From: Streptomyces sp. L2
Lineage (GTDB): Bacteria > Actinomycetota > Actinomycetes > Streptomycetales > Streptomycetaceae
Length of the DNA stretch: 64,000 nucleotides
Assembly (NCBI RefSeq): GCF_004124325.1
Contig: NZ_QBDT01000001.1
Coordinates: 4,464,001 to 4,528,000, forward strand
Direction: 5' to 3'
Shown in pieces: positions 1 to 64,000 of this stretch. The position numbers and the translations under genes are program-made. Position 1 is the stretch's first letter. Each line of letters opens with the position of its first letter. The notes below the pieces were generated by a model that was not told the DNA's origin, searched no databases, and saw nothing but the letters and a program-made list of their open reading frames with translations.

Positions 1-1811
1 TGCACCCGCTGCGGCGGCTTCAGGCTCTTGCCGTGCTCGTCGACGATGCTGAGCCACGGCGAGTACGGGATCCGGATCAGGATCCGCCCCGGCTTGCGCA
101 CGTCCAGTGTCATCTCGCCCTGCTCGGCCCGGTCCACCACCGTGTCGGGCTCGGCGAGCGGCGTCGGGTCGGTCACCTGGAACAGCTGCCAGTTGGCGTC
201 GCCCCAGACCTGCTTCAGATACGGCATCCCGCGCTGCACCAGCGCCCGCTCGCGCTGGGCGCCGGTCGGGTCCGGCTCGCCCTTGGGCAGCACCACGAAG
301 TGCACGGCCCAGCGCTGGAGCCACTCGTGGTAGTTCGCCGAGTTGAGGGTGTCGTCGTAGAAGAGGGGGTTGCGCTCCATGTCGGCCTGCCGGTTCCAGC
401 CGCGGGCCAGGTTGACGTACGGCGCGAGCGCGGAGGCCTCGCGGTGCGAGCGCGCCGGGACCACCTCGACGCGCCCCCGCTCGGCGCCGCTCTTCTGCAG
501 CTCGTGGACCAGCGGTGCCAGCTCCCGGGCCCAGGAGGCGGCCGGGGCGGAGTGGATGATGTCGTCGACGGACTTCACGCCGATCCAGCCGACGAAGCCC
601 CAGAAGGCCAGCACGGCCACGTACCACTTGCGCGAGCGCGGCACCGTGTACGGCAGCACCGCGATCAGCGTCGCGCCCGCGAACAGCATCGGCAGCCGGG
701 AGATGTTCGTGCCGATCTGGGAGCTGATCAGCCACACCAGGACGACGCCCACGCTGTAGACGGCGGCCGTCCACCGTACGGTGACCCATTCCTTCGGTAC
801 GAGGAACAGGCACAGCAGGCCGTACAGCAGCGGCAGGATCACCGAGCCGATCGTCATCGGCTGGGTGCCCGAGAACGGGAACAGCCACCACGACACGGCG
901 ACCACCGCAGCCGGGGCGAGACCCAGCGACCATGCGCCCGGCCGTCGCTTCTGCAGGAACAGGGCCACCGCGACCAGACCCACGAACAGCCCCGCGACCG
1001 GCGAGGCCATGGTGGCGAGCGCGGCCAGCGGGGCGGCGACCAGGCCCTTCGCCCAGCGCTTGTACCGCCACCGGTGCGGCCAGCAGAACACGGCGGCGAC
1101 CGAGCCGAGGGCGAACATCGTGCCCAGGCCGAAGGTCACACGGCCGGACAGGGCGTTGCAGAGGAAGCCGAAGACGCCGGCGAGCGAGGCCCACAGGGGG
1201 TTCTTCACCGGTCGGCAGCGGATCAGGATCAGCGTCAGCAGGCCCGCCGAGACGGTCCCGGCGATCATCATCGTCGTACGGACACCGAGGAGCGACATCA
1301 GGTACGGGGAGACGACGCTGTACGACACCGGGTGCATGCCGCCGTACCAGGCGAGGTTGTACGCCGAGTCCGGGTGCCGGCCGACGAACTCCGCCCAGGC
1401 GTCCTGGGCGGCGAGGTCCCCGCCGCTGTTCGCGAACGTGAAGAACCAGACGATGTGCAGGACGCCCGACAGGGCGGTGACGGACAGCGCGGGGTGCACC
1501 AGCATCCGGCGGCGGAGGGGTTCGAGGGCGGCGAGGAACCGGGCACGCCTGCCCGGGCCCGGACGGGCGCCGTCCCCGGCGCCGGCGGTGACGCCTGCCG
1601 TGGCGGTCGGCGTGGCGCCGGGCCGGTCGGCGGTCCGGACCGTGGTCTGATGCGTGGTCCGGGCCGTGGTCCGGTCCGTGGTCCGGTTCTCGGCCGTGCG
1701 GGCGCCTGTGCCCGCGTCCCTGTCCGCGTCAGGCGCGGACAGGCTTATTCGCGGGCCGGATCCCGGGCCCGGTTCGGCGTCGTCGGCGCGTGTCGGCTCC
1801 GCTGTGGCCAC
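1..1811 (-). CDS. Large multi-pass membrane protein, 3' end outside the window
   Basis: The gene runs off the left edge, so its C-terminus is missing. I start it at GTG 1811 because GGGGAG lies nine bases upstream. About 80 N-terminal residues are Ala/Thr/Asp-rich and look disordered. A long hydrophobic part with about nine or ten membrane segments follows, then a soluble extracytoplasmic C-terminal part. The topology (many helices plus a soluble tail, HPDSAYNLAWYGG after the first helix) resembles GT-C type glycosyltransferases or polymer-export membrane proteins. I see no decisive catalytic motif, so function is not assigned. It lies downstream of the carboxypeptidase gene on the same strand, behind a terminator-like hairpin, which would fit a cell-envelope role (inference). 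Confidence 0.75.
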   Translation of the reverse strand, partial: MATAEPTRADDAEPGPGSGPRISLSAPDADRDAGTGARTAENRTTDRTTARTTHQTTVRTADRPGATPTATAGVTAGAGDGARPGPGRRARFLAALEPLRRRMLVHPALSVTALSGVLHIVWFFTFANSGGDLAAQDAWAEFVGRHPDSAYNLAWYGGMHPVSYSVVSPYLMSLLGVRTTMMIAGTVSAGLLTLILIRCRPVKNPLWASLAGVFGFLCNALSGRVTFGLGTMFALGSVAAVFCWPHRWRYKRWAKGLVAAPLAALATMASPVAGLFVGLVAVALFLQKRRPGAWSLGLAPAAVVAVSWWLFPFSGTQPMTIGSVILPLLYGLLCLFLVPKEWVTVRWTAAVYSVGVVLVWLISSQIGTNISRLPMLFAGATLIAVLPYTVPRSRKWYVAVLAFWGFVGWIGVKSVDDIIHSAPAASWARELAPLVHELQKSGAERGRVEVVPARSHREASALAPYVNLARGWNRQADMERNPLFYDDTLNSANYHEWLQRWAVHFVVLPKGEPDPTGAQRERALVQRGMPYLKQVWGDANWQLFQVTDPTPLAEPDTVVDRAEQGEMTLDVRKPGRILIRIPYSPWLSIVDEHGKSLKPPQRV

Positions 1812-1938
1812 CTGAAGGCACTCCCCGTGTCCCGTCTTCTGTTCTCGGCCGGGTTCCTCGGTGTTCCCGGCCGCTTCATGTCCAGTTCGCGGCCCTGTCC
1901 CCCCGACCGGCGAGCTGCCCCGATTCGTGACGCTAGCA

Positions 1939-1973
1939 CGCACCCCGCCGCGGGGCTCCGTCGGCGGGGTGCG
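1939..1973 (-). terminator. Hairpin terminator after the carboxypeptidase gene
   Basis: Twelve-base perfect arms (CGCACCCCGCCG and its complement at 1939-1950 and 1962-1973) sit just after the carboxypeptidase stop and before the next gene on the same strand. Confidence 0.6.
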
Positions 1974-1992
1974 GTGGGGGCGGACCGGGCGG

Positions 1993-4260
1993 TCAGCCCA
2001 GGCGGGTCAGCTTGGCCGGGAAGCCCGGCTCGGTCAGGTCCTTCTCCAGGGCCACCGGCACCTGCACGGCACCGGCCGAGCCGTCGCCCACGGTGAGGTG
2101 GCCCACCTTGGTCCCGGCCTTCGCGGTGTGCGGCACGTCACCGGCGGTGAAGGACAGCTTCACCTTCAGGCCCGCCCAGCCGGCCGCGCTCACGTCCTGG
2201 GTGGCGACGACGGGCGTCCGGCCCCCGACACCGTCGTCCACGTACCCGACGACGGTGCCCTTCTTGATGATCGTCGCCGACTTCAGGGCGCCCTGCCCGG
2301 CCCGGATCAGCTTGTCCGCCGCGTTCGTCGCGCCCACGAGGATGGAGTGGTGCACCGGGTCCGGGGGCTGGCGCAGCACGGCGCCGATGACGGTCCGGGT
2401 CTCGCCGCCGACCTGCTGCTTCGCCGCGAAGACCAGGTTGCCCTGGGCGGAGGTGGTGGTGCCGGTCTTGATGCCGACGACGTTGTTCCGGCCGACCAGC
2501 GTGTTCCAGTTGGAGTGGTTGACGCCCTTGTAGTCGTCGTACGACATCATCGCCGCGACCTCGCGGAAGGCGGGCTCGGTCATCGCGGTCTTGGCCAGCT
2601 TCACCTGGTCCACGGCCGTGCTGACCGTGGTGTTCGTCAGACCGGACGGGTCGGTGTACGTCGTGTTGGTCATGCCCAGGTCCTTGGCGGTGGCGTTCAT
2701 CTTCGCCACGAACGCCTTCTCGGAGTGGGCGTCCCAGCGGGCGAGGAGGCGGGCCACGTTGTTCGCGGACGCGATGAGGATGCCCTCCAGAGCCTCGCGC
2801 TCGCTGATCTGGTCACCGGCGGTGACGTGGACCGTGGACTCCTGACCCGCCTCCGACTGGTCCTCGGCCGCCTGGTCGATCTTGATCATCGGGCCCTTCG
2901 CGCCGCTCTTGAGCGGGTGGTCGCGCAGGATGATGTACGCGGTCATGACCTTGGCGACGCTGGCGATCGGCACGGGCTTCTGCGTGCCGGACGAGCCGAA
3001 GCTGCCGATGCCCTGGACGTCGAGCGCGGCCTGTCCCGTGTCCGGCCAGGGGATGTCGGGCTTGCTGCCGTCGAAGGTGTAGCTGTCCTCGGCGGTGAGG
3101 TCGAGGGTGGGCTGCGGCAGCGGGCGGAGGGTCTGTACGACCGCGAAGATGATCGCCAGGAGGAGGACCAGGGGGGTCCAGATCTTGATCCGGCGGACGA
3201 TCGTGCGGACCGGGGTCTCCGGGGGCGGCGGCGTGTTCGTCAGCTCGGCCAGGAGGTCGAGCGGGGGCTTCGGGGGCAGCGGCTGCTGGGTCGTGCGCTC
3301 CGGGCCCACGTGGGGGGTGGGGGTGGTGGGGGCGGGGATGTCCGGCTTCAGCTCGACGAACTTGGAGGGGGCGCCGAGTTTGAGCATCGTCGTCGGCTGG
3401 TCGGGCTGGGGCTTCTTGGGGCGGAGGGTCTGGAAGACGGCGGTCGGCTGGTCGATCCCGTCCCGGGGGGTCGGGGGGGCCGCGGGTCCCTGCGGGGCGT
3501 CCGCCGGTTGCGCCTCGGCTTCGCCTTCGGCGTCCTCGTTCTCGCCCGCACCACCCGTGCGGGTCTCGTCGTCGGCTGACGGTGGCCCCTGTGGGGTGTC
3601 CTCGCCGTCGGCGGCTTGCGGGGCGTCGTCCGCCGGTTGCGCGTCGGCTTCGCCTTCGGCGTCCTCGTTCTCGCCCGCACCACCCGTGCGGGTCTCGTCG
3701 TCGGCTGACCGTGGCCCCTGTGGGGCGTCCTCGCCGTCGGCGGCGTGCGGGGCGTCGTCCGCCGGTGCCGCCTCGGCTTCGCCTTCGGCGTCCTCGTTCC
3801 CGCCCGCACCACCCGTGCGGGTCTCGTCGTCGGCTGACGGTGGCCCCTGTGGGGCGTCCTCGCCGTCGGCGGCGTGCGGGGCGTCGTCGTCCTCCGGTTC
3901 CGGCTTTGTGTCCGGGGTCGCGGGCTCCGCGGGGGCCTTCTCGGTCTCGTCCTCCTTGGCTGCCTCCGCGGAAGCGGGCTCGGCCTCGTCGGTCGTTTCC
4001 TCAGCGGCAGCGTCCTGCTTCGCGGAGCTGCGGACCCAGGCCGAGACTGCCTCGCGGAGGTCGGCGTCGTCGTCGGCGGACTTGGTGTCGCGGATCGAGA
4101 GGATCTTCGTCGAGGTGTCCGGGGTGCCCTCGGCGGAGTCCCGTTCGCGGGACACCGCCAGCCGGGGATCACGTGCCTCGGGAACCGATGGCCCGCTCCC
4201 CGGCGTCGGTTCTGCCGACGACTCGCGCTGCTTCGACCTGTCGGGGGACTCGCCCGCCAC
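1993..4260 (-). CDS. D-alanyl-D-alanine carboxypeptidase (peptidase S11) with long acidic N-terminal region
   Basis: This enzyme trims the terminal D-Ala from peptidoglycan stem peptides outside the membrane. The catalytic S11 domain occupies roughly the last 330 residues and shows all three penicillin-binding motifs: SVAK (serine nucleophile), SAN and KTGTT. One membrane segment (KIWTPLVLLLAIIFAVV) precedes it. The N-terminal 350 or so residues should therefore be cytoplasmic, and they are acidic, Ala/Pro-rich and repetitive (see 3500-3888). I choose GTG 4260 as the start because GGAGGAG lies six bases upstream. The frame stays open to 4431, but without a better ribosome site. It is much longer than ordinary S11 enzymes because of the N-terminal region. 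The divergent neighbour is the GPP34 gene. Confidence 0.9.
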   Translation of the reverse strand: MAGESPDRSKQRESSAEPTPGSGPSVPEARDPRLAVSRERDSAEGTPDTSTKILSIRDTKSADDDADLREAVSAWVRSSAKQDAAAEETTDEAEPASAEAAKEDETEKAPAEPATPDTKPEPEDDDAPHAADGEDAPQGPPSADDETRTGGAGGNEDAEGEAEAAPADDAPHAADGEDAPQGPRSADDETRTGGAGENEDAEGEADAQPADDAPQAADGEDTPQGPPSADDETRTGGAGENEDAEGEAEAQPADAPQGPAAPPTPRDGIDQPTAVFQTLRPKKPQPDQPTTMLKLGAPSKFVELKPDIPAPTTPTPHVGPERTTQQPLPPKPPLDLLAELTNTPPPPETPVRTIVRRIKIWTPLVLLLAIIFAVVQTLRPLPQPTLDLTAEDSYTFDGSKPDIPWPDTGQAALDVQGIGSFGSSGTQKPVPIASVAKVMTAYIILRDHPLKSGAKGPMIKIDQAAEDQSEAGQESTVHVTAGDQISEREALEGILIASANNVARLLARWDAHSEKAFVAKMNATAKDLGMTNTTYTDPSGLTNTTVSTAVDQVKLAKTAMTEPAFREVAAMMSYDDYKGVNHSNWNTLVGRNNVVGIKTGTTTSAQGNLVFAAKQQVGGETRTVIGAVLRQPPDPVHHSILVGATNAADKLIRAGQGALKSATIIKKGTVVGYVDDGVGGRTPVVATQDVSAAGWAGLKVKLSFTAGDVPHTAKAGTKVGHLTVGDGSAGAVQVPVALEKDLTEPGFPAKLTRLG
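3500..3888 (-). repeat. Three tandem 129-bp repeats inside the carboxypeptidase gene
   Basis: Three in-frame copies of a 43-residue acidic unit lie one after another. Each reads roughly DDAPHAADGEDAPQGP, then SADDETRTGGAG, then NEDAEGEAEA. The copies are nearly identical at DNA level, so unit number is likely to vary between strains. The reverse strand of this stretch is also open, which creates spurious long reading frames. Confidence 0.85.
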
Positions 4261-4490
4261 CGATGCCTCCTCCACCGCACGCCCCTGCGTGCGCGTCTGA
4301 CCAACCGACCCACCGGACAGCACCGCACCGCCACTGTCCGAACCATGTACCAGTGTCCTGTGTGCGGGCTTGTCCCACGCGGTAGACGAGAACGACATAC
4401 CTACCGGTTCCACTACGAACCGGTCACGCACCCTCGACAGATGAATGTGAGAGGGGTCACCCTGTCATTCATCCACGCGGGGAGGCATGG

Positions 4491-5252
4491 ATGGGCAGGA
4501 GCCGCAGAACAATTCCGGAGGAGCTTCTGTTGCTCGCACTGGACCCGACCACGGGTACCACTGCGCAGCCGCAGTCGCTCGACCTCGGTCTGGCCGGAGC
4601 ACAGCTAGTGGAGCTGGCGCTGGCCGGACGGATAGCCCCAGACGGGGATCGTATCGCCGTGGTGGTGCCACGGCCGACAGGAGATCCGACCCTGGACTGC
4701 GCGTTGGAGCTGCTGCGAAGGCGCGGCGCTCCGGTACGGGCCGTCCACTGGATCGGCGGGCCCCGGCTGGGGCTCCGGCAGACCTATCTGTCGCATCTGG
4801 AGCGGTGCGGCATGGTGCACGCCGTGGCCGGCCAGATGTGCGGGGTGCTGCCGACGACGCGCTACCAGGCGACGGACAACGCCATCAGCCGGGAGATCAG
4901 GGCCCGGCTGGACTCGGCGATCCGCACCGGCGTGCCGCCGGACCCGCGGACCGCGGCGCTGGCCGCGCTCGCGCACGCCGTCGGGCTCGGCAAGCACCTG
5001 TACCCGGGGAACGAGGGACGCTCGTCCCGCTCCCGGCTGCGGGACCTCATCCGGCACGACCCGATGGGCGGGCTGGTCGCGCACGCCGTGATGGACGTGC
5101 AGAACGGCGCCGGTGCCCAGACACGCCGAGGCGCCGCCTCGGCGGGCCGCCCGGCAGGGCCCGGCGGCCGCACCGCCGAACCCGCGCGCGGGGTGCCGAT
5201 GCAGCCGCACCGGGGGTCGTCGCCCATAGCGGCCCGCGTCGTGGCCCACTGA
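4491..5252 (+). CDS. GPP34 (GOLPH3/Vps74-like) family phosphoprotein
   Basis: This 253-residue soluble protein belongs to the GPP34 family, whose eukaryotic members bind phosphatidylinositol-4-phosphate. The bacterial homologues are common in actinomycetes and their job is not settled. The recognisable parts are the start IPEELLLLALDPTTG, the central LVELALAGRIAPDGDRI and the later YPGNEGRSSRSRLRDLI. Start ATG 4491 follows GGGGAGG. The last 50 residues are Ala/Gly/Arg-rich and look disordered. It is divergent from the carboxypeptidase gene, sharing a 230-bp promoter region. Confidence 0.85.
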   Translation: MGRSRRTIPEELLLLALDPTTGTTAQPQSLDLGLAGAQLVELALAGRIAPDGDRIAVVVPRPTGDPTLDCALELLRRRGAPVRAVHWIGGPRLGLRQTYLSHLERCGMVHAVAGQMCGVLPTTRYQATDNAISREIRARLDSAIRTGVPPDPRTAALAALAHAVGLGKHLYPGNEGRSSRSRLRDLIRHDPMGGLVAHAVMDVQNGAGAQTRRGAASAGRPAGPGGRTAEPARGVPMQPHRGSSPIAARVVAH

Positions 5253-5290
5253 GCGGCCCGGCCCCAGGCCCGCACCGCAGCCGTCCGTTC

Positions 5291-5331
5291 GAGCGGGGCG
5301 GCGGGACACGCATGGTCCCGCCGCCCCGCTC
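5291..5331 (+). terminator. Strong hairpin after the GPP34 gene
   Basis: Seventeen-base perfect arms (GAGCGGGGCGGCGGGAC and its complement) enclose a seven-base loop, 39 bases after the GPP34 stop. Confidence 0.75.
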
Positions 5332-5497
5332 GACCGCGCCCGCACCCGGGGCCGACCGGGAACATCCGTGCCCGAACTGACGCGTACGCGCCGCATATCC
5401 ACCGTTTCCCAGCGGTAGGAAGCACCTTGGTGGCAGTCTGCTCAACAGCAGATACGGAAAGTGTCAAGACAGCCATGCAGCCGGAGGTGCACGTCCC

Positions 5498-6355
5498 GTG
5501 GCGTCCAATGTCAACCCCACCGTCAGGCGACGCCGGCTGGGCCAGGAGCTGCGCAGGCTCCGCGAGCTCAAGGGCATGACGGCCGAGGAAGTGGCGGAAC
5601 GACTGCTGGTGTCGCAGTCGAAGATCAGTCGGCTGGAGAACGGCCGCAGAAGCATCAGCCAGCGCGATGTGCGCGACCTGTGCGGGGTGTACGAGGTCGA
5701 GGACCAGCGGATCGTCGACTCCCTGATGGAGATGGCGCGCGACTCCCGGCAACAGGGCTGGTGGCACGCGTTCGGCGACATCCCGTACAGCGTCTACATC
5801 GGCCTGGAGACGGACGCGGAGTCCCTGCGGGTGTACGAACCGCAGCTGGTGACCGGCCTGTTGCAGACCAAGGCGTACGCGGAGGCCCTGGTGCAGGGCG
5901 CGTTGCCGGAGACGTCGGCGGCCGACATCGAGAAGCGCGTCAACGTGCGCATGCGCCGACAGGAACGTATCACCGCCGAGAACAACCCCCTTCGGCTCTG
6001 GGTCGTGCTCGACGAGGCCGCGCTGCGCCGCATCGTCGGCAGCAAGCTGGTGATGCGCGAGCAGCTGGAGCACCTCATCGAGATGTCCCAGCTGCCCCAT
6101 GTCACCGTGCAGGTGCTGCCGTTCGAGGTGGGCGCGCATCCCGGGCTCAACGGGCAGTACGCGATCCTGGAGTTCTCCGACGCGGCCGACTCCAGCGTGG
6201 TCTACCTGGAGGGCGTCACCAGCGACCTGTACCTGGAGAAGGCGCAGGACGTGCAGAAGTACGCCGTGATGTACGAGCACTTGCGGGCACAGTCCCTCAA
6301 TGTGGAGCAATCCCGGCAATACATCGCGAGGGTGGCCAAAGAGTACGCCGAGTAG
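5498..6355 (+). CDS. XRE-family regulator with DUF5753 domain
   Basis: This 285-residue regulator has an N-terminal helix-turn-helix (residues about 10-65, with TAEEVAERLLVSQSKISRLE) and a C-terminal DUF5753 domain (ligand- or partner-sensing, typical of streptomycetes). It starts with GTG. Proteins of this architecture almost always sit next to a small DUF397 protein, as here (6555-6746). Members of the class control development or secondary metabolism; which process applies here cannot be read from the sequence. Confidence 0.92.
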   Translation: MASNVNPTVRRRRLGQELRRLRELKGMTAEEVAERLLVSQSKISRLENGRRSISQRDVRDLCGVYEVEDQRIVDSLMEMARDSRQQGWWHAFGDIPYSVYIGLETDAESLRVYEPQLVTGLLQTKAYAEALVQGALPETSAADIEKRVNVRMRRQERITAENNPLRLWVVLDEAALRRIVGSKLVMREQLEHLIEMSQLPHVTVQVLPFEVGAHPGLNGQYAILEFSDAADSSVVYLEGVTSDLYLEKAQDVQKYAVMYEHLRAQSLNVEQSRQYIARVAKEYAE

Positions 6356-6491
6356 GAGCGGTAAGGGTCCTGGGGCGTGTGGCGCCGGATCGTACACTGG
6401 CGTATCGCTCCCACGGAAGGCTCACCTGGAATATGCCATCCAGTTGAGTGAACGACTACTCCAGCGGAGGAAGTTGCCCGGTAGCGTCGAT

Positions 6492-6520
6492 CACGCCAAT
6501 CAGCCGACACGGTTGGCGTG
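6492..6520. promoter_or_regulatory. Candidate operator before the DUF397 gene
   Basis: Perfect eight-base arms CACGCCAA (6492-6499) and TTGGCGTG (6513-6520) are separated by 13 bases and end 34 bases before the DUF397 start. The neighbouring XRE regulator is the obvious candidate binder (inference). Confidence 0.4.
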
Positions 6521-6554
6521 AATCGCACCACCGCAACTCGCAACAGGAGTGGAC

Positions 6555-6746
6555 ATGGCACTGCTTCAGGGCGCCACCGAGACGTGGACGAAGTCCTCCT
6601 ACTCCGCAGGGAACGGAGCCTGCGTCGAGGTCAAGTCGCCCACCACGGCTGAACTCGCCGTACGCGACTCCAAGGTCCCCCAGGGTCCGAACCTGGCCTT
6701 CCCGGCCGACGCCTGGAACGCCTTCGTGACCTCGGTCAAGGCCTAG
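6555..6746 (+). CDS. DUF397 protein, partner of the XRE/DUF5753 regulator
   Basis: This 63-residue protein has the family signature WTKSSYSAGNGACVEV near its start and AVRDSKVPQGP in the middle. ATG 6555 follows AGGAG at five bases. A GTG two codons upstream is possible but has worse spacing. DUF397 proteins are encoded beside DUF5753 regulators and are thought to modulate them. The 200-base gap and the palindrome at 6492-6520 suggest it has its own promoter. Confidence 0.9.
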   Translation: MALLQGATETWTKSSYSAGNGACVEVKSPTTAELAVRDSKVPQGPNLAFPADAWNAFVTSVKA

Positions 6747-6820
6747 GGGGCTCTCCCTGACCCACCGCCGTAGACACGCAGGACCGACAACTGCACCACA
6801 ACCGCACAGGCATCACCCCA

Positions 6821-6860
6821 GAGCCCTCTCGACCAGTCGCCGTCCTTGCCGAGAGGGCTC
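6821..6860. terminator. Bidirectional terminator between convergent genes
   Basis: Eleven-base perfect arms (GAGCCCTCTCG and complement) lie between the DUF397 gene and the converging MerR pseudogene. Confidence 0.65.
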
Positions 6861-6882
6861 CGGCGTTGCCGCCGGTACTCCG

Positions 6883-7919
6883 CTACTTCGTCCGCTTCAC
6901 CGGGAACGCCACGTCACACACCGAGTCCTCGGCCCCCGCCGACGTCCAGTCGGCGAAGTAGACCTCCCGGCACGGACCGTCGTACTCCAGGCCCTCCCCG
7001 CCCATCCACTGCTCCACCGCCTCGAACGCGGCGAGGATCTGCGGCTGCGCCACCTGCGCCTTGGTGATCCGGGTGTACGCCAGCCTGCGCGCCGGCTCCA
7101 CCCGCACCCTGGCCCCCCGCGGCCCCCCGTGCCGCTCCACCCAGGCGCGCGCCGCCGCCTCGTCCGCCACGGGCACGCACGACTCGGCGGGCCCGTCGCT
7201 CTCCATCGATACCTCGGAGTGGTAGACGACGAACGGCGGCCCGGCCATGCCCCCGCACTCCCGCGCGGCCTCCTCCAGCCGCCCCAGCGACGCGTCGATC
7301 CACGCGGGCAACTCGTCCGCCAGCGTGTGCCGCGACTCGCTGATCACCACCTGCGCCGGTACGTCCACCGTCTCGACCACGAACTCGCCGTACATCTCGG
7401 GGCTCCTCCCTGACAGTCGTCCACGGAGGTACGCGGCGAGCGCACGCTGCCCGGCCACCCTGGCCTCCACGTCCGCCCAGTAGGCGGCGAGCAGGCGGGC
7501 GGCCTCGGGGCCCCCTAGGCCCTGTCGTCAAATTCCCGCCTGCCCCGCGACGCCATGCACGCACTCTCGCCGCGCCGGGCCCTGACCCAAGTACGTCCAG
7601 TACGAGGATCAGGGCCCGGCGCGCCGAGAGCACGCACCTGACGCCGCGGGGCCCGCCCTCCGGGCGGACGGCGGGAATTTGACGACAGGACCTAGGCCGC
7701 GACCACCTCGGCGATCCGGGCGAGCGGCATGTCCAGCTGCCGCAGCAGAGCCACGAGCCGGGCACGCGCCACCTGGCCGGCGCGGTAGTAGCGGTAGCCG
7801 CTGGCCGCGTCGACGTGCGCGGGCGCCAGCAGACCGAGCCGGTCGTACAGCCGCAGGGCCTTGGCCGACAGCCGGGCCCGCGCCGCGAACGCGCCGATGG
7901 TGAGCAGGTCCTCGTCCAC
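6883..7919 (-). pseudogene. MerR-family regulator with GyrI-like effector domain, split by a MITE
   Basis: The 5' part (7919 to 7692) encodes a complete MerR DNA-binding domain: [20 protein letters not shown], then [22 protein letters not shown]. It starts at GTG 7919 with GGAGG upstream. It stops at TAG, and that codon belongs to the CTAG end of the MITE at 7515-7695. The 3' part (about 7514 to 6883) continues with the linker AARLLAAYWADVEARVAG and a GyrI-like effector-binding domain ending in DVAFPVKRTK. Removing the MITE from TAG to CTA rejoins GCGGCC to GGGGGC in frame. The gene is therefore a MerR/GyrI regulator interrupted by insertion. A truncated 75-residue DNA-binding protein may still be made. 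Confidence 0.85.
7515..7695. mobile_element. MITE copy 1 (181 bp, CTAG ends)
   Basis: Both ends are CTAG. Inside are 22-base terminal inverted repeats, GCCCTGTCGTCAAATTCC plus CGCC on the left and the same with one mismatch on the right. It has no reading frame. The centre folds into a hairpin from CCGGGCCCTGA to TCAGGGCCCGG around GTACGTCCAGTAC. It is flanked by the two halves of the MerR gene, which proves it is an insertion. The CTAG target resembles the YTAR preference of IS5-type transposases (established for IS5; assignment here is inference). Confidence 0.85.
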
Positions 7920-8020
7920 CGTGTCATCCTCCGTCACCGGACGGTTCCGCCGCCCGGTGACGAGAACGCTCGGCCCTGACCCAGGGACAAGGTCAACCGG
8001 CCGGCCGTCAGCCCGCCGGG

Positions 8021-8539
8021 TCAGCCGAGCTGGGCCTCGATCGCCGTGACGATTTCGGCGGACTCCGGTTCGGTCTGCGGGGAGAACCGGGCGACGACCG
8101 TGCCGTCGCGGCCGATCAGGAACTTCTCGAAGTTCCAGCGGATGTCCCCGCTGTGCCCCTCGGCGTCGGCGAACCCGACGAGCCGCCGGTACAGCTCGTG
8201 CCGGCCCTCGCCGTTCACCTCGGCCTTCTCGGTCAGCGGGAACGTCACGCCGTACGTCGCCGAACAGAACTCGGCGATCTCCTCGGCGCCGCCCGGCTCC
8301 TGCCCGGCGAACTGGTTGCAGGGGACGCCGAGCACGGTGAAGCCCTTCGCGGCGTAGCGGGCCTGGAGCTTCTCCAGGCCCGTGTACTGGGGGGTGAGGC
8401 CGCACTTGGACGCGACGTTCACGAGGAGGATCGCCTGGCCGGCGTATTGGGCGAGGTCTGCCGGGCCGCCCTGGAGGGAGTTGATCTGGACTCCGTCCAG
8501 GACGGGGGTGTTGTGGTCGGTGTGGTCGGTGTTCGTCAT
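8021..8539 (-). CDS. Glutathione peroxidase-family thiol peroxidase
   Basis: This 172-residue protein of normal family length reduces peroxides. The catalytic triad residues are visible: Cys in [12 protein letters not shown] (cysteine rather than selenocysteine), Gln in NQFAGQEPG and Trp in [14 protein letters not shown]. Actinomycetes lack glutathione, so the electron donor is probably thioredoxin or a mycothiol system (inference). ATG 8539 is chosen because the family homology begins just after it. It sits on the same strand as, and downstream of, the slipin gene, with a hairpin between them. Confidence 0.93.
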
Positions 8540-8647
8540 GTGCGGATGGTAGGCGCAGTGGGGTGGGGGCCGGTGCGGTGGCTCTTCGGCTGCGGCGCCG
8601 TTGTGGCTGGTCGCGCCCACGCGGCGGAGCCGCACATCGATACAGCC

Positions 8648-8666
8648 CCGCGCCCCTTGGGCGCGG
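8648..8666 (-). terminator. Hairpin after the slipin gene, in a common streptomycete intergenic repeat
   Basis: Arms CCGCGCCC and GGGCGCGG surround a three-base loop directly after the slipin stop. The bases before it (CGGCGGAGCCGCACATCGAT) resemble intergenic repeats I recognise as common in Streptomyces. Confidence 0.5.
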
Positions 8667-8667
8667 A

Positions 8668-9594
8668 TCAGCTGGCGTCTGTTGCAGGGTGCTCGGGGGA
8701 GAGGGCCGGAGTCTCCTCGGCCGGTGGCAGGGCCTCTGTGGCGATCTTGGTCAGGGCTTCCATCGCCGCGGTCATCGGGGTCTTCGTGCTGGTCGGCTCC
8801 GCGGGCTTGTCCAGGTTCTCCAGGTCGGCGTCGATGCGCTTTGTGGCGCGGTCGAAGTAGCGGAGGAGTTCTACGGGGAAGGGCATCACGAGGGTGGAGT
8901 TCTTCTCGGCGGCCACCTCGACGACGGTCTGGAGCAGCCTGAGCTGCATCGCCTCGGGGGAGTCGGACATGATCCGCGAGGCGTTGGCGAGCTGCTGCGC
9001 CGCCTGGAACTCGCCGTCGGCGGTGATGACGCGCGCCCGCCGCTCCCGTTCCGCCTCCGCCTGCCGGGACATGGACCGCTTCAGCGACTCGGGCAGCTGG
9101 ACGTCCTTGATCTCGACGCGGTCGATGTGGACGCCCCACCCGGCGGCCGGGCTGTCGATCATCAGGGCGAGTCCCTCGTGCAGCCGCTCCCGGTCGGTCA
9201 GCAGGTCGTCCAGGTCGCTCTTGCCGATGATGGACCGCAGGGAGGACTGGGCGACCTGGCCGACGGCGAAGACGTAGTCCTGCACCTCGATGGCGGCGCG
9301 GGCCGGGTCGGTCACCCGGAAGTAGACGACGGCGTCGACCTTCACGGACACGTTGTCCTTGGTGATGCCCTCCTGCGTGGGCACCGGCATGGTCATCACC
9401 TGGGTGTTGACCTTGCGCATCCGGTCGGCGAACGGAATGAGGAAGGTGATGCCCGGCTGCCGGTAGCCCGGCAGCGCCTTGCCCCACCGGAACACGACCC
9501 CGCGCTCGACCTGGTTCACGACCCGCATCCCGCTCCGCAGCACGAGCAGCACGAGTACGGCCGCGATCACGACTGCGATGACAGCGCCTTCCAT
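8668..9594 (-). CDS. Slipin/stomatin-type SPFH (band 7) membrane protein
   Basis: This 308-residue protein has an N-terminal membrane anchor (residues 3-22) followed by a stomatin-type SPFH domain. The landmarks are [40 protein letters not shown], and the C-terminal helical part [20 protein letters not shown]. Such proteins form membrane-associated oligomers and often pair with NfeD proteases or transporters; none is adjacent here. The last 50 residues are Pro/Glu/Thr-rich. ATG 9594 is the only good start. The divergent neighbour is the M23 peptidase. Confidence 0.9.
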
Positions 9595-9861
9595 GGCACT
9601 CCATTCTCCAACGCGATGTCGGTCCGGTTCCGGACCGGCTCCGGACCCGCTTCTGACGGGTTCCGGACAAGGAGAAGGACACCGGCGCGGGGGCTTTGGA
9701 TGCGAGGGCCGGCGTCAGGAATCCGTAAAGACGCCGGGCAGGATGACGGACCAACCTCCACGTCCCACCGGCCGTCTTCCCCATCGTCGTAGCGGCGTAT
9801 GACCGTACGGCCGTATCGCCGTGCCAGCCGTGCCCGTCGAGTCGTCGGGGGAGCAGGAGAC

Positions 9862-10863
9862 GTGGGAGAGCGGACACCTGGACCGGGGGCCACGGACGGC
9901 CCGCCGGAGGAGCACGAGACCGTCCGCCGCCGTGCCCTGCGGCTCGTCCGGCTGTCGTATCGGCTGCTGCTGTCCCTGCTGCCGTTCCTGTTTCCCGCCT
10001 GGACCGTTCTGAGTGTCTGGACCGCGGGCGACCGCGTGTCCTGGTTCGCGTCGATGGCCACTCTGACGGCCTTCTTCGTGGTGCTGGAGGGCCTGGGCGC
10101 ACCGGCGCAGCACCCGCGCCTGGTCCGCCGTACGGTGGAGGGCGTGGGCCTGGCGGCCGTCCTCTCGGTGTGCCGCCTGCCGTCCCTCAGGGCGGGCCAC
10201 GACCTGTCGTACCCGCTGGTCTCGCTGGTGCTCCTGGCGGTCGCGCTCGCCGCCGTCGCCCGGGCCCGGCTGCACCGCTGGGGCGCTCCGTTGTCGCGGC
10301 CGCTCCGCTTTCCGCTGGAGGGCACCTGGTACGTCGTCCATGGCGGGGGCCGCCTGATCAACCACCACGCCCCCTTCCCCGAGCAGCGCGGCGCCGTGGA
10401 CCTGACGGGCCTGGGCCGCTACGGCACCCGCAGCGCCCGCGACCGCGCCGACGTGACGGCGTACGCCGCCTACGGGCGCCCGGTGTTCGCTCCCTGCCGG
10501 GGGCGTGTCGTCTCCGCCGGCGACGGCATCGAGGACCAGCGTCCGGGCGCCGTCCGCCGCCAACCCCTGTACGGCAACCACGTGTTCATCGACACCGGGC
10601 GGGAGATCGTCAAGCTGGCCCATCTGCGGCCGGGTTCGCTGAGGGTGCGCGCGGGCGACGAGGTCGAGGCGGGCCAACTCCTCGGCGAGGTGGGCAACAG
10701 CGGCAACTCCACCGAGCCCCACCTGCACCTGCACGCCGAACGCGACGGCGTGGGGCTGGACCTGGCGTTCAGTGACGTGCCGGGCCGGCTGTACCGGGGC
10801 CGGACGGTTCGAACGACACGGATGACTCGAACGGCCCGCCGGCGGGCGTCGGCCCGTCCCTGA
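9862..10863 (+). CDS. Membrane-anchored M23 (LytM) family peptidase
   Basis: The N-terminal half has three or four membrane helices (SYRLLLSLLPFLFPAW, then FASMATLTAFFVVLEG, then PLVSLVLLAVALAAVA). The C-terminal half is an M23 metallopeptidase domain with metal ligands in QRGAVDLTG and HLHLHAERDG and the fold motif GNHVFIDTG. Such enzymes cut peptidoglycan cross-bridges. I prefer GTG 9862 (GGGGGAG upstream) over ATG 9799, which has no ribosome site. A short basic tail follows the domain. Its divergent promoter region is shared with the slipin gene. Confidence 0.85.
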   Translation: MGERTPGPGATDGPPEEHETVRRRALRLVRLSYRLLLSLLPFLFPAWTVLSVWTAGDRVSWFASMATLTAFFVVLEGLGAPAQHPRLVRRTVEGVGLAAVLSVCRLPSLRAGHDLSYPLVSLVLLAVALAAVARARLHRWGAPLSRPLRFPLEGTWYVVHGGGRLINHHAPFPEQRGAVDLTGLGRYGTRSARDRADVTAYAAYGRPVFAPCRGRVVSAGDGIEDQRPGAVRRQPLYGNHVFIDTGREIVKLAHLRPGSLRVRAGDEVEAGQLLGEVGNSGNSTEPHLHLHAERDGVGLDLAFSDVPGRLYRGRTVRTTRMTRTARRRASARP

Positions 10864-11089
10864 GCCTGCTACGCGCGTATCCTCTCTTACCTGCATATTC
10901 GAGCGGAGAGTCACAGAAATGTTCTGGAAAGGTAATGGGGTCCGTAAATCCCCCAGAACCGGTCGCCCGGATTGCAGAGTGTGCGTGCGCGGTCATCCGG
11001 CCGCCACCCGCACAACGCACCACCGCCCGGTTGGCGGCGCTTCGGTGTCCGCAGCCACGTGGTGCTCTGGACCTCTGTAGGAGTTCCTC

Positions 11090-11551
11090 GTGACCGTTTC
11101 CGCTTCTGTGCGTCGCATGACCGCCGTCGCCGCCGTGGCGGCCGCCGCCATGGCCGTCACGGCCCTGCCGGCCGCGGCTGCCGGCCACCCGACGGCCCGG
11201 CCGCACCACAGCACCGTCCGCATCAGCGGCGTACACGCCGACTCCGGTCGCGGCGTCCGCGCCCTGAACCAGGAGTGGGTGGCCATCACCAACGACTCGC
11301 GGCGTGCGGTCAACCTCAGCGGCTGGAAGCTCTCCGACCGTGCCGGCCACACCTACACCTTCCACCACTACACCCTGGGCGGTCACGCCACGGTCCGCGT
11401 CCACACCGGCTACGGCCGCGACACCCGCCGTGACCTCTTCCAGGACCGCCGCAAGGCGGTCTGGGACAGCCGCGACACCGCGACCCTGCGCAACGAGCAC
11501 GGCCGCTTCGTCGCCGATGCCTCCTGGGGCCACGACCGTCGCCACCACTGA
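11090..11551 (+). CDS. Secreted lamin-tail-domain protein
   Basis: This 153-residue protein has a Sec signal peptide (about residues 1-31, ending ALPAAAAG) followed by one lamin-tail (LTD) domain: VRISGVHADS, EWVAITNDSRRAVNLSGWKL, TATLRNEHGRFV. LTD domains are extracellular beta-sandwich modules in bacteria, usually of unknown binding target. GTG 11090 follows AGGAG. The protein is His/Arg-rich. The 220-base region upstream holds no gene or riboswitch that I recognise. Confidence 0.85.
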   Translation: MTVSASVRRMTAVAAVAAAAMAVTALPAAAAGHPTARPHHSTVRISGVHADSGRGVRALNQEWVAITNDSRRAVNLSGWKLSDRAGHTYTFHHYTLGGHATVRVHTGYGRDTRRDLFQDRRKAVWDSRDTATLRNEHGRFVADASWGHDRRHH

Positions 11552-11590
11552 TCTGACCGCCCCCGGCGGCCACGTTTCCTGACACCACGC

Positions 11591-11633
11591 CCGAGGCCCA
11601 CGACTCCGACCTGCTCGGAGTCGTGGGCCTCGG
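11591..11633 (+). terminator. Very strong hairpin terminator
   Basis: Nineteen-base perfect arms (CCGAGGCCCACGACTCCGA and complement) enclose a five-base loop and are followed by CCTTT, 39 bases after the LTD gene stop. Confidence 0.85.
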
Positions 11634-11681
11634 CCTTTGACCAGCCGCTGTCCGCCGGACAGCCGCTGATGTCCGCCCGGC

Positions 11682-12004
11682 CTAGGCCCTGTCGTCACAT
11701 TCCCTCCCCCAGCCTTCGGCCGGGAGGTGCCCCCAGCCCCGCGACGCCATGCACGCTCCCCCCGCCTCCGGCCGGGAGGTGCCCCCACTCGCCGCACCGG
11801 GCCCTGACCCAAGTACGTCCAGTACGAGGATCAGGGCCCGGCACTCCCCCAGCCTCCGGCCGGGGGGACCCCCAGAGCACGCACCTACGGCGACATCGGC
11901 CTCCCCCGCGCTCGGCTTCGCTCGCGCGGGAGGTGCCCCCGTCGGAGGGCGGGCGCGAGGCCCGCCCTCCGGGCGGACGGCGGGAATTTGACGACAGGCC
12001 CTAG
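11682..12004. mobile_element. MITE copy 2 (323 bp), expanded by nested palindromes
   Basis: It has the same CTAG ends, terminal inverted repeats and central hairpin core (CCGGGCCCTGACCCAAG to GATCAGGGCCCGG) as copy 1. It is 142 bases longer. The extra length is four short GC-rich palindromes around 11702-11732, 11756-11789, 11843-11876 and 11898-11940. Most read CCCCCAGCCTCCGGCC and GGGAGGTGCCCCC, a motif seen in Streptomyces intergenic regions. The right-hand CTAG supplies the stop codon of the flotillin-like gene at 12001-13188. Confidence 0.85.
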
Positions 12005-13188
12005 TCGACGTCCACCGGACCGTCGTCCGACTTGCGGCCCTTGGCGCCCGGCAGCTGGAGCATGCTGCCGTTGCTCTTGTTCTCCTCGGGGCGGTGACCG
12101 TCGGAGTCCGGGCCGCTCAGGTTCTGCCGCACCGAGTCGAGGATGGTCAGGCCCTGCGACACCAGGCCGGCGGCGATCTCGCCGAGGCCGTCCGCGCCGT
12201 TGAGGACGTTGACGTTGGCGCCCGCGAGGCCGCCGGCGGCCTCCTTGACGATCTGCGGGAGCTGGTCGATCAGCATCCGGTCGAGCGCCACCCGGTCGTA
12301 CGACGCCGCCGCCTCCGCCTGGATCTTCATCCGCTGCGCCTCGGCGGCCGCGAGGATCCTGACCCGCTCGGCCTCGGCCTCCGCCGGCTTCACCACCTCG
12401 GCCACCAGCTGCTGCTGACGCAGCTTGGCCTGGCGCTGGGCCAGTTCCGTCTGGGCGGCCAGCACCTCCTGCTGGGCGTGGGCCTGCGCCAGCGGTCCGG
12501 CCTGCGCGGCCTGCGCCTGGGCGCGGTCCACCTCGGCCGAGTACTCCGCCTGGACGATGGCGGTCTGCCGGGCGTACTCCGCCTGGTTGCGCGCCGCGGC
12601 CTGCTCCGCCTCGACCGAGGCCTGGGTGGCCTGCGCCTGGGCGATCTGCGCCTGCCGCTGGATGGCCGCCTTGTGGGGTGCGGACATCGCGTCGATGTAG
12701 CCGGTGTCGCCGTCGTCGATCGACTGGATCTGCAGCGAGTCGACGATCAGGCCGATCTTCGCCATCTCCGTCTTGGAGGTGTCCAGGACCTCCGCGGCCA
12801 GCTTCTGCCGCTCGGTGACGATCTCCTCGACCGTCATCGAGCCGATGATGGCCCGCAGATGGCCGGCGAAGATCCGGCCGGTGAGCACCGACATCTGGTC
12901 CTGGTCGGAGAGGAACCGCTGGCCCGCGTTGATGATGCTCTCGTGGTCGTTGCCGACCTTGAAGGCGATGACCGCGCGGACGTGCAACGCGATGCCCTGC
13001 TTGGTCACACAGGTCTCGGTGACCTCGGACTCGCACATGGACAGGGTGAGGAAGCGGACCTTGCGGAAGACCGGGAGCACGAACTTGCCGTGCCCCGTCA
13101 CCACCCGGAACGGCGCGCCCCCCAGTCCCCGCCTACCCCCCGAGATCAACATCGCCTCGTCGGGGGCGGGGACGCGATAACCGAACAT
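12001..13188 (-). CDS. Flotillin-like SPFH domain protein
   Basis: This 395-residue protein has an N-terminal SPFH domain (residues about 10-200, with EVTETCVTKQGIALHVRAVI and VLTGRIFAGHLRAIIGSMTV). A long Ala/Gln/Glu-rich coiled coil (about 190-330, QAQATQASVEAEQAAARNQ) typical of flotillins follows. Flotillins scaffold membrane microdomains. ATG 13188 follows AGGAGTACGAGC; an extension to 13275 lacks family similarity. The C-terminal tail (residues about 355-395) is polar. Its TAG stop is part of the CTAG border of MITE copy 2, so the original C-terminus may have been different. The NfeD-like neighbour is 11 bases upstream. Confidence 0.9.
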   Translation of the reverse strand: MFGYRVPAPDEAMLISGGRRGLGGAPFRVVTGHGKFVLPVFRKVRFLTLSMCESEVTETCVTKQGIALHVRAVIAFKVGNDHESIINAGQRFLSDQDQMSVLTGRIFAGHLRAIIGSMTVEEIVTERQKLAAEVLDTSKTEMAKIGLIVDSLQIQSIDDGDTGYIDAMSAPHKAAIQRQAQIAQAQATQASVEAEQAAARNQAEYARQTAIVQAEYSAEVDRAQAQAAQAGPLAQAHAQQEVLAAQTELAQRQAKLRQQQLVAEVVKPAEAEAERVRILAAAEAQRMKIQAEAAASYDRVALDRMLIDQLPQIVKEAAGGLAGANVNVLNGADGLGEIAAGLVSQGLTILDSVRQNLSGPDSDGHRPEENKSNGSMLQLPGAKGRKSDDGPVDVD

Positions 13189-13199
13189 GCTCGTACTCC

Positions 13200-13451
13200 T
13201 CAGCCGGCGCCGGCGGTGTTCTCGCCGAGCGCGTCCAATGGATCCACCCACTCGATGACGCCGACCTCCCGGCATCCACGAGATTCGATCACGAGGACCG
13301 CCGCGCCCAGGGGCAGGGGGTCCTCCGACCAGGCGAGGAAGGTCTCGGAGCCGCCCCTGACCCGCACCAGGACCTCGCCGGGGCCCGCGGATCCGCGGGT
13401 TCCGACGAGCAGCTTCCCCGTGCAGCCGATCACGGCCTCGTCCTGCGGCAT
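13200..13451 (-). CDS. Small protein upstream of the flotillin gene, possibly an NfeD-type OB-fold domain
   Basis: This 83-residue soluble protein (MPQDEAVIGCTGKLLVGTRG) has alternating beta-type segments: GEVLVRVRGGSETFLAWSED and AAVLVIESRGCREVGVIEW. It has the size and spacing of the OB-fold domain of NfeD proteins, which are usually encoded directly beside flotillins. No membrane segment is present. ATG 13451 follows GGAGGACGG. The gene almost certainly forms an operon with the flotillin gene. The NfeD link rests on context and pattern rather than a firm motif. Confidence 0.65.
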   Translation of the reverse strand: MPQDEAVIGCTGKLLVGTRGSAGPGEVLVRVRGGSETFLAWSEDPLPLGAAVLVIESRGCREVGVIEWVDPLDALGENTAGAG

Positions 13452-13573
13452 CACCGGCCGTCCTCCTCGTCCTGGCCCCAGGTTTCCGACGATAGACCCA
13501 CTCCGCCCCCCGACCAACGGGCAGGATCCCCTGGCCTGATCCGCGGGGGCGCGGCGATTCCCGGGACGAACGC

Positions 13574-13618
13574 CAGGGCGGTCAGGAGCGGGGATCTTCC
13601 CTGCTCCTGACCGCCCTG
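13574..13618. terminator. Hairpin upstream of the NfeD-like gene
   Basis: Sixteen-base perfect arms (CAGGGCGGTCAGGAGC and complement). It is placed to end transcription of the secreted-peptide gene at 13677-13925. Confidence 0.7.
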
Positions 13619-13676
13619 AGGTGGGGGTCTTCCATGGGGGGTGTTGCGAAGGGCGGTGAATGCCCTCAGTCGTACG

Positions 13677-13925
13677 TCAGTTGCAGAAGTTGAGGAGGTC
13701 GAGGAGGCCGTTGCCGCACTGGAAGTGCTCGCCGTCCCCGTCGCCGCCGCCGTGGCCGAGCGCCGGGGCGGCGGCCTTGGTGGTGACGTGGGTGACGGGC
13801 GTCGCCGCGACCGCGGAGGTGGCCGTCGCCAGGCCCGCGGCACAGGCGATGCCCAGGGCGGCGCTCACCACGAACGCGCGCGAGACACGGGAAACGGACT
13901 TCTTGGTGTGAGGTGTAGTGATCAT
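13677..13925 (-). CDS. Small secreted peptide with a C-terminal two-cysteine loop
   Basis: The product has 82 residues. A signal peptide (about residues 1-40, ending ATATSAVAA) leaves a mature peptide of about 40 residues: a His/Gly/Asp-rich linker and then the ending FQCGNGLLDLLNFCN. The two cysteines bracket a hydrophobic 11-residue loop and could form a disulfide. I recognise no family; it is not a chaplin or rodlin by motif. ATG 13925 is the likely start. It is monocistronic, followed by a strong hairpin. Confidence 0.65.
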   Translation of the reverse strand: MITTPHTKKSVSRVSRAFVVSAALGIACAAGLATATSAVAATPVTHVTTKAAAPALGHGGGDGDGEHFQCGNGLLDLLNFCN

Positions 13926-14191
13926 GTGCTCACCCTGCACGCCTCCGCGACCCGCTGCCCGCCGAGCGCATCCGAGCGGGTGAGCACCCCGGGCGGGGGC
14001 CGTCGAAGTCCGTCGGCGCCGGGCGATGCCGCACGCCCAACTCGCCGTATTCAAAGGAGAATTGACGTGGCGCGACGGGCCGTACCCCACTCGCACCCGA
14101 TCGGCGGCGCTCGGCCGAGGGAACGGTTCGGCGCCCGCCCGCGTCGTCCTTCTCCACAGCACGGAGGCTGTACCGGGGAGAGGACGGACGG

Positions 14192-14923
14192 GTGCGGACG
14201 AGTGACTTCGCCAAGTGGACCGCGCGGTTCGAGGACGAGCGCGAGCGCAGGCGCGAGCAGGGGGACCCGGACTGGGGGCGGGGCGCGGCGCTGCATCCGG
14301 CGGTGTGGGCCGGCATCCAGCGCTTCCAGGTCGGCGAGGACGGCGACGGGGCCAACCTCGTCGGGAAGGCGGACGCGGCCGGCGACCCCGACTACGCGCG
14401 GGCGGTCCGCCTCTTCGTGGCCGAGGAACAGAACCACGCCCGGCTGCTCGCCCGGCTCCTGGCAGCGGGCGGCGTACCGACCCTGACGGGCCACTGGAGC
14501 GACACCGTCTTCGTACGGCTGCGGCGGCTCATGGGCCTGCGGCTGGAACTGCTGGTGCTGATGATCGCGGAAGTGGTGGCCCTGCGGTACTACCGGGCCC
14601 TGCGCGACGGCACCGACGACATCCTCACCACGGAGGTGGCCGGACGCATCCTGGCCGACGAGGAGCGCCACGTGCCGTTCCACTGCGAGCGGCTGCACGC
14701 CTCGCTGGCGGAACTGCCCCGCGCGACGCGCCGCCCGGTGATGCTGCTGTGGCGGCTCCTCCTGCTCGCGGTCACCGCCGTCGTCGCCGTGGACCACGGC
14801 CCGGCGCTCCGCCGGCTCACCGTCGGCCGCGCGCGGTTCGTCGCCGACGTCATGGCCTCGTCCCGCGCCGTCGTCACCGCCGTACTGACGCCCCGTCCGG
14901 ACGCGTGGACGAGCGCGGGCTGA
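14192..14923 (+). CDS. Ferritin-like di-iron domain protein
   Basis: This 243-residue, mainly helical protein has two E-(E)-x-x-H type iron ligand motifs: VAEEQNHARLL (about residue 85) and LADEERHVPFH (about residue 155). The spacing fits a four-helix ferritin-like fold. A hydrophobic helix near the C-terminus (LLWRLLLLAVTAVVAV) may anchor it to the membrane. The substrate is unknown. The start is GTG 14192. Confidence 0.75.
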   Translation: MRTSDFAKWTARFEDERERRREQGDPDWGRGAALHPAVWAGIQRFQVGEDGDGANLVGKADAAGDPDYARAVRLFVAEEQNHARLLARLLAAGGVPTLTGHWSDTVFVRLRRLMGLRLELLVLMIAEVVALRYYRALRDGTDDILTTEVAGRILADEERHVPFHCERLHASLAELPRATRRPVMLLWRLLLLAVTAVVAVDHGPALRRLTVGRARFVADVMASSRAVVTAVLTPRPDAWTSAG

Positions 14924-14957
14924 CAGCGGGAGGAGTGGGAGGGCGCGGGGTGCTCAG

Positions 14958-15626
14958 TCAGTCCGCCTGAGGGCGGGCCAGGCCGTGGTCGTAGGCGAAG
15001 ATGACCGCCTGGATGCGGTCCCGGGCGCCGATCTTGGACAGGACGCGGCCGACATGCGTCTTCACCGTGGATTCCGACAGGACGAAACGGCCGGCGATCT
15101 CGCCGTTGGACCAGCCCTTGCCGATGGCGACGAGGATCTCGTGTTCGCGCTCGGTCAGGGAGGCCAGCCGCGGGTCCTCGGCGGAGCCGGCCGCACGGGC
15201 CGGCACGAGCCGCGCGAACTCGTGCAGCAGCCGGCGGGTGAGGGCGGGAGCGATCACCGCGTCGCCGCCCGCCACGGCACGGATGCCCGCGAGGAGTTCC
15301 TCGGGACGGGCGTCCTTGAGCAGGAAGCCGCTGGCCCCGGCGCGCAGGGCCGCGTGGACGTACTCGTCGAGGTCGAAGGTGGTCAGGACGAGGACCCGGG
15401 AGCGGTCACCGGCGGCGACGATGCGGCGGGTCGCCTCGATGCCGTCCATGCCGGGCATGCGTACGTCCATGAGGACGACGTCGGGACGCAGCTCGGCGGT
15501 CTTGCGGACGGCCTCCGTGCCGTGCGCGGCCTCGCCGACCACGTCCGTCTCGGGCACGGAGTCGAGGAGCATGCGGAAGCCGTAGCGCTGGAGCGGCTGG
15601 TCGTCCACGACGAGGACGGTGGTCAT
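14958..15626 (-). CDS. NarL/LuxR-type response regulator
   Basis: The N-terminal receiver domain has the acidic pocket in LVVDDQPLQRYG, phosphoacceptor Asp in VVLMDVRMPGMDG, Thr in VLVLTTFDLDEY and Lys in GFLLKDARPEEL. The C-terminal LuxR helix-turn-helix reads LTEREHEILVAIGKGWSNGE. It overlaps the histidine kinase gene by four bases (ATGA) and is certainly its partner. With the downstream-oriented ABC exporter genes it forms a typical actinomycete stress-sensing operon. Confidence 0.95.
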   Translation of the reverse strand: MTTVLVVDDQPLQRYGFRMLLDSVPETDVVGEAAHGTEAVRKTAELRPDVVLMDVRMPGMDGIEATRRIVAAGDRSRVLVLTTFDLDEYVHAALRAGASGFLLKDARPEELLAGIRAVAGGDAVIAPALTRRLLHEFARLVPARAAGSAEDPRLASLTEREHEILVAIGKGWSNGEIAGRFVLSESTVKTHVGRVLSKIGARDRIQAVIFAYDHGLARPQAD

Positions 15627-17452
15627 CGGCAGGCCCCGTTACCGGCCCCGGCCCCGTCCCGGTCCCTGGCCCCGGCCCCGTCCACGGCCCCGTCCCGGTC
15701 CGTGGCCCCGGCCCTGGCCCCGACCCGGTCCCTGTCCCCGTCCCGGTCCCTGGCCCTGTCCCCGTCCCGGTCCCGGTCCCGGTCCCGGTCCCTGGCCCCG
15801 ACTCGGTCCCTGGCCCCGGCCCGGTCCCGGTCCCTGGCCCCGTCCCGGTCCCTGGCCCCGTCCCGGTCCCTGGCCCCGGCCTGGTCCCGGTCCCTGGCCC
15901 CGTCCCCGGCCCCGTCCCGGTCCGTGGCCCCGACTCGGTCCCTGGCCCCGGCCTGGTCCCGGTCCCTGGCCCCGTCCCCGGCCCCGTCCCGGTCCGTGGC
16001 CCCGACTCGGTCCCTGGCCCCGACTCGGTCCCTGGCCCCGACTCGGTCCCGGTCTCCGGCCCCGTCCCCAACCCCGGCCCCGGCCCCGTCCAGGTCCCCT
16101 TTCCCGGCTCCGTCCTCGGGAGTGAGATCGAGGGTGGCCCGCACCGTCCAGCCGGTGCCGGCGGGGCCCGCGCTGACGTGACCGCCGTAGAGCGCCGCGC
16201 GTTCTCTCATGCCCACCAGACCGTGTCCTTCCTCGTTCGCCGTACCGGCACGGACGCCCGGCTCGGGCGGCCCGGAATCCTGGACGGTGATGGTCAGCCG
16301 GCTGTCCTCGGCGACGATCGCCAGGTTCGCACGCGCCCCCGCGCCCGCGTGTTTGAGGGTGTTCGTCAGCGCCTCCTGCACGATCCGGTAGACCGTGAGC
16401 TGCACCCCGCTGTCGAGGGCGTCGACCTCGCCGGCGCTGCGGTAGACCACGTCCAGACCGGCCGCGCGTACCCCCTCGCACAGCGCGTCGACGTCCACCA
16501 GGCCCGGCTGCGGGGCCAGTTCGGGCTCGGTCCGCGGGCCGTCCGGCTCACGCAGGACGCCGAGCACCCGCCGTAGTTCGCTCAGCGCCTGACGGCCGGT
16601 GTCCCCGATGAGGCCGAGGGCCTCCTTCCCGCGCTCCGGGGCGGCGGCGGTGGCGTAGGCGCCCGCGTCGGCGAGGGTGATGATGACGGCCAGGTTGTGG
16701 CCGACGATGTCGTGCATCTCGCGGGCCACCCGCGCCCGCTCGGCCGCGACGGCGAGCCGCCCCCGCTGGTCGCGCTCCGTCTCCAGCCGGGCCGCGCGGT
16801 CCCGCAGCCCGGCCAGCTGGGCCCGCCGGATGCGGATCATCAGACCGAGCGCGAGGGCCGCAGTCGCCGTACTGAGCAGGAAGAACAGCGCGTCCCAGAC
16901 CGACACGGCCGCCGAGACCCGCGCCGCGACCAGGCCCAGCGCGCCCGCCGTGGCCGCGCAGCCCCACGGCAGCTGCCGTAGCGGCGCGTGCAGGGCCAGG
17001 CTGTACAGGGCGACGAAGAGCGCGACGTCCGCACGGAGGGCGGCGCCCACGGACCACTGGACGACGAACACAGCCGTGACGGCGCCGAACGCGGCCGCGG
17101 GCGCCCGCCGCCGCCACAGCAGCGGCAGCACCAGACCGGCCTGCAGGAGCAGCATGCCGGCCGCGGGCAGCCGGGTGAACACCAGGCGGAGGCGGCGCGG
17201 CCCGTCGCCGTCCCCGTCCCCGCTGATCGCGCCGACCGCCTGCAGCAGGTCCGGCAGGCAGAACAGCAGGAAGACCAGCACCACCACCGCGGTGTCCAGC
17301 ACCCAGGGACGGGCCCGGTCGGCATGCCGGAGCCGCTGGCCGGCCCGGCCCAGCCGGGCGACCAGCGGCCCCATCCCGCCGAGATCGTCCATGGTCGTGG
17401 TCATCGCGGTCGTGGTCATCGTGGTCATCTTGGTCGTGGGCATCGCACTCAC
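15623..17452 (-). CDS. NarL-type sensor histidine kinase with a repetitive C-terminal tail
   Basis: The product has 609 residues, about 160 more than usual for the type. Five or six membrane helices fill residues about 45-190. The HisKA_3 box with the phosphoacceptor His is in ARVAREMHDIVGHNLAVI, and the ATPase part shows QEALTNTLKHA and GHGLVGMRERAALYGG. After residue about 450 the protein consists only of degenerate repeats such as GARDRVGA and GARDRDGAGD, encoded by a DNA repeat (15640-16100). The start is uncertain: GTG 17452, or a later ATG in a Thr/Met-rich stretch. Confidence 0.92.
   Translation of the reverse strand: MSAMPTTKMTTMTTTAMTTTMDDLGGMGPLVARLGRAGQRLRHADRARPWVLDTAVVVLVFLLFCLPDLLQAVGAISGDGDGDGPRRLRLVFTRLPAAGMLLLQAGLVLPLLWRRRAPAAAFGAVTAVFVVQWSVGAALRADVALFVALYSLALHAPLRQLPWGCAATAGALGLVAARVSAAVSVWDALFFLLSTATAALALGLMIRIRRAQLAGLRDRAARLETERDQRGRLAVAAERARVAREMHDIVGHNLAVIITLADAGAYATAAAPERGKEALGLIGDTGRQALSELRRVLGVLREPDGPRTEPELAPQPGLVDVDALCEGVRAAGLDVVYRSAGEVDALDSGVQLTVYRIVQEALTNTLKHAGAGARANLAIVAEDSRLTITVQDSGPPEPGVRAGTANEEGHGLVGMRERAALYGGHVSAGPAGTGWTVRATLDLTPEDGAGKGDLDGAGAGVGDGAGDRDRVGARDRVGARDRVGATDRDGAGDGARDRDQAGARDRVGATDRDGAGDGARDRDQAGARDRDGARDRDGARDRDRAGARDRVGARDRDRDRDRDGDRARDRDGDRDRVGARAGATDRDGAVDGAGARDRDGAGAGNGACR
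15640..16100. repeat. About 460 bp of short tandem repeats at the 3' end of the kinase gene
   Basis: Six- to eighteen-base units such as CCCCGTCCCGGTCCCTGG recur with small changes for about 460 bases. All frames on both strands stay open. The tract is in frame in the kinase gene and is the likely source of length variation between strains. Confidence 0.9.
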
Positions 17453-17489
17453 CCGCCCATGATGCGCGCGGCCGCCGGGGCGGACGCGC

Positions 17490-18362
17490 TCAGACGTCGC
17501 TGCGCAGCAGCCGGTACGCCGCCCCGGCCAGCGCCAGTGCCGCCCAGGCGAGGAAGACCAGCAGACCGGCGGAGGGCGACAGGCTGGTCGAGTCGTGGGT
17601 CAGCGCGAAGACCGACTCGCCCGCGTTGCTCGGCAGGTAGGGGTCGATGTCCCCCCGCCACGAGGTGGGCAGCAGGGAGACGAGTCCGGGCACCAGCATG
17701 AGGGAGGCGACCAGGACCGAGATGCCTCCGGCGACCGACCGCAGCAGCGCGCCGAGGGCGGTGCCGATCACCCCGACCAGGCCGAGGTAGAGTCCGGCGC
17801 CCAGCAGGCTGCGTACGACACCGGCGTGACCGAGGCCCATGGCGGCGGGCGTGCCCGACACGACCTGGCCGCCGACGAGGAAGGCGGCGAACGCGCCGAC
17901 GGTCCCGACCACCAGCGCGATCACGCCGAACACCGCCGCCTTGGACCACAGCACGGGCAGCCTGCGCGGTACGGCCGCGAGGGACGAGCGGATCATGCCG
18001 GTGGAGTACTCGCCCGCCGTGACCAGCACACCGAGCACGCCGAGCGCGAGCTGGGCGAAGTTCGTGCCGAACAGGGACAGGCTCACGGCCGTCGCGCCGG
18101 CGAAGTCGTGGTCCAGGTGGCGGCCCGAGTCGAGGCTCGACTTGTAGTGACTCGCGGCGATGACGCCGAACGCGACGAGGAAGAGCAGGCCGAGGCCGAG
18201 GGTGATCCAGGTGGAACGCAGGGACCACAGCTTGGCCCACTCCGAGGCGAGCACGCGCCGGCCGGTCACCCGGTAGGCGGGCCGGGCCGCCGGGGCGGCC
18301 GGGGCGGTTCCGGGGGTCCCGGGAGTTCCAGGGCTCTGGGGCGTTGCGGTGAGGGTGCTCAT
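17490..18362 (-). CDS. ABC-2 type transporter permease
   Basis: This 290-residue protein has six membrane helices, beginning after the conserved motif VLASEWAKLWSLRSTWITL at about residue 37. An ABC-2 signature region follows: ALGVLGVLVTAGEYSTGMIR. ATG 18362 overlaps the stop of the ATPase gene by four bases, so the pair is translationally coupled. It is the membrane half of an exporter, likely for a peptide antibiotic or lipid. The two-component genes lie just downstream. Confidence 0.92.
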   Translation of the reverse strand: MSTLTATPQSPGTPGTPGTAPAAPAARPAYRVTGRRVLASEWAKLWSLRSTWITLGLGLLFLVAFGVIAASHYKSSLDSGRHLDHDFAGATAVSLSLFGTNFAQLALGVLGVLVTAGEYSTGMIRSSLAAVPRRLPVLWSKAAVFGVIALVVGTVGAFAAFLVGGQVVSGTPAAMGLGHAGVVRSLLGAGLYLGLVGVIGTALGALLRSVAGGISVLVASLMLVPGLVSLLPTSWRGDIDPYLPSNAGESVFALTHDSTSLSPSAGLLVFLAWAALALAGAAYRLLRSDV

Positions 18363-19336
18363 GCGGCGCTCCCAGGGGTCGTTGCGACAGTGGCCGTTTC
18401 GGCGTAGGCGTCGGCGTCGGCGTTGGTGTGGGTGGACCCGTGGTACTCGACGGCCTCCCGGGTCAGCTCCATGAACGCCTCCTCCAGCGACACCGCCTTG
18501 GTGGTCAGCTCGAACAACGGGATGCCGTGCTCGGCGGCCTTCAGCCCGATCTCCCGGGCGGACATCCCGGTGACCTGCAACTCCTCCGTGCCGATACGGC
18601 CGGTGATGTCGACGCCGGGCCCGGCCAGCACGTCCCGCAGCCGCGCGGGGTCGTCGGTGGAGACCTTCACGGAGTCGCCGCCGGCCTCGCGCACGAGGTC
18701 CCGTACGGTCGTGTCGGCCAGCAGCCGCCCGCGCCCCACGATGATCAGGTGATCGGCGACCAGGGACACCTCGCTCATCAGGTGCGAGGAGACGAACACC
18801 GTGCGCCCCTCCGCCGCGAGGGAGGTGAGCAGGTTCCGGATCCAGAGGACGCCCTCGGGGTCGAGGCCGTTGACGGGTTCGTCCAGCATCACGGTCTGCG
18901 GATCGCCGAGCAGGGCCGCCGCGATCCCCAGCCGCTGACCCATGCCGAGCGAGAACGCACCGGCCCGCTTCTTCGCGACGCTGCCCAGCCCGGCGAGGTC
19001 GACCACCTCGTCGACCCGGCGGCGCGGAATGCCGTGGGTCAGCGCGAGCGCGCGGAGATGGTTGTAGGCCGAGCGGCCCGGGTGGATCGACTTGGCCTCC
19101 AGCAGCGCCCCGACCTCCTGCAGCGGCGCCTGGTGGCGGGCGTAACGGCGTCCGTTCACCGTGACGGCCCCGTGGGTCGGCGCGTCCAGTCCGACGATCA
19201 TGCGCATCGTCGTGGACTTGCCGGCGCCGTTGGGCCCCAGGAAGCCGGTCACCGTGCCCGGCTTCACGATGAAGTCCAGACCGTCGACGGCTGTCTTCTC
19301 CCCGTACCTCTTGGTGAGCCGCTGTGCCTCGATCAT
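18359..19336 (-). CDS. ABC transporter ATP-binding protein (exporter)
   Basis: This 325-residue protein has Walker A GPNGAGKST, signature SLGMGQRLGIA, Walker B VMLDEPVNGLDP and the switch His in VFVSSHLMSE. The C-terminal 80 residues form the extra domain typical of drug and bacitracin-type export ATPases. ATG 19336 begins the family homology (MIEAQRLTKRYG); further upstream the frame encodes no conserved sequence. It is the first gene of a four-gene operon: ATPase, permease, kinase, regulator. Confidence 0.93.
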   Translation of the reverse strand: MIEAQRLTKRYGEKTAVDGLDFIVKPGTVTGFLGPNGAGKSTTMRMIVGLDAPTHGAVTVNGRRYARHQAPLQEVGALLEAKSIHPGRSAYNHLRALALTHGIPRRRVDEVVDLAGLGSVAKKRAGAFSLGMGQRLGIAAALLGDPQTVMLDEPVNGLDPEGVLWIRNLLTSLAAEGRTVFVSSHLMSEVSLVADHLIIVGRGRLLADTTVRDLVREAGGDSVKVSTDDPARLRDVLAGPGVDITGRIGTEELQVTGMSAREIGLKAAEHGIPLFELTTKAVSLEEAFMELTREAVEYHGSTHTNADADAYAETATVATTPGSAA

Positions 19337-19628
19337 GGGCGTTCTCTCTCTTCGGACTCCGGCGCCCGAACCGCCTGACGCCTCCTCACTCACGCTAGGC
19401 GCGGCATCCCCCGGATCCGGTGGCACCGGGGGCTGAACGGCGGAGTCCGGGTGGTACCGCGGTACTACGACCCGGTGCGCGGTCAAGGAAAGAAAGCGAG
19501 CCGGCGGCCCCCGCCCCGACCGCCCGACACGCCATCTGACCAGCCACGCGACCCATTTCACCGGTCCTCTTGCCTTGCCCTGCCACGGTCGGAGACAGCG
19601 GCCGTCGCCGACGGCCGTCTCACGGCAA

Positions 19629-19704
19629 GGAGCGGGTCGCCAGCGTCGGCCGGCTCATCGCACAGGAGCGGGCCGCCACCGACGGCCGGCTCATCGCACA
19701 GGAG
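19629..19704 (+). repeat. Tandem 36-bp repeat that duplicates a ribosome site
   Basis: Two full units and the start of a third, period 36, each carry GGCCGGCTCATCGCACAGGAG or close to it. The last AGGAG serves the gene starting at 19713. The rest of the 19337-19628 gap holds the divergent promoter region and nothing else that I can identify. Confidence 0.8.
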
Positions 19705-19712
19705 TGATCGGC

Positions 19713-20621
19713 TTGCAGCAACCTGAGGTCCTCACCGGCGTGAACGGCGTGAACGGCGTGAACGGCGCGAGTACGGTCGAGGGGACCCAGGCCCCGGCCC
19801 AGGCCCCGGCCAGATCGGTGATGAAGAAACTGCCCGAGGTCACCCTGGCGTTCTGGGTCATGAAGATCGCCGCCACGACCCTGGGCGAGACGGCGGGCGA
19901 CCTCTTCTCGCAGACGCTGAAGCTCGGCTACTTCCTCACCACGGTCGCCCTGTTCCTGGTCTTCGTGGTGACGCTGGTGGTCCAGCTGCGCTCGTCCCGC
20001 TACCACCCGTTCTTCTACTGGACCGTGATCCTTTCGACCTCCATGGCCGGCACCACCATGTCCGACTTCATGAACCGCGACGCCAGCGCGGCCTACCTCA
20101 CCCCGGGCGCGACAAAGCTCGGCTGGGGCCCACAAGGCCTGGGCCTGGGCTACCCGGCCGGCGCGGCGATCCTCGTCTCGCTCCTCCTGGCGATCTTCCT
20201 GGCCTGGAAGCTGAGCGGGCTGACGTTCCAGATCCAGGACATCGTCACGTTCCGGGGCGAGGCCTTCTTCTGGTCCGCGATCCTCGTCTCCAACACCCTG
20301 GGCACCTCCATGGGCGACTTCCTCTCGGACAGCTCCGGCCTGGGCTACGGCGGCGGCGCCCTGCTGGTCACCGCCGCACTCGCCGCGCTGCTGGCCCTGA
20401 CGAGGGTGCCCGCCGTCCCCAACGTGCTCCTGTTCTGGATCGCCTTCGTCCTCACCCGCCCCCTGGGCGCCACCGCGGGCGACCTCCTCACCAAGCCGGC
20501 CGTCAAGGGCGGCCTGAACCTGGGGACGACCGGCTCGTCCGCCGTCCTCCTCGCAGTCCTGCTCGGCCTGATGGCCCACGCCCACGTACGGGAGTCGCGT
20601 GAGAGCCACCGGCTAACGTGA
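19713..20621 (+). CDS. COG4705-type integral membrane protein (DUF347 repeats)
   Basis: This 302-residue protein has about ten membrane helices made of four similar units, each carrying a GxTxGD-type motif: TTLGETAGDLFS, STSMAGTTMSDF, NTLGTSMGDFLS and RPLGATAGDLLT. That is the DUF347 repeat family, whose function is unknown. The start is TTG 19713, eight bases after AGGAG; GTG 19704 is the alternative but lies on the ribosome site. The N-terminus contains VNGVNGVNG. Confidence 0.85.
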   Translation: MQQPEVLTGVNGVNGVNGASTVEGTQAPAQAPARSVMKKLPEVTLAFWVMKIAATTLGETAGDLFSQTLKLGYFLTTVALFLVFVVTLVVQLRSSRYHPFFYWTVILSTSMAGTTMSDFMNRDASAAYLTPGATKLGWGPQGLGLGYPAGAAILVSLLLAIFLAWKLSGLTFQIQDIVTFRGEAFFWSAILVSNTLGTSMGDFLSDSSGLGYGGGALLVTAALAALLALTRVPAVPNVLLFWIAFVLTRPLGATAGDLLTKPAVKGGLNLGTTGSSAVLLAVLLGLMAHAHVRESRESHRLT

Positions 20622-20625
20622 CCTC

Positions 20626-21117
20626 ATGGCGAGTCAGATCATCACCATAATCGGCGTCCTGCTGGGCGCGATCACCTCGTTCATCGCCACGACCCTGGCC
20701 GAACGCGCCAAGTTCCGCCAGGGCATGGCCACCCGGTGGGACGAGCGCAAACTCGACACCTACGTCGAGTACGTCGCCTGCGTCAAGGAAGCGTCCCGCG
20801 CCGCCTGGCGCGTAATCGAAGCTCGCGAACGCGGCGAGGACCCTGCCGAGGCGCTCGTGGAGATGGAGACGCTGGAGGCCCGCCGCTCGGTACTGTTCGA
20901 AGGGCTGGTCCTGCTGGCGGAGGACACGGCCGCGTCGGCGGCCGCCCACGCCAACGAGCGCCTCTGGGCCCTGCTCCGCTGCGCCCGGGAACCGGCCGCC
21001 ACCCCCGCGGCCCGCCGCACCGAGCTCGGCCCCGCACTCATCGAGGCACTGAACACCCTGCACAGAGCGGCCCGGTCCGATCTGGCGATCAACAGGCCAT
21101 CATTGTCAGGGCGATGA
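20626..21117 (+). CDS. Hypothetical protein with N-terminal membrane anchor
   Basis: This 163-residue protein has one membrane helix (residues 4-23), then a helical cytoplasmic part rich in Ala/Glu/Arg (ERAKFRQGMATRWDERKLDT). It starts four bases after the DUF347 gene stop, so it is co-transcribed with it. I recognise no family. Similar small tail-helix proteins in Streptomyces are unannotated. Confidence 0.75.
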   Translation: MASQIITIIGVLLGAITSFIATTLAERAKFRQGMATRWDERKLDTYVEYVACVKEASRAAWRVIEARERGEDPAEALVEMETLEARRSVLFEGLVLLAEDTAASAAAHANERLWALLRCAREPAATPAARRTELGPALIEALNTLHRAARSDLAINRPSLSGR

Positions 21118-21323
21118 GGTGATCCCGCTGCGGAAGCCATGAGCCCGGAGAAGACGAAGCGCCCACCCCAGCCTTCCCGATGTGCCGACACCGCAGACCC
21201 AGTTGAGCCCGTCCGCTGCCGCAATCCCGGTCGCGGCGCGGACGACGCCAAAGACGATCTCTCCGCGGCGCAACCCTCCAGCGGGTCCGGCAGCCGTCTC
21301 AGGTGCTGTTCGCGCCGCCGAAG

Positions 21324-21365
21324 CGGAGCAAGCGGTCCCGCCCCGGGGCGGGACCGCTTGCTCCG
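21324..21365. terminator. Perfect 42-bp palindrome, bidirectional terminator
   Basis: Twenty-one-base arms (CGGAGCAAGCGGTCCCGCCCC and complement) meet without spacer between two converging genes. The 310-base gap 21118-21427 holds nothing else that I can support. Confidence 0.8.
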
Positions 21366-21427
21366 CCGGACACGTCTCGGCCGGCATTCGTCCCGGACAC
21401 CCCGGGGCCATCAGAGTGTGAACACGC

Positions 21428-22714
21428 TTATGCGTAAGCACGCCTTTGGTGTTCGCTGATCCAGCGGGCAGCGAGGAGGCCGGAGGCCGCGGTGAGGACG
21501 GCGGCGGCGATGACGGTGGCGTTCAGGCCGAAGGTGTCGGCGAGGACGCCGGCCACCAGGGCGCCCGCCGCGTAGCCGACGTCGCGCCAGAAGCGGTAGG
21601 TGCCGAGGGCGTTGGCGCGCCAGGCGGGGTGGGCGTGGTCGGAGACGGACGCGATCAGGGCCGGGTAGACCATGGCGGTGCCGATGCCGAGGAACACCGC
21701 GGAGAGGATTCCGGCGAGCAGGGGGCGGCCGAGGAGGGCGAGGGCGAGGACGAAACCGACGGCCTGGACGAGCATGCCGGACACGATGAGGGGTTTGCGT
21801 CCGACGCGGTCGGAGAGATGCCCGGTGTAGGTCTGCCCGAGGCCCCACAGGATCGGGTAGAGGCCCTTGATGAGACCGACGGCGGCCAGACCGAGGCCGT
21901 GATCGGTGAAGAGCAGGGGGAAAACGCCCCAGGTCAGACCGTCGTTGAGGTTGTTGACGAGTCCGGCCTGGCTGGCGCCGCGCAGGGAGCGGTCGTGCCA
22001 GGAGGTGCGGGCGAAGGTGGCCTTCAGGCCGGTGTCCTCGCCGGTGCTCAGGGGCTCGCTGTGCTGGGCGACTTCGAGAGCGACGTGGGCGGCGGTGTCG
22101 CGGACCACGAGGCACAGGGCGAGCCCGGCGGCGACGAAGACCACGCCGATGAGCTCCGGGACGGGGCGCAGGCCGTGGGTGGTGGCGAGGTAGCCGGTGA
22201 GGACGGCGGTGGCGCCCACGGCGGTGTAGCCGGCGGCTTCGTTGAGGCCGGTCGCCAAGCCTCGGCGAGCGGGGCCCACGAGGTCGATCTTCATGTTGAC
22301 GGTCATCGACCAGGTCAGGCCCTGGTTGAGGCCGAGCAGGACGTTCGCGGCGACGATCAGGCCCCATGAGGGCGCCCAGGCCAGAGCGAAGGGGACGGGG
22401 ATGCCGATCAGCCAGCCGGTGACGAGGAGCTGCTTGCGGCGGAACCGAGCGGTCAGCGCACCTGCGGCGAGGTTGGTCAGTGCCTTGCTGACGCCGAAGG
22501 CGATGATGAAGGAGAAGACGGCCAGGTCGCTGGTCAGGCCGAAGACGCGGCCGCCGATCAGGGGGACGGTGGTGCGTTCGAGGCCGACGAGGCCGCCGAC
22601 GCAGATGTTGACCACGACGAGCAGGGTGAACTGGAGCCGGTTCTCCCGCAGACCCAGTCGGACGGGACGCCCGGCCGCGTCGGACGGTGCCGTGATCCCT
22701 GGTGGGGTGTTCAC
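21428..22714 (-). CDS. MFS transporter of the sulfur/rhodanese locus
   Basis: This 428-residue protein has twelve membrane helices. The MFS loop signatures are GALTARFRRKQLLV (between helices 2 and 3) and GHLSDRVGRKPLIVSG (between helices 8 and 9). GTG 22714 overlaps the TGA of the MBL-rhodanese gene (GTGA), so translation is coupled. Substrate is unknown. Co-expression with a persulfide-type enzyme suggests a sulfur oxyanion or other sulfur compound (inference). Confidence 0.9.
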   Translation of the reverse strand: MNTPPGITAPSDAAGRPVRLGLRENRLQFTLLVVVNICVGGLVGLERTTVPLIGGRVFGLTSDLAVFSFIIAFGVSKALTNLAAGALTARFRRKQLLVTGWLIGIPVPFALAWAPSWGLIVAANVLLGLNQGLTWSMTVNMKIDLVGPARRGLATGLNEAAGYTAVGATAVLTGYLATTHGLRPVPELIGVVFVAAGLALCLVVRDTAAHVALEVAQHSEPLSTGEDTGLKATFARTSWHDRSLRGASQAGLVNNLNDGLTWGVFPLLFTDHGLGLAAVGLIKGLYPILWGLGQTYTGHLSDRVGRKPLIVSGMLVQAVGFVLALALLGRPLLAGILSAVFLGIGTAMVYPALIASVSDHAHPAWRANALGTYRFWRDVGYAAGALVAGVLADTFGLNATVIAAAVLTAASGLLAARWISEHQRRAYA

Positions 22715-24138
22715 GCGACCCTGCCCTCGCCCTCGCCCTCGCCCTCGCCCTCGCCCTCGGTGCCCTCAGAGCCCTCAGCGCCCTCGGTGAGCCGCTGACC
22801 GTGGGCGGTGGCGTAGTCGGCCGGTCCGCCGTCGAGGACGGCGATACCGGTGTGGCCCGCGCGTTCCAGGAGGCTGGCGGCGGTCATGGCGCGCTCCCCG
22901 TGGCCGCAGGCCACGACCGGCCCCACGGGGGCTTCGGCGGCGCGATCGGCGAGGTCGCCGAGTTCGATGTGGACAGCGCCGGGGACGTGCCCGGCGGCGA
23001 ACTCGGCTTCCTGTCGTACGTCGAGGTAGGGGCCGTCGCCGATGCGGTCGGCGGTGGCGAACGTGGTCGTGGATCGCTGGTTGCCGTCGGCCGGCCAGGC
23101 GGCCATGCCTCCGGCGAGGTGCCCCGCGAGACGCTCGTAGCCGATCTTGTACGCCTGCCAGACGATCTCGTTCAGGTCCTGGTCGTGGTCGGCGACGAAG
23201 ACGAGCGGGGCGGTGTCGGGCAAAAGCCAGCCCAGCCAGGTGGCGAACTGGTCGCGAAGCGGGATGGACAGGGAGCCGGGGATGTGGCCGGCCGCGTAGT
23301 CGGCCGCCGGGCGCACGTCGACCACGTGACCGCCGTCGGCGAGCAGGGCCTTGACCTGACCGACGTCGAGGGCGGGCAACGGCCGGGTGGAGGTGAGAAC
23401 GGCGGCGCCCCGCCGGTTCACCTCGGCGAGCCGGTCGAAGTAGGCGGGGTAGCTGCCCAGGCCGGCCAGCAGCCGTCCTACGAAGGTGTCCTCGTCCGGG
23501 GCGGCCAGCAGTGAGTTGGCCTTCCGCTGCTCGCCCACGGTGGAGGTGCGTTCGGCGCCGGGCGGGGCCGAGCAGAAGGAGCCTGCTCCGTGGGTGGGCC
23601 ACACCCGGGTCTCGTCGGGCAGGGCGGCCAGCCGCCGCAACGAGCGGTACTGGGCGCGGGCGAGATCCTCGGTGCGCTCGGCGCCGAGCAGATCGGTGCG
23701 GGCGGCGGAATTCACGATCAGCGAGCCTCCGGTGAAGACGCCCAGTTCGCGGTGGTCGTCCAGGAGGAGGAAGGCGAGGTGCTCGTCCGTGTGGCCGGGG
23801 GTGGCCAGGGCACGCAGGGTCAGTCCGCCCAGGTCCACCTCGTCCCCCTCGGCCAGACCGCGGTGTGAGAAGGCGCGCCGCCCGGCGGCGGAGGCCAGGA
23901 CGGTTGCTCCCTGGTCGTGCGCGAGCTGGAGGGCGCCGGAGAGGAAGTCCGCGTGCAGGTGCGTATCCGCCGCGTACGCCACCACGAGCCCGCGCCGCTC
24001 GGCGGCTACCCGCAGGTCGCGCAGGTCGCGGCTCGCATCCACGGCCAGGGCGCGGCCGTCGCCGAGGTCGACGAGGTAGGCACTGTTGCCCAGTCCGTTG
24101 TCGACCAGAGGTATCAGGTGATCGTCGGCGAAGCCCAT
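22711..24138 (-). CDS. Persulfide-dioxygenase-like MBL-fold protein with two rhodanese domains
   Basis: The product has 475 residues. The N-terminal metallo-beta-lactamase domain carries the metal motif THLHADFLSG and later ligands in PGHTDEH and PTHGAGS, as in ETHE1-type persulfide dioxygenases. Two rhodanese domains follow. The first (about 255-345) has no active-site Cys at the loop (LVFVADHDQD). The second (about 360-450) has Cys in VACGHGERA. The C-terminal tail is an EGEGEGEG run. ATG 24138 is the start. It is divergent from the ArsR-rhodanese regulator across an 87-bp promoter. It probably oxidises or transfers persulfide sulfur. Confidence 0.9.
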   Translation of the reverse strand: MGFADDHLIPLVDNGLGNSAYLVDLGDGRALAVDASRDLRDLRVAAERRGLVVAYAADTHLHADFLSGALQLAHDQGATVLASAAGRRAFSHRGLAEGDEVDLGGLTLRALATPGHTDEHLAFLLLDDHRELGVFTGGSLIVNSAARTDLLGAERTEDLARAQYRSLRRLAALPDETRVWPTHGAGSFCSAPPGAERTSTVGEQRKANSLLAAPDEDTFVGRLLAGLGSYPAYFDRLAEVNRRGAAVLTSTRPLPALDVGQVKALLADGGHVVDVRPAADYAAGHIPGSLSIPLRDQFATWLGWLLPDTAPLVFVADHDQDLNEIVWQAYKIGYERLAGHLAGGMAAWPADGNQRSTTTFATADRIGDGPYLDVRQEAEFAAGHVPGAVHIELGDLADRAAEAPVGPVVACGHGERAMTAASLLERAGHTGIAVLDGGPADYATAHGQRLTEGAEGSEGTEGEGEGEGEGEGRVA

Positions 24139-24202
24139 CGGTCCTCCAGGGGGCGGATGCGGGAGGGCGTGTGGTCACGGCCTCCGGCTCCATCTACACT
24201 AT

Positions 24203-24218
24203 TCCATGGATCTATGGA
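24203..24218. promoter_or_regulatory. Palindromic operator for the ArsR-rhodanese regulator
   Basis: TCCATGGATCTATGGA is a 16-base palindrome with one mismatched pair. It lies between the divergent genes and overlaps the ribosome site GGAGG of the regulator. Autoregulation plus control of the MBL-rhodanese operon is likely (inference). Confidence 0.5.
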
Positions 24219-24225
24219 GGATGGC

Positions 24226-24903
24226 ATGGCGGGAAACGGCAGGGCGGATGCGAAGACGCGGCTGTACGACGCGTTCGCGGCCAGCGGCAAGGCGCTGGCC
24301 AGCGGAAAACGCCTGGAGCTGCTCGACCTCCTGGCGCAGGGCGAGCGCACGGTGGACGCCCTGGCCAAGGCGGCGGGACTGAACCTGACGACGGCCTCGG
24401 CGCACCTGCAGACCCTCAAGCAGGCCGGGTTCGTCGCCACCCGCCGTGAGGGGGTGCGCATCCACTACCGGCTCGCCGGGGACGACGTGGCGCGGCTGTT
24501 CGCGCTGCTCCGCAAGGTCGCCGAGCGCCATCAGGCCGCCGTGCCCGCGGCGCGGGACGCCTACCTGGGCGACGACGGCACGGCCGAGGTCGGCCGCGAG
24601 GAACTGCGCGCCCGTGCGGCGGCGGGTGACGTGGTGGTGCTGGACGTGCGGCCGGCGGAGGAGTACCGGGCCGGGCACATCCCGGGGGCGGTCTCCATCC
24701 CGGTCGGGGAACTGGCCGACCGCATCGACGAGTTGCCCGAACAGACGGAGATCGTCGTCTACTGCCGAGGTGAGTACTGCGTGCTGGCCTACGACGCCGT
24801 ACGGCTGCTGACCGATCGGGGGCGCCGGGCCATCCGCCTCGACGACGGCATGCTGGAGTGGCGCCTGGCCGAACTGACCGTCGATCCCGGGGATCCGGAG
24901 TGA
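24226..24903 (+). CDS. ArsR-family regulator fused to a rhodanese domain
   Basis: This 225-residue protein has an N-terminal winged helix (residues about 10-100, LNLTTASAHLQTLKQAGFV). A C-terminal rhodanese domain follows (about 120-215), with active-site Cys in VYCRGEYCVLAYDA. The fusion is known and fits sensing of persulfide or thiosulfate sulfur. ATG 24226 has GGAGG at five bases. The divergent target genes encode an MBL-rhodanese enzyme and an MFS transporter. Confidence 0.92.
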   Translation: MAGNGRADAKTRLYDAFAASGKALASGKRLELLDLLAQGERTVDALAKAAGLNLTTASAHLQTLKQAGFVATRREGVRIHYRLAGDDVARLFALLRKVAERHQAAVPAARDAYLGDDGTAEVGREELRARAAAGDVVVLDVRPAEEYRAGHIPGAVSIPVGELADRIDELPEQTEIVVYCRGEYCVLAYDAVRLLTDRGRRAIRLDDGMLEWRLAELTVDPGDPE

Positions 24904-24919
24904 GGCAGGGCGGGGCGCG

Positions 24920-24999
24920 TACGTCCGGAGCCGGGCGCTTGTCTCATCTCCGGGGACGGGCGTGTACGTCCGGAGCCGGAGACGTACGTCCGGACCCGG
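24920..24999. repeat. Three copies of TACGTCCGGAGCCGG in the gap after the ArsR-rhodanese gene
   Basis: Copies begin at 24920, 24965 and 24985; the last has one mismatch. They lie in the 371-base gap 24904-25274 before the next MFS gene. No gene is visible in that gap. They could be a regulator array or simple duplication. Confidence 0.5.
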
Positions 25000-25274
25000 A
25001 CGACGGGTCGGCCCACCTGGACCACACGCCCCGTCGATCCGCGGGTGGCCGACGTGATACGGCCGCCGCACCTGACGGACTTCTTCGGCCTCGCCGACGA
25101 CCGTGCAGGCGACCTCGCCCCACCCTGTCCCCGGCAGTCACCTGACCGTCTGCCCGCCACCCGCTGCTCGCCGCCCACCACCCGTCAGCCGTCACCCGCC
25201 AGCCACCCGCCCACCCCCCGCCCGCCTCACGGCAACGCGGCCGGCCCTGGCCGCCCCTGACCATGGGAAGAGAC

Positions 25275-26528
25275 ATGACCAGCACCGCACCGTCCAGTAC
25301 GACGGGCGCCATACCCGACGCCGCCCAAGCACAGCGCCGCATTCTGCGTGTCCTGGTCGCCTCCCAGATCCTCAGCGGAGCAGGTCTCGCCGCCGGCGTC
25401 ACCGTCGGCGCCCTGCTGGCCCAGGACATGCTCGGCACGACCAGCCTCGCCGGGCTGCCCAGCGCCCTGTTCACCGCCGGGTCGGCGCTCACCGCGGTGG
25501 CCGTCGGCCGCGTCTCCCAGGCCCGGGGCCGCAGACCGGGCCTGGCCGCCGGCTATCTCACGGGAGCCATCGGCAGCGTCGGCGTCATCACCGCAGCCGT
25601 CCTGGACAACCCGGTCCTGCTGTTTCTCGCCTTGTTCGTCTACGGCGCGGGCACCGCCACCAACCTTCAGGCCCGGTACGCCGGAGCCGACCTCGCCGAC
25701 CCCGCCCACCGCGCCCGCGCCGTTTCCACCGTCCTGGTCGCCACCACCCTCGGCGGCGTCGCGGGACCCAACCTCGCAGCCCCGGCCGGCCACCTCGCCG
25801 ACGGCCTCGGCATCCCCAGCCTGGCAGGCCCGTTCCTGCTGTCCGGCGCCGCCTACGCCCTCGCCGCCCTCGTCCTGGCGACCTGCCTGCGCCCCGACCC
25901 GCTGCTGGTGGCCCGCAGCCTCGCCGCCACCGAGCAGAGCGCCACCACCGCCGACACAACCGCGTCCGCGCAGGCGGGTCGTGGCGGTGTCGTTCTGGGC
26001 GCGCTCGTCATGGTCCTCACCCAGCTGGTCATGGTCGCGATCATGACGATGACCCCGGTCCACATGCGCGACCACGGTCATGGCACCGCCGCCTCCGGCC
26101 TGGTCATCGCCGTCCACATCGGGGCCATGTACCTGCCGTCACCGCTGACCGGCTGGCTCGTCGACCGCTTCGGCCGCTTGAAGGTCGCCGCTGCCTCCGG
26201 CCTCACCCTCCTGGCCGCCGGCATCGTCGCCGCCGACGCACCAGGTGACTCCGTGGCGGTCCTCGCGCTCGCCCTGGCCCTGCTGGGCCTCGGCTGGAAC
26301 TTCGGACTCGTGTCGGGCACGGCGATCATCACCGACACCGTGCCGCTCGCCACCCGTGCGAAGACCCAGGGCATGGTCGATGTGTCCATCGCGATCGCCG
26401 GCGCCGCCGGCGGCATCTCCTCCGGGATCGTGGTCGCCGCGACGAGCTACCCCGTCCTCGCCCTCACCGGCGGCGTCCTCGCCCTCGCCGTCCTGCCGGC
26501 CGTCGCAGCCACCGCCTATCGCCGATGA
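25275..26528 (+). CDS. MFS efflux transporter
   Basis: This 417-residue protein has twelve membrane helices. The MFS loop motifs are GRVSQARGRRPGLAAGY and GWLVDRFGRLKVAAAS. A His-rich loop (MRDHGHGT) follows helix 7. ATG 25275 follows GGAAGAG. The substrate is unknown. It is a stand-alone gene on the same strand as the ArsR-rhodanese regulator but 371 bases away. Confidence 0.88.
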   Translation: MTSTAPSSTTGAIPDAAQAQRRILRVLVASQILSGAGLAAGVTVGALLAQDMLGTTSLAGLPSALFTAGSALTAVAVGRVSQARGRRPGLAAGYLTGAIGSVGVITAAVLDNPVLLFLALFVYGAGTATNLQARYAGADLADPAHRARAVSTVLVATTLGGVAGPNLAAPAGHLADGLGIPSLAGPFLLSGAAYALAALVLATCLRPDPLLVARSLAATEQSATTADTTASAQAGRGGVVLGALVMVLTQLVMVAIMTMTPVHMRDHGHGTAASGLVIAVHIGAMYLPSPLTGWLVDRFGRLKVAAASGLTLLAAGIVAADAPGDSVAVLALALALLGLGWNFGLVSGTAIITDTVPLATRAKTQGMVDVSIAIAGAAGGISSGIVVAATSYPVLALTGGVLALAVLPAVAATAYRR

Positions 26529-26717
26529 GTGCACGAGGCCCGGGGGAGAAGTCTCACCTCACCCAGCACCCCGGACGTCACCGGCGAAGCCATTCCCAGG
26601 AGCGCGCAGCGGCACTGGACCGCTTTGCATCGGGCGCCTGCTGGCAGACTCGGAACCTGCTGGAGCAGCCGTGGGAGACGAACGCGCGCACCGGTTCGCG
26701 CGACGAGGACGGTGGAC

Positions 26718-27203
26718 ATGACGAACGACCTGCGCATCCGCATCGACGCCACCGACCTGCCCGGCCTCGTCTGCCCGCCGGTGGCCTGCGCCGACGGCGC
26801 TGCGCAGGCCTACCGCAACATTCACGTCGCCGTACAACGCCGCGCCCGCCCCGGCGAACTCCTCGACCCCCAGCCGGGAAACGCCACCGCGGCGACCTGG
26901 ACACTGCCGTGCACCGCGACCGCCGCGCCCAACGGCATCGACGTCAAGGGCCCGTACATCCAAGGCCGTTCCGGCGAACGCTTCATCTACCTCTCCTGGG
27001 GCACCGTCGAGGACACCGGCGCCTTCACCATGTTCCGCCGCGCCAAACTGCTCCTCGGCGCCGTACCCACCGACGTACTCGACGCCGCGACGCACACCGG
27101 TCTGCTCGTCGGACGCCTCGGCCTCACCGACGCGAACGGCAACCCGCTGTGCGCCCGCGTCGTCCCCCCGGCCATCACCTGGACCGCCGAACCCACGGGC
27201 TGA
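26718..27203 (+). CDS. DUF5990 family protein
   Basis: This 161-residue soluble protein matches the actinobacterial DUF5990 pattern: LRIRIDATDLPGLVCPP near the start, PYIQGRSGERFIYLSWGTV in the middle, and LTDANGNPLCARVVPPAITW near the end. The family has no known function. ATG 26718 is preceded by GAGGACGGTGGAC. Confidence 0.8.
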   Translation: MTNDLRIRIDATDLPGLVCPPVACADGAAQAYRNIHVAVQRRARPGELLDPQPGNATAATWTLPCTATAAPNGIDVKGPYIQGRSGERFIYLSWGTVEDTGAFTMFRRAKLLLGAVPTDVLDAATHTGLLVGRLGLTDANGNPLCARVVPPAITWTAEPTG

Positions 27204-27318
27204 AGTCCATGCTCAGAAGCGTGCAGCGAGCCATGTGATCCGGCTCGTGTATCGGGCCATCCGCTCACGCATCGCTCACGCATCGCTCACGCGCTGCCGA
27301 GTGCAGAGCAGCGCCTGG

Positions 27319-27885
27319 TCAGACCTGCCCGAGGTCGATCTCCACCGGGAACGGGGCCACGACCTTGAGGACGCCGGTGAACACGTCTCCGTCCCGGTAG
27401 GTCTTCGTCGCGGGGTCGAGAACGTAGGTGTACACGAGAGGAACACCTGTCGCGGCCTGCTCGATCCGCCAGTAGAAGCCGATGCCTGCCTTGGCGTACT
27501 GGTCGACCTTCACGATCCGGTCGGTGGTCTCCGAGCCCGGCGACACCACCTCCGCGACCAGCAGTACGTGCTCGGGGCGGGTGGGGGTGACGTCGACCGT
27601 GTCCGCGCGGTACACGACGACGTCCGGGTGCCGATTGGTGAGCGGGACGTCCTGAAGCCTGACGTCGAAGTCCGTGTCGGCGTTCCACTCCGGGCCCGCG
27701 GTGGCATCCAAGGCGTTCGCCAGAATCCGAGCGAGCCGGTTGTGCCGCTTGGACGCGCTCGGACTCACGACGATCATCCCGTCCACGATCTCGATGCCGG
27801 CGCACTGCTCCGCGGACCAGGAGTCGTACTCCTCCGCCGTGATCTGCTCATGCATCCACGCCGGGGCCACCATCTCGGCCGTCAT
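27319..27885 (-). CDS. Uma2 family (DUF820) putative restriction-like endonuclease
   Basis: This 188-residue protein has the PD-(D/E)XK-like Uma2 core: YELVDGMI-type motif IEIVDGMIVVSPSAS, then NRHPDVVVYRAD, then LLVAEVVSPGSETTDRIVK and YWRIEQ. The family is common in actinomycetes and cyanobacteria; its biological role is unproven. ATG 27885 has GGGAGGTG upstream. It lies just outside the tRNA-linked island. Confidence 0.88.
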   Translation of the reverse strand: MTAEMVAPAWMHEQITAEEYDSWSAEQCAGIEIVDGMIVVSPSASKRHNRLARILANALDATAGPEWNADTDFDVRLQDVPLTNRHPDVVVYRADTVDVTPTRPEHVLLVAEVVSPGSETTDRIVKVDQYAKAGIGFYWRIEQAATGVPLVYTYVLDPATKTYRDGDVFTGVLKVVAPFPVEIDLGQV

Positions 27886-28191
27886 GAAGCACCTCCCGGA
27901 CACTGGGCCGCGGGCCCGATCCCGCTGGGTTCAGCGTACTGTCTGTCGTCCGTCCGGCACGCCTGTCCCGCTCCGTATCCCCCCGGTCGCCGCCCTCCGA
28001 CCAGCGCGCCCACGGCAAGAGTGAGGAACCGGCACGAGGGCCTCGTCACCAGGGGGCCCAACCGGATCTCGTCCCGTTCGGTACAACGTCTGCCGCCCGA
28101 GCGGATCGGGCGCCATGGGGGAGATCAACTTCCCGCCCCGCTCATGCAATCGGCTCCTGGAAGAGGGAGCCGAGGCCGAACATCGAGCCTC
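27886..28191. other. Gene-free stretch before the tRNA
   Basis: About 300 bases between the Uma2 gene start and the tRNA terminator. I see no convincing gene, repeat or regulatory motif in it. Confidence 0.5.
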
Positions 28192-28210
28192 CCTGGGAAA
28201 GAAACCCAGG
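28192..28210 (-). terminator. Hairpin downstream of tRNA-Arg
   Basis: CCTGGG and CCCAGG arms surround AAAGAAA, 19 bases beyond the tRNA 3' end on its strand. Confidence 0.5.
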
Positions 28211-28228
28211 TGGCAGAGTGACGCGTTG

Positions 28229-28301
28229 TGCCCCCGGCAGGATTCGAACCTGCGACACCCGCTTTAGGAGAGCGGTGCTCTATCCCCTGAGCTACGAAGG
28301 C
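28229..28301 (-). tRNA. tRNA-Arg, anticodon CCU
   Basis: The 73-base gene starts GCCTTCGTAGCTC at 28301 and ends CGGGGGCA. The acceptor stem pairs GCCTTCG with CGGGGGC, including two G-U pairs. The anticodon stem is CCGCT/AGCGG with loop CTCCTAA, giving CCU. The T arm is GCAGG TTCGAAT CCTGC. CCA is not encoded. Its 5' end and upstream region are part of the direct repeat that marks the island. Confidence 0.95.
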
Positions 28302-28440
28302 GGGGATCTGTCGGAAAGCGTGTCTAAAACCCAGCCCTGGTGAGCTGTGGGTTGCAGGCCTGCTGCCGACAGGTCGGGTGGGCCGTTTGGGTCCACCGCG
28401 GTCAGTGTAGCGGGTGGACCGGGATCCGCATCGTAGACAT
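28294..28440. repeat. Left copy of a 145-bp direct repeat at the tRNA 5' end (att-like)
   Basis: From ACGAAGGCGGGGATCTGTCG (which includes the first eight tRNA bases) to GCATCGTAGACA, this stretch recurs at 54809-54955 with scattered differences. Both copies keep GGTCCACCGCGGTCAGTGTA and GCGGGTGG. On the tRNA strand it covers the promoter region. The arrangement is that of an element integrated into the 5' end of a tRNA gene and supplying a replacement promoter. Confidence 0.75.
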
Positions 28441-28519
28441 GATCCGGTCGCTCCTGCGCCGGTGGGCGAGGGGCGGGGCGGGCTGGGCTGGCAGCGCGTG
28501 AGCCGGAGGGCGGGGGCTG

Positions 28520-30016
28520 TCAGGGGGTGACGGGTTCCGGTTTGTGCAGGGCTCTGGTGACGGAGTTGCTCAGCCAGGCGTAGCCGATGTAGATGAGGAG
28601 GGCGCCTTTGGCTCCGTAGGCGGGGACTCGTTTGTGTGGGTAGCTCTGGTCGAACCGTGAGTGAGTCGATTCGCTGTCCTGGCGGAAGCCTTTGAGGCGG
28701 CGGCCTGCGGGTGTGTCCGGCGGGACCTGGCGGAGGTGTTCGGTGCGGTTGAAGCGCTTCCTGCCTGTGGTGGGGTCGATCTGGCGGTCGTCTTCGGTTT
28801 CGTCGACGCGGATGTGGAGGGTGTGGTCCTTGATGCCACAGGGGATGGTGAGGCGGTGGTAGAAGCGGGTCCGCTTTCCCTGCCGGTACTCGAGTTCTTC
28901 GACGGGGAGCGGGGTGTAGTGCGTCTGTCCGTCGATGGTGATGCGGCGCTCGCAGACTCGGGCCTCGGCGACGTAGAGGTCGTGTGTGCAGATCCCCTTC
29001 TGGTAGCGCTGCAGGGACTGGGGCTTGAGCCCTGAGTGCTGTGGGGTGAAGACGACCAGTCCCTCGGCGATCAGCGGGGCGCGGTGTTTGCCGCGTAGCG
29101 CGGCGTCGTAGGTGGCGGCCCTCAGTCCTGGTGCGCGGGTCAGGATGTACTTGACCATGTCGACGAAGGCGGCGCCCTCGCCCTCCCGGTCGGGGTCCTC
29201 TGCCTGGCTTCTGTGGCGGATGGATTCCAGGGCGAGGATGACGCGGCTGTGGGCTTTGTCGGCGAGGCGGACACCGACGGAGAGGAACTTGTTGCCGTAG
29301 ACCTGCTTGTCACCGCCTTCTACGGTGATGCCGGCGTCGGGGTCAACGCGGTGGGTCCGGATTTCCCCGGTCGTCTTGTCGGCGGTTTCGTGTTCGGTGT
29401 GAGACGAGGGCGGGGCGGCGACGGTGGCGTCACCGTGCAGGACCTGCTGGCGCTCGGGGTAGATGCGGCTGACGCGTTTCGCGGACTGTTGCATCATTCC
29501 GTGGTCGAGAGCCTGTTGGATCCACAGGTCGCGGCTGGTGTCGCGGACGCGCGCGTTGGCGGGTTTGAGGTGCTTGCCGAAGTAGTGGTTCCAGTTGCTG
29601 CGGGAGGGGCCGACCGGTTTGAGGGCGTCGGCGGCCTCGTCGCCCTGGTGCCTGCGTACGGCGCGGCGGACCGTGTCCCACCACAGGGGCCGCTGGAGGT
29701 GGCTGGCGGTGGAGCGGGCAGACCCGAACAGGGAGATCGCACAGAGGAAGATCAAATAGATGACGGGAGGGTAGTGGGCGGGGCGTCCGACGTCGCTGGG
29801 GCCGGGTAGGGCTGCGGCGGCGGTGTAGAGGTCGGGGTTGTTCACGAGGTACTCGAACCGTTCGTCCTGGGTGAGGGCGGGGGCCTCGGGACCTTTGGGC
29901 GGCGGACGGTCCGTTGCGGCTCCGAAGGCGTCGTCGGGGATGGCGCCGTAGAGGTACTCGGTCTGGTCGCGTTGCTGCTTGGTTTTGGGCGCGGCTGTCC
30001 TTCTGCGCGGGCTCAT
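28520..30016 (-). CDS. DDE transposase-like protein at the island edge
   Basis: This 498-residue protein looks like a DDE transposase. The first acidic residue is in VLHGDATVAAPP. The RNase-H-like strands are YGNKFLSVGVRLADKAHS, the second Asp is in AATYDAALRGKHRAP, and the Glu is in RQDSESTHSRFDQSYPHK, followed by a basic helix and ALLIYIGYAWLSNSVTRAL. The layout resembles IS1182 or IS1380-type enzymes without matching one I know. ATG 30016 overlaps the stop of the recombinase-like gene (ATGA), so the two proteins are made together. No terminal inverted repeats typical of an IS are seen around this gene alone. Confidence 0.7.
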   Translation of the reverse strand: MSPRRRTAAPKTKQQRDQTEYLYGAIPDDAFGAATDRPPPKGPEAPALTQDERFEYLVNNPDLYTAAAALPGPSDVGRPAHYPPVIYLIFLCAISLFGSARSTASHLQRPLWWDTVRRAVRRHQGDEAADALKPVGPSRSNWNHYFGKHLKPANARVRDTSRDLWIQQALDHGMMQQSAKRVSRIYPERQQVLHGDATVAAPPSSHTEHETADKTTGEIRTHRVDPDAGITVEGGDKQVYGNKFLSVGVRLADKAHSRVILALESIRHRSQAEDPDREGEGAAFVDMVKYILTRAPGLRAATYDAALRGKHRAPLIAEGLVVFTPQHSGLKPQSLQRYQKGICTHDLYVAEARVCERRITIDGQTHYTPLPVEELEYRQGKRTRFYHRLTIPCGIKDHTLHIRVDETEDDRQIDPTTGRKRFNRTEHLRQVPPDTPAGRRLKGFRQDSESTHSRFDQSYPHKRVPAYGAKGALLIYIGYAWLSNSVTRALHKPEPVTP

Positions 30017-30927
30017 CGGGCGGTGTCCTCGTTCCTCCACGCGAGACCGGCCAGACCGGCGGCGGCATCGAGGGAGGACAGGCCCAGGCGGCGGGCGACC
30101 TCGGAGAGTTGTCCCGTCTCGTGCAGGATCTGGCGGGCGACGTAGCGGGTGATGTCCCGGGGTTCGACCTTGCGCTTGGGCGTGGCCAGTCCGGCGTTGC
30201 GGGCGATGTCGTTGAAGCCGGCGCCGACACTGGCCTGGGCGCCGTACCGCGAGGACTTCGTGCTGGTGACCAACCGGTGCGGGCCGCACCCGGAGCGGTC
30301 CAGGCGGGCGGCACGCAGGCCCAGGACGTAGACGCCCCATTCGGTGAGGCGGCAGGTCCGGGGGTGGGTGCGGGTTGCACCGGCCGTGCTGACGCGGGCG
30401 TGCGCCAGGTCGAGGTCGGTGGTGTCGGCGGCGGCGGTCTCCGCGCTGTGCAACCCGGCGAGCAGCAGTGCGAGAAGAGCGGCGTGCCGGGTGGCGGGCA
30501 TGCCGCGTTCGGCGTGGAACTGCAGGCTTTCGATGTCCCGCGCCGTGAGGCTGGCGCCGGGGCTGCGGGGACCGCGCTTGATCGGCGGGGAGTCGAGCAG
30601 CGGTGCGGCCTTCGTCATGCCCAGGGACCGGGCGTGGGCGAAGAAGGACGCGATCGCGGAACGGCGCTGGCGGCGGGTGCTGCCCGCCGGGTTCAGGGTG
30701 ATGTTGTTACGGCGGTCGCGTCCGGGGGCGGCGATGAACGCGTGCGCCAGATCCTTGCTGACGTCGTCCATACGGCTGATGCCATGCGCTACGGCGTAGC
30801 GGTGCAGGCGCTCGCTGACCTGCATGTAAAGATCGGCGGTCTCGACGCTCATCCGGCCCGCGGCGGCCTCGTGCAGCCACAGACGGCTGACTTCCAGCAG
30901 TGCCTCTTTGATCGTCGCGCTATCCAC
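30013..30927 (-). CDS. Tyrosine-recombinase-like protein lacking catalytic residues
   Basis: This 304-residue protein has the two-domain outline of a XerC/D-type integrase. It has a helical core-binding domain (residues about 5-125, SVETADLYMQVSERLHRYAV, RRQRRSAIASFFAHARSLGM) and a catalytic-type domain (about 135-300). The usual active residues are not where expected. TGLRxSE is replaced by AGLHSAETAAAD. The HxLRHT box is replaced by EPRDITRYVARQILHETG. The region after RLGLSSLDAAAG has no nucleophilic Tyr. It may bind DNA without cutting. It starts with GTG 30927, with no clear ribosome site, and is coupled to the transposase gene by ATGA. Confidence 0.65.
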   Translation of the reverse strand: MDSATIKEALLEVSRLWLHEAAAGRMSVETADLYMQVSERLHRYAVAHGISRMDDVSKDLAHAFIAAPGRDRRNNITLNPAGSTRRQRRSAIASFFAHARSLGMTKAAPLLDSPPIKRGPRSPGASLTARDIESLQFHAERGMPATRHAALLALLLAGLHSAETAAADTTDLDLAHARVSTAGATRTHPRTCRLTEWGVYVLGLRAARLDRSGCGPHRLVTSTKSSRYGAQASVGAGFNDIARNAGLATPKRKVEPRDITRYVARQILHETGQLSEVARRLGLSSLDAAAGLAGLAWRNEDTAR

Positions 30928-31082
30928 GGCGGTCTGCCCGGACGAGCGGGTTCCGGACGGGTGAATCGCACGCGCCGCCGGCGGCGGCCACGCTACGGTA
31001 GGCGGTGTTCCTCGCCTTGTGTGAGGGCATGCCGAAGCCCCTTCCTGCGCGGCTGTGCCGCGCCGGTCGTGGTGACGGTGGG

Positions 31083-31126
31083 TCCGGCGGCGCCAACCCG
31101 GCCAAGGGATAGCGGGCGCCGCCGGA
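31083..31126. terminator. Hairpin between the 153-residue gene and the recombinase-like gene
   Basis: Twelve-base perfect arms (TCCGGCGGCGCC and complement), followed on the + strand by CTGTTTGTTT. The 218-base gap 30928-31144 holds no other feature that I can support. Confidence 0.5.
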
Positions 31127-31144
31127 CTGTTTGTTTCGGGAGCC

Positions 31145-31606
31145 TTATGAGACAGGGCGCCCCCGAAGCTTCGCGGTGAGTTGGTGCACGGCCCGCAAGT
31201 GACCGTGCAGAGCGACCACTTCCTGTTCGGTGAGGCGGGTCAGATCCGCCAGCAGCACCGGCGGCAGCAGCAGGGCGAGCAGATCGTCGTCGCCGCCGTA
31301 GGCGGATCGGGGCTGCTCGCCTGCCGCGGTTGCACGGCGCGGCGGCGGGACCGCTGAGGTCCCGGGCGTCTCCGGGGTCTTCGGCTCGGCAACGGGCGGG
31401 CAGACAGTTTCCGGTCCCGTCCGGCGGCCGATGCTTGAGGCGGGGCCGTCCGCCGTGGCGTCACTGGTGAGCGGGGACCGGGGCTCGAGGGTGACCGGGG
31501 CCGTGGGGTCAGCCGCGTCGGCCACGGGGGCAGGCGGCAGCACGTCCTGCAGGTGGGCGGCGCCCTCGTACCAGCTCAGGAATCCATCTCCGTCACGGAC
31601 GATCAT
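31145..31606 (-). CDS. Unknown 153-residue protein beside the recombinase genes
   Basis: Short conserved-looking ends (MIVRDGDGFLSWYEGAAHLQ at the start, LLPPVLLADLTRLTEQEVVAL near the end) flank a Pro/Thr/Ala-rich middle. The C-terminal helix (ADLTRLTEQEVVALHGHLRA) could mediate protein contacts. I recognise no family. It has the same orientation as the recombinase and transposase genes and is likely part of the same module. Confidence 0.55.
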   Translation of the reverse strand: MIVRDGDGFLSWYEGAAHLQDVLPPAPVADAADPTAPVTLEPRSPLTSDATADGPASSIGRRTGPETVCPPVAEPKTPETPGTSAVPPPRRATAAGEQPRSAYGGDDDLLALLLPPVLLADLTRLTEQEVVALHGHLRAVHQLTAKLRGRPVS

Positions 31607-31691
31607 GCCCACGACGACGAGCAGGTCCAGGAGGACGTGTCTTGGCCGGGGACTCTCACATCGGTTATAGGCGGGGACGGATGCACTGACT

Positions 31692-32094
31692 TCATGCGAG
31701 CAACGCCGCGATGTCGCGAGCCGCTTCGCGTGCCGGGCGGCTGGCGCCGATGAGGGTGGCGGATGCCGGGCCGGTCCAGTCGCCGTAGCCGAGCAGGTGC
31801 AGGCGCGGCTCGTCCGCCGCGCGGGTGCCGTGTACGGCGATGTGGCCTTGGTGGTCTCGGAGTCGGAGCGGTGCCAGGTGGGTGAGGGCGGGGCGGAATC
31901 CGGTGCACCAGATGACCGTGTCGGCGTTCGCGTGGGTGCCGTCGGCCCATTGGACGCCCTTGTGGGTGAGCCGGGTGAACATCGGCTTGGCGTCGAGGAG
32001 TCCGGCGGCCCTGGCGGCGCAGGTGGTAGCCGGCGGCGAGCCCTGCCTGTCCGCCGCCGATCACGATGACGTCTGTGCGCCGGTCGGTCGACAT
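31692..32094 (-). pseudogene. Internally deleted flavin-dependent monooxygenase (ArsO-like)
   Basis: The 5' end encodes an intact FAD-binding start (MSTDRRTDVIVIGGGQAGLA, then AGYHLRRQG). The frame then shifts into the C-terminal quarter of the same family: [35 protein letters not shown], ending ARDIAALLA. Roughly 220 middle residues are missing. It lies 16 bases from the ACR3 gene, as ArsO-type genes often do in ars operons. A shorter remnant of the same gene is at 58260-58392. Confidence 0.8.
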
Positions 32095-32109
32095 GCCCCT
32101 GCCCACCCG

Positions 32110-33219
32110 TCAGCTTTCCAGGTCAGCGGTCGCCGACTGCCCGAAGGCCGTGAACTTGCGGCGCCAGGCGAGCGAGACGTAGACGAGGGCGACCAGGACC
32201 GGGACCTCGATGAGCGGGCCGACGACGCCCGAGAGGGCCTGGCCGCTGGTGACGCCGAAGGTGGCGATGGCGACCGCGATGGCGAGTTCGAAGTTGTTGC
32301 CGGCGGCGGTGAAGGCGAGCGTGGCGGTGCGGTCGTAGGCCAGACCGATCGCCTTGCCGAGGGCGAAGACGCCGAACCACATCACGGCGAAGTACGCCAG
32401 GAGCGGCAGCGCGATGCGGGCGACGTCCAGCGGTCGCGAGGTGATCGTCTTCCCCTGCAGGGCGAAGAGGACGACGATCGTGAAGAGCAGGCCGTACAGC
32501 GCCCACGGGCCGATCTTCGGGAGGAAGTTCGCCTCGTACGACGTGCGGCCCAGCTTCCGTTCGCCGATGCGGCGGGTGAGGAATCCGGCGATCAGCGGGA
32601 CGCCGAGGAAGATGACGACGTTCAGCGCGATCTTCCACATCGAGATGTGCAGCTTCTGGCCGTCGCCCAGGTGCAGCCAGCCGGGCAGCAGGTCGAGGTA
32701 GAACCAGCCGAGCAGGCCGAACGCGAGGACCTGGAACACCGAGTTGAGGGCGACCAGCACGGCGGCCGCCTCTCGGTCGCCGCAGGCCAGGTCGTTCCAG
32801 ATGATGACCATGGCGATGCAGCGGGCCAGGCCGACGATGATCAGGCCGGTGCGGTATTCGGGCAGGTCCGGGAGGAAGATCCAGGCCAGCGTGAACATGA
32901 CCGCCGGGCCGACCAGCCAGTTGATGACGAGCGACGAGACCATGAGCTTCTTGTCGCTGGTGACGGCGTCGAGCCGGTCGTAGCGGACCTTGGCCAGGAC
33001 CGGGTACATCATGATCAGCAGGCCGACGGCGATGGGCAGCGAGATGCCGCCGATCTCGACCTTCGCCAGCGCGTCGCCGAGACCGGGGATCGCGCGGCCG
33101 AGACCGAGGCCGAGGGCCATGGCGGCGAGGATCCACACGGCGAGGAAGCGGTCGAGCGTCGACAGCTTGGCGACGACCGACGACTCCTCAGCGGTCGCGG
33201 GTGCTTCGGTGCGGGTCAC
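32110..33219 (-). CDS. acr3: ACR3-type arsenite efflux permease
   Basis: This 369-residue protein has ten membrane helices (AVWILAAMALGLGLGRAIPG at the first). The conserved ACR3 cysteine is in IVGLARCIAMVIIWN, and the later family motif is NSVFQVLAFGLLGWFYLD. It exports As(III) (and Sb(III) in some members) using the proton gradient. The start is GTG 33219, overlapping the TGA of the upstream arsR (GTGA). A truncated second copy lies at 58408-58945. Confidence 0.95.
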   Translation of the reverse strand: MTRTEAPATAEESSVVAKLSTLDRFLAVWILAAMALGLGLGRAIPGLGDALAKVEIGGISLPIAVGLLIMMYPVLAKVRYDRLDAVTSDKKLMVSSLVINWLVGPAVMFTLAWIFLPDLPEYRTGLIIVGLARCIAMVIIWNDLACGDREAAAVLVALNSVFQVLAFGLLGWFYLDLLPGWLHLGDGQKLHISMWKIALNVVIFLGVPLIAGFLTRRIGERKLGRTSYEANFLPKIGPWALYGLLFTIVVLFALQGKTITSRPLDVARIALPLLAYFAVMWFGVFALGKAIGLAYDRTATLAFTAAGNNFELAIAVAIATFGVTSGQALSGVVGPLIEVPVLVALVYVSLAWRRKFTAFGQSATADLES

Positions 33220-33524
33220 GGGCAGGACCTCTTGTTGTCGGCGGCGCTACGGGCGGACTCGGCCAGGGCGGCGAACTGGCCGGCGAGCGAGGCGATGACG
33301 TCCGGGCACAGCTTGTAGTACGTGTACCGGCCGCACGGCTCGGTCTCCACGACCCCGGCCTCGCGCAGCACCCGCAGGTGGTTGGAGAGGTTGGTCTGCT
33401 TCGCACCCGTCTCCTCCACCAGGTGCGTGGTGCACAGCGTCTCTTGGGCGAGCAGGGTGACGATCTGGAGCCTGAGGGGGTCTGCCAGAACCCGGATCAG
33501 ATCAGTATCGACTGACGTCAGCAT
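33216..33524 (-). CDS. arsR: ArsR-family arsenic-responsive repressor
   Basis: This 102-residue winged-helix protein (VLADPLRLQIVTLLAQETLC, KQTNLSNHLRVLREAGVV) has several cysteines that could bind As(III): Cys in QETLCTTHL, two in EPCGRYTYYKLCPD and one in RSCP at the end. It is coupled to ACR3 by GTGA and divergent from arsC. It probably represses both directions from the 123-bp intergenic region. Confidence 0.93.
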   Translation of the reverse strand: MLTSVDTDLIRVLADPLRLQIVTLLAQETLCTTHLVEETGAKQTNLSNHLRVLREAGVVETEPCGRYTYYKLCPDVIASLAGQFAALAESARSAADNKRSCP

Positions 33525-33647
33525 GGGCTGATACTCTCACATCATTCGTGGCTGACACCAGTCGGAGCTGACTTGTAGGCCCGGCCTGACGTGCTTCGCC
33601 GCTTCGCACCTCGCACCTCGTCCCGTCCCTCAGAAGGAAGAACGCCC

Positions 33648-34097
33648 GTGTCCTCCCGCCCGCTCGCCTCGGTGCTGTTCGTCTGCGTTCACAACGCCGG
33701 ACGTTCGCAGATGGCCGCCGGATTCCTGCACCATCTCGCGGGTGACCGGATCGAGGTCCGCTCCGCCGGCTCCCTCCCCGGTGACCAGGTCAACCCCGCC
33801 GCCGTCGACGCCATGAACGAAGTGGGCATCGACATCTCCCGGGCCGTACCGAAGATCCTGACTGCCGAGGCCGTCCAGGCGTCCGACTACGTCATCACCA
33901 TGGGCTGCGGCGACGCCTGCCCGTACTTCCCCGGAAAGACCTATCTCGACTGGCAGTTGGCCGATCCGGCCGGCCAGGGGCTGGACGCGGTGCGCCCGAT
34001 CCGGGACGAGATCAGGGCGCTCATCGAGGGACTCATCGCCGAGATCGACGTGAAGAACCACAAGAAGCAGAGCAACCAGAAGAAGCTGGAGAGCTGA
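33648..34097 (+). CDS. arsC: Arsenate reductase, low-molecular-weight phosphatase type
   Basis: This 149-residue protein has the phosphatase P-loop CVHNAGRSQ (CX5R) at the start and further cysteines in TMGCGDACPYFPGK that can serve as resolving residues. The catalytic Asp motif is DWQLADP. It reduces arsenate to arsenite. The thioredoxin reductase encoded six bases downstream suggests thioredoxin coupling, although mycothiol is possible in actinomycetes. GTG 33648 follows AGAAGGAAG. The basic tail (KNHKKQSNQKK) is unusual. Confidence 0.95.
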   Translation: MSSRPLASVLFVCVHNAGRSQMAAGFLHHLAGDRIEVRSAGSLPGDQVNPAAVDAMNEVGIDISRAVPKILTAEAVQASDYVITMGCGDACPYFPGKTYLDWQLADPAGQGLDAVRPIRDEIRALIEGLIAEIDVKNHKKQSNQKKLES

Positions 34098-34103
34098 GCG
34101 CAC

Positions 34104-35099
34104 ATGACGAGCACCACGACAGGCGCCGAGGACGTGCGCGAGGTCATCATCATCGGCTCCGGGCCTGCTGGTTACACGGCGGCCCTTTACACCGCCCGTG
34201 CGCAGCTCAGGCCCCTGCTGTTCGGCAGTTCCATATTCGTCGGCGGTTCGCTCACCACGACCACCGAGGTCGAGAACTTCCCCGGCTTCCCAGGCGGCAT
34301 CGACGGCCCCGACCTGATGGACAACATGAGGGCGCAGGCGGAGAGGTTCGGCGCCGAGCTGGTCGACGACGACATCGTCTCCGTGGACCTGACCGATGAC
34401 ATCAAGCTGCTGACGGACTCCAGCGGGACCGTGCACCGCGCCAAGGCCGTGATCATCGCCACCGGCTCCGGCTACCGCAAGCTCGACCTGCCGGGCGAGC
34501 AGGAGCTGTCCGGGCGCGGTGTGTCCTGGTGCGCCACGTGCGACGGGTTCTTCTTCCGTGACCGTGACATCGTCGTGGTCGGCGGCGGTGACACCGCCAT
34601 GGAGGAGGCCACTTTCCTCACCCGCTTCGCCCGCTCCGTCACCGTCGTCCACCGCCGCTCCGCCCTGCGCGCCTCCAAGGCCATGCAGAACCGGGCCTTC
34701 GCCGACGAGAAGATCTACTTCGCCTTCGACAGCGAGATCGCCGAGATCAAGGACAGCGGCGGGATGCTGGCCGGCGTCGTCCTGCGTGACGTCCACACGG
34801 GCGCGATGCGTGACCTCGACGACGTGACGGGGTTGTTCATCGCCATCGGCCACGACCCGCGCACCGAGCTGTTCGCCGGCCAGCTGGAGCTGGACGGTGA
34901 GGGCTACCTCAAGACGCAGGCACCGACGACCCGTACGAGCCTGCCGGGCGTCTTCGGCGCCGGCGACGTGGTGGACCACATCTACCGGCAGGCCATCACC
35001 GCGGCCGGCTCCGGCTGCGCCGCTGCGCTGGACGCCGAGCGGTACCTGGCGGCGCTGGCCGACGTGCCCGCACAGGAGGACCTCGCGCCCGTCGGCTGA
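34104..35099 (+). CDS. Thioredoxin reductase of the ars operon (ArsT-type)
   Basis: This 331-residue FAD/NADPH enzyme has FAD site [16 protein letters not shown], redox centre [14 protein letters not shown] site [14 protein letters not shown] and the C-terminal [16 protein letters not shown]. It is located directly after arsC, so it likely recycles the thioredoxin used by ArsC. It is followed by a strong hairpin. Confidence 0.93.
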
Positions 35100-35148
35100 C
35101 GGCCGCCGACGGCGCGGGTGCGGCACTTCGGCGCCGGTCACAACAGCC

Positions 35149-35193
35149 CCGGGCCCGGGCCGTCGTGTTTGCTTCACGACGGGCCGGGCCCGG
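35149..35193. terminator. Bidirectional terminator between arsC-trxB and pst operons
   Basis: Nineteen-base arms (CCGGGCCCGGGCCGTCGTG and near-perfect complement) with loop TTTGCTT. Confidence 0.75.
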
Positions 35194-35228
35194 CTCACCT
35201 GCTGCGTCTTGCGGTCGGCCTGCTGTGC

Positions 35229-35918
35229 TCAGGCGGCAGACTCGGCCAGTGCCAGTGTCTCCGGCAGCTCCAGTCGTACGGTGCGGTCGCACAGCCGCTC
35301 CACCTGTCCCGGGTCGTGGGAGACGAGGAGGACCGTGCGGTTGCCGCGCAGGGCTGCCACCGACTCCTCGACCGTGTCCCGGCTGCGTTCGTCCAGGGCG
35401 CTGGTGGGTTCGTCCAGCAGGAGAGCCGCCGGTTCCAGGGCCAGGGCGCGGGCCAGGCACAGCCGCTGGCGCTGCCCGGTGGAGAGGGAATGGGCGGAGT
35501 CGTCCAGCCGGTTGTGGACCTCGCTCCACAACCCCGCCTCGCGCAGCGCCTGTTCCATGCGGTCACGCAGGTCCGATTGGGAGGCGCGGACCAGGTGCCG
35601 GAGGCCGAAGAGGGCGTTGTCCATGATGCTTCCGCCGAAGACCACGGGTGTCTGCGGCACCAGGACCACCGTGCTTCGCAGGCCCGCGTCGCCCTTGCCG
35701 TAGCGGATGGCCCGTCCCTGGACCTCCACCTCGCCCTCGCGCTTCAGGCCGTGCGGCAGCAGGTCGACCAGGGCGCGCAGCACCGTGGACTTGCCGGCGC
35801 CGGAGGGACCGCACAGGCCCGTGGTGGAACCGGCCGGCAGCTCGAAGCTGACCGGACCGACCAGCGTTTTGCGGCCGTCGAGAACCCGCAGGTCGCGGAT
35901 CGCTATCACGTTGTCCAT
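35229..35918 (-). CDS. PstB-like ABC ATPase of a phosphate/arsenate importer
   Basis: This 229-residue ATPase has Walker A GPSGAGKST, signature SLSTGQRQRLCLARAL and Walker B LLLDEPTSALDE. It is shorter than housekeeping PstB. ATG 35918 lies inside the end of the fused permease gene (GGAGCACG upstream), so the two are coupled. It is the last gene of the pstS-permease-ATPase operon. In this locus the likely cargo is arsenate or phosphate (inference from context). Confidence 0.85.
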   Translation of the reverse strand: MDNVIAIRDLRVLDGRKTLVGPVSFELPAGSTTGLCGPSGAGKSTVLRALVDLLPHGLKREGEVEVQGRAIRYGKGDAGLRSTVVLVPQTPVVFGGSIMDNALFGLRHLVRASQSDLRDRMEQALREAGLWSEVHNRLDDSAHSLSTGQRQRLCLARALALEPAALLLDEPTSALDERSRDTVEESVAALRGNRTVLLVSHDPGQVERLCDRTVRLELPETLALAESAA

Positions 35919-37729
35919 CGTGCTCCTTCGAAGCGGTTGCGCAGGGCCACGGCCAGGCTGAGGAGTGCCGCGGTGATGAGGACCAGCACCAGGGCGCTGC
36001 CCCATGCCTGGTTCACGGCCTCCGGGGCGCCCGAGTCCTGGGACAGGGTGAAGATGTGCGTCGGCAGCGTCTGCACCGGCGAGTCGACGATCCCGCTGGG
36101 CAGCGCGGGCGCCCCGTAGAACACCGTCGCGGTGAAGAGCAGGGGGGCCGTCTCTCCCGCCGCGCGGGCCAGACCCAGCAGCAGACCCGTGAGCGTGGCC
36201 GGCCAGGTGTAGGGGATGACCACGGAGCGGATGTACTGGGAGCGGGTCAGGCCGAGGGCCAGGGCGCTCTCGGTGAGTTCCGCCGGCATGCTCCGGATGC
36301 GGCCCGCCGTGGTCAGCGCGATGACCGGTACGACCACGGGGACCAGCACGATGGCACCGGCCAGCCAGGAGCGGTCCCAGCCCATGGCCGTGCAGAAGAG
36401 GACGTATCCGGCCAGGCCCAGGAGGATGGTGGGGGTGCCGCCGACGGCGACCGTGATGGTCTCCATCACCCGTGCCGTCTTCGCGGTGGCGTGGACCCCC
36501 ATCAGGATGCCCGCTCCGTAACCCAGGGGCAGTGCGATCAGGGCAGTGGTGGCCAGGAGCAGCAGGGTGCCGAGGATCTGGTCGCTCACACCGCCGCCGG
36601 CCGCGCCGGTGGAGGAGGTGAACCAGAAGGCCGGGTTGAACCCGGAGCTGCCCCGTGTCACGAGGATGGTGAGCATCCCGATGAGGAGCGTGCCCGGCAG
36701 CAGCAGGGCTCCCAGCCTGACCAGGGTCGCGAGCCGGTCCCGTTCGGTGCGCAGCCGGGCGCTGGGCCGGCGGGTGCGCTTGACCGCCTGGCCGTGCGTT
36801 CTGCGGGTGCCCCACACCGTGACCGCGCCCACCAGGGCGAACAGGATGATGCCGAGCGCGCAGAGCGCCGCGAAGTGCGGACCGGACGTTCCCGCGAGCG
36901 TGGGCTCGGGGCCGGCCAGTTTCGTGGTCAGGGTCTGACCGGGGTGCACCAGCGAGGAGACGAAGTCGCCGAACGAGCGCGGAAGCCGCCCGTCGGCCCG
37001 GCCGATCACGAGGAACACCGCGATCGCCTCGCCGAGGGACCTGGCCAGACCGAGCAGGACGGCGTTGCGCATGCCCGACCGGGCCTGCGGCAGCACCGCG
37101 GACCGTACGACTTCACGGCGGGTCAGACCCAGCGAGTAGGCCGCTTCCCGGTAGCGGCCGGGAACGGCGGCCAGGGCGTCCACGCTGACCGCGACGATCG
37201 TCGGCATGATCATCACGGCGAGGACGATGCCGGCGGCGAGCAGGCTGTCACCGCCCGGCACATCGCCCAGCGAACTGACGAACGGCCGGATCACCATGAT
37301 CCCGATGAGGCCGTAGACGATGGACGGCACGGCGGCGAGGAGTTCGACGCTCAGCCGCAGAGGACGGGACAGGTGGGGCGGAAGGTACTCCGACAGCGCG
37401 ATGGCCGCCGACCAGCCGACGGGGACGGCCAGGACGAGCGCGAGGACGCAGACGACGGCCGAGCCATAGATCATGGCCAGGGCGCCGAAGTCGCCGGTCG
37501 TCGGGCTCCAGACGGATTCACCGAGCAGGGAGGCCCAGTCGACGTGACCGCCGGCGAGACCAGTGGCGAGGTATCCGATCAGCACCGCCAGGGCTAGGGC
37601 CACGGAGAACGCCCCGGTGTACACCCACCCCCAGACCCATCTCGCCCGGCCGGGCCGGCCGCCCTCGACGGGCGGCCGCGGCGCAGCGGGTGCGGGCGCC
37701 TCGGCGCGGCGCTCCAGAGTGAGGCTCAC
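35906..37729 (-). CDS. Fused PstC-PstA permease
   Basis: This 607-residue protein joins the two normally separate permease subunits. The N-terminal half is PstC-like with the coupling loop EAAYSLGLTRREVVRSAVLP. The C-terminal half (from about residue 320) is PstA-like with ESALALGLTRSQYIRSVVIP. About twelve membrane helices are present. A linker with basic residues (GQAVKRTRRPSARLRTERDR) joins the halves. ATG 37729 is two bases from the pstS stop. It works with the PstS-like lipoprotein and the ATPase encoded next to it. Confidence 0.9.
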   Translation of the reverse strand: MSLTLERRAEAPAPAAPRPPVEGGRPGRARWVWGWVYTGAFSVALALAVLIGYLATGLAGGHVDWASLLGESVWSPTTGDFGALAMIYGSAVVCVLALVLAVPVGWSAAIALSEYLPPHLSRPLRLSVELLAAVPSIVYGLIGIMVIRPFVSSLGDVPGGDSLLAAGIVLAVMIMPTIVAVSVDALAAVPGRYREAAYSLGLTRREVVRSAVLPQARSGMRNAVLLGLARSLGEAIAVFLVIGRADGRLPRSFGDFVSSLVHPGQTLTTKLAGPEPTLAGTSGPHFAALCALGIILFALVGAVTVWGTRRTHGQAVKRTRRPSARLRTERDRLATLVRLGALLLPGTLLIGMLTILVTRGSSGFNPAFWFTSSTGAAGGGVSDQILGTLLLLATTALIALPLGYGAGILMGVHATAKTARVMETITVAVGGTPTILLGLAGYVLFCTAMGWDRSWLAGAIVLVPVVVPVIALTTAGRIRSMPAELTESALALGLTRSQYIRSVVIPYTWPATLTGLLLGLARAAGETAPLLFTATVFYGAPALPSGIVDSPVQTLPTHIFTLSQDSGAPEAVNQAWGSALVLVLITAALLSLAVALRNRFEGARWTT

Positions 37730-37731
37730 GG

Positions 37732-38652
37732 TCAGAGCCCCATCTGCTTGCGGGTCAGGTAGCCGTGCTTGGGCAGCAGCTTCTGGCCCTGCGGGGAGAG
37801 GACGTAGTCGATGTACTTCTTCGCCTCGCCCTTCGCCTTGCCGTTGGTGATCATGAAGAGCGGGCGAGTCATCGGGTACTTGTCGGAGGCGATGTTCTTG
37901 ATGGTCGGGGCGATGCCGTCCAGCGGTACCGCCACCAGGTCGTCGTGACCGGCGATGAAGCCGGTCGACAGCGGGGCGACGGAACCCTTGGTGGACTCCA
38001 GCTTGTTACGGGTCTCCAGGTTGCCGCCGACGATGGCGTAGTTGCCGGACTGCGGGGGCGCCGGGGCGTGGCCGTTCGCACCGTAGAGGTACTTGTCGAG
38101 CGCCTCGCGGGTGCCGCGGCCGGGCTCCTTGTCGTAGACGAAGACGGCCAGGTCCGGGCCGCCGACCTGCTTCCAGTTGGTGATCTTCCCTTCGAACAGG
38201 CCCTTCACCTGCTCCTTGTCCAGGCTCTTGACGCCGCCGTCGAAGACCTGCTTGGTGATGATGACGCCGACCGCGTCCGCGCCGATCTGCGTCGGCTGGA
38301 AGTCGGTGTTCGGGAACTGCTTGCGGTCCGCGTCGGCGACGGGCTTGGAGCTCAGGGCCACGTCGATCTGGCCCTGGCCGAGCTGGGAGATGCCGCCGGC
38401 GGAACCGCCCTGCGTCGCGACCGTGATCTTCTGGCCCTTGGCCTTCAGGGCCGCGGCGGCGTCCGACGCGACCGGGGCGACGGTGGTCGAACCGCTGGCT
38501 TCCAGCGCGTTGGAGTCGGCCTTGGCGGTGCCCGCGCAGCCCGTCAGCATGGACGAGAGGAGCAGCGCGGCGGACGCGGCGACGCCGCCCTGCACGAGCT
38601 TGCGCGTGCGCGGGTGCGGGGTGTGGCGGGGTTCGGTGGAGACGACAGACAT
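37732..38652 (-). CDS. PstS-like phosphate/arsenate-binding lipoprotein
   Basis: This 306-residue protein has a lipoprotein signal (lipobox LTGC at about residue 38) and a PstS fold: EASGSTTVAPVASDAAAALK, TQGGSAGGISQLGQGQIDVA, and YDKEPGRGTREALDKYLYG. It captures an oxyanion outside the cell for the fused permease. ATG 38652 is clear. Upstream lie one copy of the island's 34-bp element and a PHO-box-like array, which suggests both cluster-specific and phosphate control. Confidence 0.9.
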   Translation of the reverse strand: MSVVSTEPRHTPHPRTRKLVQGGVAASAALLLSSMLTGCAGTAKADSNALEASGSTTVAPVASDAAAALKAKGQKITVATQGGSAGGISQLGQGQIDVALSSKPVADADRKQFPNTDFQPTQIGADAVGVIITKQVFDGGVKSLDKEQVKGLFEGKITNWKQVGGPDLAVFVYDKEPGRGTREALDKYLYGANGHAPAPPQSGNYAIVGGNLETRNKLESTKGSVAPLSTGFIAGHDDLVAVPLDGIAPTIKNIASDKYPMTRPLFMITNGKAKGEAKKYIDYVLSPQGQKLLPKHGYLTRKQMGL

Positions 38653-38762
38653 GGGTGTGCCTTTGCTGGTGATGGTGGGATGAGAGAGAGCCGAGGGCTG
38701 GTCGACCGCCCTTGCGATCAAGAGTCTGCTCAGTGGAGGACCCGTACAGAAGGGGTTCCGGG

Positions 38763-38796
38763 TGGCAACAACCGCACGCGGCACCCACCTGCCTCG
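38763..38796 (-). promoter_or_regulatory. 34-bp cluster element, copy a (upstream of pstS)
   Basis: On the + strand it reads TGGCA, 11 bases, then CGGCACCCACCTGCCTCG. Copies b (44027-44060) and c (47485-47518) have the same spacing and orientation. Within it, GGCA-N6-TGCC forms an inverted repeat on the minus strand. It lies about 110 bases upstream of the pstS start. Confidence 0.6.
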
Positions 38797-38820
38797 AAGT
38801 CCGGCCGAACACTCGAAGTC

Positions 38821-38875
38821 CGGCCGAACAACCGTCGAGAACCGTCTGAACAACAGGCCAACAAGCTGTGAACAG
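38821..38875 (-). promoter_or_regulatory. Candidate PHO box (11-base direct repeats)
   Basis: On the minus strand, five consecutive 11-base units read CTGTTCACAGC, TTGTTGGCCTG, TTGTTCAGACG, GTTCTCGACGG and TTGTTCGGCCG. The Streptomyces PhoP site consists of 11-base units related to GTTCACC. It lies upstream of the pstS-like gene, as in known phosphate operons. Confidence 0.5.
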
Positions 38876-38923
38876 GCTGGTCGGCGGGAGCGAACGGTCC
38901 GGCGGCGGACCTAGGGTGATCAC

Positions 38924-39370
38924 ATGCCCGTAGAACAGGTGACCGGTCACTCCTCGGGGCGTCTGCCTCTCATCGACGAGGATCCGACCTGCGGGCCGCC
39001 CCTGGAGGTGGACCCGCTGCCCAGGGAACGGGCCGAGGCCCTCGCCAGGAACCTGAAGTGCGTCGTCGATCCGACCCGGCTGCAGATCCTCAGCGTTCTG
39101 CTCATGGCACCCGACGGTGAGGCGTGTGTCTGCGATCTGACGCCGCTTCTGGGGCTCGCCCAGCCCACCGTCAGCTACCACATGAAGCTCCTGGTGAAGG
39201 CCGGCCTGGTGAGCCGCCGCAAGCGCGGCACGTGGGCCTGGTACGCGGTCACGCCCCAACGCAGGGCCACTCTCCACGCGTTGATCTGGGGCGGGGACGA
39301 AGTCTCGGAGGCGAACGCGGCGGAGAGCACGGCTGAGAGCGCGGCGCCGCACGCGGCGGGGAACGCGTAG
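38924..39370 (+). CDS. ArsR-family regulator divergent from pstS
   Basis: The product has 148 residues. The winged helix spans residues about 40-120: VVDPTRLQILSVLLM, AQPTVSYHMKLLVKAGLVSR. The metal box is GEACVCDLTPL, the classical ArsR As(III) site on the first recognition helix. It has a 30-residue extension at each end. It is divergent from the pst operon and likely controls it in response to arsenic. Confidence 0.9.
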   Translation: MPVEQVTGHSSGRLPLIDEDPTCGPPLEVDPLPRERAEALARNLKCVVDPTRLQILSVLLMAPDGEACVCDLTPLLGLAQPTVSYHMKLLVKAGLVSRRKRGTWAWYAVTPQRRATLHALIWGGDEVSEANAAESTAESAAPHAAGNA

Positions 39371-39376
39371 AGCCCC

Positions 39377-39406
39377 GTGCGGGCCATGGGAATCCATGGC
39401 CCGCAC
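39377..39406. terminator. Bidirectional terminator
   Basis: Arms GTGCGGGCCATGG and CCATGGCCCGCAC with loop GAAT, between the converging arsR and the biosynthetic operon. Confidence 0.75.
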
Positions 39407-39446
39407 AGGGCTCGGCACAAGCGCGGCGGGGTCTTCGATGCGGGTG

Positions 39447-40154
39447 TCAGACGGTGACCGCCGCGTGCGCGATCACCTCCGCCGTGAACGCCTTGATCAG
39501 CTGGTGGACCTTGCCGGGCTCGGAGACCAGCTCCGGCTGGAAGAGCGTGCCGATGAAGAACGGGTGCCCGGGGACCTCGGCCGCTCGCGGGGCACCCTCC
39601 GTGTCCCAGCCGCTGAACAGCACCCCGGCACGGGCGAGTTGATCGACGAAGGTCGCATTGAGGCCGTACTTGCAGTGGTAGGTCTCCGTGGTGAGCTCGG
39701 CGCCGTCGTAGACGGCCGCGAGCCGGCTGCCCGCCGTGAGCAGCAGGGGTGCCTGTTCACCCGCCAGGCAGCAGGTGAGCGGCACGATCAGCGGGGTGGA
39801 CGCCTCGGGGTCGTACTGGACGTCGTCGGCGTCGGTGAGACCGACGACGGTGCGGGCGTACTCGATCAGCGCGTGCTGGAAGCCGCCGCAGGTGCCCAGG
39901 TAGGGGATGCCGTTCTCGCGGGCGTGGCGTACGGCGGCCAGGACGCCGTTCTTGTTCTCGTACGGCGAGCCGGGGACGACCCAGATGCCGTCGAACCCGT
40001 CGAACGACGCCGCGCCGGTGATCGTCTCGGTGGGCACCCACTCGGTGTCCACGTCGAGTTCGGCGCGGAAGCGGTCGAGCCGGGCGTGCGCCGGGGACTT
40101 GCCGTGGTCCCCGATCAGGGCCACGCGTGGGCGCGGGCCGGTGGCGGTGGTCAT
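39447..40154 (-). CDS. CTP-synthase-like glutamine amidotransferase domain protein, catalytic His replaced
   Basis: This 235-residue stand-alone class I amidotransferase domain is closest in pattern to the C-terminal half of CTP synthase. The nucleophile loop is intact (YLGTCGGFQHALIEYAR). The His-Glu box, normally HPE in FHPEF, reads TLFQPELVS, so the catalytic His is Gln. It may therefore not hydrolyse glutamine. ATG 40154 overlaps the upstream stop (ATGA). It is the last gene of the five-gene operon. A CTP-synthase-like gene is also reported in Streptomyces arseno-organic clusters, as I recall. Confidence 0.85.
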   Translation of the reverse strand: MTTATGPRPRVALIGDHGKSPAHARLDRFRAELDVDTEWVPTETITGAASFDGFDGIWVVPGSPYENKNGVLAAVRHARENGIPYLGTCGGFQHALIEYARTVVGLTDADDVQYDPEASTPLIVPLTCCLAGEQAPLLLTAGSRLAAVYDGAELTTETYHCKYGLNATFVDQLARAGVLFSGWDTEGAPRAAEVPGHPFFIGTLFQPELVSEPGKVHQLIKAFTAEVIAHAAVTV

Positions 40155-40504
40155 GCGGTGTGCTCCTGGGAGGGGTCGAGGGCGCGTCCGAGCCGGACGA
40201 AGCCGTGCGGGTGGAGGTGGGCGACGAGGCGGCCGTCGCGCCGGTCGGTGGTGGAGGCGCCGCCGAGGAACAGCAGCGGTCCGTCGCCGTGCGGCAGGAG
40301 GGACTCGGGGAGCACCTCCTGCGGTTCGGCCGTGATGTTGGTGACGGTCAGTACGTGAACCGAGCCGTCGCGGCTGCTGCGGACCTCCGCCGTCAGGGCC
40401 GGTCCGGCGTCCAGTTCGCGGCGGGTGGCCTCGGCGGCGAAGGCGCCGGCGAACAGGGCGCCGCCGGGCGTGGTGGTTGTTGTAGGGCTGGGGGCGAGGG
40501 TCAC
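40151..40504 (-). CDS. Unknown 117-residue protein of the arsenic biosynthesis operon
   Basis: This small soluble protein has a Thr-rich N-terminus and a beta-rich middle: SVHVLTVTNITAEPQEVLPE, then GPLLFLGGAS. It overlaps both neighbours by four bases (ATGA on each side), which ties it tightly to the iPGM-like and amidotransferase-like genes. I recognise no family and no catalytic motif. GTG 40504 is the start. Confidence 0.75.
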   Translation of the reverse strand: MTLAPSPTTTTTPGGALFAGAFAAEATRRELDAGPALTAEVRSSRDGSVHVLTVTNITAEPQEVLPESLLPHGDGPLLFLGGASTTDRRDGRLVAHLHPHGFVRLGRALDPSQEHTA

Positions 40505-42033
40505 AGCAAGCTCCGTCCGGTCATGGCGGGGCCGGCCGGGCGGCCCAGCAGGGCGAGCACGGTGGGGGCGATGTCCGCGAGGCTGCCGCCGTCCCGGAGG
40601 GTGCCGGGCAGCAGCTGTCCGGGGGCGGGGACCACGGCTGCCGGTACCGGGTTGGTGGTGTGGCCGCCGTACGCCAGCGGTGTGCCGTCGGGGCCCGGCT
40701 TGGACATCCGCTCGGCGTTCCCGTGGTCTCCGACGAGGAGCACCCAGCGTCCGGTGGCCGCGGCGGCGGTCAGGATCCGGTCGACCTGGCCGTCGGTGTG
40801 CTCGGCGGCTCGGACGGTCGCGTCGTGGTCGCCGGTGTGGCCGACCACGTCGATGTTGGCCAGGTTGGCCACCACCAGGGCGACGTCGTCCCGGCCGGCA
40901 GCCCGGGCGACCGCGTCGGTGACGAGGGCGAGGTTCATCTCGGGCCGTGCCGTGTAGTCGGGCGCCTCGTCCGCGAGGATCCGGACGTGCTCCTCGACCT
41001 CGCGGCGGCGGTCGTCGCGCCCGTTCAGGTAGTAGGTGACGTGCTCGAACTTCTCCTGCTCGGCGATCCGCACGGACCTCAGCCCCGCTTGCTCCAGCTG
41101 GTCCGCGAGTCCGCCGGAGGCGTCGGCGCGGCCCACCAGGGCGGGGATGGCGGCGGTGGTGTCGTACTGGGTCAGGGAGAGGACGCGTACGTCGCTGTCG
41201 GCCAGGTGCAGGACCAGGTCGTCGGCGAGCTGCTGGATGCGGTCGCTGCGGAAGTTGGTGAACAGGACGGCGTCGCCGTCGCGCACGGTCGTCAGCGGTT
41301 CGCCCGCCGCGTCGGTGAGTACGGTGGGGGTCACCCAGACGTCGCCGTCGCCGGCGCCCGCCAGGACCTGCCCGTGGTCGCGGGCCCGCGCTCCCCGGCC
41401 GTCGGCGACGGCCAGGGTGACCTTGGCGGTCAGCTCCAGGTCGCCGCTCTTGTCGAGGGCGTAGCCACGGCCGGAGACAGTGGCCAGCCGGCCCACGCCG
41501 GTGTCGGCGCAGAACTCCTCGACCCGGCGCAGGTAGTGGCCGGCCGTCCGGTCGGCGACGTCCCGGCCGTCGGTGACGGCGTGCACCCAGACCTTCCGGA
41601 CGCCACGGGCGGCGGCGATCGACAGCAGTTCGTGGAGATGGTCGACATGGGCGTGGATCTGCCCGTCGGAGACCAGTCCGATCAGGTGCAGGGCGCCGCC
41701 CTGGGCCGCGAGCGCGTCGAGCGTCTCGGTCAGGCGCGGGTTGCCGCGCAGGACTCCGGTGTCGATCTGGCGCTGCACGAGGACGCTGTCGTAGTCCAGC
41801 GGCCGGCCGGCCCCGATGACCATGTGGCCGATCTCGGAGTTGCCGACGGTGCCGGGCAGCAGTCCGACGTGCTCACCGGACGCCTCGACCAGGGTGGCGG
41901 GGTGCTTGGCCCGGATGCCGTCGAGGACCGGGGTGCGGGCGGCGGCCAGGGCGTTGCCGGGGCCGGGCTCGGCGTGCCCCCATCCGTCGAGGACGAGCAG
42001 GATGCCGGGGGTGCCGGGGGTGGCTTCGCTCAT
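40501..42033 (-). CDS. iPGM-family mutase, candidate arsenopyruvate mutase
   Basis: This 510-residue member of the cofactor-independent phosphoglycerate mutase family has all hallmark sites: LVLDGWG (metal Asp), GNSEIGHM (Ser nucleophile), [35 protein letters not shown] and GGHTTNPVP. Streptomyces normally use the cofactor-dependent enzyme in glycolysis. Together with the adjoining EPSPS paralogue, this matches the pair proposed to make arsenoenolpyruvate and rearrange it to arsonopyruvate in S. lividans/coelicolor. ATG 42033 overlaps the EPSPS stop (ATGA). The family is certain; the arsenic substrate is inferred. Confidence 0.85.
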
Positions 42034-43331
42034 CGCAGGGTGTCCAGGGTCTGCCAGAAGGCCGGGAAGGACTTGGCGACGCAGCCCGGGTCCTTGATGA
42101 CGACGCCGGGGGTGCGCAGGCCCATCACCGCGAACGTCATGGCGATGCGGTGGTCGTCGTAGGTGTCGATGACCGCGGCGTGCGGTGTGCCGCCGTGGAT
42201 GGTCATGGCGTCGTCGTACTCGTCGACCGTGATGCCCATCTTGCGCAGTTCGGTGGTGACGGCCGCGATGCGGTCGCACTCCTTGACCCGGAGGCTGGCG
42301 ATGTTGGTGATGCGGGTCGGGCCCTCGGCGAAGGCGGCCACGGCGGCGAGCGAGGGGACGACGTCCGGCATGGCCTCCATGTCGACCTCGATGCCGTGCA
42401 GGTCCCCGCCCTTGACCGTGACGGTGTCCTCGGTCACCTCGGTCCGCGCGCCCATCCGGCCGAGCACCTCGACCAGGCCGACGTCGCCCTGGTGGGAGGT
42501 GGAGCCGATGCCCGGAATGGTGACCCGGCCACCGAGGATCGCGGCGGCCGCGATGAAGTACGACAGGCCCGAGGCGTCCGGCTCGACGATCGCGTGGCCG
42601 CCCTTGAAGGACTGCCCGGCCGGCACCTTGAACCAGCGGTAGCCGTCGCGTTCGACGGTGATGCCGTGCTCGGCGAGGGTGGCCAGGGTCATCTCGACGT
42701 ACGGCTTGGAGACCAGCTCGTCGACGATCTCGATCTCGGTGTCCTGCTTCGCGAGCACGGAGCTGATCAGCAGCGAGGAGGTGTACTGCGAGGAGACCGC
42801 CCCGGAGATCCTCGTCCGGCCGCCGGCGAAGTTGCCCCCGGTGACACGGATCGGCGGGGAGCCGTTGCCGCGCACCGCGACCGCGTCGACGCCGAGGGCG
42901 GGCAGCGCGGCGAGCAGGTCGCCGAACGGCCGCTCCTGCATGCGGGTGTTGCCGGTGATGGTGGTGGTGCCCTCGGCGAGACCCGCCATGGAGATCAGGA
43001 ACCGCAGGGGCGTGCCGGCGCCGCCGACGAAAATGTCCTCCTGCGGGGCCGTCATCGGCTTGCCGGTCGGGGTGAAGGTGATGCGGTGCGCGTCGTGGTC
43101 GATGTCGGCGCGGACATGACCGAAGGACTCGACGGCCCGGCTGAAGTAGACGGTGTCGTCGGAGACGAGGGCGCCGTCGATCACGCCCTCCTTGCCGGAC
43201 AGGGCCGCGATGGCGATCTGCCGGTTCGTGTAGCTCTTGGAGCCGAGGACCTTCACGTCGTGGTCGATGCCGGCCAGCGTCTCGACGGTGAGCTCGCCGG
43301 CATTCAGGCGGGGGTCGTTGTTGCCGCTCAT
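42030..43331 (-). CDS. EPSP-synthase (AroA) paralogue, candidate arsenoenolpyruvate synthase
   Basis: This 433-residue protein of normal EPSPS length has the motifs [22 protein letters not shown] (instead of the usual NAGTAxRPL), [32 protein letters not shown] and TYDDHRIAM. The changed NAGT-type loop, and Cys in the KESDR-type motif, mark it as a paralogue rather than the shikimate enzyme. Its neighbours (iPGM paralogue, ars genes) match the arseno-organic gene set, where it would couple arsenate with phosphoenolpyruvate. The final assignment is inference. Confidence 0.85.
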
Positions 43332-43365
43332 GAGGTGGATCTCCTCGCGAAGTGTGTGATCTGCG

Positions 43366-43875
43366 TCACGCGGGAACGGGGCCCGAGCCGGACGGGGCGT
43401 CGGGAAGCTGGGGGGTGGCGACGATGCGCCAGTGGGCCAGTGGAGGGCTCGAATTCAGTGCGCGCAGGCAGATTTCCCATGCGGCGGAAATCGCTGCGGA
43501 AGGGCTGCGTGTGCGGTGAAAGAAAGTCAGTTCGATGCGACCGGGCACGGCTTGAGCGTGGACATGCTCAAGGTCGTCGCTGGGCTTTGCAGACGCCCAC
43601 ACGATGTCGGTGACCGCGGCGGCCTCCAGTCTTCTGTGTGTGGCGGCGTCGGTCGCGACGAGGGTGGCGGTGGCCATGAGCATGGGCCCTCCCGGCCGGG
43701 CGGCGAGTCCTGGTACGGACCACACGTGCTGGTCGGCTTCGGCCTGGGTGACCTCGCCGTACAACCCGGTGTGACGGCATTTGGGGCCGCAGCCGTGCCC
43801 CCCGGCGGGCGAGAAGCCCAGGGCGATGGCGGCGGCCCTGTTGGCCAGGCGCAGGAGGCTGCGCGCAGCGGACAT
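43366..43875 (-). CDS. Unknown 169-residue protein, first gene of the biosynthetic operon
   Basis: This soluble protein has a short Cys motif ([12 protein letters not shown]) near residue 30 and a mixed alpha/beta core: [20 protein letters not shown], then [20 protein letters not shown] recognise no family. It lies 34 bases upstream of the EPSPS paralogue, behind the cluster element copy b, so it should be co-transcribed with the arsenic enzymes. The two Cys-x3-Cys residues plus His could bind a metal or arsenite (speculative). Confidence 0.75.
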
Positions 43876-44226
43876 GGCTGTCCTCCGTGTGGTGGGTGGA
43901 TGGGTTCCCTTGAGAAAAGGGGGTGGGTAGGGGGTGACTGGGGGCGGAATCCGTGGTGGTGGATTCCCGAACACCCTGTGATCACCAGTCTGGTGAGTCC
44001 GCCCGTACGGCGGAAGGGATATCCGCTGGCATGAACCGCGCACGGCAACCACCTGCCTGGGAGCGGCAATTTCCGGCCGCCCGGCGGTCCGCGCGAGGGG
44101 CGTGATCAAGCCTGCCCACACTGTGAGCGAGCCTTGTCGCAGAGTCACTGACCTGCAAAGATCGGCGCTCGCCAATGGGATGCCGAGCGTGTCTCGGCCA
44201 TTGAGACGCTGACCGGGGGGTTCGCT
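43876..44226. other. Divergent promoter region of the biosynthetic operon and its regulator
   Basis: 351 bases without a gene. They contain the 34-bp cluster element (44027-44060) and a short inverted repeat around 43986-43995 (ACCAGTCTGGT). No other motif was recognised. Confidence 0.6.
44027..44060 (-). promoter_or_regulatory. 34-bp cluster element, copy b (upstream of the EPSPS operon)
   Basis: TGGCA, 11 bases, then CGGCAACCACCTGCCTGG on the + strand. The spacing and orientation toward a minus-strand operon are the same as in copies a and c. Confidence 0.6.
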
Positions 44227-45210
44227 GTGCTGGCGAGTTTGGGGCTCAACGCGGACGCGGAGGCTGTCTATCGGCTGATGCTCACACACCAGGACTGGGG
44301 GGTCACCGAGATCGCGTGCCACCTGTCCCGATCCGAGACGGAGGTACGCGAGGCGCTTGACCAGCTGGCCGAGCTCAACCTCCTGCGGCGCTCACTCCGG
44401 GCCCCGGGCGGGGTCCGACCGGTCAGCCCCAACCTGGGCTTCCAGCTTCTGCTCCAGCGCCAGCAGGCGGAGCTGCTCGCCCAGCAGCAGCAGTTCGCGG
44501 AGTCCCAGGCCGCCATCAGCAAACTGCTCGACGAGTACTCCGAGTTGCGCACCGGTGAGCGACACGGCGTGGAGTACCTCAAGGGCATCGACGCGATCCA
44601 GGCCCGCTTGGAGGAGCTGGCGCACCGCAGCACGAGCGAGTGCCTGTCCTTCATGCCGGGCGGTGCGCAGTCCGCGGCGAGCCTGGAGGCGAGCCGGCCC
44701 CTCGACGCGGACCTGATGCGGCGCGGCGTGCGCATGCTGACCGTCTACCTGGACAGCGTCCGCAACGACCCGGCCACGGTCGAATACGCGTACTGGCTGC
44801 ACGACAACGGCGGCGAGGTGCGCACCGTGCCCGCTCTGCCGTTGCGCATGGTCCTCTTCGACCGCGAGGTCGCCCTGCTGCCGATCGACCCGGACAACAC
44901 CAAGAAGGGTGCCGTGCAGTTGACCGGCCCTGGTGTGATGTCCGCTCTGGCGGCCCTGTTCGAGCAGGTCTGGGAGTGCGCGGCGCCGATCGGCAGCTCC
45001 CGCGACCGGGACGAGGCCGGCCTGACCGCGCAGGAGCGGGAGGTGCTGCGCCAGCTCACCTCGGGCGCCACCGACGAGATCGCGGCGAAGAAGCTCGGCA
45101 TCGGACTGCGCACGGAGCGCCGGATCGTCTCCGAACTGATGGGCCGCCTGGGGGCACGCAGCCGGTTCGAGGCGGGGGTGCTCGCGGCCAGGGCAGGCTG
45201 GACCGACTGA
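44227..45210 (+). CDS. LuxR-type regulator with TrmB-like N-terminus, candidate cluster regulator
   Basis: This 327-residue protein has an N-terminal winged helix (residues about 5-65, WGVTEIACHLSRSETEVREAL), a glutamine-rich helical linker, a central domain with no clear family, and a C-terminal LuxR helix-turn-helix (LTAQEREVLRQLTSGATDEI). The architecture is common among secondary metabolite regulators in Streptomyces. GTG 44227 begins the conserved N-terminus. It is divergent from the EPSPS operon, with a copy of the 34-bp element between them, so it is the leading candidate to bind that element (inference). Confidence 0.85.
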   Translation: MLASLGLNADAEAVYRLMLTHQDWGVTEIACHLSRSETEVREALDQLAELNLLRRSLRAPGGVRPVSPNLGFQLLLQRQQAELLAQQQQFAESQAAISKLLDEYSELRTGERHGVEYLKGIDAIQARLEELAHRSTSECLSFMPGGAQSAASLEASRPLDADLMRRGVRMLTVYLDSVRNDPATVEYAYWLHDNGGEVRTVPALPLRMVLFDREVALLPIDPDNTKKGAVQLTGPGVMSALAALFEQVWECAAPIGSSRDRDEAGLTAQEREVLRQLTSGATDEIAAKKLGIGLRTERRIVSELMGRLGARSRFEAGVLAARAGWTD

Positions 45211-45256
45211 CCACCGTTCCACGGCGAAGGGCCGGCCCCCGGACCCCGCCAACGCG

Positions 45257-45290
45257 GCCGGTCCGGTGCGCGTGGGCGCACCGGACCGGC
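45257..45290. terminator. Bidirectional terminator
   Basis: Fourteen-base perfect arms (GCCGGTCCGGTGCG and complement) with loop CGTGGG, between converging genes. Confidence 0.75.
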
Positions 45291-45328
45291 TCGTCGGGGC
45301 TGTGGAGTTGTGGCTCGGGCGGCAAGGG

Positions 45329-46939
45329 TCAGCCGCAGCAGCCGCCTTCGGGCTGCAGGGGCTTGATCGGCTCGTAGGCGGTGCCGCCCATCAGCTTCGC
45401 CTTCAGGCGGCCGATCGCGGTCGCCGGCTCCTCCTCGGCGCTCGCGCCCAGAGCCTCACGCCGCGCCTGCCCGAAGGCGGCGTGCAACTCCGCGACCGTC
45501 GGACGCAGTTCGGTGTCGGTCACCAGGACGACGGAACGGATCTGCCGTGGCCCGAAGCCGCGCAGCCGCTTGGCCTCGTCGACACCCGGACCGGCCTCGA
45601 TGGACGTGATCCCCTCGGCGTAGGCCTCGCGCAGCGGCCGGTCGAGCACGATCTCGAAGTACACGCCGCTGCGCTCACCCAGGGCCTCGTAGTCGAACCC
45701 GGCCCACTTCACGAAGAGCCGCTTGCCCTGCTTGACGGTCACCGCGACCCCGGCCAGCAGGTCGTCCTTGTGCACGAGGTACGCGCGGACATCCGCACCG
45801 CCCTCGACCAGCGCGGTGAGAAGGGCGCCGATGTGCGCCTCGTCCTCGCCGCCGCCGTACTTCTGCCGGTTCTGCTTGATGAGTTCGGAGATACGGCCGA
45901 TCAGCGGGCGCAGTTCCTCGCGGTCCTTGCGCTCGATGCGGGTCCCGGAGTTCGCCGCGCGATCCCTGTCCTCCTTGACCCGGCGCCGCTTGCGGGCGGG
46001 CAGCGAGGCCAGGTAGGCCTCGTAGCTGTCGTGCTGGAGTTCGAGGACGTTGTTCTGGCCGTGGAAGGCGATGTCACCTCCGTACGCCTGCAGCGCGAGG
46101 GCGAGCACGTCGCTGTACGCGTTTTCGTGCAGCCACGGCGCGGTGATCGAGCGGATGCCGGCCTCGACGGCGGCCGGGACGATCCGGTCGACGAGGTCGG
46201 CGACGAGCAGCGGGTCCTCGACGGACGCGGCCGCCTCGGAGCGGTAGCCGAGCGGCGAACCCAGCAGGAGGGAGGGGAAGAAGACGTCGGTGCCGAGCGC
46301 CTCGACCGTGTCGTTGGTGGAGTCGCAGCACGAGGTGGCCGAGCAGCAGGCGACGGCGCCGGACTTCGGCTGCCAGCCCAGGTAGGTACGGGGGTCGGCG
46401 TCCACGATCGGGGCGGCGTCGAAGACGTACCCCGGCAGGAAGGCGAGGTCTCCCTCGCCGCGGTCGGCGATCGTGTGCCAGGGCTTGGCGCCCTCCAGGC
46501 TGTCCGCGGTGGCCTTGAGCCAGTGCGCCTGCACGTAGGGACTGGGTTCGGTGGCCTGCGGGATCCCGCCGAGCGCCGCCACTGCCTCGTCCAGGGAGAG
46601 GCCGGTGCGGACCTCGGCCGGGGCGGCCTGCTCCTCCTGCGTCCCGCAGCAGCCGCTCTCGACGGCCGGCTCGGGGTTCGCGGTGCCGCAGCAGCTGGAC
46701 TCGGCCGCCGGCGCCGTTTCCTCAGCCTTGGTGCCGCAGCAGGAGGATGCGGAGGCTTCCACGGGCCGGGGCTCGTCCGACTTGCTGCCGCAGCAGGCGG
46801 CGGCCGGTTCTTCGGTGCTTCCCTTGACCGGTTCGACCGGCCCGGCGGCCGAGCAGCATCCGGTGGAGGTGGTCTCGACGACCGGGAGGGCCGCGACGGG
46901 CGCCTCTTCGGCCGTGCTGCAGCAGGCGGCGGTGGTCAT
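45329..46939 (-). CDS. GNAT/FemAB-like acyltransferase with multiple Cys-Cys tags
   Basis: The product has 536 residues. The first 115 residues carry six Cys-Cys motifs at near-regular spacing (AACCSTA, TGCCSAA, AACCGSK, SSCCGTK, SSCCGTA, SGCCGTQ). Two more (VACCSATSCCDS) lie at about 195-205, and the protein ends GGCCG. The body (about 120-500) matches the predicted N-acyltransferase family related to FemAB: HGQNNVLELQHDSYEAYLAS, ARKRRRVKEDRDRA, FVKWAGFDYEALGERSGVYF. Vicinal thiols bind As(III) tightly, so the tags may hold the arsenical substrate or buffer arsenite. It lies downstream of the GAGWD peptide gene on the same strand and is likely co-transcribed. Confidence 0.8.
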   Translation of the reverse strand: MTTAACCSTAEEAPVAALPVVETTSTGCCSAAGPVEPVKGSTEEPAAACCGSKSDEPRPVEASASSCCGTKAEETAPAAESSCCGTANPEPAVESGCCGTQEEQAAPAEVRTGLSLDEAVAALGGIPQATEPSPYVQAHWLKATADSLEGAKPWHTIADRGEGDLAFLPGYVFDAAPIVDADPRTYLGWQPKSGAVACCSATSCCDSTNDTVEALGTDVFFPSLLLGSPLGYRSEAAASVEDPLLVADLVDRIVPAAVEAGIRSITAPWLHENAYSDVLALALQAYGGDIAFHGQNNVLELQHDSYEAYLASLPARKRRRVKEDRDRAANSGTRIERKDREELRPLIGRISELIKQNRQKYGGGEDEAHIGALLTALVEGGADVRAYLVHKDDLLAGVAVTVKQGKRLFVKWAGFDYEALGERSGVYFEIVLDRPLREAYAEGITSIEAGPGVDEAKRLRGFGPRQIRSVVLVTDTELRPTVAELHAAFGQARREALGASAEEEPATAIGRLKAKLMGGTAYEPIKPLQPEGGCCG

Positions 46940-47018
46940 GGGGTGCTCTCCTTGTGGGTCAGCGGGGGTTCAGCGGCTGGTGCTCGGGGTGTCGTGTGCG
47001 GGAACGGCGGAGGGAGTC

Positions 47019-47345
47019 TCAGTCCCAGCCGGCGCCGGTGGTGGAGGGGGCGGCGGTGGCCGAGTCCCAGCCGGCGCCGTCGGTGGAGGAGGTGGCGACG
47101 GGCGAGTCCCAGCCGGCACCCGTGGTGGAGTCGGCGGCCACGGTGTCCCAGCCGGCGCCGTCGGACGGGGCGGTGGCGGTGGCCGAGCCGGAACCGGTGC
47201 CGTCGGTGGTCAGCGGAGCCACGTCCCAGCCGGCGCCGGCGAGCGAGGGACGGATGTCCGCGCCGAGGGCCGAGCCCGTGCCGAGTCCGATCACGGTGAC
47301 CAGCGCGGCGGTGGCAAGACGCATCGAGGTACGCGAAAAAGACAT
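47019..47345 (-). CDS. Secreted peptide with five GAGWD repeats
   Basis: The product has 108 residues. A Sec signal peptide (about residues 1-29, ATAALVTVIGLGTGSALGA) is followed by a low-complexity Ser/Thr/Ala/Asp-rich region with GAGWD five times: LAGAGWDV, SDGAGWDT, TTGAGWDS, TDGAGWDS and a final TTGAGWD that is also the C-terminus. The mature part has no Cys. The pattern of a short identical core at near-regular distance resembles multi-core precursor peptides, but a structural secreted repeat protein is equally possible. ATG 47345 begins a good signal peptide. The gene lies 79 bases upstream of the Cys-tag acyltransferase gene, behind cluster element copy c. Confidence 0.75.
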   Translation of the reverse strand: MSFSRTSMRLATAALVTVIGLGTGSALGADIRPSLAGAGWDVAPLTTDGTGSGSATATAPSDGAGWDTVAADSTTGAGWDSPVATSSTDGAGWDSATAAPSTTGAGWD

Positions 47346-47484
47346 GACTCTCCCCTGGCGATGACTGTGGTTCTTTGTGAACCGGCGGCCTCGGTGGCCT
47401 CCTCCGGTGGTCCCGGTGGCTTGTCGCCCTCCCGGTGTTCATGAGTCTGTCCGAGGTCACCCAGGGTGTGGAAGAGATCACGGG

Positions 47485-47518
47485 TGGCAGGAAATGCCTC
47501 CGGCACCCACCTGCCTGG
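47485..47518 (-). promoter_or_regulatory. 34-bp cluster element, copy c (upstream of the GAGWD operon)
   Basis: TGGCA, 11 bases, then CGGCACCCACCTGCCTGG on the + strand, 140 bases upstream of the GAGWD gene. Confidence 0.6.
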
Positions 47519-47520
47519 GT

Positions 47521-47576
47521 GGCCGAAGGGCCGGTTCAGTCCGCGGCAACGCGCAGCGTGAACCGGCCCTTCGGCC
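47521..47576 (-). terminator. Hairpin after the arsR at 47588
   Basis: Eighteen-base perfect arms (GGCCGAAGGGCCGGTTCA and complement) with a 20-base loop. Confidence 0.7.
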
Positions 47577-47587
47577 GCGGGCGTTGG

Positions 47588-47938
47588 TCAGACGGCGACA
47601 GGCTGTCCGGCCGGGTCGAGCGCCTGGCAGAGCACGCTCATGCTCTCGGGCACGATCCGGTAGTAGGTCTGCCGGCCGCGCCGTTCACGGTCCAGGAAGC
47701 CCGCCTCGTAGAGCACCTTCAGGTGGTGCGTGACGGTCGGCTGGGCCAGGCCCAGCGGTTCGGTCAGATCGCAGGTGCATGCTTCGCCGCCGGGCTGGGT
47801 GCGGATGAGCCCGAGCAGACGGAGGCGGGTGGCGTCCGCGACCACCTTCAGGGCGGTGGCGAGGTCGTCGGCGGCCTCGGGAGTGAGGGGACCGGCGAGC
47901 ACGGGGGAGCAGCACAGCTCCGAGATCGGCGTAGGCAT
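47588..47938 (-). CDS. ArsR-family regulator divergent from the DUF318 permease
   Basis: This 116-residue winged-helix protein (VADATRLRLLGLIRTQPGG, AQPTVTHHLKVLYEAGFL) has the arsenic box GEACTCDLTEP and an N-terminal Cys pair in SELCCSPV. ATG 47938 is used; ATG 47959 in the same frame is an alternative. It is divergent from the ArsP-like permease gene. The three CATCTATGA motifs between them are its likely operators. Confidence 0.9.
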   Translation of the reverse strand: MPTPISELCCSPVLAGPLTPEAADDLATALKVVADATRLRLLGLIRTQPGGEACTCDLTEPLGLAQPTVTHHLKVLYEAGFLDRERRGRQTYYRIVPESMSVLCQALDPAGQPVAV

Positions 47939-47956
47939 ATCTGATTCAACGACGTC

Positions 47957-48041
47957 CATCTATGAATTGTTCCACCAAACTCATTGACAGTCATCTATGA
48001 GTCGGGCAGTCTCTAATCCATCGACAGCCGTCTATGAATTG
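47957..48041. promoter_or_regulatory. ArsR operator array and promoter for the ArsP-like gene
   Basis: Three copies of (CA/CG)TCTATGA start at 47957, 47992 and 48029. TTGACA at 47984 and CAGTCT 17 bases later form a plausible promoter overlapping the middle copy. The same motif forms a perfect palindrome at 53103-53132. Confidence 0.65.
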
Positions 48042-48056
48042 CTGGAGCCCTCCGTG

Positions 48057-49121
48057 ATGGACAACGTCCTCGACGTCCTGTGGCGCACTGCCCAGGACGT
48101 CGGCAACTCCCTCTCCGCCAACTGGCCGTTCCTGCTGATCAGCGTGATCGTGGCCTCGGCCCTCCCGGTGTACGTGGGTGCCGACCGCCTCTCGTCGTGG
48201 ATGCGCCGCAGGACCGTGGTCGCCGTCGTCGGCGCGATCATCCTGGCGACGTTCACGCCCTTCTGCTCCTGCGGCACGACGGCCGTCGTCCTCGGAGCCC
48301 TCGCGTCCAGCGTGCCGTGGACTCCCGTGGTGAGCTTCATGGTCTCCTCGCCGCTGACCAGCCCTGAGGAGTACGTCTATTCGACCGGCCTGTTCGGCTT
48401 CAACTTCGCCACCACCTTCTTCGTGGCCGCGATCGTGATCGGCCTCCTGGCGGGCGTCATCACCTGGCTCGTCGAGAAGACCGGCTGGCTGAAGGGCCAG
48501 GCGCGGCTCACGGCCAACCAGGCGGAGGAGAAGCAGTCCGAGAGCTGCTGCGGCGGCGACGAGACCGAGGGCCCCGTCGGCGGCGTCTCGGTGGGCGGTG
48601 TCACCGACGGCGGCGTCCCGTCCGGCGGCGGTCTGGCCCGTACGGCCCTCCTGACCCGCCCGGTCACTTCCGCACCCGCGCCGTCCCCCGCTCCGGTCGG
48701 CATCGTCGAACGCTGGAAGCTCGACGAGTTCGGCAAGGAGCTGATGACCACCAGCAAGCGCCTCGCCCTGTACTTCCTCGGCTTCGCCACCCTCGGATTC
48801 CTGGTCATCAACGCGATCCCGACCCACTACCTCACGAGCCTGCTGGGTGAGGGCAACGTCTTCGCGGTGCCGATCGCGGCACTGATCGGCATCCCCGTCT
48901 ACCTGAACTCGGACGGCTCGCTCCCCCTGGTCGCCACCCTGATGCAGGGCGGCATGGGCCCCGGCCCGGCCCTCGCCTTCCTGATGACCGGTGCGGGCAC
49001 CAGCGTCGGCGCCATCAGCGGCATGCTCCTCATCGCCCGCTGGCGCGTGGTCGCCCTCGTCGTCGGCATCCTCTTCGGCGGCGCGGTCGTCCTCGGCTAC
49101 ATCGCCCCCCTCTGGCTCTGA
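48057..49121 (+). CDS. arsP: DUF318 family permease, ArsP-like organoarsenical exporter
   Basis: This 354-residue protein has eight to ten membrane helices and the family motif FTPFCSCGTTAVVLGALAS in helix 2. The second half repeats the fold: IPVYLNSDGSLPLVATLMQ. A cytoplasmic loop (about residues 145-215) contains SCCGGDE and Gly/Val repeats. ArsP proteins export trivalent organoarsenicals; related members move other metals. Control by an adjacent ArsR and the arsenic cluster support ArsP. ATG 48057 or GTG 48054 is the start. Confidence 0.85.
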   Translation: MDNVLDVLWRTAQDVGNSLSANWPFLLISVIVASALPVYVGADRLSSWMRRRTVVAVVGAIILATFTPFCSCGTTAVVLGALASSVPWTPVVSFMVSSPLTSPEEYVYSTGLFGFNFATTFFVAAIVIGLLAGVITWLVEKTGWLKGQARLTANQAEEKQSESCCGGDETEGPVGGVSVGGVTDGGVPSGGGLARTALLTRPVTSAPAPSPAPVGIVERWKLDEFGKELMTTSKRLALYFLGFATLGFLVINAIPTHYLTSLLGEGNVFAVPIAALIGIPVYLNSDGSLPLVATLMQGGMGPGPALAFLMTGAGTSVGAISGMLLIARWRVVALVVGILFGGAVVLGYIAPLWL

Positions 49122-49164
49122 CGCCGCGAGGCGCCTGACAGGCAACGCAACGCACAGACGGCAA

Positions 49165-49193
49165 CGGCCCGCTCCCCGCAAGGGGGCGGGCCG
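49165..49193. terminator. Terminator between the permease and the next arsR
   Basis: CGGCCCGCTCCCC pairs with GGGGGCGGGCCG around GCAA. Confidence 0.6.
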
Positions 49194-49209
49194 CAGTCGC
49201 GCCCGGAGA

Positions 49210-49593
49210 TCACTCGCAGCCGGACGTCCGGACCCTCGTCCGCATGCCGTCGAGCGGCCCCATCAGGTACTCGATGCGCTCCGGACGGACGTAGTAGTAG
49301 ACCTCGGTCGCGCGCCGCTCCGAGGCAAGGATGCCAGCCTCCCTCAGCTTGCGCAGATGGTGGCTGATGGTCGGGCCCGTGAGGTCGAACTCCGCCGCGA
49401 TCTCCCCCATGCAGACCTCGCCCGCAGGGCAGCAGGCCACAATGCTGGCGATCCGCAGCCGCACCGGATCCGCCAGCGCCTTGAACACGGCGGACAACTC
49501 CTCGGCCTGGTCGGGCGTGATGGGCGCGGAACAGCAGGATCCGGGCGGGCGGGATCCGGGCGGGGCGACGTCCGTGGTCAAGGGCTCGATCAT
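49210..49593 (-). CDS. ArsR-family regulator
   Basis: This 127-residue winged-helix protein (ALADPVRLRIASIVACCPAG, TGPTISHHLRKLREAGIL) has three cysteine clusters: GSCCSAP near residue 20, ACCPAGEVCMGEI at the first recognition helix and SGCE at the end. It faces the permease gene from the opposite strand. ATG 49593 is chosen because the Cys-Cys start module resembles its paralogues. It is the fourth ArsR-type gene of the island. Confidence 0.9.
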   Translation of the reverse strand: MIEPLTTDVAPPGSRPPGSCCSAPITPDQAEELSAVFKALADPVRLRIASIVACCPAGEVCMGEIAAEFDLTGPTISHHLRKLREAGILASERRATEVYYYVRPERIEYLMGPLDGMRTRVRTSGCE

Positions 49594-49820
49594 GGCGCCC
49601 AATGTGACCGATGGCCGTGCGTTCCGTCCAGAGGCGGCGTGGCCGAGCACGTCGGTTCGCCACGTGAGTGCCGGGCGCAGGTGTCACCGCATAGACGCGT
49701 CGTGAGTTCCATCGCGGGGGCCACGAACCGTTGGTGAACAGGCTCCAGTACGCGCTCGGTCGGGCGATGTCAGTGGTGCTCCGTAGCCTGGTGAGGCAGG
49801 TACCACAGGGAGGGAAGCCC

Positions 49821-50894
49821 ATGAGTGCCAGTTCTTACAGGAGCCAGCTGGACCGCAAAATGAGCGATCGGGCTGCGGCCGAGAAGAAGGTCGGCGAGTT
49901 CCGGACGAAGGAGGCCGATCGACGCGGCAAGGCCACCAGGGAGCGGTTGGCCGCGGACAAGACGAGCACGCCCAGCACCAAGGCGAGCAGACTGCGCTCA
50001 GCGCAGAGGTACGAGGACGAGGCCAACAAGGCAAGTCGTGACGCTGGCACTTGGAGCACCAAGGTCGGCAAGCTCAGCGAGGAGATCTCCGACCTGTCGG
50101 CGAAGCTGGCCAAGGCCGAGGCGGCGGAGCGAACGGCTGCCGAGAAGGCCCGCCAGCGCGCGTGGCAGCAGACCGAACGCCGTGCCGCGGCCGAACAGCG
50201 GAAGATCGAGAGCCGCCTGTCGGCGACAGAGGGGCAGGTGCACACGGTGCTGAGGAAACTGCGGGCCCCCAAGCCGGAAATGCTCCGGGTGCTTCTCCTG
50301 GGCGCCGCTTCCGACGGAAGCCTGCGCATCGGCCGTGAGCAGGAGCGGATCCGTACGATCGTGCAGCGGGCGACTCACCGGGATCTGGTCGAGCTGGAAG
50401 CCCACCCGGCTGCGACAGCGGACACCCTCCTCGACGCCCTTCCCCGGTTCCGTCCTCACATCGTCCACTTCTCCGGACACAGCGGGGAGGACCTGCTGGA
50501 GTTCGAGCAGGACGTCGACGGCTTCCACGACAGCGCCCTCGTCAGCGCCGGCGCCTTCGCCCGGGCCATCGCAGCCGTGGACGAGAAGCCGCTGCTCGTC
50601 ATACTCAACTCCTGCCACTCCGCCGCGCAGGCGGAGGGTCTCGTCGAAATCGTCCCCTTCGCGATCGGCATGGCCGACTCCATCGGCGACATCGACGCCA
50701 TCACGTACGCGGCACGGTTCTACGCCGCCATTGCCGAAGGACAGTCCGTCCAGGGCGCGCATCTGCTCGGCCGGGCGGCGGTCGAGATGAACGGGCTGCC
50801 GGATCACGAAGTACCCGTCCTCACCTGCACCCCGGACGTCGACGCCGGTGCGACGCAGTTGGTGACGCCGCCTCCGGCCTCGGAGACCGCGTAA
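49821..50894 (+). CDS. Coiled-coil protein with CHAT (caspase-like) protease domain
   Basis: The product has 357 residues. Residues about 1-150 are charged coiled coil (KLSEEISDLSAKLAKAEAAE). The C-terminal part is a CHAT-like domain: an N-terminal strand EMLRVLLLGAASDG, catalytic His in PHIVHFSGHSGEDL and catalytic Cys in LLVILNSCHSAAQAEG. CHAT proteases serve in bacterial immunity and regulated self-killing, normally with partner genes. No obvious sensor is adjacent. ATG 49821 follows GGGAGGGAAG. It converges on the nuclease-like gene at 51037-52608. Confidence 0.8.
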   Translation: MSASSYRSQLDRKMSDRAAAEKKVGEFRTKEADRRGKATRERLAADKTSTPSTKASRLRSAQRYEDEANKASRDAGTWSTKVGKLSEEISDLSAKLAKAEAAERTAAEKARQRAWQQTERRAAAEQRKIESRLSATEGQVHTVLRKLRAPKPEMLRVLLLGAASDGSLRIGREQERIRTIVQRATHRDLVELEAHPAATADTLLDALPRFRPHIVHFSGHSGEDLLEFEQDVDGFHDSALVSAGAFARAIAAVDEKPLLVILNSCHSAAQAEGLVEIVPFAIGMADSIGDIDAITYAARFYAAIAEGQSVQGAHLLGRAAVEMNGLPDHEVPVLTCTPDVDAGATQLVTPPPASETA

Positions 50895-51036
50895 CTATCA
50901 GGAATGATGGTGCGCGACACGGATGCCCGGAGACTGGTGTGACTGGGCGCGTTGATTGGCCAGATGAGCCTGAGCTGATGGATCCTTGCGAGTAGTGAAG
51001 CGCCGTGCGACTTCGGCTGGCCAAGGTATACGGAAG

Positions 51037-52608
51037 TCAGGAGAGGATCTCCCCGTACTGAGCCAGCAGCGCCCGCAGCTGAAGCGCTTTGCCGTCGCTG
51101 AGGCCCTGGAGACGGTTCTTGTTGTTGCGCTTCCACCTGGCGAGCGCCTTCTCCTGCTCGTCGCCGAGAGTCAGGCTCGGCCGTATATGCCCCTGCGCCG
51201 ACCCGAAATCCGCCAGCTGCTGGAGCATCGATGCCCACTGGTCTCCGCGTTGGTTCCAGGTCCATCCCGGCAACGCCTCGAGTTCGGCCTCCTGAGCGGC
51301 CGACAGCACACCGCGGCGGGTACGCCAGGAGTTCAACCACATGCCGACGGGGCAGCCTTTCCACTCATCGCGCTGTTTGATCTGCGAGACAGAGCGGCCG
51401 GTGGCGGCGCAGAACTGCCGGATCATTGCGACCTTCGTGTCGTGTGCGTCCTGGTAGGGGTCCCAGGACCAACCAGGCACCCTTTCCAAGGCCTCAAGCT
51501 GATCGCCAGGCAAGTCTTCTCCGCGGGCGATCAACTCTGCACGCCGTTCACGGAGATTGTTCGCCCAGACGGTCGCATCGCGGCGGGAGAGCACTTGCTC
51601 ACGCTCGCTCAGGTTCGTCAGTTCGGCCCACCGCAGATAGCGGTCGTAGCCGGCCCAGAAGCCAGCCTCGTGCGCGGTCTGGGCCGACCAGCTGGCGATC
51701 GTCGCGATGCGCTCGGCCCGGTCACTTCGAAGGCGGTCGGTGCGCTGCAGATCCCGCTGCTTGCGACACCAACGCCCCAGACTCCGCCCAGCTACGCGGA
51801 CCTCGTCCGAGGGGTAGCAGTCGCCGACGTCGGCCGCGTAGTCAACCAGGCCCTCAAACATGGAGTCCCACGCATCGTTCTGCGCCGAGTACTCCAGCCT
51901 TCGTGCTGCCTGCTCACCAAGGCGCGTGCGGATCCACATGCGGGCCGTCTCTTCCGCCTGCGGCGCGTTCAGGGCACGGTAGTGCTCGGCCATGGCCGGG
52001 GTCAGCAGGCCCAATATCGCCAGGTGGTCGAGGATGTCGGCTGCGGCGGCCTCCGGCTCGGCGAGAAATCCGACCTGCACGTCGAAGGTCGGGTCGAGGA
52101 GGTCGAGCGGTGCCTCCCTGATACGCACCACGGTCCAGCCGGCGTCGCGCAGCCGCCGGGACTTCGCGATGTCCGTAGCGCGCGACTTCTCGGTCCCATG
52201 GAAGTAGGACCCGTCGAACTCGAGAACCAGGCGGAGTCCTTCGGTATCTATCAGCATGTCAACCCGCTCGACCTGTCCGGTATGAACGGCATCACGGTCG
52301 ACGTCGATCGGAAGGACGGTACTGAGTTCGGCCTTCAACCGCAGTTCCTGCGCCGATGTCTGGCGCAGGCGGCAGGTCGGGCAGCCGGTGCCGTAGCGCT
52401 TACGGAACCCTCCCGTACGGTTGTTCACCACGGCCTTCCACGGCTCGTGCTCGTCAGGGAAGTCCGGGCAGTTCCACCACACTCTCCGGTTGGCCCCGAC
52501 AGTCAGCTCGTCCGCTGCGATGCCGGACCGATCGACGTTCAGCGTCGCGGCCAACTCCGGTTTCACCGTCGACAATCTGTTCGCATCCGTGATCGGGAAT
52601 GCCCCCAC
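51037..52608 (-). CDS. Zinc-ribbon, nuclease-like protein with helicase-associated repeats
   Basis: The product has 523 residues. A zinc-ribbon-like N-terminus (residues about 38-85) reads VWWNCPDFPDEHEPW and ends GTGCPTCRLRQ. A Vsr-type PD-(D/E)XK core follows (about 105-165): ERVDMLIDTEGLRLVLEFDG, then WTVVRIREAPLDLL. The C-terminal half has two or three helicase-associated (HA) units built around a WSW/WTW motif (VPGWSWDPYQDAH, LPGWTWNQRGDQW) that usually bind DNA. No helicase motor is present. It looks like a stand-alone DNA endonuclease of defence type. GTG 52608 has GGAAGGAAG upstream. Confidence 0.75.
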   Translation of the reverse strand: MGAFPITDANRLSTVKPELAATLNVDRSGIAADELTVGANRRVWWNCPDFPDEHEPWKAVVNNRTGGFRKRYGTGCPTCRLRQTSAQELRLKAELSTVLPIDVDRDAVHTGQVERVDMLIDTEGLRLVLEFDGSYFHGTEKSRATDIAKSRRLRDAGWTVVRIREAPLDLLDPTFDVQVGFLAEPEAAAADILDHLAILGLLTPAMAEHYRALNAPQAEETARMWIRTRLGEQAARRLEYSAQNDAWDSMFEGLVDYAADVGDCYPSDEVRVAGRSLGRWCRKQRDLQRTDRLRSDRAERIATIASWSAQTAHEAGFWAGYDRYLRWAELTNLSEREQVLSRRDATVWANNLRERRAELIARGEDLPGDQLEALERVPGWSWDPYQDAHDTKVAMIRQFCAATGRSVSQIKQRDEWKGCPVGMWLNSWRTRRGVLSAAQEAELEALPGWTWNQRGDQWASMLQQLADFGSAQGHIRPSLTLGDEQEKALARWKRNNKNRLQGLSDGKALQLRALLAQYGEILS

Positions 52609-52702
52609 CGCAACTTCCTTCCCCCAGGGTCGTCGAGGCCACCGTAGGTGCTACCCCTCGACACTCGGGCTGGGATAGTCGGGGCGCACTGGTCCATCCC
52701 GC

Positions 52703-52861
52703 TCAGTTGCCGTACGTGACGAGCAGGATGAAGCCGACGCCGAAAACCGCGAACAACAGCAGGCAGCCGAGCATCTGCCGACCCTGCGCCTCCGCTCGCG
52801 CGGCCTCATACCGCGCGATGCCTCGGGCCACTCCTCGCGCGATCTTCTCGTCGTCGTCCAC
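52703..52861 (-). CDS. Small membrane protein (52 residues)
   Basis: A short charged start (VDDDEKIARGVARGIARYEA) is followed by a single membrane helix (LLLFAVFGVGFILLVTYGN) at the very end, as in tail-anchored micro-proteins. The codon usage has the GC-rich third position of a real gene. GTG 52861 has AGGGG at seven bases. Function is unknown. Confidence 0.5.
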   Translation of the reverse strand: MDDDEKIARGVARGIARYEAARAEAQGRQMLGCLLLFAVFGVGFILLVTYGN

Positions 52862-53073
52862 GTCCGCCCCTGTATTGTCCGGCCGTATGTTGTGGCACCA
52901 AATTCAACCGGCAGTCGCTCGCGGGGTGCAAGCGTGATCACGCTGCAGGCCGTCCGGCCGGATGGTCACGAGGCGGCTGATTCGGAGCTGTGCTCAACTG
53001 GCCAAGTCAGCCGCTCACTGGCCCACTGAAGCGTTCAGTCACAACAGGAAGCCGTCGCGGTCACCCCAACTCA

Positions 53074-53132
53074 TTGACGAGCATCTATGTGTTGCGTCAT
53101 ACTCCACTCATAGATGCTCATCTATGAGTGGA
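53074..53132 (+). promoter_or_regulatory. ArsR-type palindromic operator and promoter
   Basis: Perfect 14-base arms TCCACTCATAGATG (53103-53116) and CATCTATGAGTGGA (53119-53132) meet around CT. TTGACG at 53074 and CATACT at 53098 form a promoter whose start would fall in the palindrome. CATCTATG also occurs at 53082. The core equals the arsR operator motif at 47957-48041. Confidence 0.75.
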
Positions 53133-53140
53133 GGCGAGTC

Positions 53141-53314
53141 ATGTCATCTCTCCGTACCTCGTTCCGCCGGCTCCTCAGCACGCGCCGGTCGGCGTACGTG
53201 GCCGGCGTTCAGTTCTGCGACGGCTGCGCGGGGGTGACCGACCGCGTCACCCGAGCGGCGGCCCACCACAGCAGCCAGAAGGTCAAGCTGACCTCCCGCA
53301 CCATCCACATCTGA
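53141..53314 (+). CDS. Small CxxC protein under the ArsR palindrome
   Basis: This 57-residue basic protein has an Arg-rich N-terminus (MSSLRTSFRRLLSTRRSAYV) and the motif QFCDGCAGVTDRVTRAA. The CDGC pair could bind metal or arsenite or form a disulfide. ATG 53141 has GGAGG at six bases. It is the first gene after the perfect ArsR-type operator and is followed after 14 bases by the aminotransferase gene, so it is a real arsenic-controlled gene. I know no characterised family. Confidence 0.7.
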   Translation: MSSLRTSFRRLLSTRRSAYVAGVQFCDGCAGVTDRVTRAAAHHSSQKVKLTSRTIHI

Positions 53315-53328
53315 CCGTGAGGACCCCC

Positions 53329-54534
53329 GTGAACCCGCTCCGCCCCGCCGCGCGCGCCGCCGCCGTCCCGCCCTCGGCGACCGCCGCGCTCGACGCCCAC
53401 GCCAAGGCCCTCGCCGCCGCCGGAGCCCCGGTCATCAACCTCACCAGCGGCGAACCGGCGTTCGCCACCGTGGAACCCGCGGCCCGCGCGGCGGAGCAGG
53501 CCATAGCCGAGGACTTCACGCGCTACACCCCCGCCGCCGGCATCCCCGCCCTTCGTACCGCGATCGCCGCCCGTCTCAACCGCTACGGCACCGAGTGCGA
53601 AGCAGCGGAGGTCGTCGTCACCGCGGGCGCCAAGCAGGCCCTCCACTACGCGTTCACCGCCCTCCTCGAACCGGGCGACGAGGTTCTCGTCCCGGCCCCG
53701 TACTGGGTCAGCTACCCACACCTGATCACCCTGGCCGGCGGCAAGCCCGTACCGGTCCAGCCCGAAACCGGCAACGGCCTGAAGGTCACCCCGGAGCAAC
53801 TGCGCGCCGCCGTCACCAGCCGCACGCGGGTCCTCCTCCTGAACAGCCCGGCCAACCCCTCGGGCGTCGTCTACAGCCGCATCGAACTGGCGGCCCTGGC
53901 CGAGGTCGCGGCCGACCACGACCTCGCCATCATCAGCGACGAGATCTGCGACCACTGGGTCTTCGGCGACGCACGGTTCGCCTCCGTCGCCTCCCTCGGA
54001 CCCGAGATCGCGTCCCGCACCGTCACCATCGGCGGCGTCTCGAAGACCTTCGCGATGACCGGCTGGCGCATCGGATGGCTGGCCGCCCCCACCGAACTGA
54101 CCACCGCCGTAGCCGCCCTGCAGAGTCACACCGCGTCAGCACCGTCCTCCATCTCCCAACGGGCAGCACTCGGCGCGCTGTCCGCTGACCTGGGAGCCGA
54201 GCTGGAGCGCCGCCGCGCCGAGCTGGACGCCCGGCGCCTCACCACCATCAAGGCCCTCGACGACACCCCCGGCCTGCAGGTCGCCGGCACCCCCGAGGGC
54301 GCCTTCTTCCTCCTCGCCGATGTCACCGGGCTGTACGGCAAGACCTACGGCGACCGTTCCATCACCTCCGCCGCCGACTTCGCCGAACTCCTCCTGGCCG
54401 AGGCCAACGTGGCAGTCGTCCCAGGCACCGATTTCGCCGCACCCAACCACGTCCGGATCTCCTACACAGTGCCGCCCGAGCTACTGAGAGAGGCGCTCGA
54501 TCGCCTGGCCGACTTTGTCTCCGCCCTGAACTGA
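53329..54534 (+). CDS. Class I aminotransferase (aspartate aminotransferase type)
   Basis: This 401-residue PLP enzyme of fold type I has PLP Lys in GGVSKTFAMTGWRIGWL, Asn/Asp in LLNSPANPSGVV and AIISDEICDHWVF, and the C-terminal Arg in PNHVRISYTVPPEL. It starts at GTG 53329. It is co-transcribed with the CxxC protein under an ArsR-type operator. The natural amino donor is unknown. In this island it may convert an arsenic-containing keto acid to an amino acid (speculative). Confidence 0.9.
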   Translation: MNPLRPAARAAAVPPSATAALDAHAKALAAAGAPVINLTSGEPAFATVEPAARAAEQAIAEDFTRYTPAAGIPALRTAIAARLNRYGTECEAAEVVVTAGAKQALHYAFTALLEPGDEVLVPAPYWVSYPHLITLAGGKPVPVQPETGNGLKVTPEQLRAAVTSRTRVLLLNSPANPSGVVYSRIELAALAEVAADHDLAIISDEICDHWVFGDARFASVASLGPEIASRTVTIGGVSKTFAMTGWRIGWLAAPTELTTAVAALQSHTASAPSSISQRAALGALSADLGAELERRRAELDARRLTTIKALDDTPGLQVAGTPEGAFFLLADVTGLYGKTYGDRSITSAADFAELLLAEANVAVVPGTDFAAPNHVRISYTVPPELLREALDRLADFVSALN

Positions 54535-54793
54535 CCGATGCGGCGAGCACCCGGCCGACGGATCGAGTGGAGGAGCGAGCCGCCCGCCCCATGGGTTAGT
54601 GCGTCACTAGGCCAGGCGGGTGAGTCATGAGCTTCTGCTGTCGCCCGAGCCGGATATGCGTGCGCCTGGCTCCCGGCTTCAGCCGCAGGAGCGACGACGT
54701 GCTTGACCTGCGGCGAAGGGACCGCGTTTTGAAATCGCGCCTCAGCCGTTTTGAGGGCTGCGGGGTGTCCTGCGCTGACATGCGCGAAGGTGG
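54535..54793. other. Gene-free stretch at the right end of the island
   Basis: About 260 bases between the aminotransferase stop and the att-like repeat. No gene is supported; a short inverted repeat (CTCAGCCGTTTTGAGGGC region) is the only structure I see. Confidence 0.5.
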
Positions 54794-54955
54794 TTTTCGA
54801 CAGATCCCACGAAGGCGGGGATCTGTCGGAAAACGTGTCTGGAACCCAGGCCCGGTGAGCTGTGGGTCGCAGGTCTGTCGCCGACAGGTTGTGTGGGCCG
54901 ATTGGGTCCACCGCGGTCAGTGTAGCGGGTGGGCGGGGGCACGCATCGTAGACAC
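54794..54955. repeat. Right copy of the tRNA-linked direct repeat with an att-like inverted repeat
   Basis: Bases 54809-54955 repeat 28292-28440, from ACGAAGGCGGGGATCTGTCG onward. Here the left side is not tRNA but TTTTCGACAGATCCC (54794-54808). This is the complement of the right arm GGGATCTGTCGGAAAA apart from one missing base. The core is thus two 15-16-base arms around ACGAAGGCG, the layout of a recombinase crossover site. The core bases equal the tRNA 5' end. Confidence 0.7.
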
Positions 54956-54956
54956 C

Positions 54957-55025
54957 TGACGGAACCCTTTGAGGCGGGGCAGGGCCTGGCCGAGGGGTTC
55001 GGTGCGGTGAAGTGGTTCCTCGCTG
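54957..55025 (-). pseudogene. Remnant of a second copy of the island transposase gene
   Basis: The minus-strand translation reads LHRTEPLGQALPRLKGFRQ. The intact transposase has FNRTEHLRQ and GRRLKGFRQ at the matching place. The remnant joins the right repeat directly, so about 180 bases encoding the C-terminal end are lost. It implies a second, mostly deleted element next to the island. Confidence 0.65.
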
Positions 55026-55027
55026 CC

Positions 55028-56302
55028 TCAGTTCGGTCGGCGCCTGGCGGTGGCGCTGCCTTCGTCGGTTGGCCGGGTGGCGGACCCCGTGCCCTCGGCG
55101 AGTCCCGATCCCGCCGCCGGTACGGCCGCGAGGGCCGAGATCGCCGCGAGGGTGGTGAAGAGGGCTGGGTAGCCGCCGAGTTGCAGTGCGAGGGCGGCTC
55201 CGGCGAACGGGGCTACCGCGGAGGCGGCGGTGGCCGGTGCCCCCAGGAGGGCGGAGAGGTGGGCGTAGTGGGTGGTTCCCCAGCGGTCGCTGACGGCTGT
55301 GGCCTGGAGCAGGGGGAGGTTGCCGCGTACTGCTCCGGCGGCGACGGCGACGCCGAGGAGGAGGGGGAAGGGGCCGGGGGTCAGGGCGAGGGCCATGGTG
55401 GTGGCTCCGCCCAGGGCGATCAGGGTGACGGTGCGGGTGGTGACGCCGGTATGGCCGGCGAGGGTGGCGTACAGGGTGCGGCCCAGTGTCTGGCCCGCGC
55501 CTCCCAGGCCGAGGGCCCACGCGGCGGCTGCGGGGCTCGTGCCACGGCTGATCAGGAGCGGCACGAGGGCGATGACGACGGCGTACATGGCGAAGCTGTT
55601 CAGCGTGAGTGCGGCCGTGAGCATCAGGAAGGACCGGCTGCGGACCACGCGTCCGGGTGCGGTGGACGGGCCGGCGGACAGTGCGGGTGCGGGAGGCCAG
55701 GGTGCTCGCAGGGCGAAGGCGTGGGCCGGGACGGTCACGAGCGCCAGGATCAGTGCCAGGACCGTGTAGGTGGCGCGCCAGCCCAGGTGGCCGGCGAGTG
55801 CGGCGGTCAGCGGGGCGAAGGCGGTGGAGGCGAGTCCGCCCGCGAACGTGACGGTGGTCAGGGCTCGTACGCGCTGCTCGCCCCACCAGCGGGTGAGGGC
55901 GGCGAAGGCGGGCTGGTAGAAGGTGGCGGCCATGGAGACCCCGGCCAGCAGCCAGGCCGCCGTGAAGACCGGCAGGGTGGAGGCGTGGGCGACGGCCAGT
56001 ACGGCCACGACGCCGATCAGGGAGCCCGCCGTCATCACGGCGCGTGGTCCTCGCCGGTCGATGACGCGGCCGACGAGGACGCCGGTGAGCGCCGAGACCA
56101 GGAGCGCGCCGGAGAAGGCGGCCGTCGTGGCGGTCGCCGGCCAGCCCGTGCCGGCGGTGATCCGCGGGTTCAGGACGGGGAAGGCGTAGTAGACGATTCC
56201 CCAGCCGGTGATCTGGGTGGCGCAGAGGGCTGGCAGGGCGGCGCGCGGCCGTGATCGGTCCCCCGCGCCGATCACGGCCCCGCCGGTCCGGAGATCCTTC
56301 AT
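55028..56302 (-). CDS. MFS transporter of the flanking ars block
   Basis: This 424-residue protein has twelve membrane helices. The MFS loop motif is GRVIDRRGPRAVMTAG, and GWGIVYYAFPVL lies in helix 1. The monocarboxylate-porter-like beginning (ATQITGWGIVYYAF) is shared with MFS proteins found beside arsR genes. ATG 56302 is 13 bases from the flavoprotein stop, so the two are co-transcribed. A role in arsenic compound efflux is plausible (context). Confidence 0.88.
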   Translation of the reverse strand: MKDLRTGGAVIGAGDRSRPRAALPALCATQITGWGIVYYAFPVLNPRITAGTGWPATATTAAFSGALLVSALTGVLVGRVIDRRGPRAVMTAGSLIGVVAVLAVAHASTLPVFTAAWLLAGVSMAATFYQPAFAALTRWWGEQRVRALTTVTFAGGLASTAFAPLTAALAGHLGWRATYTVLALILALVTVPAHAFALRAPWPPAPALSAGPSTAPGRVVRSRSFLMLTAALTLNSFAMYAVVIALVPLLISRGTSPAAAAWALGLGGAGQTLGRTLYATLAGHTGVTTRTVTLIALGGATTMALALTPGPFPLLLGVAVAAGAVRGNLPLLQATAVSDRWGTTHYAHLSALLGAPATAASAVAPFAGAALALQLGGYPALFTTLAAISALAAVPAAGSGLAEGTGSATRPTDEGSATARRRPN

Positions 56303-56315
56303 CGGCAGGGGCTGT

Positions 56316-57683
56316 TCAGCAGCCGCCGGTGGACGCCGGGGCCTGCGTGTCCGCGCCGATCTGGAGGACCGCCGGTGCGCCGCAGCAGCCGCCCGCTGCG
56401 CCGCTCTGGGTGGCGTCGGGGGTCTCGTAGAGGCCGGCGCCGCCGCACACGCCGGTTTCGGGGAGGGTCAGTTCCACGCGTTCGGCGGACTCGTGGTCGC
56501 CCGCGATCGCCGCGGTGATGGAGCGGGCCTGCTCGTAGCCGGTCAGGGCGAGGAACGTGGGGGCGCGGCCGTAGGACTTCATGCCGGCCAGGTGGACGCC
56601 CTGCTCGGGGTGGGCGAGTTCCTTGACGCCGTGCGGGTAGACCGTGCCGCAGGAGTGGACGTTGGGGTCGATGAGCGGGGCGAGCGCGGTCGGGGCCTGG
56701 AGGCGTTCGTCGAGGCCGAGGCGGAGCTCGGAGAGGAAGGAGAGGTCCGGGCGGAAGCCGGTCAGGACGATGACCTCGTCGACCGGGTCGAGGCGTCGGC
56801 CGTCCTCCGCGCGGAGGACCAGGCTGTCGCCGTCGGTGTCCACGGCCTGGGTGCGGAAGCCGGTGACCGCGCTCGCGTGGCCGGCCTCGACGGCAGCCTT
56901 CGCGCGCAGGCCGAGGGCCCCGCGGGCGGGAAGCTGGTCGGCCTCGCCGCCGCCGTAGGTCGAGCCGGTGATGCCGCGGCGCAGGATCCACACCGCGTGC
57001 GTGCCCGGCTCCCGCTCCGCCAGGTCGGCGAGGTACGCGAGGGCGGTGAAGGCGGAGGCCCCGGATCCGACGACGGCGGTGCGCCGGCCGGCGTAGCGGG
57101 CGCGCACAGCGGGGTCGGTGAGGTCGGGGACACGGTAGGAGATGTGGTCGGCGGCCGCCTTCTCCCCTACGGCGGGCAGGCCGTCGGCGCCCATCGGGCT
57201 CGGCGTGGACCAGGTGCCGGAGGCGTCGATGACGGCACGGGCGGCGATGCGCGCCTCCTGGCCGTCCGACGACTCCACGTGCACCGTGAAGGGCTGCTCG
57301 TCCCGGCCGGCGTCGACGACGCGGTCACGCCCCGCGCGGGCCACACCGGTCACCCTCGCGCCGTAGCGGACCTTGTCGCCCAGGGTGTCGGCCAGCGGCT
57401 GGAGGTACCGCTCGGCCCAGTCGCCACCCGTGGGGTACGCGGCACCGTCGGGCCGGGTCCAGCCGGTCGGAGCCAGCAGCTTCTCGGCGGCCGGGTCGAT
57501 GACCTCCGCCCACGGCGAGAACAGCCGCACATGCGCCCACTCCCGTACGGCGGCACCGGCCGACGCACCTGCCTCCAGGACCAGCGGTTCGATACCGCGC
57601 TCGACGAGACGGGCGGCGGCGGCCAGCCCGATGGGGCCCGCACCGATGACGACAACAGGCAGCTGGTCGGTCCTGGCACTCAC
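56316..57683 (-). CDS. Flavin-dependent monooxygenase-like protein with Cys-rich tail
   Basis: The product has 455 residues. The FAD site is VVIGAGPIGLAAAARLVERG, and the NADPH site lies in TAVVGSGASAFTALAYLAD. HVRLFSPWAEVID follows the FAD site, as in ars-linked flavoproteins. The last 50 residues carry Cys motifs TGVCGGAG, GGCCGAPAVL and a final TGGC, which could bind As(III). It starts at GTG 57683 with AAAGGGGAA upstream. It is divergent from an arsR and followed by an MFS gene. It probably oxidises or handles arsenicals (inference). Confidence 0.85.
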   Translation of the reverse strand: MSARTDQLPVVVIGAGPIGLAAAARLVERGIEPLVLEAGASAGAAVREWAHVRLFSPWAEVIDPAAEKLLAPTGWTRPDGAAYPTGGDWAERYLQPLADTLGDKVRYGARVTGVARAGRDRVVDAGRDEQPFTVHVESSDGQEARIAARAVIDASGTWSTPSPMGADGLPAVGEKAAADHISYRVPDLTDPAVRARYAGRRTAVVGSGASAFTALAYLADLAEREPGTHAVWILRRGITGSTYGGGEADQLPARGALGLRAKAAVEAGHASAVTGFRTQAVDTDGDSLVLRAEDGRRLDPVDEVIVLTGFRPDLSFLSELRLGLDERLQAPTALAPLIDPNVHSCGTVYPHGVKELAHPEQGVHLAGMKSYGRAPTFLALTGYEQARSITAAIAGDHESAERVELTLPETGVCGGAGLYETPDATQSGAAGGCCGAPAVLQIGADTQAPASTGGC

Positions 57684-57749
57684 GGCATTCCCCTTTACTT
57701 CGACGATCGTCGATGGCTTGTGGGGTCAGCATGGCACCTGATTTGATAG

Positions 57750-57853
57750 ACGTCAACATAGACGTTCATCGAATTATTGACACTCGCGTGAGGGGCGGCC
57801 GGCCGCGCCTGGGCGTTTTGATTCGATGTATGTCAACGTAGACGTATGTCGAA
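57750..57853. promoter_or_regulatory. Two copies of a 24-base operator between flavoprotein and arsR genes
   Basis: Imperfect copies at 57750-57773 and 57830-57853 share GTCAAC-TAGACGT and TCGAA. The second overlaps the arsR start codon, which suggests autoregulation. Confidence 0.55.
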
Positions 57854-58220
57854 CTCGAAGGCGCTGCCGCTGATCGAACCGGACTACGACGCCGCGGTGC
57901 CCTGTTGCCCGCCCCTCACCGAGCGGGCGTTCACGGCGGAGGAGGCCGAGACCGCCGCCCGGATGTTCAAGGCGCTCGGTGACCCCGTGCGGCTGCGGTT
58001 GTTCTCGGCGGTGGCCTCGCACGAGGGCGGCGAGGCGTGCGTGTGCGACATCTCCGACGTGGGCGTGTCCCAGCCGACCGTCTCCCACCACCTGAAGAAG
58101 CTCCGGGAGGCCGGCCTGCTCACCTCCGAGCGGCGCGGCACCTGGGTGTACTACCGCGTGGAGCCGTCCGTCCTGGCCGCGATGGGCCGGCTGCTGACGC
58201 TCGGCCCGACCGCGGCTTGA
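57846..58220 (+). CDS. ArsR-family regulator of the flanking ars block
   Basis: The product has 124 residues. The winged helix reads ALGDPVRLRLFSAVASHEGG and SQPTVSHHLKKLREAGLLTS, with arsenic box GEACVCDISDV and an N-terminal Cys pair in AVPCCPPL. It is divergent from the flavoprotein-MFS operon, with two operator repeats between. The start ATG 57846 lies inside one of them. Confidence 0.92.
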   Translation: MSNSKALPLIEPDYDAAVPCCPPLTERAFTAEEAETAARMFKALGDPVRLRLFSAVASHEGGEACVCDISDVGVSQPTVSHHLKKLREAGLLTSERRGTWVYYRVEPSVLAAMGRLLTLGPTAA

Positions 58221-58259
58221 GCAGGGCGACGGCCTTCAGCTGAACAGGGCGACGGCCTT

Positions 58260-58392
58260 CACCCGAGCAGCGCCGTGATGTCGCGAGCCGCCTCGCGTGG
58301 GGCGGCCGGTGCCGATGAGGGTGGCGGACGCCGGGCCGGTCCAGTCGCCGTAGCCGAGCAGGTGCAGGCGCGGCTCGTCGGCCGAAGCCGTC
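58260..58392 (-). pseudogene. C-terminal remnant of the ArsO-like flavoprotein gene
   Basis: About 130 bases match 31692-31822 closely (for example GGGCCGGTCCAGTCGCCGTA in both). Only the last part of the gene, including the GDWTGPAS region, is left. It lies just beyond the truncated ACR3 copy, in the same order as in the island. Confidence 0.75.
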
Positions 58393-58407
58393 ATGTCCTG
58401 TGTACCG

Positions 58408-58945
58408 TCAGCCTTCCCGTGGCGCGGTCACCGGCTGCCGGGTGTCGGTGAATCTGCGCCGCCGGGCGAGGGAGACGTAGACGAGGGCGACCAGGACCGG
58501 GGCCTCGATGAGCGGGCCGACGACGCCCGAGAGGGCCTGGCCGCTGGTGACGCCGAAGGTGGCGATGGCGACGGCGATGGCGACGGCGAGTTCGAAGTCG
58601 CTGCCGGCGGCGGTGAAGGCGAGCGTGGCGGTGCGGTCGTGGGCCAGACCGATCGCCTTGCCGAGGGCGAAGACGCCGAACCACATCACGGCGAAGTACG
58701 CCAGCAGCGGGAGCGCGATGCGGGCGACGTCCAGCGGTCGCGAGGTGATCGTCTTCCCCTGCAGGGCGAAGAGGACGACGATCGCGGAGAGCAGGCCGTA
58801 CAGCGCCCACGGGCCGATCTTCGAAAGGAAGGCCGTCTCGTACGACGTCCGGCCCAGCTTCCTTTCGCCGATGCGCCGGGTCAGGAAGCCCGCGAGCAGC
58901 GGGACACCGAGGAAGACGACGACGTTCGCCGCGGTCTTCCGACCG
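58408..58945 (-). pseudogene. Truncated second copy of the ACR3 gene
   Basis: This encodes about the last 175 residues of ACR3 (from ANVVVFLGVPLLAGFLTRRI onward), nearly identical to the intact copy at 32110-33219. It lacks the first five helices. Upstream of the break at about 58945 the sequence is unrelated. A protein could be translated from an upstream ATG but would not be a working transporter. Confidence 0.85.
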
Positions 58946-59007
58946 GTCTCCGCCTTGCCTGACCGGCTGTGCCCTTGAGGGTTGCTGAACAAGCGGGCCG
59001 GCGTGGG

Positions 59008-59919
59008 TCACTCTGGGGTGGTGCGCGCAAGTACCCGCTTGGCTGCGGCGATCCGCTCGGCGAGCCGCTGTGTGAAGCGGGTGAGTGCGGGGGTCGTGGC
59101 CGCGATGTACTGCTTGTCGTAGCCGCTCTGGACGGCGACGGCGGTTCCCATGAAGTTCGTGGATCGCTTGCAGGCCATGTCGGTGGTCGCGGTGTCGATC
59201 TCGGCTTTGCTGTGTGTCACGGAGCTGTTGGCGCTCGTCGCCTGGGTGCGCCAGCGTGAGTCCATGTAGGCGTCCGCGGGCGTCGCGTACGTGAAGCCGT
59301 GCGCCTTCATGCAGGCGCTCCATGCCCGGTCGGCTTCCACCACGCGCGGATCGTCCAGTGGCTCCTTGGGGCCCCCTCCCGGAAGCGCCGACGGGTCGGC
59401 TCCGAGGAGGGACGACGCTCCGGCCGTGTCGAGGCCCTCCTTCAGGCAGCCGCCTCGGGGTACGGCCTTGCCGTGAAAGACGGTGATCGTGGCACCGGTG
59501 TCGTCCCGGCCGAAGTAGACCCGCCGAACCGCAGTCGGTATCGCCGCCCGGGACCGGGGTACGGCGACGGCGTCGTAGCCCTTGGCCGCGATCTGGTCCG
59601 GGGCGGCGAAGTAGCCGTAGAGCGCGGACCGTACGTCTCGGCGTGCCGGGTCGCCCGGTGCCGGTTCCGGGCCGGGTGTCTGCGAGATGCCGAACCTTTT
59701 CAGGCACTTGACGCTCGACACGTAGGCGGCCCGCTCGACGATCTCGGTCTGTGCGGGGGTGGGGAGGTATGCGTCGATCGGCCGCACGACCTGGTCGACA
59801 CGGGTGATGGCGGTGATCCTTCCGGTCGGTGGCAGTGTCGGCCGGCCGGCCGCCGTCGCGCCGCAGCCCGCGAGAGTGGTGACCAGTGTGGTGGTGGCCA
59901 GCGCCCGGGAGAGCTTCAT
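59008..59919 (-). CDS. Secreted lipoprotein of unknown function
   Basis: This 303-residue protein has a lipoprotein signal (lipobox TLAGC at about residue 21). The mature part has Cys residues in SSVKCLKRFGI, GGCLKEG, SACMKAHGF and DMACKRS. The WSACMKAHGFTYATP motif and DPRVVEADRAW are typical of a family of Streptomyces lipoproteins without known function. ATG 59919 is the start. It lies 87 bases downstream of the secreted protein gene, on the same strand. Confidence 0.75.
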   Translation of the reverse strand: MKLSRALATTTLVTTLAGCGATAAGRPTLPPTGRITAITRVDQVVRPIDAYLPTPAQTEIVERAAYVSSVKCLKRFGISQTPGPEPAPGDPARRDVRSALYGYFAAPDQIAAKGYDAVAVPRSRAAIPTAVRRVYFGRDDTGATITVFHGKAVPRGGCLKEGLDTAGASSLLGADPSALPGGGPKEPLDDPRVVEADRAWSACMKAHGFTYATPADAYMDSRWRTQATSANSSVTHSKAEIDTATTDMACKRSTNFMGTAVAVQSGYDKQYIAATTPALTRFTQRLAERIAAAKRVLARTTPE

Positions 59920-60006
59920 TCGGGTCCTTCCAAGGAAAAGCGTCCGCCGCCGCGTTGCGAGCACACGGCGGCGGACGCCGGGTTCACGGACCGGGCCGGT
60001 CGGCGG

Positions 60007-60405
60007 TCACGTCCAGTTGGGGTTGTCGATCTCCAGCGCGAAGGTCATGTTGTTGTCGCCCAAGTAGGGGCTCCACTGACCAGGCCTCAGCTTGAGCGGC
60101 CCGTTCACGTTGTAGAAGCAGGCCCAGTTCCAGTTCGTGTGCTCGTAGACGGCGTGGGAGATCTGGTTCACGCCGAAGAGCTGGTGAGTGGTCTTGTAGC
60201 CGATGGAACCGGCGGCGCAGTAGTTCGTGCCGCCGGAGGTGACCACGGTGAGTCCGTTGGTCGGGCAGCCCGTGGCGCCGATCGCGTGGGCGGGCGCGGC
60301 CATCGCCACGCCGGCGCCTGCAAGGGCGAGGGCCGAGACGGCGATTCCGGCCTTCCTGCGGATACTCACACCGCCGGGGCGGGGGCTGGTCATGGAGCGA
60401 GGCAT
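60007..60405 (-). CDS. Secreted protein, 132 residues, unknown
   Basis: A signal peptide (about residues 1-42, ALAGAGVAMAAPAHA) is followed by a 90-residue mature domain with three Cys and many aromatic residues: GCPTNGLTVVTSGGTNYCAA, HTNWNWACFYNVNGPLKLRP. It looks like a small beta-rich extracellular protein. I recognise no family. ATG 60405 is the start. A TGCCG repeat tract lies upstream. Confidence 0.75.
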   Translation of the reverse strand: MPRSMTSPRPGGVSIRRKAGIAVSALALAGAGVAMAAPAHAIGATGCPTNGLTVVTSGGTNYCAAGSIGYKTTHQLFGVNQISHAVYEHTNWNWACFYNVNGPLKLRPGQWSPYLGDNNMTFALEIDNPNWT

Positions 60406-60431
60406 GTGGATGTTCCTTTCGTCGAGTCTCC

Positions 60432-60467
60432 GGTGCCGTGCCGTGCCGTGCCGTGCCGTGCCGTGCC
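60432..60467. repeat. Pentanucleotide microsatellite (TGCCG, seven units)
   Basis: Seven uninterrupted TGCCG units lie about 30 bases upstream of the secreted protein start, in its leader or promoter. Copy number may vary. Confidence 0.85.
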
Positions 60468-60677
60468 GGTGCGCGGAAGCGCCGTTGTCGCGACTGGTGC
60501 GCCGCGTGGACGGGCGGCCGGCGTGCGGAGAAGGATGAGAGCTGGGCGAGCCGCTGTGACACTCGGCGTCGCGTCCGTGGTGCGTGCCCATCGTTACGGG
60601 CGGGACCGGACGCGGGCAGCTTTTACCCGGTACACGCAAAAGCCCTGATCAGGGCGTCAAGACCACTGGGGGCGACT

Positions 60678-61535
60678 TTGATACGCATTCATCTCGGGTC
60701 CGAGGGGTTAGGCAACGTGCGGCTCTGTGCCGTCCCCGACTTCGACGCCGAACTGTCGGCGGCGGGGGTGGCCCAAGCCCGGCGCGGGCGGCCCGATGAG
60801 CCGTTGGCGCAGCTGTACTCCCGAAGCACCCGCCCGGATCTCGCCGAAGGCGTCGGCCCGCAGTACCTGTCCCATTTGTTCGCCCGACGCTCTCCCATGC
60901 CCTTCACCAAGGCGCTCGCCGAAGGGGACGACCGGGCCCATGGCGTCCTGGCCGAGATCACCGGCCATCTGCGCAGCGTGGCTGTCGACGCGCGGCGTAC
61001 GGGCATCAGTTCGGCGGTCTCGGCTCGGGTGGCTGACCTGTCGCACCTCTACGTCGGCAGGGGAGCCTCGGCGATGCTCCACCGACTCGGACACCGCATC
61101 AGGCTCCGACACGGCGTCCTGGAGGTGCCCACGGTCTTCGACGCCGACATGGAACTCGGCGACCGCGCCCTCCGGATCCAGGCGGTGGCGCTCGGCAGGC
61201 AGGTGGTGCTGGCCGAGCCGGCCCTCGACCACCTGACCGTCCGGATTCCGGCAGGAGCACCTCCGCAGCCCCATTCGGACCAACTGCTCGCTCTTCGTGC
61301 CCTGTTGGGTACCGGCCGGGCGGAGGCGCTTGAGGCCGTCGTCGTGTCCGGAGGCATCACAGGGCAGCAACTCGCCTCGCGGCTCGGCGTGTCGAACGCC
61401 GCGGCCAGTCGGTCCGCAGCGGTGCTACGCCGTACCGGTCTGATCCGGAGCCTGCGCATGGGCCAGTCCGTCAGGCACGTCGCGACCCCCCTGGGATATC
61501 ACCTGGCACAGTCGGGGGCGGCGACGGGCCGGTGA
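60678..61535 (+). CDS. Winged-helix transcriptional regulator (ArsR-like, DUF5937 type)
   Basis: The product has 285 residues. The C-terminal 80 residues form a winged helix (GGITGQQLASRLGVSNAAASRS, AVLRRTGLIRSLR), and the N-terminal 200 residues match the ligand domain of actinobacterial DUF5937 regulators: LIRIHLGSEGLGNVRLCAVP at the start. The start is TTG 60678 with GGGGGCGAC upstream; the conserved IRIHLG follows directly. Targets are unknown. Confidence 0.75.
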   Translation: MIRIHLGSEGLGNVRLCAVPDFDAELSAAGVAQARRGRPDEPLAQLYSRSTRPDLAEGVGPQYLSHLFARRSPMPFTKALAEGDDRAHGVLAEITGHLRSVAVDARRTGISSAVSARVADLSHLYVGRGASAMLHRLGHRIRLRHGVLEVPTVFDADMELGDRALRIQAVALGRQVVLAEPALDHLTVRIPAGAPPQPHSDQLLALRALLGTGRAEALEAVVVSGGITGQQLASRLGVSNAAASRSAAVLRRTGLIRSLRMGQSVRHVATPLGYHLAQSGAATGR

Positions 61536-61624
61536 CCTTAGGAGGGGTATCGGCCCGCGGTTCCCGATCCCACCCATGAGGTCGAGAAGAACACGGCCTG
61601 GTCACGGCCATCCCTGTCCACGAC

Positions 61625-62902
61625 CTAACCCCGCGTCACCCGGACCCGGTAGTTGCCGTCCATGTCGATGCCCAGGACCCGGACGGTCACCTTGTGCCGT
61701 ACGTCCCTGAAGGACTCGCCCGGGGTGAAGGGGGCGTCGGAGAGTTCGGCCTGGACGTTGGGGCTGCGGGTGCAGCCGCCGCTGTTGGGGTGGGAGTCGT
61801 AGACCTTGACCGGGCCGCGGCCGGTGTCGACCGTGGAGTCGACCTTGTAGATGAGGATGCCCGGCCGGCACACGTCCTCGTCGTTGCCGCTCTGGGTGCG
61901 CAGTTCCAGGGCGTAGCCGGTGCGCCCGTCCAGCGGGACGAAGACGAGTTTGCCGCCGCCCGGCCGGGAGAGCGGGGTCAGGGTGTACTCGGTGGAGCCG
62001 GAGCGGGCGGCGCAGGCGACCTGGGAGGCGTCCAGCCAGCCGAGTTTCCACTTGTGCCAGGCGAGCATGTCGTTGTCGGCGCCCCAGTCCTCGCTCATGA
62101 TGTCCCAGTGGCCGACGGAGCCGCCGCCCGCCTGGGTGTAGAGGTCGGGCAGGCCGAAGACGTGGCCGTTCTCGTGGGGCAGGACGCGGTAGCCGGTCTT
62201 GGCGTAGGAGCCGGAGCCGTCGTCCTGGCGGGAGTAGACGAAGGACGCGTTGGCGATGGGCACGCCGTCGGCGACCGGGGCCTCGCTGTTGCCCGCGAAG
62301 GTCACGGACAGGACCGTGTCGAGTGCGGAGGGGCCCGCGTTGGGCGTGACGAGCACGTTCAGCAGGTCGTACGAGCGGAAGTCCACCCTGGGATCGGCGG
62401 CGGCCACGATGTCCTGGACCAGCTGCCGGTACCCGGGGTCGAAGGGGGCGCCGCGCTCTATGCCGTAGGACCGGAAGGGTCTGGGCATGCGCAGCCAGGT
62501 GGGGATGGGGGTCTCGGGGCGGTAGTCGAGACGGCCGTACGACGCGGTCGCGAACCACTTGCGGGTCTGCGGGAAGAACTCGTGGAAGCGGTTGAGGGCG
62601 CTGCCCCGGCCCGGCGCGTCGGAGAAGTCGATCATCAGGGTGAGGGCGTGGACGGTCCCGGTGGAGGGGGCGTAGCCGCCCGGCGTGGGGATGCCCTCCG
62701 TCATCTGCACGCCGAGACCGCCGTTGATCATGCAGGAGGCGAGCGCGGGGGTGCGGGCCTGGCCGACGGGTCCCGCGGTGGACGGCGTCGCCAGGTGGCC
62801 GGTGCCGGCCGCGGTGCTCAGCGCGAAGGTCAGGGCGGTCACGAGGGCGAGGGCGGCCACACGGCGTGGGCGTATGAGACGGCGGTGCGGCTGCGGCTGC
62901 AT
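61625..62902 (-). CDS. Secreted M6 family metalloprotease
   Basis: This 425-residue protein has a signal peptide (about residues 1-32). The catalytic zinc motif is LPHENGHVFGLPDLY (M6 HExxHxxGxxD with Asn in place of a neutral residue). TVHALTLMIDFSDAPG near the start of the domain and GHWDIMSEDWGADN are further M6 hallmarks. Two Cys pairs in the C-terminal part may form disulfides. ATG 62902 begins the signal peptide. Confidence 0.9.
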   Translation of the reverse strand: MQPQPHRRLIRPRRVAALALVTALTFALSTAAGTGHLATPSTAGPVGQARTPALASCMINGGLGVQMTEGIPTPGGYAPSTGTVHALTLMIDFSDAPGRGSALNRFHEFFPQTRKWFATASYGRLDYRPETPIPTWLRMPRPFRSYGIERGAPFDPGYRQLVQDIVAAADPRVDFRSYDLLNVLVTPNAGPSALDTVLSVTFAGNSEAPVADGVPIANASFVYSRQDDGSGSYAKTGYRVLPHENGHVFGLPDLYTQAGGGSVGHWDIMSEDWGADNDMLAWHKWKLGWLDASQVACAARSGSTEYTLTPLSRPGGGKLVFVPLDGRTGYALELRTQSGNDEDVCRPGILIYKVDSTVDTGRGPVKVYDSHPNSGGCTRSPNVQAELSDAPFTPGESFRDVRHKVTVRVLGIDMDGNYRVRVTRG

Positions 62903-63124
62903 GCATGGACCCTTCGCTCCACGGCAGCCGCCGGTCTCCGACTGCACCCATGCGCTCACCCTGTGTCGCGGGGGCGGGAGGCGCGCGCTGGAGGCGACCG
63001 ATCGTGGGATTTACAGCCCGCAGGGGTGTGAAATAGGGGCGAAGTGGGGTGAGTCGGACGCCCGGAGGGCCGCTGGGTGCGCTGTGAGCCAGGTCACCGG
63101 AAATCTTTCCCGAGATGGGAAACA

Positions 63125-63173
63125 AACGGGGAGCCGTTCCCCGTTTAGCACTGTGTCCGAACGAAACGGGGAG
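63125..63173. promoter_or_regulatory. Candidate TetR operator
   Basis: AAACGGGGA (63125) and TCCCCGTTT (63139) form a palindrome with a five-base spacer. AAACGGGGA recurs at 63165. It lies in the 360-base gap between the divergent protease and TetR genes, where nothing else was found. Confidence 0.6.
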
Positions 63174-63262
63174 AGCCTCCCCGGATCGTCACCAGCTTCG
63201 AGAAGGTCGCCGGCTGCAGCCGGTCGCCGGTCACCATCAGCCCAGCAGTCGAGGAGTCCGCC

Positions 63263-63904
63263 GTGCAGACCGCCACCCCCGTACAGCGCAAGGTGCCCCG
63301 GCCCCGCGCCGACGCCCTGCGCAACCGGGAGCGGATCGTCACCGCCGCCCAGGAGATGTTCGTCGAGCACGGCGCGGGGGTGCCGCTCGATGAGATCGCC
63401 CGCAGGGCCGGCGTCGGCAACGCCACGCTGTACCGGAACTTCCCCGACCGCGACGCCCTGGTCCGCGAGGTGGTCTGCACCGTCATGGACCGTACGTCCG
63501 AGGCGGCCGAGCGGGCCCTCGCGGAGGGGGACGCCTTCGCGGCGCTGGAACGCTTCGCGCACTCCGCCGCCGACGAGCGGATCAGCGCGCTGTGCCCGAT
63601 GGTGTCCAGCACCTTCGACCAGCACCACCCCGACCTGGAAGCGGCCCGAACCCGGGTCGAACACCTCGTCGAGGAGGTCATGACCCGCGCCAAGTCGGCC
63701 GGCCAGCTCCGCCCCGATGTGGGCGTCGGTGACCTGCTGATAGGCGTCGCGCAGATCAGCCGGCCCCCGGCCGGCACGGACTGCCTGGTCGCCGACCGCT
63801 TCGTCCACCGTCATCTGCAGCTGTTCCTGGACGGGCTGCGGGCCCCGGCCCACACCGTCCTTCCGGGTACGGCCATCACCTTGGAGGAACTGCGTCAGTG
63901 CTGA
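63263..63904 (+). CDS. TetR-family transcriptional regulator
   Basis: The product has 213 residues. The helix-turn-helix is at about residues 20-65: RERIVTAAQEMFVEHGAGVP, IARRAGVGNATLYRNFPDRD. The C-terminal ligand domain has no recognisable ligand. GTG 63263 follows GAGGAG. A palindrome and half-site at 63125-63173 suggest autoregulation. Confidence 0.92.
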   Translation: MQTATPVQRKVPRPRADALRNRERIVTAAQEMFVEHGAGVPLDEIARRAGVGNATLYRNFPDRDALVREVVCTVMDRTSEAAERALAEGDAFAALERFAHSAADERISALCPMVSSTFDQHHPDLEAARTRVEHLVEEVMTRAKSAGQLRPDVGVGDLLIGVAQISRPPAGTDCLVADRFVHRHLQLFLDGLRAPAHTVLPGTAITLEELRQC

Positions 63905-63949
63905 CCACGCGGACCGGCGGCCACTGAACCGCCCGGTCCGGCGGTCACC

Positions 63950-63998
63950 GAACCGAGTCCGGCCGCGGAACCGAGTCCGGTCACCGAATCGAGTCCGG
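63950..63998. repeat. 18-base tandem repeat at the window edge
   Basis: Three units of GAACCGAGTCCGG at 63950, 63968 and 63986 (one mismatch). They continue to the window end. Confidence 0.6.
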
Positions 63999-64000
63999 CC

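What the first reader, a model, noticed from the sequence alone, without database searches (positions are those of the whole stretch)
35229..47345. Compact arsenic natural-product locus without PKS or decarboxylase genes
A five-gene, mostly overlapping operon (43875 to 39447) holds an EPSPS paralogue with a changed PEP/anion loop, an iPGM paralogue, a CTP-synthase-like amidotransferase domain and two unknown proteins. A Pst-type importer and ars genes surround it. The EPSPS/iPGM pair is the one proposed for arsenoenolpyruvate formation and rearrangement in S. lividans/coelicolor. The polyketide and decarboxylase genes of those clusters, as I recall them, are absent. A GAGWD repeat peptide, a Cys-Cys acyltransferase and an aminotransferase are present instead. 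The product may be a new arsenical, possibly an amino acid or peptide type.
Basis: partly seen in the sequence, partly recalled or inferred. Interest (0 to 1): 0.85.

Follow-up and report, generated by a model that had tools for sequence, protein, structure and literature searches.

The report
Conserved arsenic amino-acid gene cluster
A soil bacterium carries a conserved set of genes that probably builds arsenic into an unusual amino acid and then couples it to something else, a different branch from the one arsenic product known from this enzyme pair.

Summary
A five-gene operon (43875-39447, minus strand) encodes an EPSPS paralogue and the genome's only iPGM; the EPSPS groups with arsenic-locus copies, not with housekeeping AroA. 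The locus recurs: 15 loci share aminotransferase, ArsR genes, ArsP, GAGWD peptide, FemX-like transferase, regulator, EPSPS, iPGM and CTP-synthase-like genes. In 28 EPSPS-iPGM loci, decarboxylase and aminotransferase exclude each other: decarboxylase 11/11 type B, 0/17 types A and C; aminotransferase 0/11 and 17/17. The A and C aminotransferases form one clade. The 'acyltransferase' folds like FemX, a tRNA-dependent transferase; two relatives outside type A follow a radical SAM gene, one of them scored as arsinothricin ArsL. Best reading: arsenate to arsonopyruvate, transamination to arsonoalanine, then tRNA-dependent aminoacylation. The 'amidotransferase' lacks the catalytic His, as do the 120 relatives examined. 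The repeat peptide is tightly linked (all 10 type-A genomes; single matches in four others) and unexplained. No product has been measured. New variant of a known kind.

The parts
53329..54534 (+). PLP aminotransferase, aspartate-aminotransferase-like (likely GTG start at 53329; ORF opens at 53128); proposed arsonopyruvate transaminase
   Evidence: PF00155 246 bits; nearest solved structures named aspartate aminotransferases; clade with type-C copies; 15/15 A, 2/2 C, 0/11 B; start chosen by eye
49210..49650 (-). ArsR-type repressor
   Evidence: ORF; conserved in place in type A; named ArsR/SmtB in the annotated plasmid homologue
47997..49121 (+). ArsP permease, candidate organoarsenical exporter
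   Evidence: PF03773 131 bits; 15/15 A, 0/2 C, 1/11 B weak (29%); export function recalled, not tested
47588..47959 (-). ArsR-type repressor
47019..47345 (-). 108-aa peptide with hydrophobic N-terminal stretch and five GAGWD repeats
45329..46939 (-). FemX-like double-GNAT transferase with Cys-Cys-rich N-terminal tail
44227..45210 (+). LuxR/TrmB-type regulator, shared with type C
   Evidence: PF00196 25.6 bits, just over its cut-off; 15/15 A, 2/2 C, 0/11 B
43366..43875 (-). 169-aa protein of unknown function, found only in type A; HGCGPKC motif and a C-terminal domain that looks ferredoxin-like; shorter and more distant in three divergent loci
   Evidence: no Pfam or NCBIfam hit; model pLDDT 66.8, no Foldseek match below 0.001
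42030..43331 (-). EPSPS paralogue, BsnM-like, proposed arsenoenolpyruvate-forming enzyme
40501..42033 (-). iPGM paralogue, BsnN-like, proposed arsenoenolpyruvate-to-arsonopyruvate mutase
40151..40504 (-). 117-aa protein; its homologue is fused to the C-terminus of the CTP-synthase-like protein in two type-B genomes
   Evidence: 38% and 35% over about 90 residues; not found by tblastn in L011
39447..40154 (-). CTP-synthase C-terminal-like protein (PRK06186 type), Cys kept, catalytic His replaced by Gln
   Evidence: NF004836 254 bits, just below its cut-off of 260
38924..39370 (+). ArsR-type repressor
37732..38652 (-). PstS-type phosphate/arsenate-binding protein
   Evidence: TIGR02136 162 bits, below its cut-off 207; start
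35906..37729 (-). fused PstC-PstA permease
   Evidence: PF00528, two stretches
35229..35918 (-). PstB ATPase
   Evidence: PF00005; start
34104..35099 (+). thioredoxin reductase
   Evidence: TIGR01292 370 bits over cut-off; in the 14 type-A loci
33591..34097 (+). ArsC-type arsenate reductase
   Evidence: PF01451; homologue named ArsC in the plasmid record
32110..33524 (-). ACR3 arsenite exporter (32110-33219) and ArsR (33216-33524)
   Evidence: PF01758 194 bits

Best explanation
The locus is a dedicated arsenic natural-product cluster of the EPSPS-iPGM (bsnMN) kind that takes a transamination branch. Arsenate enters through the Pst importer (inferred). The EPSPS paralogue moves the enolpyruvyl group (from EPSP) onto arsenate, giving arsenoenolpyruvate; the iPGM paralogue rearranges it to arsonopyruvate. 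These two steps are inferred from homology and from the bsn gene disruptions in S. lividans. In place of decarboxylation, the aminotransferase converts arsonopyruvate to arsonoalanine, an aspartate analogue (inferred). The FemX-like enzyme then couples an amino acid from an aminoacyl-tRNA to it, giving an arsonoalanine peptide (inferred from fold, precedent and co-occurrence). ArsP exports the organoarsenical (inferred); the ArsR, ArsC, TrxB and ACR3 genes respond to arsenic and protect the cell. The role of the GAGWD peptide, p169, p117 and the CTP-synthase-like protein is unknown; the last is not a normal glutaminase.
Confidence: 0.5

Rival explanations
1. Arsenic-peptide (RiPP-like) reading: the GAGWD protein is a multi-core precursor, and the FemX-like enzyme attaches the arsenical amino acid, or an amino acid from tRNA, to its Trp-Asp repeats before or during export.
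For: GAGWD peptide directly upstream of the transferase in 15/15 type-A loci and not seen in the 13 B and C stretches. 72 repeats in 14 loci are 69 GAGWD, 2 GAGRD, 1 GAAWD, written with 18 different 15-mers, so the protein sequence is what is kept. GAGWD pairs in 14/392 genomes: all 10 type-A genomes, plus 4 with one match each.
Against: The FemX-like family also occurs beside arsL-type genes in G065 and G085, where no GAGWD peptide was seen. The N-terminus looks like a Sec signal (hydropathy and eye only), unusual for a cytosolic modification substrate. No RiPP enzyme family hit among the proteins scanned.
Confidence: 0.15
2. Detoxification island: the EPSPS-iPGM pair only traps arsenate as a less toxic C-As compound that is exported; aminotransferase and transferase act on other substrates.
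For: Several arsR genes, arsC, ACR3, ArsP and trxB; the review says bisenarsan is much less toxic than arsenate and that its synthesis may be a detoxification mechanism.
Against: Aminotransferase and FemX-like genes are kept in 15/15 loci and the aminotransferase form is shared with type C; ordinary ars operons do without EPSPS-iPGM (recalled). The two readings are not exclusive.
Confidence: 0.2
3. Arsonopyruvate is processed in another way (reduction, or decarboxylation by an unrelated enzyme elsewhere) and the aminotransferase serves as an amino-donor recycler or a resistance enzyme.
For: Aminotransferase assignment is by homology to aspartate aminotransferase only.
Against: No decarboxylase homologue in the genome beyond a partial 31% match; no reductase gene in the operon; mutual exclusion with the decarboxylase.
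Confidence: 0.12
4. Ordinary duplicates of shikimate and glycolysis enzymes without an arsenic role.
For: Active-site motifs are kept.
Against: Separate AroA elsewhere, clade membership, recurring ars-gene context of the 28 loci.
Confidence: 0.03

Closest known systems
bsn (bisenarsan) cluster of Streptomyces lividans/coelicolor
   Same: EPSPS (bsnM) plus iPGM (bsnN), arsenic-resistance and arsenic-regulation genes (review)
   Different: No PKS, KASIII or phosphonopyruvate decarboxylase (bsnJ); has aminotransferase, FemX-like transferase, ArsP, GAGWD peptide, p169. Compared through type-B loci, which match bsn by gene content; the S. lividans locus itself was not fetched
Phosphonoalamide pathway (PnaA-PnaD)
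   Same: Works like it: C-heteroatom bond formed on a PEP-derived enol, then an aspartate-aminotransferase-type enzyme turns the keto acid into an aspartate analogue; type C also has ATP-grasp proteins, as PnaB/PnaC are
   Different: EPSPS-iPGM in place of PEP mutase; arsenic in place of phosphorus; type A has a FemX-like enzyme and no type-C ATP-grasp gene
tRNA-dependent GNAT-fold transferases DhpH-C/DhpK (dehydrophos) and Sba18/Sbb17/Orf11 (streptothricin type)
   Same: Double-GNAT FemX fold; precedent for adding an amino acid from tRNA to a phosphonate amino acid
   Different: No sequence similarity detected by profile; Cys-Cys tail; catalytic Lys not mapped
Arsinothricin clusters (arsQML)
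   Same: An arsenical amino-acid pathway (passages); in two genomes of the genus an ArsL-type gene is directly followed by a homologue of the window's FemX-like protein
   Different: C-As bond by radical SAM ArsL from arsenite; no EPSPS-iPGM pair

Membership tests
EPSPS-iPGM (bsnMN) arsonopyruvate clusters | EPSPS paralogue grouping with arsenic-locus EPSPS apart from housekeeping AroA | tested here: met
   28 arsenic-locus rows on one side of a branch (96/96) against 12 other EPSPS rows
EPSPS-iPGM (bsnMN) arsonopyruvate clusters | adjacent iPGM paralogue in an arsenic-gene context | tested here: met
EPSPS-iPGM (bsnMN) arsonopyruvate clusters | enzymatic formation of arsonopyruvate from arsenate | not testable with these tools
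   needs enzymes and arsenic speciation
bisenarsan (bsn) cluster | phosphonopyruvate decarboxylase (bsnJ) | tested here: not met
   absent in the locus and in the genome except a 31% partial match; query was a type-B protein, not BsnJ itself
bisenarsan (bsn) cluster | PKS gene | tested here: not met
   0/15 type-A stretches
arsinothricin arsQML cluster | ArsL radical SAM enzyme | tested here: inconclusive
   none recognised among the window proteins scanned; the genome was not searched for ArsL
FemABX / tRNA-dependent GNAT-fold transferases | double-GNAT FemX fold | tested here: met
FemABX / tRNA-dependent GNAT-fold transferases | catalytic Lys equivalent to FemX Lys305 / DhpH-C Lys329 | not tested
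   no residue-level structural alignment available; the alignment has near-invariant Lys at, among others, model positions 299 and 345, unmapped
FemABX / tRNA-dependent GNAT-fold transferases | use of aminoacyl-tRNA | not testable with these tools
   biochemical
class I glutamine amidotransferases (CTP-synthase-like protein) | Cys-His-Glu triad | tested here: not met
   Cys89 and Glu208 kept, His is Gln206 in 28/28 locus proteins; Gln in 119 and Glu in 1 of the 120 best relatives listed of 6557
phosphonoalanine-type transaminase branch | aspartate-aminotransferase-superfamily enzyme in the cluster | tested here: met
phosphonoalanine-type transaminase branch | activity on the C-heteroatom keto acid | not testable with these tools
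   biochemical
ribosomal peptide (RiPP) precursor | short repeat peptide genetically linked to a possible modifying enzyme | tested here: met
ribosomal peptide (RiPP) precursor | post-translational modification | not testable with these tools
   needs mass spectrometry

The most novel reading that the evidence does not exclude
The FemX-like enzyme loads arsonoalanine (or an arsenical dipeptide) onto the Trp-Asp repeats of the GAGWD protein, which is then secreted: an arsenic-bearing ribosomally made peptide, with the repeat protein either as the product or as a scaffold from which the arsenical is released.
Probability: 0.1. Interest if true: 0.95.

Novelty: new variant of a known kind. Interest (0 to 1): 0.68.

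Why it matters
Only one product of the EPSPS-iPGM route to C-As bonds, bisenarsan, is described in the texts I could read. This locus type predicts a second branch point at arsonopyruvate, by transamination, that parallels phosphonoalanine in phosphonate metabolism. It points to arsenical amino acids or peptides as a class in Streptomyces and names the genes to delete. It also links two unrelated arsenic pathways (EPSPS-iPGM and ArsL) through one transferase family, so far in two genomes, and it brings an unexplained, tightly linked repeat peptide.

Tried and rejected
Housekeeping duplicates: rejected. Arsenic-specific loss of the glutaminase His: rejected, since Gln206 and Cys89, Cys128 and Cys161 also mark the 120 listed relatives (119 Gln, 1 Glu; 120/120 for each Cys); only these 120 of 6557 were examined. 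GAGWD pairs outside type A: four genomes with one match each. In the loci read, one lies in a 137-codon and one in a 657-codon stop-to-stop stretch, and two showed no open frame with both repeats; I take them as chance but did not study them further. GAGWD-like peptide beside the arsL-type genes: none seen among small ORFs with a ribosome-site-like motif. Sequence-level FemX match by profile: none. A wider search for the FemX-like family in the class gave only two type-A genomes of 394. Four further plasmid records match the transferase weakly (27-33%) and were not followed. p169 fold: model 66.8 pLDDT, no Foldseek match under E 0.001. Phylum-wide iPGM search: 5 of 396 genomes, two of the window's genus and three 1.8-Mb genomes at 41-42% identity, not followed. 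G272 and G213 carry an iPGM without EPSPS nearby and were left out of the 28 loci. Literature searched: arsenoenolpyruvate, arsonopyruvate, bisenarsan, arsonoalanine, arsonoacetaldehyde, GAGWD, organoarsenic gene clusters, EvoMining/SLI_1096 and arsL. Nothing describing this locus type was seen in the listings, but Cruz-Morales 2016 is not held and Hoshino 2023 was not looked up (known through the review), so 'not in print' is not claimed.
Full report
What is there. The window lies in an 8.07 Mb genome of a genus that named relatives show to be Streptomyces. The minus-strand operon reads p169, EPSPS, iPGM, p117, CTP-synthase-like; the last four genes overlap by four bases each. Around it lie a regulator, a FemX-like transferase, the GAGWD peptide, ArsR genes, ArsP, an aminotransferase, a Pst importer, TrxB, ArsC and ACR3.

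Arsenic enzymes, not housekeeping ones. The genome has four EPSP_synthase-family matches: the window copy, one at C1:2385811 and two more distant ones. The C1:2385811 copy is 35% identical to the window's and groups with the housekeeping-type rows. The iPGM is the only one in the genome by PF06415. In the EPSPS tree, 28 arsenic-locus copies fall on one side of a branch (96/96) from 12 other copies; types A and B are not each resolved as clades. Active-site motifs are kept, while the PEP-side loop reads GGAGTP, GAAGTP or GNAGTP in the ten rows printed. iPGM keeps the motifs of the catalytic Ser and metal ligands of 1ejj (alignment; roles recalled). K195 stands in 28 of 28 rows where 1ejj and the four comparison iPGMs printed have Arg.

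A recurring locus type. In 392 genomes of the genus an iPGM match at E 1e-30 or better occurs in 25: 10 type A (the window's kind), 11 type B, 2 type C and 2 without EPSPS nearby. Four further type-A loci came (six more were duplicates) and one from a 316-kb plasmid, annotated only as aroA, gpmI, GNAT, hypothetical, giving 15 A, 11 B and 2 C. Type B has PKS (10/11; G152 is cut by the contig end), KASIII (10/11) and decarboxylase (11/11), and fits bsn by content. Type C has ATP-grasp, an M28 peptidase, an ABC exporter and a GNAT protein with a partial, sub-cut-off FemAB_like match (G225 scanned; G310 by similarity).

The branch point. Decarboxylase: 11/11 B, 0/15 A, 0/2 C. Aminotransferase: 0/11 B, 15/15 A, 2/2 C. 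The A and C aminotransferases form one clade (96/85; 97% of bootstraps) against 18 other aminotransferases from eight genomes, in a tree that carries a long-branch warning for some of those others. The window's genome has only a partial 31% decarboxylase match. In the review, arsonopyruvate is the shared precursor, bsnJ decarboxylates it, and bsnMN is widespread with diverse surroundings (passages, section 8). In phosphonate metabolism PnaA, an aspartate-aminotransferase-type enzyme, turns phosphonopyruvate into phosphonoalanine (passages). By analogy I infer arsonoalanine; it is not shown.

The GAGWD peptide. It is present in all 15 type-A loci and was not seen in the 13 B or C stretches. Across 392 genomes, GAGWD pairs occur in all 10 type-A genomes and, as single matches, in four others. 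72 repeats from 14 loci are nearly all GAGWD while the DNA varies (18 forms), which means protein-level conservation (the plasmid locus was not counted there). The N-terminus has a hydrophobic stretch like a signal peptide (by hydropathy only). 20 relatives were found in the protein database; those that bear a name are Streptomyces hypothetical proteins. Its role is open.

The CTP-synthase-like protein. Cys89 and Glu208 are kept but the His of the glutaminase triad is Gln in 28/28. Gln is also found in 119 of the 120 relatives listed and Glu in one, with three invariant Cys. So it is not a standard amidotransferase, and this is not an arsenic-specific change as far as these 120 show.

Verdict. 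The locus is a conserved, decarboxylase-free and PKS-free variant of the EPSPS-iPGM arsenic clusters. The most likely product class is an arsonoalanine-derived amino acid or peptide. Nothing here shows a product.

Noticed in passing
G065:C1:38331-43165 (L097), G085:C119:14331-24019 (L099, L100): Radical SAM gene (ArsL over cut-off in G085; G065 by likeness) followed by a FemX-like gene and an arsM-type gene; in G085 also a CobW-like GTPase, an ATP-grasp-type protein and apparent methionine-salvage genes (these last named by eye): a possible actinobacterial arsinothricin-type peptide cluster.
   Followed up: partly
L162, L163, L164, L165 (G104, G310, G053, G225): A third AroA-like protein, about 41% identical to the window EPSPS, forms its own clade apart from arsenic-locus and housekeeping EPSPS in 4 of 8 genomes searched; three of the four neighbourhoods were viewed and show no arsenic genes by eye.
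   Followed up: partly
type B, C and divergent A loci (for example L090:37421-39946): A molybdopterin oxidoreductase accompanies 10/11 B, 2/2 C and 3/15 A loci; possibly an arsenite oxidase, not tested.
   Followed up: partly
window 40151-40504; G089 and G184 CTP-synthase-like proteins: A p117 homologue is fused to the C-terminus of the CTP-synthase-like protein in two type-B genomes, so the two probably work together.
   Followed up: partly
window 58408-58992: A 194-aa ORF matching only the end of the ACR3/SBF profile: a likely remnant second arsenite exporter.
   Followed up: no
window 45329-46939, 47997-49121: Cys-Cys pairs recur in the transferase, mostly in its tail (5 to 9 per protein in type A), and one lies in an ArsP loop; a plausible arsenite-binding feature.
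   Followed up: partly
P0036/P0041 and P0053/P0061: The two proteins of each pair list the same longest contig length, so some genomes may carry two copies of the FemX-like gene.
   Followed up: no
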